26,553 nt of DNA from Planctomycetota bacterium (GTDB lineage: Bacteria > Planctomycetota > PUPC01 > JACPCR01), in contig JASLXP010000143.1 in assembly GCA_030740295.1 (NCBI GenBank), positions 1 through 26,553 on the forward strand. Reading direction: 5' to 3'. The notes beneath the pieces were generated by a model. It saw only the letters and a program-made list of their open reading frames with translations, was not told the DNA's origin and did not search any database. The position numbers and the translations under genes were made by a program. Positions 1 to 26,553 of the stretch are shown piece after piece; within the stretch, counting starts at the first letter, position 1, and each line of letters starts with the position of its first letter.

Positions 1-2658
1 TGCGATGCGGTGTGCGGCGGCCAGTTCCACGGTCGTGTCCTTTGGGGCGACGGCCGCCAGCGTAACGCCCAGCGCGTCCGGCCAGGGGTTGAACAAGGTA
101 AGCGTGCCTTTCAATTGACTGTCCGCGGAGAGCTTTTCTGACTGTAGCTCAACCGTCAGCACCCGCGCCTCCGCGACCTCCGTGGGAACGCCATTCACAT
201 AGACCGGCGCTTCGCTCAACGTTACGTAGAGCAGCTTGTTGGTCGCCGTCCAGCGCAACGGGTTGCCGAGGTAGTCCATGCCGGTGAACTCTCCATCGCG
301 GTCCACGGTCAGCGTGAGGCCGGAGGGTTCGAGCGAAAACGCGGCGAGGGTGTGTCCGCCATCGCTGCGGGTGACGACGATGGCTTCCTGCTCGCTGCTT
401 GCCAGAGACAGGCGCGTCAGCTTGCTGGACGAAATGAGCAAGCTGGAGACGGCCGCCTTGGCGATCCCTTTCTCTGTCGGCGTGCCGTTGTCTGCGTTGT
501 AGCTGGGCGAGTATGTCGAGCCTCCCGAGAGCATGAAGTACTTGTCGCAGCCCAAGGCCAGATCGAGCAGGATGGCCTGTGCCTGCCAGCAGGCATTGAG
601 TCGTTCGGTGGTCAGAGGCATCCAGGCTGGTGCGATCGGGACACCGTAAGACTCGCGCATGCGCCCTGCGTAAATCTCCTGGAGCTTGCGGTCGGAGATG
701 GGTCGGCCCGCCACACGCGCTGGCTGGGCAAAGCCGCATTCGCCGTTCCACAGCTCCGCGTCGGCCCGGCCGTTGTCATCGAGGAGTTTCCGCACTCTCT
801 GGATGAGTTGCCGCTCTCGATTGAGAGGGATGGGCGGAGCGCCGTAGTTGTGCAGCGTGACCACGTCGTAACTGCGGCCGGGATTCTCCGCCATGACCTC
901 CTCGAACCAGCGAAACCGGTGAACGCCGGAGAAAGCCACGACCTTTGCCTGAGGGTCGACTTCCTTGATGACGCGGTAGGCAAGCTTCAGGTAAGTCACG
1001 TAGTCCCTGGCGCGGTCCTTGCCCTTGAGACCATGGCCCGCGTTCGGCTCGTTGAAGATTTCGTAGTAGGCCACGCGTCCCTTGTAACGCCCGACCAAGA
1101 CGCGCAGGAAGCGCTCCAACTCGCCCAGGTCCGCCGGCAGGTTCTTCGAGCCCTCCGCGTATCCGAGCCACGCCGGCGGCCGCAGATCAACGCAGAACAG
1201 CATGTTCATGCCGCGCTCTTCGGCTTCACGGATAGCCTTGTCCTCGTAGGCGAAGTCGTACTCGCCTTTGGTGCGTCCCATCCAGCTCCAGCCCCGAATG
1301 ATCCGGTCCATCTTGTTGCCGAGGACGCTGTGTTCGGGGATGTGCGCCATGTGGTGACAGGCCAATGGCGAGGACAAAGGCACGTCCTCATTGGCGGGCA
1401 GCGGCACCATCACGGCCAGCGGGTACTCCTTCGATTTCACGACCGCACCCTTGGCGTCAGCCAGTGTAATGGTGAGCCAGTAGGGGCCGCAGCGCTTCTG
1501 GTGAATCGGCATGGTCACGCTGTTCTGCCGTTCGATCTCGATGCGCAGCGGATGCGTTTCGTCGAGGACGGTCCGATCGTCCAGGTCCACCATGGTCAGG
1601 CGAATCGTGTGGTCGCCCCTCGGGCCGGTCGCCGGAGGGATGGCCACCTTCGCCTTGATCGGTTTGTCGCGATGAAAATAACCGTAGGTATCGTGGGGAA
1701 TGGACAGTTCGATCCGGTCACGGACCGCCTTCTCCGCGGCCAGGCGCCGAAAACGAGCGACCTGTGCTTCGGGTGTTGTGTCCGGCTTACCGGCCTGGTA
1801 GAGCTTCGTCACCTCGTCGGCGGCGAGAGCGCGGTTGAAGATCGCCAATTCGTCGATATCGGCGCGTGCGTCTCCCGCCTTACTGATCGCGCGTCCCAGT
1901 TTCATGCCGCCGGTGTCCCACATCGGCAGGCTCATGATGGCCTGGTCCGGTCGCTCGGGCCAAAGAATCTGCTCTTGCTCGATCCGCTCCTCCTGTGCGA
2001 GCGCGCCATCGACATGGAGCGCGACCTTGCCTTTCGACCAGGTGCCCACGATGCAGTGCCACTGCCCGGGCGCCAGCGGGCCGTGCAGGAATTTTGTGCC
2101 AGTGGGGACGCCAATCCTAAAGCTCACACGGCCGTGAGGATGCCACGGAGCTTTTGCCCATTCGAGGCGCCAGCCATGCTTGTACCCGTTGCCGCAGAAG
2201 ACCAGGCCGCCGCCGTACCGGTCGCGCTCCAAGAGGATTGGCCGCACCCAGACAAGCAGGCTGAAATCTCCACTCTCCGTGCCGTAGAAGCCCGATCGCA
2301 CGACGCTGTCCAGGGCCACTCCCGTAGCCAGTGCGCCCTTGCCAGGCCAACGCCCTTCGGTCCAGTAGGCATAGTCGTACGGCGTGTACCCGTCGACCAC
2401 GTACTTAGTCCGCGGTTGGCCGTAGGGCGAATTTGACATAATCGTCATCGTATGGCGGCCGTAGACCGACGCTTCGCCCCTGGCCACCTGGTCGACCAGG
2501 AAGTGGCCGGCCCCTTCCTGGAAGGTGTAGAGACGAGTCAGCGACGGGTCCTTCAGCAGTTTGTCGCAGTGGGCCTGCCATTGGCTCAAGTCGGCTCCGG
2601 TGGCGACCGCGATTGAGCCCGGGAGTAAGAGAAGGGTTAGCGTGTTTCGTGGATTCAT
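1..2658 (-). CDS. Secreted LamG plus clan GH-A glycoside hydrolase (GH39/GH5-like), 3' end beyond window
   Basis: Reading down from an ATG at 2658, the minus frame stays open for 886 codons to the left edge, so the C-terminus is missing. It starts with a signal peptide (MNPRNTLTLLLLPGSIAVATGA). Residues about 115-287 form a LamG/concanavalin-like domain (GTWSKGKVALHVDG; IDELAIFNRALAADEV). A beta-sandwich linker follows, then a TIM barrel from about residue 436. In the barrel, YYEIFNEPN places a candidate acid/base at E537 and LWNGECGF a candidate nucleophile at E640. That spacing fits clan GH-A, in which the two glutamates lie on strands 4 and 7. A C-terminal beta-domain begins near residue 760. 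An AGGA Shine-Dalgarno sits about 6 nt before the ATG, and only 16 bp separate it from the gene upstream, so it is the last visible gene of unit A. Family assignment (GH39, GH5 or a related group) is inferred; the substrate is unknown. Confidence 0.85.
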   Translation of the reverse strand, partial: MNPRNTLTLLLLPGSIAVATGADLSQWQAHCDKLLKDPSLTRLYTFQEGAGHFLVDQVARGEASVYGRHTMTIMSNSPYGQPRTKYVVDGYTPYDYAYWTEGRWPGKGALATGVALDSVVRSGFYGTESGDFSLLVWVRPILLERDRYGGGLVFCGNGYKHGWRLEWAKAPWHPHGRVSFRIGVPTGTKFLHGPLAPGQWHCIVGTWSKGKVALHVDGALAQEERIEQEQILWPERPDQAIMSLPMWDTGGMKLGRAISKAGDARADIDELAIFNRALAADEVTKLYQAGKPDTTPEAQVARFRRLAAEKAVRDRIELSIPHDTYGYFHRDKPIKAKVAIPPATGPRGDHTIRLTMVDLDDRTVLDETHPLRIEIERQNSVTMPIHQKRCGPYWLTITLADAKGAVVKSKEYPLAVMVPLPANEDVPLSSPLACHHMAHIPEHSVLGNKMDRIIRGWSWMGRTKGEYDFAYEDKAIREAEERGMNMLFCVDLRPPAWLGYAEGSKNLPADLGELERFLRVLVGRYKGRVAYYEIFNEPNAGHGLKGKDRARDYVTYLKLAYRVIKEVDPQAKVVAFSGVHRFRWFEEVMAENPGRSYDVVTLHNYGAPPIPLNRERQLIQRVRKLLDDNGRADAELWNGECGFAQPARVAGRPISDRKLQEIYAGRMRESYGVPIAPAWMPLTTERLNACWQAQAILLDLALGCDKYFMLSGGSTYSPSYNADNGTPTEKGIAKAAVSSLLISSSKLTRLSLASSEQEAIVVTRSDGGHTLAAFSLEPSGLTLTVDRDGEFTGMDYLGNPLRWTATNKLLYVTLSEAPVYVNGVPTEVAEARVLTVELQSEKLSADSQLKGTLTLFNPWPDALGVTLAAVAPKDTTVELAAAHRIA

Positions 2659-2674
2659 GCGTCGTCCTGCATCG

Positions 2675-5074
2675 TCACCGGTGATTCAGAACTTCTGTGA
2701 GGGTGACGGACAGGCGCTCAAACTTTAGAGGCACATTGCGGGCACGGCCCGGTTCCGCGCTGAGGACCAGGTATAGCCGGTCGCCGCGCTCGACTTCGAT
2801 ATCAGGCATTTTGAGTGCAAAGGGATGCTTGTTGGTGAAGGTCACGCCCTTCAGATTGCGGAACGGTCGGCTGTGTTCGAGGGACAGGGTCGCGGGTTTA
2901 TCGGGATTCGAGGCGTTCGCGGCCAGGAGGCATGATACGTCAACCTTTACCTTTCCCTGGATTGGGCTGCGCCAGGAGAGGACGCGAAGTGCGTAAGGGC
3001 CGGTGGACATGACGAACTCCGGCACGACGTGGCGTTTGCCGTCGCTCTCGGTTCGCGTCCAGCGCCAGGTGAACTCGCCGGTCGGTGTCCAGTTTGCCGG
3101 GGTGTTGTAGGGCGGAGCGAACTTCGCCATGGTGTATCCCTGGCGCGGGTACCAGCCGAAGCGTTCGCAAAGCCAGTATTGGCCGTCCCGCTTCAGGGGC
3201 AGTTCCAAACCGTATTTGTGCATGTAATTCCAGACGGGCGTGCCCCGGTCGTCATAGTCCGGGTTGAACGCGTATGGCGTCTTGCCAAGGTCGAGGAAAT
3301 TCCAGACGTAGCCGTTCTGGTAGTTGCTGGAAACCAGGGGATGACTGCGCCCCTTGAATTCTTCGAGATTGGTCAGGCCATCCTCGTCGGGGTCGGCATC
3401 GGGCTCGGCTTTCGTTGTAGACGCCCAGTTACCGAAGCGCTCGCCAAACCAGTACATCTCGAACCAGTTGGGCAGGCCGTCTCCGTCGTCGTCTGCGTAT
3501 TCGCCGCGCTGCATGGGTGCGGGGTCGGCATCGCCAAAGTCGGCCTCCCAGTGGCGTTCGTCTTCGGTGGATACGCAGACCATGCTGTGCTGTTCCCGAT
3601 AGGGTTTTTCGGTGATCGGCTCAGGGCTCTGCAGTCGAACGACGACCTTGTCTCTGCGCGCGACTTCCGCAATCACCGGCCCCGGCGACAACGGGAACTG
3701 CTTCCAACTGAGGCCGGCGGGCGCATCCCATGCTTCGTTGCGGCCGGGCAGTCGGACACGGGCCGAATTGGTCAGGATGGTCAGCACTTCGAGCTTGTTC
3801 ATTGACTCAGTGTCCCGCCAATAACTGCGCTTGCGGAAGGGATAGACGGACAGTTCGTGTCGGTACTTCGGGTAGATCAGGTAGACCTTGTCGTGTTCGG
3901 GCTCGGGCGGCGCGCCGGTTTTCCACCACTTCACAAAGTAGGCGTTCAGGTCTAGCAGGCCATACCGCGTGTCGGTGGTCGGCGCCAGGCTGGTGGCTTC
4001 GTGATAGTCGTTCCAGGTGGTGAACTGGATCAGGGTGGAGTTGTTTTCGCGGGCCCGTTCCCAACGCTCGCGGACGGCGTTGCCGCCGGGAACGAGCGGG
4101 AATGATCGGGCGCGGTATCCCTGCCAGAGCAGGTTCTCGTATTGATAGATCAGCGGCTCACCCCATTCGGCGCCCCTCGCAGTGACCGCCCGTGCCACCG
4201 CGTCGTAGTCGCTCGGGCCGCTCTGGCAGTGGAAGGCCGTAATGGCGTCGAATTCCTCAGCCAGTATGCCGATGGTCTCCTGCCAGTTCGTCTCGGACTT
4301 GGGCTTGCCTTTCATTCCATGGAAGAGAGCGCCGAAGCTGAACTGGAAATACATGGGCGTCTTGAACCGCTGTTCCAGATCGCGGTAGCCCTCGCGCAGC
4401 AGGCGGAGGAATTCCGGCGAGGCGCGCTCTTCCGGCGAATCGATTCTGATGTTGGGGTAACGCTCTTTGAAGACTCGACGGGCCCCATCGATGCCGCTGA
4501 AGACCGACTGATAACCAAGCATCAGCACCTTGCCATCGCGGCGGGCGAGCTTCGGGCTGTCGCCGTGCTTTTCGAGGATGTGTTCGATCGCCTGGAGACT
4601 CCGATCCCAGTTGCTGAGACACCAGGTGATCTCGAACGGATAGTCCTTCTCCTCGGCCACCTTGAACATGGTATCCATGACCGGGAAGACGTTGTTCGGC
4701 CCGCCGGCAATGGCCATGAACGCGAAGCCGTCGATACCGGCCCGCAACGCCCGCCTGATCTCCAAATCCGCCGACGCTTCTTTCGAGAGGCCATTGACAC
4801 TATCCGGCAGCAGCGGCACGCCCCGCACGCGTCCGCCGAACGCATGCTCGAAGTTCGCCGAATCGTGTCGATGCTCTTTCTGTTTACTGCGCGCATAGCC
4901 CGGCGAAATGCCACCGCCCCCAATCGGAAAGCAACCCATGTAATGCGCGAAGATTTTCTTCTGCCGCTGGCTGAGTTTGGCTCGGCGGGTTACCCAGCGA
5001 TCGGTGCCATCCTGCTCTGCGAACGCGGGGAGCGCGAAGAGCGCGAGAGCGATGCATCGTAGCCACAGGTCCAC
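2675..5074 (-). CDS. Secreted GH71-like (alpha-1,3-glucanase type) hydrolase with calcium-binding motif
   Basis: About 799 residues if translation starts at the GTG at 5074, chosen because it sits directly before the signal peptide (LWLRCIALALFALPAFAEQ). ATG codons exist only upstream: 5227 overlaps the preceding stop as ATGA, and 5335 lies inside the preceding gene. Both would put about 50 or more residues ahead of the signal peptide. The mature protein begins with KKIFAHYMGCFPIGGGG, then IRRALRAGIDGFAFMA, PFEITWCLSNWD and FTTWNDYHEATSLAP, a pattern like GH71 endo-1,3-alpha-glucanases and GH99-like barrels. From about residue 528, DDDGDGLPNWFE and DADPDEDGLTNLEEF resemble type-3 calcium-binding repeats common in secreted Verrucomicrobiota proteins. 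A C-terminal beta-sandwich (DRLYLVLSAEPGRA) follows. The signal-peptide DNA is shared with the gene at 9287-13204. Family call is fairly firm; start codon is uncertain. Confidence 0.75.
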   Translation of the reverse strand: MDLWLRCIALALFALPAFAEQDGTDRWVTRRAKLSQRQKKIFAHYMGCFPIGGGGISPGYARSKQKEHRHDSANFEHAFGGRVRGVPLLPDSVNGLSKEASADLEIRRALRAGIDGFAFMAIAGGPNNVFPVMDTMFKVAEEKDYPFEITWCLSNWDRSLQAIEHILEKHGDSPKLARRDGKVLMLGYQSVFSGIDGARRVFKERYPNIRIDSPEERASPEFLRLLREGYRDLEQRFKTPMYFQFSFGALFHGMKGKPKSETNWQETIGILAEEFDAITAFHCQSGPSDYDAVARAVTARGAEWGEPLIYQYENLLWQGYRARSFPLVPGGNAVRERWERARENNSTLIQFTTWNDYHEATSLAPTTDTRYGLLDLNAYFVKWWKTGAPPEPEHDKVYLIYPKYRHELSVYPFRKRSYWRDTESMNKLEVLTILTNSARVRLPGRNEAWDAPAGLSWKQFPLSPGPVIAEVARRDKVVVRLQSPEPITEKPYREQHSMVCVSTEDERHWEADFGDADPAPMQRGEYADDDGDGLPNWFEMYWFGERFGNWASTTKAEPDADPDEDGLTNLEEFKGRSHPLVSSNYQNGYVWNFLDLGKTPYAFNPDYDDRGTPVWNYMHKYGLELPLKRDGQYWLCERFGWYPRQGYTMAKFAPPYNTPANWTPTGEFTWRWTRTESDGKRHVVPEFVMSTGPYALRVLSWRSPIQGKVKVDVSCLLAANASNPDKPATLSLEHSRPFRNLKGVTFTNKHPFALKMPDIEVERGDRLYLVLSAEPGRARNVPLKFERLSVTLTEVLNHR

Positions 5075-5195
5075 AGGATCCCGCTTGGACTGCCCAGCAT
5101 GTGGTCTCTGCGGGATGGCCTGACGGCCATCAACGACAAGCTGGCAGCGGTGGCAGCTCGGCCCTCCGTTGTCGCCGTCGCCTTCACGGCACGAA
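4971..5195 (-). repeat. Duplicated 5' cassette, copy 1 (upstream leader plus signal peptide)
   Basis: About 200 bp closely match 13104-13295. The match covers noncoding sequence (hairpin GGCCTGACGGCC, CAACGACAAGCTGGCAG), the signal peptide codons, and about 15 codons of the mature protein (DRWVTRRAKLSQR here, DRWATRRAKLSQR there). In this copy the 29-bp palindrome holding the ATG in the other copy is interrupted by about 25 bp, and the ATG is replaced by CTG. Confidence 0.85.
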
Positions 5196-5223
5196 GGCTT
5201 TCCCTGGCTGTTCCAGTGCTGCA

Positions 5224-8200
5224 TCATGGGGCGTCTTTGTCTCGATCGATTTGGTGCAGATGCAGTTCCACCTTGCGGAGCTTCCAGTGAGGCGGGCGCT
5301 TGGGATTTCGTGCGCCGTGGCCGTACGCATGCCAAAGCTCAAGGCGGTTCTTCGCGCCGAATCGCAGGTGGCGGGTGATGTCGATGTCGCAGCGGGGGCC
5401 GAACCAGTGGTGGTGCTTGCGCGCCAGGCGGCCGTTGATCAGCGCGCCGGCAGTATCGTGCGGGCCGCCTTCGGTGTGGAGGCGGATGTGATAGCGGCTT
5501 TTCCATTCTTCGGGGATGAAGACGGTGCGGGCGGGCGACCAGGCTTTCGCTTCGCCAGGAAAAGTGACCACGACGGGCGCGCCCTTGGCGTCTTCTGCAT
5601 CCCATCGGCCCGTGAGCCTGAGCCGGCGGGCGGGTGGGCGGGCGTGATAGAGGTACACGTTGCCGGTGAGGCCCTGGTACTTCTTGTCGCCCTTGAATTC
5701 GATGAGCAGTTCGTTCTGGCCTTCGGTGAGCAGCCGGGTGACATCAAACTCCTGGTAGTTGCGGCCGGGGAAGTCGTGCAGCATCGTGCCGTTGAGCGAG
5801 AGGCGCGCGCTGCCATGATAGTGCGGGCCGGCCCAGGCGCCGCTGACCAGATGGATGCGACCCCCTTGCGCTTGCCATTCTTCGGGCACGTCAGATCTTT
5901 TGCGCAGCCAGACGGGCTTGTTGGGCTGTGCGCCGAACATATTGAGGATGCTGACCGGGCACGGCTGCCATTTGGCTCCGGGGCCGGGCGCGGCGAGTGA
6001 AAGCTCTGCTCCGCCTTTGCGCAGATCGAGAGTCGGGTCGCGCCATTTGCCTCTGCGGTAGGGCTCGAAATCGACCGATGGTTTCGACAGCTCGTGCCAC
6101 ATCTTCTGCTGATAATTCCACCAGTGCATGATGGCCGAGCGCGGGTCGTGGACAGCGGCGGTGATGACTTTCACTTCCTTTGCCGGCATGGGCACGGTAG
6201 CGGTGGCGACGCCATCCTGCCAATCGAAGTCGAGTTGCCGAATCCCATCCACGCCGTAACTGGTGAGGCGCGTGGGCTTGCGCGGAATGCGGAGTTTCAG
6301 AGCTACGGATACGTCTCTGTCGTCGTGCCAGCTCACGAGACAGGTGACCGCGTTGAGGCCGTTGTTGGATCGGTAAGGCTGCGACCAGACGAGACGGTCG
6401 TCGGTAGTGCAGACGGGGCGACCGAATCCGAGCCCATCGAGCAGATCGGCCATGAATTCGGTCTCCAGCGATTCCGGCCACCAGATGCCCATGCGGTCTT
6501 CACACTGACGCCAGAAAGCCGTGCCCATGGCGATGACCTGTCCCGCGCCGAGTTTACGCCTGACCATGGCGGGGGCGCCGTTCTCGAAAGTCGCCAGCAC
6601 TTCACAATCTTCGTCGGGCTGCAATTCAGTGCTGAGTTTGTTCTCGTTCGTGCCGATGTAATTCATGGATACGCCGGCATCAGGGAACGCTCTGCCGGCC
6701 ATCGCCTTCAGGATCGTCTGGTCTGGCTTGATGGTGATCTTGCCCCGGCCGGGCTTGCGCAGCTTCGCCACTTTGCAGCCGGTGAGCCGCGAGATGGGCC
6801 AGGTGTCCGGTTCGAGTACGCTGCTCCTTCCGCTGAACGGCAGCGTGACATACGTGCCTCCCGCCCGCACCCACTCGACAAGAGCTTCGACGGACGCTTC
6901 GGGCATAACCTCGTTGCCGCAGTCGATCATCAGCGGATAACCGACCATTTTGCCATCCGCGAGACCGCCGTCGTCGAGGTAAAGGTACGAGTGGCCGAGT
7001 GTCTGAAGTGTGCCGCGGCCCAAATCCCAGTCCCAGCCGTTCTGAATCTTGCGCGCTGATTCGCCGACCTCTGGATACGGAGCGGGAGAGTAGAGCCGGA
7101 TGGTGCCATGGGTGGAGCGGTAGAGCAGAACCTGCGGTGCGGTGGTCGGGTCGATGTCGTATTTTCCCATGCGCCTGAGCACGGGCTTGTGATCGATCCA
7201 CCACTGCCGCATCTCCTGCGGGCGGGTGTAGGTCTGCGCGAGGAAGACAGGGTCGTGCCCATTGAGGCCGGCGAGGAACGTGCGCCGGAAGCCATTGAAC
7301 ATGGTATCGAGACTGCCATACGGGCTGCCCGGCTCGCTCGAACCAGGAACATCGTAGAGGAAGCCGTAGCGCTTATACCACGGGAAGTACCAGACCCCTT
7401 CGCCGGTGAAGTGGCCAAACCCGCCCCAGTCGCGGGCGAGCTTGAGCCAGCGGTCGGCGCGGAATTTGATCGGCGCCATGTACTTGATGGAGCGATCCGG
7501 AGCGACCTGCCGCATGCCGTCGAGGATATCGACCCATCCTTTGTATTTGGCCTCAATGTGCCAGTCCTGCCACAGCAGAAACAGCCGATTGCGGTCGCCG
7601 CCGAGATAGGGATAGGCCGCTGGCGGTTCGGTCGATAGGAAGATGCGGCCGTTCCAGACGTGGCCGAACAGTTGCACTGCGATCTCGTTGTCGCCGGGCT
7701 TCAGCAACCTGGTGACATCGAGCGCTCCCCACGTGCCGATGCCACCGGCTTTCTGTCCGTTGATGAACACGCCGTGGAATCGGCCGTGCTCCCCAGTGTG
7801 GACGCGCCCGTGGTTGATGGGGAACCAGTAGAGGTAGATTGGAGCTTTCGGATTTCGGGTTTCGGATTGGGTGAGCGTGAAGGTGCGTCGGAACCAGGTG
7901 ACAGCGAACCAGCCGAGGTTCTTGGGGAGCACGTCAAAGAGATGGTCCCCGCCGGGGAGCGTGGTGGCCTTCCAGTTGGCGTCGATGGGCTGCGTGTGCC
8001 ACGCCTGTTCGAGGCCAGGGAAGCGGTCGTCCTCTTTCTTCGATGAGCCTCGGCCCCGGCGCCACCACCATGTGCCGGCAAGCGAGAGAATGCGACCGTT
8101 GAGTCCGGCGAAAGTGGCGAACTCCGGAACGGGCACCTGATCCCACGCGGCGAAGGGCTGATCGGCCCGGCCGAACATGCGGGATACGTCTGCCAGGGAC

Positions 8201-9237
8201 AGTCCCTGGGCCTGGAGGTATGCCTGCCAGTTGCGGTGGGCGGTCGGCGAGTAGTCGTCGTGGCGGTCGTACCATTCATCGTGCGACAGCTCGCCGTGCG
8301 GGTGCATCCAGCCCATGTTGAGCGGATGGCCGGCGTAAGGCTTCATCATGTCCATGGTCTTGACGGCCATGTAGCGATGGATGTCTTCGTCGAACCACGT
8401 GAGGTGCGGCTGCGCCTTGTGATGGAGCTGCGCGCCGTGCCAGCCGCTCATGAGAAAGGGCGCGGGCTGCTCGATGTATTCGGGGAATCGGCGGGCCGTC
8501 CAGTCGGCGCCGCCCGCCGCTCCATACACACGGAAAGAGAAAGGCTTCCCCGCATCGGTGAGCATCTTGATCATCCATTCATGTTCACTGTTCTTTTGCA
8601 GCCCGTCGCTGGTATCGAAGCCGACGGGATCCAACCAGGGCTCGAAGCGGAAGTCATGCTCGATCATGAACCGCACGTCTTCGGTGGGATCCTTGAAAGT
8701 GCGCTTGCCATCGACGCGGGTCATCCAGTCGTGGTAGTTATTGAACCCGCCCATGCCGTAGCAACCCCAGCCGTAGCGATCGAAACGATCGAGGTATCGT
8801 GGATATGCCGCGCTGGTGATGGCGCCGTCCGCGATTCGCGGGTGTGCCGACAGGAATCGCTGCAAATGTTCGCGACTGGCGGACGCAATGATCCGCACGC
8901 TCGCGCCCTGGAGGCTCACGGCAAGAGCCCCGGAAGGTGTGGCTACACACGGGATGGAACGACCTTCGGTCTTGATGGACGCTTCAGAGACACCATCGGA
9001 GAGTGTGAGGTCTGCGAGAAATTTGCCCGCGAGCGTGGATGCTTTGTCGGCATTTTGGCAGGAGAAAGTGACGGAGATAGCGGCCGTATCATCCGCGCCA
9101 GCGTAAGACGCTGACGTGACGCTGACCCGGCCGTACCCGCGGAGCGTCTGCCCCGCCGGGATGGAAATGGCGGATGATTCGCGCCAGGGCTCGGCGTGTA
9201 GGGTGAGTGGGAGAAGAATGTAGAAATAGTATTTCAT
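5224..9237 (-). CDS. Giant secreted GH42-like glycosidase with jelly roll inserted in the barrel
   Basis: 1337 residues from an ATG at 9237 followed by a short signal peptide (MKYYFYILLPLTLHAEP). An N-terminal beta-domain (to about residue 130) precedes a TIM barrel (from about 150). A candidate acid/base is E316 in HPHGELSHDEW. The barrel is then interrupted by a GH2-type sugar-binding jelly roll (about 390-520; FINGQKAGGIGTWGALDVTRLL) before resuming at WHIEAKYKGWVDILDGMRQ, with a candidate nucleophile at E635 (SSEPGSP). A GH42 trimerisation/GATase-like domain follows (LMIDCGNEVMPEASVEAL; WVRAGGTYVTLPFSGR), then two more jelly rolls (LNGTMLHDFPGRNYQEFDV; INGRLARKHHHW). It is a paralog of the gene at 9287-13204, only 49 bp away. 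No clear Shine-Dalgarno. Probably acts on beta-galactosides or a related glycan outside the cytoplasm; specificity is unknown. Confidence 0.75.
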   Translation of the reverse strand: MKYYFYILLPLTLHAEPWRESSAISIPAGQTLRGYGRVSVTSASYAGADDTAAISVTFSCQNADKASTLAGKFLADLTLSDGVSEASIKTEGRSIPCVATPSGALAVSLQGASVRIIASASREHLQRFLSAHPRIADGAITSAAYPRYLDRFDRYGWGCYGMGGFNNYHDWMTRVDGKRTFKDPTEDVRFMIEHDFRFEPWLDPVGFDTSDGLQKNSEHEWMIKMLTDAGKPFSFRVYGAAGGADWTARRFPEYIEQPAPFLMSGWHGAQLHHKAQPHLTWFDEDIHRYMAVKTMDMMKPYAGHPLNMGWMHPHGELSHDEWYDRHDDYSPTAHRNWQAYLQAQGLSLADVSRMFGRADQPFAAWDQVPVPEFATFAGLNGRILSLAGTWWWRRGRGSSKKEDDRFPGLEQAWHTQPIDANWKATTLPGGDHLFDVLPKNLGWFAVTWFRRTFTLTQSETRNPKAPIYLYWFPINHGRVHTGEHGRFHGVFINGQKAGGIGTWGALDVTRLLKPGDNEIAVQLFGHVWNGRIFLSTEPPAAYPYLGGDRNRLFLLWQDWHIEAKYKGWVDILDGMRQVAPDRSIKYMAPIKFRADRWLKLARDWGGFGHFTGEGVWYFPWYKRYGFLYDVPGSSEPGSPYGSLDTMFNGFRRTFLAGLNGHDPVFLAQTYTRPQEMRQWWIDHKPVLRRMGKYDIDPTTAPQVLLYRSTHGTIRLYSPAPYPEVGESARKIQNGWDWDLGRGTLQTLGHSYLYLDDGGLADGKMVGYPLMIDCGNEVMPEASVEALVEWVRAGGTYVTLPFSGRSSVLEPDTWPISRLTGCKVAKLRKPGRGKITIKPDQTILKAMAGRAFPDAGVSMNYIGTNENKLSTELQPDEDCEVLATFENGAPAMVRRKLGAGQVIAMGTAFWRQCEDRMGIWWPESLETEFMADLLDGLGFGRPVCTTDDRLVWSQPYRSNNGLNAVTCLVSWHDDRDVSVALKLRIPRKPTRLTSYGVDGIRQLDFDWQDGVATATVPMPAKEVKVITAAVHDPRSAIMHWWNYQQKMWHELSKPSVDFEPYRRGKWRDPTLDLRKGGAELSLAAPGPGAKWQPCPVSILNMFGAQPNKPVWLRKRSDVPEEWQAQGGRIHLVSGAWAGPHYHGSARLSLNGTMLHDFPGRNYQEFDVTRLLTEGQNELLIEFKGDKKYQGLTGNVYLYHARPPARRLRLTGRWDAEDAKGAPVVVTFPGEAKAWSPARTVFIPEEWKSRYHIRLHTEGGPHDTAGALINGRLARKHHHWFGPRCDIDITRHLRFGAKNRLELWHAYGHGARNPKRPPHWKLRKVELHLHQIDRDKDAP

Positions 9238-9286
9238 GGGTGGTTGCCGATTTTATGGATGGATTGGGTGGATGGAGATGAGTCCC

Positions 9287-12200
9287 TCAGTACAGCCTCA
9301 GCTCCACCTCCCACAGCTCACTTTTCCCGCTCAGCAGAATCTCGATTTCATTCTCTCCGTCCTTCAGCAAGCTGGTTATATTGAGATGGGTGGCCTCGCC
9401 GAGGGCGTGGTGGTGCTTGCGGATGTAGCGTCCGTTGATGATGGCACCGGTGAGAGCGTAGGTGCCTTTGAAGTAGAGATAGATCTGGCCCTGCCAGTCG
9501 GAAGGGATGCGCACCTTGCGGCGGATGGCGGCCAGACCCTGGTATTTGCCAGGCACTCTTACGGGCGATTCATCGCGGAGCATATCGCGGGTGGGGATCC
9601 AACTGCCGGCAAGATTCAGCTTTGCTTTGTCTGCCGGACGGAAATGCAGCCAGGCGTTGCCGCGCATGCCTGTCACCTGGCCGCTGCCGCGGACTTCGAT
9701 GGCAAGGGTATGCTCCGAACCGGGAGCCAACGATAGCTCCTTGATGATGCCGTAGCGCCCGTCGCCAGCGGGGAGTTCTTTGCCATCGAGCCAGTAGCGG
9801 GCGCGGCCGTCCACGAAAGAACTGAACCAACTGCGGAGCCAGAGCGTCATTTCTCCGCGCTGCCATTGCTGCGGCACCTTGAACCGACGCCGGAAGAAGA
9901 CATGGCGAGAGGGCAACTCCTCCGGCACGGCCCAATAGCCCAGCCGGCGCCGCGGCCATGCAGAATCATCCAGGGACGGGTCGGCCAGCGGGGCGGGATC
10001 GTCCTTGGCTTCCTCCGACAGGGGTTTACAGGCCCAGCTATCGGTCAGGTCGAGGATGTTGGTGGTGTCAGGCTTACGCAGAGATGTCCGTGATGGTCGC
10101 TTCGTCCCGCGCCACCAGTTGCGCTGCAGGCGAAACCAATCGAGGGGAGCGGTCTCGATACGGTTGCGCGGTGTGAGCAGAATTTTTGTTTCCAGCGGTG
10201 CAAAGGTAAGACGGGCCGGGTCGATCTCGGCGCGAGTCTTTACGTCCGTGCAACGCGGTGGCTCAACATCGAATTCCAGACGAGTCCTGACCGGTTTCTT
10301 TGGGTCGCGATTCCAGAGCGTCCAGACATCAAAGAGACCGTTGTTGCTGACGTAGTGCCGCAAGATCACGCCTTCGGCTCGGGCCCCGAGCGCAGGCACT
10401 TCGGCCCATTCGAGGACGCGTCGAAAGATCTTGAGATAATTGCCGCCTCCGCCGCCACGGCCGTTGCCGAATTTGATGCCCAAGTGCACTACGTATCCTC
10501 TGCCGAGCTTGCGTAGCCCGGCGGCTACTGGGCCGTCCTCCCAGCGGATCAGGTCGCGGCAGTCGTCTGAGACTCTCTCAAGCGAGAGGCCGTTGGCGTA
10601 GTGGTTCTTGTCGACCCGGAAATCTTCAGGAGCGAAGATCGGCTGGCCCTCGACAAAGGTGAAACGGCGCGTACGCCCTTCGCCTCCATCGGGCCGGTGA
10701 GGATCGATACCTGTGACCCGGTACCCGGTTAGCCGGCTGATGGGCCAACTGTCGGGCCGCTCCGGAGTGTGCCGCCCCGATTGGATCGCGGTGACGAAAA
10801 TGCCGCCACGCTTTACCCATTGATCGATGCCATCGATGAGTGATTCATCCATGACCGACGAATTGGTGTCGACAATGACGCGGTACGGGTCGGCGTTGCC
10901 AGACTCGAAATCGAGCTCGGTCAGGCCATCGATGTGGTAGTGATCCGCCAGTGCATCACTGAAGCGCCACCCCCAATAGCCCGACCGCAGATTGACGTTG
11001 TAGTTCTTGCGCCACGGGTAGCGGGTCAGGTTGCTGATACGGTTGCTGAGCAGCATCGCGGCCTTCGCTTTGGGCGGGTGAACTTTGCCGATGGTGTGGA
11101 CGAGCGGCTGGATGTCTTCAAAGTGCCGGCGGATGTCGTCGGGCCAGAAGATGTTGCCGACGTGGATGAAATAATGAATCGCCTGGATGCCCTCAGTGAA
11201 GTAGAGGCCCATCATGTTCTTGAACGACTCCAGGCTGCGCGCTGGCCCGCCCGGCTCCAGTGAGAACGGCAAGTCCGAGCCCCGCATGAGCATCGGCAGG
11301 TAGTCGTTCCAGAAGCCGCCCATGTGGCCCGTGTTGTGGAAGCGGCCGCCGTATTCCTCGCAGAGACGTTTGATACCGGAAAAGTAGCGATCCGGCGACA
11401 TACAGATGATCGAGCGGTCGGGATCAGCCTGGCGGATCATCTCCATCCCCCGGCGCACCATCTCCAGCCTCGACCATCGCTGCCAGTCCGCAAAGTCCAC
11501 CCATTGCGCGTTGAGATGCTCGCCCAGTGCGGGGTACTGTCGCGGCGGCGATTGCGTGAGATACGTCCGATACGCCAGCACGCCCTTCGGCAGCCGCAGC
11601 GCAAGCACATTCGCGCCTGGGCGCAAAGCGTCCGTCACCTCGAAAGCGGCCCAGTGCGGGGTCGCGTGCTGGAGCGTATCGCGGCCCACTTCATGACCAT
11701 TGAGAACCGCTCGCATAGTGCTCTTGACGTGTTTGCCGAGGTTCAAATCCCAGACAACCAGCCAGGCACGCTGACCTTCAACGAGCCATCCGTCCAGCTC
11801 GAAGCGTCTACGAAAAACTGCGGGTCGTTTCGGCAGGAACATCATCCGGTCATTGCCCGGTGCACGCAGCGAAGGCCATGTACTGTCGTCGAAATCCGGG
11901 GCATACCACTCATCCGGCACGGGCTTCGTCGGGATGTCATCATTGTGCATGCCGCGGAGCTGGTGCGGCTGAAGAGCTGTGCCCTCTGCGAATTCTTCGT
12001 ATCCGATACGCCATTCGCCGGTGAGGTCGAAGGCCCTCTCGTTCCAGCCGACAAATGAGGCTACTTCGGGCACACGAACTTCAGACCAATCGCTGAGTCG
12101 TTTCTCCCCAAACCACCGGCGGTTCAGTTTGCGCAGTGAGCGATACTTGCCCCGCAGGAAGTGCTGGTAGCTTCGGTCGGCGGCAGGCCCGTATTCCAGG

Positions 12201-13204
12201 AAGATGCGGTATTCGCCGTGGTCAAGCTCTCCGTGCGGCTCAAGGAAATCGATCACATTCGGCTGCGACGCGTATTCCTGAACGATCCCCTGGAGCATCG
12301 AGAGCTGTTCGTCCTTGGCCGTCGTGGCGCACCACGAGAGCTGCCGCCGCCCGTCGTGGTGCGGCTCGGCTATGCTGTGAAACGACCCGCAGTATTGTGG
12401 CATCTTCTGCTGCACCTGATCTCGGTAACGGTCGAGCAACCAGGTCGGCGCGGCAGACATCGTGTTGATGACCACCGGCAGTTTACGCCGGGCGGCCGCA
12501 CGAGCCGCCCAGTCCCACCACACGTTGTTGGTCAGCCCGATGCCAGTATCCACGTCCGCCGGGCTGGCCCAGAAGACAAAGCCAAGGCGACCGAGCCGTT
12601 TGGCGAAGTCGAACTCGTCCAGCACGGAGTAGTCGGCCCATGTCGTCTCCCTGTTCGGCAACTCGTAGGGCCGGTAATAGAAGCGGAATCCGTACTTATC
12701 CCACGCATCAAGGAGCATAGGCACCTCCGCGGAAGTGTCCGCAGCCTCCCAACGGGTCTTCTCCCGCAGGGCAGCGAGAAGGCCCCGGCTGCGCGACGCC
12801 AGGATCGCCACCCGCCGTCCACGCTGCACGACTCCGATCCATCCTTGCCCCTGCGCCCGCATGACCGGTAGGCCCGCGATGGCGTCGGCGGATACACCTC
12901 CCAACAATTGCAGGTCGCTCCAGCACTTGGCCGCAACGATTCGCGCTCTTCCCGTATCTTCAGCCGTGATGATCAGCCTGGAAGCCCCGTCTGCATAGGA
13001 GCGAAAATGCCCCGAAAGCCCGCCATAGCCCCGAAGCCGGGCCTCCGGCAGACGCATCGATTCCTCCCGCTTCAGAGGATCGGCCGCGACGTAGGTCGGC
13101 CGCTGACTGAGCTTGGCGCGGCGGGTCGCCCAGCGATCGTTGACGTTCTGCTCTCCGAACGCAGGGAGCGCGAAGAGTGCGAGCGCGATGCATCGTAGCC
13201 ACAT
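9287..13204 (-). CDS. Giant secreted GH42-like glycosidase, paralog of the next gene
   Basis: 1305 residues from the ATG at 13204, chosen because it sits right before the signal peptide (MWLRCIALALFALPAFGEQ). The frame is open to an earlier ATG at 13333, which would add 43 repeat-encoded residues. Domain order matches the gene at 5224-9237: N-terminal beta-domain (RLRGYGGLSGHF), barrel with candidate acid/base E326 (EPHGELDHGEY) and GH42-like YRSLRKLNRRWFG, inserted jelly roll (AVLNGHEVGRDTLQHATPHW), second part of the barrel with candidate nucleophile E650 (SLEPGGPA), GATase-like domain (VIVDTNSSVMDESLIDG; WPISRLTGYRV), and C-terminal jelly rolls ending INGRYIRKHHH. It heads unit A. The ATG lies inside the 15-bp palindrome CATGCTGGCAGCATG, which could occlude initiation. 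GH42-like assignment is by motif and domain layout; substrate unknown. Confidence 0.75.
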   Translation of the reverse strand: MWLRCIALALFALPAFGEQNVNDRWATRRAKLSQRPTYVAADPLKREESMRLPEARLRGYGGLSGHFRSYADGASRLIITAEDTGRARIVAAKCWSDLQLLGGVSADAIAGLPVMRAQGQGWIGVVQRGRRVAILASRSRGLLAALREKTRWEAADTSAEVPMLLDAWDKYGFRFYYRPYELPNRETTWADYSVLDEFDFAKRLGRLGFVFWASPADVDTGIGLTNNVWWDWAARAAARRKLPVVINTMSAAPTWLLDRYRDQVQQKMPQYCGSFHSIAEPHHDGRRQLSWCATTAKDEQLSMLQGIVQEYASQPNVIDFLEPHGELDHGEYRIFLEYGPAADRSYQHFLRGKYRSLRKLNRRWFGEKRLSDWSEVRVPEVASFVGWNERAFDLTGEWRIGYEEFAEGTALQPHQLRGMHNDDIPTKPVPDEWYAPDFDDSTWPSLRAPGNDRMMFLPKRPAVFRRRFELDGWLVEGQRAWLVVWDLNLGKHVKSTMRAVLNGHEVGRDTLQHATPHWAAFEVTDALRPGANVLALRLPKGVLAYRTYLTQSPPRQYPALGEHLNAQWVDFADWQRWSRLEMVRRGMEMIRQADPDRSIICMSPDRYFSGIKRLCEEYGGRFHNTGHMGGFWNDYLPMLMRGSDLPFSLEPGGPARSLESFKNMMGLYFTEGIQAIHYFIHVGNIFWPDDIRRHFEDIQPLVHTIGKVHPPKAKAAMLLSNRISNLTRYPWRKNYNVNLRSGYWGWRFSDALADHYHIDGLTELDFESGNADPYRVIVDTNSSVMDESLIDGIDQWVKRGGIFVTAIQSGRHTPERPDSWPISRLTGYRVTGIDPHRPDGGEGRTRRFTFVEGQPIFAPEDFRVDKNHYANGLSLERVSDDCRDLIRWEDGPVAAGLRKLGRGYVVHLGIKFGNGRGGGGGNYLKIFRRVLEWAEVPALGARAEGVILRHYVSNNGLFDVWTLWNRDPKKPVRTRLEFDVEPPRCTDVKTRAEIDPARLTFAPLETKILLTPRNRIETAPLDWFRLQRNWWRGTKRPSRTSLRKPDTTNILDLTDSWACKPLSEEAKDDPAPLADPSLDDSAWPRRRLGYWAVPEELPSRHVFFRRRFKVPQQWQRGEMTLWLRSWFSSFVDGRARYWLDGKELPAGDGRYGIIKELSLAPGSEHTLAIEVRGSGQVTGMRGNAWLHFRPADKAKLNLAGSWIPTRDMLRDESPVRVPGKYQGLAAIRRKVRIPSDWQGQIYLYFKGTYALTGAIINGRYIRKHHHALGEATHLNITSLLKDGENEIEILLSGKSELWEVELRLY

Positions 13205-13295
13205 GCTGCCAGCATGTAGTCTCTGCGGAACGGCCTGACGGCCATCAACGACAAGCTGGCAGCTCGTCGCCACGTTGTCGGCGTCGCCCTCAGGA
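13104..13295 (-). repeat. Duplicated 5' cassette, copy 2
   Basis: Partner of 4971-5195. It includes the noncoding hairpin GGCCTGACGGCC, an intact CATGCTGGCAGCATG palindrome whose second ATG is the start codon of the GH42-like gene, and the signal peptide codons. Beyond mature residue about 20 the two proteins have nothing in common, so the cassette joins one secretion leader to two different enzyme families. Confidence 0.85.
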
Positions 13296-13330
13296 CACAA
13301 AGACACGAGGGATTCTGGGGATGCGGTAAA

Positions 13331-13415
13331 CATGGGTGGGTGAGTTTACTTTAATGCTTCGTGTGATGGTCTCTTCTGATGAATGTCGGGTATGACAGGA
13401 TCGTGGACATCGTAG
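13331..13415 (-). promoter_or_regulatory. Conserved leader A (promoter-like) upstream of unit A
   Basis: On the minus strand the order is GGCTACGAT, then TCCACGATC (13407-13399), 15 nt, then ACATTCAT (13386-13379), ending at an ATG (13333) about 77 nt after the first box. The same boxes with identical 15-nt spacing occur at 17157 and 22789. Promoter function is inferred from position at three unit heads; no canonical -35/-10 is obvious. Confidence 0.5.
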
Positions 13416-13439
13416 CCACATGCTGCCAGCATGTGGTCT
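13411..13439. repeat. 29-bp palindromic repeat around CATGCTGCCAGCATG
   Basis: A 29-bp unit running from CGTAGCCACATG to CATGTGGTCT. Exact copies lie at 17360-17388 and, inverted, at 17577-17605. A near-identical copy forms the start of the gene at 9287-13204, and a copy split by an insertion lies at the start of the GH71-like gene (about 5059-5107). Confidence 0.9.
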
Positions 13440-13488
13440 GCTCACTCCGTGAGTAGTTCAGAGGACTCACGGAGTGAGTCCACCACTT

Positions 13489-13570
13489 TGGAGTGCGCCG
13501 ACTCGTCGGCGCTTTAGATCGTCATTGTGCATCCCAAGAATCCAAAGCGGTGACGAGTCACCGCACTCCA
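13489..13570. repeat. 82-bp element with 29-bp imperfect terminal inverted repeats
   Basis: The left end (13489-13517) begins TGGAGTGCG and contains the palindrome GCGCCGACTCGTCGGCGC. The right end (13542-13570) contains GCGGTGACGAGTCACCGC and finishes CGCACTCCA. The two ends match as inverted repeats at about 24 of 29 positions around a 24-bp interior. It has the form of a MITE or a paired REP element. Related copies lie at 17438-17520 and 16223-16643. Confidence 0.8.
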
Positions 13571-13581
13571 TAGGACTACTG

Positions 13582-13653
13582 GGCGCGCCGGCACCCTTGC
13601 CGGCTTCTTGTGCAACGCCTTCGGCGTTGGAACCGGCTGCGGGCCGGCGCGCC
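13582..13653. repeat. 72-bp GGCGCGCC-bounded multi-hairpin element
   Basis: GGCGCGCC at both ends encloses three potential hairpins: CCGGC/GCCGG, AACGC closed by a cUUCGg tetraloop, and CCGGC/GGCCGG. It starts 30 nt downstream of the Asp-box propeller stop codon, so it may end unit B transcription. An inverted relative of the same 72-bp length lies at 23515-23586. Confidence 0.75.
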
Positions 13654-13683
13654 CAGGGGGACACACGCCTCGGAAGCGTCGTT

Positions 13684-14793
13684 CTATCTCGCAAGGATCA
13701 TCACCAGATCGTTCTGGATGAAGCCTGGCACATCGCCGACGGCCCAGACGCGGCGGGGGCCGAGAGCAAAGATGGCGTTGATTTGTTTTTGGCCGGACAT
13801 GGCGGCTACCCAGGTCTTGCCTGCGTCCGTCGATTCATACAGGGCGTGGCCCGGATGCAGAATGTCGTGGTTGGCTACTGCAGCAAAGCCGCGGCGAGAG
13901 CGGTCGAACCATAGTCCCGTCGACCATTTGCCTTTCGGCAGATGACACGGACTCCAACTCTCGCCCCCGTCATCGGTACGCCAGATTCGGTTGTCCGGGC
14001 CTGCGACCCAGCCCTGCCGACTGCTGCTGAAGAACACTTCGGCGCGATGGCCTCCTGCTGCTGACGCGGCCGGAAGGTTGCCGAGGGGCATCCACGTGGT
14101 TCCACCGTCGACGCTCTTGACCAGGCGCCGCTCGCGGTGGTGTCCGCCCACCACGTAGATCACAAACCCCTTCGCAGTTCCGATGTCGCCCGGGATGGCG
14201 ATTTTGTCGGCCCGGTGCAGCCCGCCTCCACGGAATTGCGCACGACGCCATGTTATGCCGCGATCGTCGCTGCGATAGGATGGGAAGCCGCTGCAAAGTA
14301 ACCAACGCTGATCCCCACGGCAGTACAGGTCAGTGTAGCCGCGAAACGTGCCGGGCGCGACCTCGTTCCAGGAGCGGCCATCGTCGGTGGTGTGCCAGAG
14401 GCGTGCCTTCCCTTTCCCATGAAATCCTTCGAGCAGCCAGACTTCATGGCGCCCGCTCATTTCGATGTGATACCAGCCGCCTTTGGGTTTCGTCCGCGCC
14501 CAGGTCAGCCCGCCGTCCCCCGTCCTGAATACGCCACCGTACCCGCAGGCCCAGCCGACTTTCGCATCCCAGAAATGAACGTCGTGCAGCTTCTGGCGAA
14601 TGTCTCCCTTGCCGAATCCGCCGCCGCTGCCACCGGAATCGAGCACAAGCCAAAGGGATTTCGGGTTTTGGTTTTCGGAATTCGGATTCGCCGCCGGATA
14701 CGTCACGCCTTGCCATAGGCCCTGGGCGCTGGCAGTTCCCACGAAGCATAGACAGACTACGGCAGAGCGTGCCGTGTTCTTGCGTCCTATCAC
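13684..14793 (-). CDS. Secreted Asp-box (BNR/Ycf48-like) beta-propeller
   Basis: 369 residues from a GTG at 14793, supported by an AAGGAG Shine-Dalgarno (14799-14804) 5 nt upstream and a signal peptide ending near TASAQ (residue 24). Six Asp-boxes of the form SxDxGxxW occur at about residues 90-98 (RTGDGGLTW), 134-142 (HTTDDGRSW), 174-182 (RSDDRGITW), 227-234 (KSVDGGTTW), 272-280 (RTDDGGESW) and 320-328 (ESTDAGKTW), enough for a complete six- or seven-bladed propeller. Asp-box propellers include sialidases and the Ycf48/Hcf136 family. I see no sialidase Arg triad, so binding or scaffolding is more likely than catalysis. The GTG overlaps a TGA in the alternative frame of the preceding gene (GTGA). 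Residues 37-44 contain an NSENQNPK stretch encoded by a degenerate AATCCGAAA-type repeat. Confidence 0.8.
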   Translation of the reverse strand: MIGRKNTARSAVVCLCFVGTASAQGLWQGVTYPAANPNSENQNPKSLWLVLDSGGSGGGFGKGDIRQKLHDVHFWDAKVGWACGYGGVFRTGDGGLTWARTKPKGGWYHIEMSGRHEVWLLEGFHGKGKARLWHTTDDGRSWNEVAPGTFRGYTDLYCRGDQRWLLCSGFPSYRSDDRGITWRRAQFRGGGLHRADKIAIPGDIGTAKGFVIYVVGGHHRERRLVKSVDGGTTWMPLGNLPAASAAGGHRAEVFFSSSRQGWVAGPDNRIWRTDDGGESWSPCHLPKGKWSTGLWFDRSRRGFAAVANHDILHPGHALYESTDAGKTWVAAMSGQKQINAIFALGPRRVWAVGDVPGFIQNDLVMILAR

Positions 14794-14808
14794 TTCTGCT
14801 CCTTCACC

Positions 14809-16146
14809 TTAAACGCGCCCCAGAGCTTCGGCTGAATCGCTGCTTCGATGGTCCTCCAGGTCCGGATGGAAATAGTGGCTGTCTGGTAGATAGTCCAGGG
14901 ACATGTTGTTCGCTCCCCGCAAGGTCGCGGACCGCCAGACCACATTGGCCAGGGCCTTCGTCTCCTGCATCTCCCGGACGTTCTTCTCGGCCCAAGCCTT
15001 GATCCATTTCACTGGCCGGCCGAGATTCGTCTCATCGAAGCCGGTCAACTTCCGCAGTTCCTCGCCGGTGGCCGCTTGGACTTGGTCCTGCTGAGGGAAC
15101 TCCCAGGGGTTGTCCTTCCACTTCGGATGGTTCATCACCCAGCCCATGGGGTTGCGCTCGGTCACATAGTGCGGCTCGGCCATGAAGTAATTGCAGATCA
15201 GGATGTTGTTCTTATCTCGGCTGACTGCCGGCGTAGCCTGGATCGGGACGTACTTGTCCATCTCCTTCATGTAGTCGCCCCACAAGTCCTTGGCGTCTAC
15301 CAACTGGAGGTAGCCGGCGGGGCCCGGAGCGCGCTTCCCTGAGAAGCGGAGGCGATATTTCTGCTCAAATCGGTTCTGGTAAAGGCGCTTGGCGGAGACC
15401 GCGTGCGCCCAGCCCGTGGTGATTCTCACTTCGTACTTTTGGTTTCCAGGGGAAAGCATCATTTCGCCGTATTGTGCGCGCCAGGTGTCGTGCACTCCCA
15501 GACGGCAGATCCCCAGGGCCAGTTTGCGGTCCTGCAAGACCGCCGCCGGCACGAAAAGGTTGTTGCTGGGGTAGTTGATCCGGATAGCCCCGGGAAGCGG
15601 CCCGACCAGCAGGTCCTTGGTGGTCGGCAAGTTCCATCGCCATTGCCCCAGATGGCCGCTGTCGGCCGTGGCCTGGTCAAGATTCAGGTCCATGATTCTC
15701 GCATCGAAAGTCGTCAACCAGAATTCCGGGGCGACTTCCGCTTCGAGTACCACATCCAGTCCATTGTCACCGACGGGCTGAAACCTCACCTGCCACCAGG
15801 CCCCGGCATTGGCGAAGTCCTGGCGATAGACGAGCCCGGCCCCCTCTTTCCGGAAGCTGGCCTTTCCGTCACCGAGAAAGACCGGATCGCCCTGCTTGCT
15901 GACCGCGCGGAACTGGACGCTCTGGCTGGGAGTCATTTCCACCTTGCGGAACACTCGGGCCGTCGGATCGAACACCTCCCGCGTGCCGCCACCGATCTTG
16001 CGCAGTTCCGGCCTGGATGGCAGGACCACGGTCTGACCGTTCCACTGCACGCGAAACTTGTCCTGCCCCACCAACTCGATGTGCATGTCCGCGAGGCACG
16101 GAAGGACCGCACTGGCCACCAGCAAGGCAATTATGGGCTTGTTCAC
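14809..16146 (-). CDS. Exported enzyme-like protein of unrecognised family, probable 3' frameshift
   Basis: 445 residues as it stands, from a GTG at 16146 with an AAGGAG Shine-Dalgarno (16154-16159) and signal peptide MNKPIIALLVASAVLPCLA. Residues about 20-290 look like a large beta-sandwich, followed by what resembles the start of an alpha/beta barrel (NILICNYFMAEPHYV; ALANVVWRSATLRGANN; DSHYFHPDLE). I do not recognise the family. The frame ends EDHRSSDSAEALGRV at TAA 14809. One base fewer in GGAGG near 14853-14857 would instead give ETIEAAIQPKLWGAFKVKEQK and a TGA at 14790-14792, overlapping the next gene's GTG as GTGA (about 451 residues). This looks like the original end. Even so, the barrel would be short, so an older internal or C-terminal loss is possible. 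Confidence 0.65.
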   Translation of the reverse strand: MNKPIIALLVASAVLPCLADMHIELVGQDKFRVQWNGQTVVLPSRPELRKIGGGTREVFDPTARVFRKVEMTPSQSVQFRAVSKQGDPVFLGDGKASFRKEGAGLVYRQDFANAGAWWQVRFQPVGDNGLDVVLEAEVAPEFWLTTFDARIMDLNLDQATADSGHLGQWRWNLPTTKDLLVGPLPGAIRINYPSNNLFVPAAVLQDRKLALGICRLGVHDTWRAQYGEMMLSPGNQKYEVRITTGWAHAVSAKRLYQNRFEQKYRLRFSGKRAPGPAGYLQLVDAKDLWGDYMKEMDKYVPIQATPAVSRDKNNILICNYFMAEPHYVTERNPMGWVMNHPKWKDNPWEFPQQDQVQAATGEELRKLTGFDETNLGRPVKWIKAWAEKNVREMQETKALANVVWRSATLRGANNMSLDYLPDSHYFHPDLEDHRSSDSAEALGRV

Positions 16147-16592
16147 TGCGTTGCTCCTTCAGTTGGTGGGGGCACCGGCACATCGCGGGTCACCGCACCC
16201 CATAGGGGCTGCCCCCACGCCCTGGAGTGCGACGGCTTGGCGTCGCTTTGGATCTCGACCGATTCGTCCTGATGCACCGACGCATCCCGTTCTGTCACGC
16301 GGCACGCAATGCGGTCCGCGGCCGAGTCGTAGCACTTGAAGCCCACATACAGCCAGGTATCGTCCCGCGCCACCCACGCTTCGGTCTGTTGCGTCGCGCT
16401 CTTGCCGCTGGCGAGCAGCTTGAAGTCCGCGAAATCCGCCTCGCGCTGCCAGCAGGTCTCAGTGAGCATTCCATCAACCGCCACCTCCGCATTGGTCACC
16501 GACACCTTCGCTTTCGGGCCGCCGGCCCCCGCGGCGCTGCTCGCCGCTGCACAGACCAGACTGAAGATGCTGAGAATTCGTGAGGCCTCCAT
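16143..16592 (-). pseudogene. CBM9-like exported domain truncated by inverted-repeat DNA
   Basis: 149 residues from an ATG at 16592, chosen for the AAAGGAG Shine-Dalgarno (16600-16606) and signal peptide (MEASRILSIFSLVCAAASSAAGA). An ATG at 16709 lies in the neighbouring fragment and repeat. VTNAEVAVDGMLTETCWQ, ARDDTWLYVGFKCYD and HQDESVEI are typical of family 9 carbohydrate-binding/DUF1083-like domains. Immediately after DESVEI the frame enters the terminal repeat of the element at 16223-16643, and the last 37 or so residues (from SDAKPSHSRAWG) are repeat translation. The second half of the domain is therefore missing. The stop overlaps the next GTG (GTGA). It may still be made as a short exported protein, but I regard it as a degraded gene. 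Confidence 0.7.
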
Positions 16593-16643
16593 GATCAGGC
16601 TCCTTTGCTGAAAACCAAAGCGGTGACAAGTCACCGTGCTCCA
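16223..16643. repeat. Inverted-repeat element enclosing the CBM9-like gene fragment
   Basis: The left end (16223-16251) and right end (16615-16643) are the same 29-bp termini as in the compact elements at 13489 and 17438, matching each other as inverted repeats at about 21 of 29 positions. The 363-bp interior starts just before the Shine-Dalgarno of the CBM9-like gene and ends at its DESVEI codons. Partial termini lie just outside (about 16174-16202 and from 16662), separated by similar TAGGGGCTGCC spacers. Confidence 0.6.
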
Positions 16644-17065
16644 TAGGGGCTGCCGTGCCCTTTGGAGTGAAACAGCAAGCAACATATGCTGGTCTGAGAT
16701 CTCAGGCAACCTATCGGATCTTCCTCGGGGACACCCCGGACATCAAGAGTCCTCCCTTTGCGTCCTTGGACCCGAATGGCTCCCTGGAACGTTTTGGTCC
16801 CTGGGGGGATCATGACGGTCGTCTTCGCGGTCGTCCAGTCGGCCGATTTCTTGAGTATCAGGCCGGTCCAGTTACCGACCAGCTTCTCGTTACCGTCCAG
16901 CTTGTAGAAGATGAACCAGGCGCCGCCGTGGAGATGAGAGTGTTCCACATCGGTGCCATAGGTGCCAGTCAGCTCAGACTCATGTTCCGCACCATCAAGC
17001 TGTATCACCGGTGACTTGCAGGCCGCGATGCCGCTGTCTTTGGGGCCTTCGAGCCGGATGAACAT
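16631..17065 (-). pseudogene. Beta-sandwich (carbohydrate-binding-like) fragment ending in repeat
   Basis: 144 residues from an ATG at 17065 with a weak AGAAGG site about 7 nt upstream. There is no signal peptide. The frame is open a little further upstream to a TAA near 17136. MFIRLEGPKDSG, SPVIQLDGAEHES, WFIFYKLDG and IPPGTKTFQGAIRVQGRKG have the strand pattern of a jelly-roll carbohydrate-binding domain. The last 15 or so residues (LFHSKGHGSPYGAR) and the stop codon come from the inverted-repeat DNA at 16631-16675. It heads unit B behind leader B, so it is probably the remnant of a longer gene that lost its secretion signal and 3' end, though a small functional protein cannot be excluded. 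Confidence 0.5.
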
Positions 17066-17180
17066 CGTCGCGCCTTCTGCGCATAGGTGTGTGAATGTAC
17101 TGATTGCTTCGTGTCTCTGTTCGCTGCTCGTTTATGGATGTCTGGAAGAGTCAGATCGTGGACACAATCGTAACCACATT
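17065..17180 (-). promoter_or_regulatory. Conserved leader B (promoter-like) upstream of unit B
   Basis: On the minus strand: GGTTACGATT, TCCACGATC (17162-17154), 15 nt, ACATCCAT (17141-17134), then the first genes of unit B. The spacing equals that in leaders A and C, and an ACACGAAGCA segment downstream is also shared with leader A. Confidence 0.5.
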
Positions 17181-17218
17181 GCTCTGCTGACGGAGTGAGC
17201 AATTCATGCACAAGCGTT

Positions 17219-17349
17219 GTGGCACGGCCCGTGTTTCGTGGTTCAAGCTTCCAGCTTTCGATCTGTTTCTTGGCAAGCCGGAGGCTTACCCCACACAGTG
17301 GCGCAAGCGTCCCGCCCGTGGAAGAACACGGTCGAGACGGCCGTGCCAC
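17219..17349. repeat. 131-bp element with perfect 11-bp terminal inverted repeats
   Basis: GTGGCACGGCC at 17219-17229 is exactly complementary to GGCCGTGCCAC at 17339-17349. The interior shows no gene. It is MITE-like in form; no transposase is present in the window. Confidence 0.65.
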
Positions 17350-17359
17350 GATTGAGAGT

Positions 17360-17605
17360 CGTAGCCACATGCTGCCAGCATGTGGTCTGCTCACTCCGTG
17401 AGCAGTTCTGAGGACTCGCGGAGTGAGTCCACCACTTTGGAGTGCGCCGACTTGTCGGCGCTTTGGATCGGTTTCAGGATATCGTAGAAATCCATAGAGG
17501 TGACGAGTCACCGCACTCCATAAACTCCTGGGCGTTCCAGCACCCTTGCCGGCTCTTTTCTTCAATGCCTGGGGAAAGACCACATGCTGGCAGCATGTGG
17601 CTACG
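17360..17605. repeat. Composite repeat bounded by exact inverted 29-bp palindromes
   Basis: 17360-17388 and 17577-17605 are perfect inverted copies of the 29-bp unit at 13411. Between them are the CTCACTCCGTGAG/GACTCGCGGAGTGAGTC pair, the 83-bp element at 17438-17520, and a degraded 5' half of the 72-bp element (CAGCACCCTTGCCGGCTC). The module order matches 13411-13600, so this is a second array of the same composite. Confidence 0.8.
17438..17520. repeat. 83-bp element with 29-bp imperfect terminal inverted repeats
   Basis: Second compact copy of the 13489 element, with GCGCCGACTTGTCGGCGC on the left and GGTGACGAGTCACC on the right. The 25-bp interior differs from that of the first copy, so the termini are conserved and the contents are not. 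Confidence 0.75.
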
Positions 17606-17617
17606 ATGGCGGTACCG

Positions 17618-17653
17618 GCCTGGTTCCGCGCTGAGGAGGTATAGCCGCATCGA
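17618..17653 (-). other. Short relic matching the 3' end of the GH71-like gene
   Basis: About 31 of 32 aligned bases match 2745-2777 around GGTTCCGCGCTGAGGA, with a 3-nt gap. On the minus strand it reads RLYLLSAEPGR, against RLYLVLSAEPGR in the hydrolase C-terminal domain. It lies just downstream of the gene at 17695-18417 and outside any gene. Confidence 0.5.
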
Positions 17654-17694
17654 GAGTAGAGCTGACGTTTCCAGACGCAGTTGGGATCGGCGGA

Positions 17695-18417
17695 TCACCG
17701 CTCTCGAAATGGAAGTGTCGCAACGCGGTGACAGAGGAGGTCGTCGAGGAAGAAGCGGAACCCGCGACGGTTGGGGGTGAGGTTAAGCATGAACAACGGG
17801 GACGGGCCCTGAGCGACGGTGCAGGCGACGGGTATTGGTTTGCCCATCGGTACGGAGCCTTTGGCAGTGAGAGTTTCGAGACCTGCCCATGCCTTTGGCC
17901 CGGTCTGAGACCGCGTGGGAAGCCATAATCGGACACGATACCACTGGCCGGACTTGTAGCGGCCAAGTTTGCCGCCGCGCAGTTCCGCTGGCGGCTTGGG
18001 CTGGTACGTGCGCACAGAAAGGGTGTTGAAGCGGAAGCCCAAGGCGAGAGCACGCTTACTACCATTGCGCAGCTCGATTCCGATGTGGGCATTGGCGCCT
18101 TTGCCTTCGATGCGGAAGGCGAAGGCCAGGAAGGCCCAGCCGGCCTCGAACGACGGGAGCGCGGTCTGGACTCCCCACTGAGCCTTGTTTGTGCCGGATG
18201 CGCGATCCAGAAGAAACGACTGCCGGCCGGAAACGGATTCGAGATTCGTGACCACAACAAGGTCGTCCCCCATCGGGCCCCAGGCATGACGCCAGGCGCG
18301 GGGCCATTCGCCGGGTGCCTGGTCGTCGAAGCTCTGCTGCAATGCGTCTTCGCCGATGGCCGGGTGCGAGATCAGCGCAACTGTAAACAGCAACAATGGA
18401 CTCAACCTGGAACTCAC
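17695..18417 (-). CDS. Secreted single-domain beta-sandwich protein, function unknown
   Basis: 240 residues from a GTG at 18417 whose last two bases plus the next form the stop of the GH2-like gene (GTGA), implying coupled translation. Signal peptide MSSRLSPLLLFTVALISHPAIGE. The rest (QQSFDDQAPGEWPRAW; RQSFLLDRASG; GWAFLAFAFRIEGKGANAHIGIELRNG; YRVRLWLPT; FRFFLDDL) has the strand pattern of a concanavalin-like/LamG or DUF1080-type jelly roll. No catalytic motif is evident, so glycan binding is the likeliest role. It is the last gene of unit C; repeat DNA begins within about 100 bp of its stop. Confidence 0.65.
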   Translation of the reverse strand: MSSRLSPLLLFTVALISHPAIGEDALQQSFDDQAPGEWPRAWRHAWGPMGDDLVVVTNLESVSGRQSFLLDRASGTNKAQWGVQTALPSFEAGWAFLAFAFRIEGKGANAHIGIELRNGSKRALALGFRFNTLSVRTYQPKPPAELRGGKLGRYKSGQWYRVRLWLPTRSQTGPKAWAGLETLTAKGSVPMGKPIPVACTVAQGPSPLFMLNLTPNRRGFRFFLDDLLCHRVATLPFRER

Positions 18418-21400
18418 CAGTAGTGGTACTCGTAGGGATCGAAGAAGTCGATGTCGTCAGGGTAAAGAGAGACCGGAGGATCGGCTTCCCTGGATGTGGC
18501 GTCGCCCCCTCCGGTCGAGAGATTCGCCCAGAAGCCGAATCCTTTGCTGCCGGCAAGGACTTTCAGGGCGATGACGTTCTCGCCCTTGCGCAGGCGGACC
18601 CTGGTCTGGTGCCGGTTCGGCTTCGGTGAGCCGTGTCCTTGAAACAGCCGGTAGACGACCTCTCCGTTTACCCAGACCTGCATGAAGTAATCGACTCCGA
18701 TCCGGAGGACGGCTTCGCGTTCGGCCTCGCTGGTGACGGTGCGGGTCACGTAGGCGACAGCCGCGGCAGTGGGCTTCAGTGCGGTCTGGAGATCGACGAA
18801 TCCGTTGGCGTTCGCGGTCACGGTGTCCCGGAAATCGAGCTGCGTGCCGTCAGCTCCTTTGTAGGTGAAGTTGGGATTGGTGTCACCGGCAATGGCGTTG
18901 GTTTCGCCTGGGAAACGCGTGTCGAGAGCGGCCTTGGGCGACTGGCCCTTCGGGTAGAAGGGCCCCAGAACATTCCAGGTGGCGAGGGTTTCATAGGCCG
19001 GTCCGGCGCGGAGCTCGCACAGGCGGCTGGCCAGAGCTGCGTCAGGCATGGCGCCCGCGTTGGTCAACAGTTGGGCGTGGAGTTGCCGGAGCCGGTGGAC
19101 GCTCATCCGCATCGCTGCGCGCCTGGCAGGATCGTCTGTGTATCGTCCGTCGAGCAGAGCGGGCGAAGCCTGGACGAACAGCCGTTCACCTCTGCCCAGC
19201 TTCTGAATCAGGAAGAGGCCGTCACCCGCCACCGTGCATCCCTCCGGCTGCCCCGTCTCGCTGAAGGCTGGCAAGGTGATCGCGTCGCGCCAGCGAAGAA
19301 GACGCGGTCCGACGGCGTTGAAGAGCGGCCCGGTTGGAACCGACGCCCGGTAAAGGCTCACCGTTTCTGTTGCAAAGCCTGCTTCCTTGAGGTCGCGGGC
19401 CGGACGAGACAGGACCACCGCGCGGGCGCCCTGGCGGACGGCTTCGAGGGTAACTGGATCGTTCAGTGATTCTTTGGGTCCGACGACCCGCAGAGGAGCT
19501 GCTTCCGGTGCCTGTGCGACCGCGGCCCGGAGCAGGTTTGCTGCGAGCAACGTGGCCGCGGGGCCGCTGCCGATGCGGCCTTCAAGATCAAGGGTGCAGA
19601 AAAGGATCGAGCCGCGGCCGTATCGCCACTGGAGTAGCGGCGAGTAGTCGAGGTCGAATTCGCAGTTGAGCAAAGGGGTGAAGCCAACAGCCGCAGGAAG
19701 GCGCAAGACCACACTGGCGACTGCGCCGCGGTTGCTGCCTTTGGGTGCTCGTGGGCCATCGTGTGCGTAGGCATGACGGAAGGTGGGCAACAGGTCCGGG
19801 CTGCCGCGCCAGTCACGCAGGTCGGCGGGCCGCAGGCCATCCAGCACGGGGTTGCCCTCCACCGCGACGAAGACGCGCCGGGTCATCAGGTCATCGGGCC
19901 GGAAGCCGAGGGCCTCCCACATCTCCGGCCGTTGGGCAAAGACGATGACGTTGAGGCCGCGCCTCAGATCGTTCGGCGAGTAAGGCATTCGGGCGCCCGG
20001 CTGGAGCGCTTCACGGCCAATAAGAAGCAGGTCGTAATCGGCAAGCGAGTCGCCGGGCTGAATCGCGGTGGCGGACAGACCAAGCTGCGTGAGCCACGCG
20101 GCGGTGTTACCCCGTGGGTCCCACACCGCGGCTCTGGTCTTCGGAGCGCGGGGTTGAAGTCGAGGGAAGACCTGCAATGCAAAGGTATCCGATGAAACCG
20201 GCTTGTCGTCTTCGGTGACATTCAAGTGGAGTGTCAGCTCGGTCCGCGCCTCCGTTGCGGGGGCCTGACAGTTGATCGGCGAGAAGGTGACATCGCCAGC
20301 TTTGACTTCAAACGTGGCGGAGTTTTCACCGAGCACTTCCTTTCCCTTGCGCAACTGCCAGCGGGCATCGAGACGGCGGCTGCCGGGCCCATCCCAGACC
20401 ACTGCGATCTGTTTTCGGATGGTCTCACCCGCGTAATAGGCGTGGGTCTTGTCTGTGAATAGTGGCGCGCCAGCCAGGTAGGCGAGCAGGGGCTGCATCG
20501 CGGCGCGGTGCATGTCGTAGTTTGGATTGGCCCATGGCGGGCGCGCCGTGACCGGTTCTGTGAGCGCTGCGTATCGGCTGAAACGATTGAATTTGGCACC
20601 GGGCGGGTCGCCGTAGCCGACCCCGAAGTTGAAGTAGTGCCAGCCCTGGATGCCCCAGGTGCGCCAGGCACGGTCACTGTGAGTCACGTAGAGGCGACGG
20701 AGAGTCCAGTACATGGGGAAGTTGGGAATGGCCTTCCCGATTGAGTTGCCGTGGCCCCGGTTGCCGAGGCCGATCTCGACGGTCTGTCGGAGCAGGGCTT
20801 CGGGCTCCTGACGGTAAGCTTCATTGCCGAAGTAGATGGCCGAGAACTCGGTGCCGAGGAACTGGCTCTTGTTGTAGAACGACCCGTTGTAAGGCAGCGA
20901 GTACTCCGCCGCGATGTAAGGCATGTTGCCTTTGGCGGCCCAGATTTCGGGGTAGTCCTCGACTTCCTGCAACGGCATGAAGTTGGGGTAGGTGTTGGCG
21001 GTCGCGAGGTCGGTCAGGTTGCCGTCCGCATGACCGTAGACCAGGCGTGTGGGATCCAGCGACTTAACCATGGACGCGGCGCCTTCGATGGCCTTGGCCT
21101 GGTGGTGCGTATAGTTGGAGCGTTGTCCCATGGTGTCGGGGTGGATGGCGTTGCGCGGGTTGAAGGAATTCATGCTGACGCACCAGGCCAGGAGACAGGG
21201 ACGGTTACGGTAGCGTCGTACCCAGAGCTCGATCTCACGCTGGAAGTCGGCGCGGGCAGTCGCGTCACGCAGGGCCAGATCGCGGATGTTGCTGATACTG
21301 GGGGCCGGCAGCAGGAGGCCGATACCGGATTCATCCAGCAGGTCGAGGAGCGCGTCGTTGTAGTAAGGCGTCTCGCTCCAGTCGCACCACCATGCCGTGG

Positions 21401-22475
21401 GATTGTTCTGGGCGTAGACCACATTGCGGCCCAGGAGCTTGAGGAGGGAGACAGAATTCGCGTTGATGCCGAAGGACGTCCATTCCATCCGCCACCGTGA
21501 AACGTGGCCGTTCAGGTAGACGTGGCGGCCCTCGGTCCAGATTTCACGGAAGCCGAAACGCTGGGGCGGCAGTGTGTCGAGCACGCCGTCCGGCCCGATG
21601 AGCCGCGCCGTGAGTGTGTAGAAGTGGGGCGCCTCCAACTCCCAGGGAATGGGATCGGCCCAGTCCGTGGCGATGGCCTCAGTCGAGCGCCCGGCGGCCA
21701 GAGTCACAGGCTTCCTGCCGAAGCTGAGCACCGTCTTCCCTTCTCCATCGGCGACGACGACCTCGATCTGGGCGCCTGCGAGCGCCTGCGTGGTCTCGAT
21801 GTCGAAGTCGGCCGAGAGCTGCTTCTGTCGCCACGAGGTACGGATGAAGACACCGCTGATCGCCGCGGGCGTTGGCCGGCGGATGAGGGTGACGGGCGCG
21901 GTGATGCCCTGCCCCCAGCGCGTTACTGACAGGTTGCGTCCCTTGGGGCCGCGGGTGCGGTATCGTAGAGGGTCCTGCTCGAAGCCGCGGGAGATATCGG
22001 TGTAGTCGCGGGTGACGAAGACGCGCAGATCATTGTCCGCGCCGAAAGTGATGGCCGGGGTCAGCTCGATCTCGCCGCCCGGCCGCAGCAGCTCCCCGAT
22101 CCGCCGGTCGCCACAGAAGACAATTGCGTCGCCCTCGATACGGCGGAAATCGACCCAAACTCGGTTCCCCTTCCACGCCGCGGGAATTGCCAGAGTCTGG
22201 CGGTACCAGAGCGAGTGGACGGTATTGACGTTGAGCTTGGCCCAACGCTTGACGCGGCGCAGGGCGTGTTTCCACCTGAACGGCCCGTCCAAGACGGTGC
22301 CCCATTCCGGCGAGGCAGGCCCCACCGCGGCCGACTCCGCCGGCTGTAACTGCCACTCCCGCGGCAGATCCACTCGCTCGTCTCCACGTACTGCAGGTGT
22401 CAGGAGTACAAGAAGGATGGCGAGCACGAACGGTCTACCGTTCCGGGGCCGAATATTCAGACTTGGAATGTTCAT
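18414..22475 (-). CDS. Giant secreted GH2-like protein lacking the usual acid/base glutamate
   Basis: 1353 residues from an ATG at 22475 that overlaps the previous stop (ATGA). Signal peptide MNIPSLNIRPRNGRPFVLAILLVLLTPAVRG. Domains in order: GH2 sugar-binding jelly roll (about 40-190; SLWYRQTLAIPAAWKG; WVDFRRIEG), Ig-like sandwich (about 200-310), TIM barrel (about 310-640), a beta region, a GATase/trimerisation-like domain (about 760-1010; YDLLLIGREAL), and a C-terminal sandwich (about 1160-1340; MQVWVNGEVVY; RKGENVIALKVLAGS). The nucleophile position is kept (E524 in YIAAEYSLP). Where GH2 enzymes have Asn-Glu after a Trp strand, this protein has AWCVSMNSF (N436, S437). It may use another acid/base or be a binding protein. 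The C-terminal domain recurs in the protein at 25301-26553. Confidence 0.8.
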   Translation of the reverse strand: MNIPSLNIRPRNGRPFVLAILLVLLTPAVRGDERVDLPREWQLQPAESAAVGPASPEWGTVLDGPFRWKHALRRVKRWAKLNVNTVHSLWYRQTLAIPAAWKGNRVWVDFRRIEGDAIVFCGDRRIGELLRPGGEIELTPAITFGADNDLRVFVTRDYTDISRGFEQDPLRYRTRGPKGRNLSVTRWGQGITAPVTLIRRPTPAAISGVFIRTSWRQKQLSADFDIETTQALAGAQIEVVVADGEGKTVLSFGRKPVTLAAGRSTEAIATDWADPIPWELEAPHFYTLTARLIGPDGVLDTLPPQRFGFREIWTEGRHVYLNGHVSRWRMEWTSFGINANSVSLLKLLGRNVVYAQNNPTAWWCDWSETPYYNDALLDLLDESGIGLLLPAPSISNIRDLALRDATARADFQREIELWVRRYRNRPCLLAWCVSMNSFNPRNAIHPDTMGQRSNYTHHQAKAIEGAASMVKSLDPTRLVYGHADGNLTDLATANTYPNFMPLQEVEDYPEIWAAKGNMPYIAAEYSLPYNGSFYNKSQFLGTEFSAIYFGNEAYRQEPEALLRQTVEIGLGNRGHGNSIGKAIPNFPMYWTLRRLYVTHSDRAWRTWGIQGWHYFNFGVGYGDPPGAKFNRFSRYAALTEPVTARPPWANPNYDMHRAAMQPLLAYLAGAPLFTDKTHAYYAGETIRKQIAVVWDGPGSRRLDARWQLRKGKEVLGENSATFEVKAGDVTFSPINCQAPATEARTELTLHLNVTEDDKPVSSDTFALQVFPRLQPRAPKTRAAVWDPRGNTAAWLTQLGLSATAIQPGDSLADYDLLLIGREALQPGARMPYSPNDLRRGLNVIVFAQRPEMWEALGFRPDDLMTRRVFVAVEGNPVLDGLRPADLRDWRGSPDLLPTFRHAYAHDGPRAPKGSNRGAVASVVLRLPAAVGFTPLLNCEFDLDYSPLLQWRYGRGSILFCTLDLEGRIGSGPAATLLAANLLRAAVAQAPEAAPLRVVGPKESLNDPVTLEAVRQGARAVVLSRPARDLKEAGFATETVSLYRASVPTGPLFNAVGPRLLRWRDAITLPAFSETGQPEGCTVAGDGLFLIQKLGRGERLFVQASPALLDGRYTDDPARRAAMRMSVHRLRQLHAQLLTNAGAMPDAALASRLCELRAGPAYETLATWNVLGPFYPKGQSPKAALDTRFPGETNAIAGDTNPNFTYKGADGTQLDFRDTVTANANGFVDLQTALKPTAAAVAYVTRTVTSEAEREAVLRIGVDYFMQVWVNGEVVYRLFQGHGSPKPNRHQTRVRLRKGENVIALKVLAGSKGFGFWANLSTGGGDATSREADPPVSLYPDDIDFFDPYEYHYW

Positions 22476-22717
22476 TTCAAGTTCTCGGAGACGATGGTGA
22501 AGTACTCGACCCGTGCGTGTGCCGCGTTCTGGCCGTGAAAGGTCGTCCAGGAGGCTTGTCTGTTGCCTTCGCCGAAGAACCGCGCTTCGACCCGGACATC
22601 GCCAAAGCCGCGCGCCGCGGCGTGGAAGGTCTCGACCTCGTCCGCATCCGCCGCGGTGAGGGCCAGGAGGGATGGCAGAAACAGTGCCGTTGTCAAGATC
22701 AGTTTCTCTTGATGCAT
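22472..22717 (-). CDS. Small exported protein, function unknown
   Basis: 81 residues from the ATG at 22717, preferred over an upstream ATG at 22831 because a signal peptide follows directly (MHQEKLILTTALFLPSLLALTAADA) and because leader C aligns with leaders A and B up to this ATG. The mature part is only about 56 residues (GFGDVRVEARFFGEG; ARVEYFTIVSENLK). The stop overlaps the GH2-like start codon (ATGA), so it is the first gene of unit C and may serve partly to couple translation of the next gene. It could be the remnant of a longer protein. No family is recognised. Confidence 0.55.
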   Translation of the reverse strand: MHQEKLILTTALFLPSLLALTAADADEVETFHAAARGFGDVRVEARFFGEGNRQASWTTFHGQNAAHARVEYFTIVSENLK

Positions 22718-22815
22718 GTTGCTCTGGGAACTCTGTGTAATCGCTTTCAGCACCGCGTCGTCCTTATGAATGTTAGAACAGCCGTGAGCGTGGACAAGAA
22801 TCGTAGCCGGCCTGA
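22717..22815 (-). promoter_or_regulatory. Conserved leader C (promoter-like) upstream of unit C
   Basis: GGCTACGATT, TCCACGCTC (22794-22786), 15 nt, ACATTCAT (22773-22766), then the ATG at 22717, 80 nt from the first box. Box spacing is identical to leaders A and B. Here the upstream 29-bp palindrome is absent, which separates the leader from that repeat. Confidence 0.5.
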
Positions 22816-22883
22816 GATTGATTCGCTGCACCCCAGAGCTAAGATTACTGTTAGGCTTTGCTAAGCATAGAAGGTGGAAAACA

Positions 22884-23099
22884 ATGAAAACAGTGAAGGC
22901 AGTTTATGAAGGTGGCGTTTTCCGTCCGATGGAAGAAGTAGACCTGCCGGAAACTTGCGAGGTTGAGTTCGAGCCCCGTCTGGTGAACGCTGATGACGAT
23001 AAGGCTCAGTCTCGAAAACGCATCTCCAGTATTCTGTCACGCCGGTTTCAGAGCGGAAGAAGAGATGTGGCTGCTCGCCATAACGAGCACCAGCCATGA
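22884..23099 (+). CDS. DUF104-type antitoxin (VapB-like)
   Basis: 71 residues from the ATG at 22884, chosen for the AAGGTGG Shine-Dalgarno just upstream and because the family motif starts at the second residue: MKTVKAVYEGGVFRPMEEVDLPE is typical of DUF104/AF2212-like antitoxins, which are small beta-rich DNA- and toxin-binding proteins. The C-terminal half (SRKRISSILSRRFQSGRR) is basic and probably contacts the toxin. Its stop overlaps the toxin start (ATGA). The pair is divergent from unit C and convergent with the propeller gene at 23646, so it is an independent insertion in the locus. Autoregulation would be expected for the family, but no operator was identified. Confidence 0.85.
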   Translation: MKTVKAVYEGGVFRPMEEVDLPETCEVEFEPRLVNADDDKAQSRKRISSILSRRFQSGRRDVAARHNEHQP

Positions 23100-23560
23100 G
23101 CCAGGTATTCCTGGATACCGTTGGATTACTCGCGCTGTGGGACACGAGCGATCAGTGGCACGCGGATGCCGAAGCAGCGTACAAACTGATGGACGATGAA
23201 GTTGAATTCGTTACTACCTCATTTGTGTTAGCCGAGTGTGGAAACGCCGCTGCAAGACGTCCATATCGCAACGACGTCGCTGAATTACGCATAGAATTGG
23301 AGCAGGCGGGTCTGCTCATCTGGCCAACAGAAGAAGACTGGCAAGTCGCCTGGGAAGAATATTCCAGGGGCCAGGCGGGTGGAGCTGGCATCGTGGATCA
23401 TCTTTCCTTCGCCGTTATGCGTCGTGAGGACCTAGAGAAAGCTTTCACCAATGACCGGCATTTTATGGCGGCAGGTTTTGAGACTCTGTTCCGAGTAAAC
23501 CCACGTCTTCCGCGGGCGCGCCGGCTCCCAGCCGGCCTAACGCCTGAAAGGCGTCTCTGA
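23096..23560 (+). CDS. vapC: PIN-domain ribonuclease toxin (VapC-like) with repeat-encoded C-terminal tail
   Basis: 154 residues starting inside the antitoxin stop (ATGA). PIN-domain toxins are Mg-dependent ribonucleases held inactive by the partner antitoxin. The four expected acidic residues are present: D7 (VFLDTVGLLALW), E47 (LAECGNAAAR), D101 (GIVDHLSFAVM) and D120 (TNDRHF). The family normally ends soon after HFMAAGFETLF. Here about 19 residues (NPRLPRARRLPAGLTPERRL region) and the stop codon are encoded by the 72-bp hairpin element at 23515-23586, so the native 3' end was replaced or extended by the repeat. The core appears intact, and activity is plausible. Confidence 0.85.
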   Translation: MSQVFLDTVGLLALWDTSDQWHADAEAAYKLMDDEVEFVTTSFVLAECGNAAARRPYRNDVAELRIELEQAGLLIWPTEEDWQVAWEEYSRGQAGGAGIVDHLSFAVMRREDLEKAFTNDRHFMAAGFETLFRVNPRLPRARRLPAGLTPERRL

Positions 23561-23586
23561 AGAAGCCGGCAAGGTGCCGGCGCGCC
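23515..23586. repeat. 72-bp GGCGCGCC-bounded multi-hairpin element, inverted copy
   Basis: Same length and architecture as 13582-13653 but in the opposite orientation. The middle hairpin is ACGCC-TGAAA-GGCGT rather than a UUCG loop, so stem pairing is kept while loop sequence changes. It overlaps the toxin 3' end and lies between convergent genes (stops at 23560 and 23646), a position suited to a bidirectional terminator. Confidence 0.75.
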
Positions 23587-23645
23587 TTGGTTGCGCCCAC
23601 CACACTTGATCGTCCTCGAACGGACTGCCACAAGCTCTGTGTGGC

Positions 23646-25304
23646 TCAATTCTCCCCCTTTGCATCAGCATAGCTCAGGTGGTACTTCACGAACCGGTGG
23701 TTTCCGCTGTCACCTACGACGAGATACTCCTGATTGCCGGAGGTGACCGTGGCGATGCCGGTTGGGCGGTTGAAGCCCTTGCCGCGTACATCGTCGATAC
23801 CGGCAAAGCGACCGTAGGTCATAAGGGCCTTTCCCTCGCTGGAGAGACAGATAATGGTATGCCGGCCGGCATCCGCGACCCAGATGTTGTTTCGGGAATC
23901 GACAGCGACATCAACGGGCCTTCCGAACGGCACCTCGTCCGCATTGCGCGGGTACTGGCTGGCTTCCCAGAGCACTTGCCCGTCCGGCGAGAGCTTCATG
24001 ACCGAGAGGTGCATTGCGGCAGCCAGGATGATGTTGCCGTCGTGGTCGAACATCAGATTGCCGGTTGACGACGATGGATGGAATCGAGTTCTGACGGCAT
24101 AAAGGGAGCCCAGGTCCAGAAAGGTCTTTGCGGTGCCGTCGGCATGGAGCTTCTTGAGAGTGAAGGCCGGCCAGCCTTTCCGATAGCCGCCTTCGACGAC
24201 CCTGACATGGACACCCCCGTCCCGGTCCGGCAACAGTGCCCAGACAGGCGCGTGCCGCTCTTCATACAGCGGCAACGGACCGAACACGCCCAGTGCTTTG
24301 CGGTCCGCTGTGAAGTGATGGATGGCCGGGCCTTTCTTTCCGGGCGGGCAGTACCCGCCGACATACAGGTTCCTCTCGGTATCGAATCCGATCCCGACGG
24401 GGCGATGCACCCCTCTCACCCGAACCGTCACGCGGTCGGTCGCCGGGTCCAGAGAGAGAACCGCGCCGTGGGTGTCGGCACCAAACCAGAGCTGGCTGTC
24501 CGGGCCCTTGACGAGGGGGGCGGGGTGCAGATAGACGGCGGGCCACTGGCCATACAGCGAGGGCGCGATGGCTCGCCTCTCAGACCATTGCCCGTTCTCG
24601 TGCACGTATTCACGCAACGAGTGATCCTGGCCGCGCCGGTACGCGACGTAGATGGACTGCTCGAGGCCCATGCAGAGGCTGACCGCGCCGTCCCGTATGC
24701 GCAACGACCCCGTCCGTTCGTAGCCGCCGGCTTTCATGTCGTAGACGAACAGGTTGCGCTGGTCGTCCGCGACCAGCAGACGTTTGCCGTTGACCGACAG
24801 CGGGACCGGCCGGGTCTCCAGCTTCAAGACACTGATCGGATCTTCTGTGTTCTCCCTGCTGAAGATCTGGATGCGCTTGTTGCCACCGTCGGAGACGAAG
24901 ATCCGGTTCTGGCCCGCGACCACCGGACCGGGGTTGCTGAATCTGCCGGGCTCGCTTCCCTGCCTGCGGTCAGCGAAGGCCCACGGGAAATCAGTGCGAT
25001 AGTCCCCCACCAGAACGCGCCGGCCGCGGACGGCCAGGTAACTGCTCCAGGACACTCCCTTCGGCACACGGATACTCTTGAGATAAGCGCCGTCCCGGTC
25101 GAACACGGCAAGCCGGCCGCCCCGCATCAGGGCAAGAACTCTGCCCGTTTCGTCTGTCGCGACATGGACGATGTCAATGCCCTTGCCGCGAGCGTCTCCA
25201 ACAATGCTCGCCAACCGCAGTTCGGGCGCCGCGCCGAGGCCGTTTCGTGCCCCAACCGCGACCAGCGTCCACAGACACATAGCCTTTGCCAGGTACTCGG
25301 TCAC
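23646..25304 (-). CDS. Secreted NHL-type beta-propeller protein
   Basis: 552 residues from a GTG at 25304 that overlaps the previous stop (GTGA), with a GGAGGA Shine-Dalgarno (25313-25318) 8 nt upstream. A hydrophobic N-terminus (AKAMCLWTLVAVGARNGLGA) suggests export. NHL-like blades are clear: FSNPGPVVAGQNRIFVSDGG, NKRIQIF, FGRPVDVAVDSRNNIWVAD, AGRHTIICLSSEGKALMTYG, FNRPTGIATV and YLVVGDSGNHRFVKYHLS. The middle (GADTHGAVLSLDPATDRV; RPVGIGFDTERNLYVGGY) carries further blades. Such propellers usually bind ligands or partners; no catalytic signature is seen. Co-translation with the gene at 25301 suggests they act together, perhaps as glycan-binding partners of the hydrolases nearby. Confidence 0.8.
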   Translation of the reverse strand: MTEYLAKAMCLWTLVAVGARNGLGAAPELRLASIVGDARGKGIDIVHVATDETGRVLALMRGGRLAVFDRDGAYLKSIRVPKGVSWSSYLAVRGRRVLVGDYRTDFPWAFADRRQGSEPGRFSNPGPVVAGQNRIFVSDGGNKRIQIFSRENTEDPISVLKLETRPVPLSVNGKRLLVADDQRNLFVYDMKAGGYERTGSLRIRDGAVSLCMGLEQSIYVAYRRGQDHSLREYVHENGQWSERRAIAPSLYGQWPAVYLHPAPLVKGPDSQLWFGADTHGAVLSLDPATDRVTVRVRGVHRPVGIGFDTERNLYVGGYCPPGKKGPAIHHFTADRKALGVFGPLPLYEERHAPVWALLPDRDGGVHVRVVEGGYRKGWPAFTLKKLHADGTAKTFLDLGSLYAVRTRFHPSSSTGNLMFDHDGNIILAAAMHLSVMKLSPDGQVLWEASQYPRNADEVPFGRPVDVAVDSRNNIWVADAGRHTIICLSSEGKALMTYGRFAGIDDVRGKGFNRPTGIATVTSGNQEYLVVGDSGNHRFVKYHLSYADAKGEN

Positions 25305-26553
25305 TTCCCGTCTCCTCCCTTTAGCGAGGCATCCAGGAAATCCAGATCCCCCGGGTCAGTGATCGACAGCCAGAAGCCGTTGCCATTGCTGCCGGCATGG
25401 ATCTTGAGCAGGATGGGGTTGGTCCCTTTCCGCAAGGAGATCGGAACCTGCGACTCGCCTTTGAGGGGCGGCCCCGCCGGCCGGTCGCCGGGGCGGAATA
25501 CCACCTCGCCGTTGGCCCAGATCTTGGCCCAGTAATCCGCGCCGACGTTGAGCTGGGCCGGACGCGCTTCCGGGCTTTCAACTTCGGTGTAGGCATAAGA
25601 GATTGAGCCCTTGCCGCCCACGCTAATCTCGCCGAAGGTTCTGTACAGGCAGATGTAGTTCGGGGCCTCGCTGTCGGTTGACTGCACGCCCACTTGCGGC
25701 GTGACCCAGGAGAGGGTTTTGCCGTTCAGCTCAACTTTCCTGTCGAGATGGACCCCGTCTTCAGGGAAACACGGCTCTTCCATCTTGGCGACGACGTCTT
25801 TCCCGCGCAGCCAGCCGTTGAAACCGGGGAGCGGGCCGATCGCGCGGAACTCGGCCGCAAGCAGATCGCGGTAGACCGGTTCGAGATGCAGCCCCAGGAG
25901 TCCGGCGCGTCCCGCTCTGCCGGCGGTGAGCGTCAGTTTCTGCGGGCCGGCGTCCAGCACGACAGGCGCCGAAACCAGCAGTCCCCCGTGAGTGCCGCGC
26001 TGCTCGCCGATCAACGGAATCGGCCGGCCGTTGTAGTGGACGGCAGGCGCTGCGAAGCCCTTACCGATCACGAACGCGCAATGGAACCGGTACTTGCCCG
26101 CAAACGGAACCTCCAGCTTGATCGCGGCGGGCTCATCACCCAGCAACAGGACCTGTTCGCCGGACAGTCCCGGCGCGACTTCCGCGCTCGGCTTGAGCTG
26201 GGCTGCCGTTTTGCTTTCCAGTTTCTCAAGCAGGGCGCCCGGCTTAAGCGCGCCGGGCGGCAGGCTGAACGTCTTCCGGTTCATCAGCCCCGGCGGGTAG
26301 GCGTGGAACGCTTCGTAGAGCTTGATCATGTCGCTGTGTAGAAGCCGCTTTCGGGCGCTCCAGGTCTGTCCCTTCTCCAGGCACTTCCTGGCCGTAGCGA
26401 TCCGGCTCTCTGCCTTGCGCAGGTCTTCCGGAGACAGCGCGACCACCTCCAACTCCTCAGGCTGGCTGGACAAAGTGTTCTCGATGAACTCGAACTGCGC
26501 GCGGAGACGTTTCCGCACCGCCGCGGGCACCGTGACCGCAAGCTCCGTGGGCC
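25301..26553 (-). CDS. Large protein with C-terminal beta-sandwich modules, 5' end beyond window
   Basis: The frame is open from the right edge to a TGA at 25301 (416 visible residues), so the true start lies outside. A GTG at 26530 is only an internal codon (preceded by PTELAVT). A helical segment (VRKRLRAQFEFIENTL; LRKAESRIATARKCLEKG; RKRLLHSDMIKLYEAF) is followed by a jelly roll (VPFAGKYRFHCAFVIG; VHYNGRPIPLIGEQRGTHGG) and a last domain (VGADYWAKIWANGEVVF; SLRKGTNPILLKIHAGS; NGFWLSIT). That last domain clearly matches the C-terminus of the GH2-like protein at 18414. The helical-plus-sandwich layout suggests the C-terminal half of a large secreted carbohydrate-active protein; the catalytic part, if any, is not visible. 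Confidence 0.75.
   Translation of the reverse strand, partial: PTELAVTVPAAVRKRLRAQFEFIENTLSSQPEELEVVALSPEDLRKAESRIATARKCLEKGQTWSARKRLLHSDMIKLYEAFHAYPPGLMNRKTFSLPPGALKPGALLEKLESKTAAQLKPSAEVAPGLSGEQVLLLGDEPAAIKLEVPFAGKYRFHCAFVIGKGFAAPAVHYNGRPIPLIGEQRGTHGGLLVSAPVVLDAGPQKLTLTAGRAGRAGLLGLHLEPVYRDLLAAEFRAIGPLPGFNGWLRGKDVVAKMEEPCFPEDGVHLDRKVELNGKTLSWVTPQVGVQSTDSEAPNYICLYRTFGEISVGGKGSISYAYTEVESPEARPAQLNVGADYWAKIWANGEVVFRPGDRPAGPPLKGESQVPISLRKGTNPILLKIHAGSNGNGFWLSITDPGDLDFLDASLKGGDGK

Follow-up and report, generated by a model that had tools for sequence, protein, structure and literature searches.

A shared two-box leader element ahead of three gene runs in a Planctomycetota contig: a possible promoter-type element, at one site beside a REP palindrome

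Among described systems, ECF41 promoters are the nearest published form found, as far as the accessible part of their description goes. Their consensus is given there as TGTCACA-n16-CGTC, with a spacing of 16 ± 1 between the -35 and -10 elements (PMC3426412). A second described feature, the GTAG-tagged REP element, also bears on the locus presented here. According to the accessible part of one report, GTAG-tagged REPs occur in several phyla, including Verrucomicrobia, and Opitutus terrae is rich in them (PMC3733652); their architecture is also covered in the accessible part of a second (PMC8266576).

The stretch of DNA analyzed, hereafter the window, comprises 26,553 nucleotides of a Planctomycetota contig (JASLXP010000143.1). 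An earlier note had pointed to a two-box motif on the minus strand ahead of three gene runs, and all three places proved to be exact matches to TCCACG-N15-ACATNCAT, the only three in the window (sites A, B, and C; Table 1). The spacer of 15 nt is counted from TCCACG and not from the longer box TCCACG(A/C)TC; the fuller core common to the sites is TGTCCACGnTC-N12-ACAT(T/C)CATnA. By a gene model with starts at 22717, 17065, and 13205, all three sites are intergenic and lie on the same strand as the genes, in a window of which 6.9% is intergenic. This model ignores mechanical ORFs over sites A and B that were judged spurious (22472-22831, from a GTG; 22397-22864, plus strand; 17005-17583).

Table 1. 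Two-box sites, their leaders, and the adjoining palindrome (positions in the window)
Feature	Coordinates	Strand	Sequence or length	Remarks
Site C	13379..13407	-	TCCACG-N15-ACATTCAT	Exact match; heads the gene run from 13333/13205 to 1
Site B	17134..17162	-	TCCACG-N15-ACATCCAT	Exact match; heads the gene run from 17084/17065 to 13684
Site A	22766..22794	-	TCCACG-N15-ACATTCAT	Exact match; heads the gene run from 22717 to 17695
Leader, box 2 to ATG, site C	13334..13378	-	45 nt	ATG at 13333; related to the site B leader (pairwise alignment vs shuffles)
Leader, box 2 to ATG, site B	17085..17133	-	49 nt	ATG at 17084; related to the site C leader
Leader, box 2 to ATG, site A	22718..22765	-	48 nt	ATG at 22717; no above-shuffle kinship to the B and C leaders
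GTAG-tagged REP palindrome	13408..13439	+		Repeat family D3; abuts box 1 of site C; the GGCTACGAT named in the earlier note is its foot

The shared leader element is real and non-random. On the minus strand of the window, TCCACG occurs 15 times and ACATNCAT five times; pairs of the two at most 200 nt apart show spacings of 15 (three pairs), 69, and 175, with 0.003 pairs expected per fixed spacing. When up to three mismatches are allowed, the window holds 12 motif matches against a shuffle mean of 5.4, and none of 100 shuffles reaches 12. Within the 300 nt preceding each run's first ATG, the two-box motif itself emerged as the best ungapped alignment of the three sequences at a width of 29, with 16 of the 29 columns invariant. 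Dinucleotide shuffles reach this value in 0/160 cases (mean 11.7, maximum 14), a result that somewhat overstates the case, as the test treats the leaders as independent and those of B and C are not.

The sites resemble ECF41 promoters, as the accessible text presents these, in having two boxes, a -35 element opening with TGTC, and a position ahead of genes. The 16 nt from TGTCCAC to ACAT at all three sites agree with the described spacing of 16 ± 1. Both boxes nevertheless differ: all three sites have TGTCCACG in place of TGTCACA, and all three have ACAT (box 2 being ACATYCAT) in place of CGTC. Membership in the ECF41 group, on the form given in that source, was therefore rejected. Housekeeping sigma-70 promoters share the two-box layout and a comparable spacing, but a scan for TTGACA and TATAAT separated by 16-18 nt over 13300-23300 found no such site at a leader; one site was found (22480-22452) against 1.4 expected. 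None of the sigma consensuses tested or read matched the boxes, and the literature on promoters of this group yielded nothing relevant among the matches listed, for queries other than the motif letters.

The reading that we favor, with evenly balanced confidence, is that the boxes may constitute a lineage-specific promoter-type element, of sigma-factor-like spacing and not of the ordinary sigma-70 type. Strand, place, spacing, and leaders devoid of sigma-70-like sites fit a promoter for an alternative sigma factor. The two boxes would start transcription of all three gene runs, with TGTCCACG as the -35 element and ACAT(T/C)CATnA as the -10 element. They would be read by a non-housekeeping sigma factor, most likely an ECF-type one, and the transcript would carry a leader of about 40 nt ahead of the ancestral start codon. 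From this layout we infer that RNA polymerase would read the boxes through such a factor and that the three runs would be switched together. In a variant of this reading, the position would be occupied by an operator for a transcription factor, and the same data fit both. The proposal of an unusual promoter or regulator site, already made in the earlier note, draws support from strand, position, the near-constant distance to an ATG, the lack of a sigma-70 site, and the preservation of the boxes. It is weakened by the kinship of two of the leaders, by a neighboring word that is partly a REP tag, and by the lack of enrichment in the searched relatives. Three sites, two of them related, are suggestive rather than proof.

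The constant distance between box 2 and the ATG is firm at site A only, since translation of run C probably starts elsewhere and the ORF behind the ATG of site B is not intact. For run C, the signal-peptide-like start of the homologues examined is near their conserved part, so translation probably begins now near 13205, 173 nt downstream of box 2, where a REP end provides the first codons (ATGTGGCTACGATG). The ancestral start codon may have been the ATG at 13333, used until a repeat segment entered. At site B, the ATG at 17084 opens a frame of only 29 codons, and the longer ORF starts at 17065.

According to domain searches, run A comprises an 81-aa ORF, a GH2-type enzyme, and a 240-aa protein, and run C encodes GH42-like, GH71, and LamG/GH10-like proteins. 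Run B consists of remnant ORFs, a CBM9-like fragment, a 445-aa protein, and a BNR protein; the CBM9-like match scores under the Pfam cut-off and spans only positions 1-81 of the 185 of the profile. The statement that each site precedes the first gene of a polysaccharide-type unit holds for A and C but not fully for B, which opens with remnant-like ORFs and is only loosely of polysaccharide type. The ORFs heading run B (16143-17065, minus strand) resemble gene remnants cut by repeats, and the first of them contain or finish in REP-like repeats (D5, 16612-16647; D7, 16223-16254). An NCBIfam scan of six small proteins gave no match.

Each site was also said to be preceded by GG(C/T)TACGAT, and this is so at all three. 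The word GG(C/T)TACGA occurs eight times in the window, however, three times ahead of boxes and five times without them. Among the boxless copies, those at 13200, 17366, and 17599 form ends of one and the same palindrome, that at 5064 belongs to a related copy, and that at 24725 falls in coding sequence. On the opposite strand the word reads TCGTAGCC, whose GTAG forms the foot of a palindrome, CCACATGCTG-C/G-CAGCATGTGG. Palindromes with a GTAG foot stand at 13199, 13416 (site C), 17365, and 17580 and make up 4 of the 17 listed hairpins. Beside site C, GGCTACGA is such a foot, as in GTAG-tagged REP elements, and belongs to the hairpin at 13416-13436 with the foot CATCGTAG. No REP feature is found at A or B among the listed hairpins, with arms of at least 8, beside 22808 or 17175. 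The word at site B reads GTAA instead of GTAG, and the one at site A may be part of the leader there. The word is, at least in part, a REP tag; it was not counted in the fixed core because its distance to box 1 varies. The two boxes, unlike the REP elements, are not palindromic, and they are absent from the other REP copies. The intergenic regions 13191-13574 and 17357-17606 are both filled with arrays of palindromes, some GTAG-tagged and others flanked by GGAG; we take the GGAG-flanked type to resemble REPs. One stretch of 112 nt is 96% identical between the two regions. A search for the REP palindrome in genomes of the class Lentisphaeria gave 0/195.

The sequence between and after the boxes had been described as poorly conserved, which, for the part after the boxes, is correct for site A against B and C and incorrect for B against C. 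Over 70 nt downstream, B and C align with a score of 45.5 (letter-shuffle mean 26.1, sd 4.6), and over 60 nt upstream with a score of 40 (mean 19.3, sd 4.2); 0/2000 shuffles reach the observed score in either case. Site A aligns downstream no better with B (p 0.43) or with C (p 0.54) than shuffles do. In the upstream part, A and C give p 0.0035 and A and B p 0.13, both alignments finishing in the common (C/T)TACGAT word. Judged by these alignments, the B and C leaders are kin beyond the boxes and only site A, at 22.8 kb, is clearly separate, which leaves effectively two independent cases. In all pairwise comparisons of the sites, the boxes with their leading TG agree at 15 or 16 of 16 positions, and the 15-nt spacer at 4, 5, and 7 positions in the three pairs. 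The spacers of B and C have diverged (7 identical positions) while their boxes with the leading TG agree at 15/16, a pattern that favors selection acting on the boxes. The view that selection is more likely than recent duplication is strengthened by boxes kept between differing spacers and tempered by the relatedness of two of the three leaders.

The main rival of the promoter reading sees in the boxes the remnants of a leader repeat that was dispersed along with REPs into intergenic regions of this lineage and has no regulatory role. We consider this possible but rather unlikely. The kinship of the B and C leaders, the REP arrays in both intergenic regions with their near-identical stretch, and the GTAG-tagged REP adjoining box 1 of site C are what such a repeat would leave. 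Moreover, another leader stretch has been copied ahead of two enzyme genes, as set out below. Against this stand site A, with a downstream sequence at shuffle level and no REP hairpin listed nearby, and the boxes, which are kept where spacers differ and in every case precede a gene run on its coding strand. Nor are boxes present in the copied stretch at 4960-5196.

Two enzyme genes have a leader, a REP end, a start codon, and signal-peptide codons in common (4960-5196 and 13096-13302, minus strand). Pieces of this stretch are 80-95% identical (repeats D2, D9, and D13), and the GH71-type and GH42-type proteins of the two genes have no other significant similarity. Copying of leader segments, as read from these repeats, does occur in the window.

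The promoter reading was further examined in possible relatives. Within the species genomes, a search that relied on two peptide patterns found as its closest GH2 gene one of 66% identity, in a Lentisphaerae MAG (G001); placing the Lentisphaeria as relatives of the organism is based on this one gene family and is uncertain. GH2 proteins of 82-83% identity (P0002-P0004) are encoded on other contigs. Upstream of the GH2 gene of G001, no motif match was found at up to three mismatches. The exact motif occurs in four of seven individually searched genomes, once each. In the Lentisphaeria, the class of G001, it has 30 matches in 26 of 197 genomes (at most two each); in a sample of the phylum it is present in 52/387 genomes (at most four each), and in Armatimonadota in 21/201 (at most two each). 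In one genome of the phylum sample with four matches (G394), three are one identical sequence near contig starts.

A control with the wrong spacing (N18) gave 36 matches in 30/197 Lentisphaeria genomes, against 30 at N15, and three against one in G001. As the control is as frequent as the motif, these relatives show no spacing preference, and the surplus of matches at N15 expected of a genome-wide promoter class in Lentisphaeria was not observed in the 197 genomes. The backward pattern had no match in the same genomes. With one mismatch, it had 16 matches against 83 of the motif over all eight genomes, and six against 25 in G001; its rarity is attributed to a differing composition, and the N18 spacing is the better control. 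Among the 44 distinct exact matches with a locus, to which this count is confined while other listed matches are left out, 40 lie inside predicted genes, three between genes, and one across a gene end. The one-mismatch matches of G001 lie inside genes in 17 of 21 cases (20 stretches; 21 of the 25 in the genome). None of 163 upstream regions of G001 (400 kb) contains TCCACG-N15-ACAT, and strong dyads were likewise absent, whatever their type. Viral contigs gave no match to three patterns. No searched relative visibly employs the motif as a promoter class.

A broader proposal combines both sets of observations. A promoter class confined to the lineage (TGTCCACGnTC-N12-ACAT(T/C)CATnA, recognized by an alternative sigma factor) would co-activate polysaccharide-degradation runs and would have been spread by leader segments travelling with GTAG-tagged REPs. 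We regard this combination as quite improbable. If the promoter reading were true, a concrete consensus at the heads of three runs would provide a testable handle on the coordination of polysaccharide degradation in enzyme-rich uncultured bacteria, and also on the reshuffling of leaders by REP-rich intergenic regions. If the boxes are a decayed repeat, they have little significance.

The boxes could also belong to a structured RNA leader, such as a riboswitch-like structure or an RNA-protein binding site, instead of acting as a DNA element. Their near-constant placing just ahead of the ATG would suit such a role. However, an Rfam search of the window gave no match up to E = 1, and none of the three leaders has a better fold than shuffles (z 0.62, 1.13, and 0.61), so that an RNA role of the boxes is unlikely, and markedly so. 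Still weaker is the view that three intergenic sequences are alike by chance and were singled out by eye: the pattern was indeed picked after the sequence had been viewed, but the shuffle test covered all ungapped three-way alignments and 0/160 reached the observed value, which makes coincidence very improbable.

On the opposite strand beside site A, a small ORF is followed by a PIN-domain protein (22818-23560, plus strand). The two look like a toxin-antitoxin pair, in which the small ORF is presumably the antitoxin.
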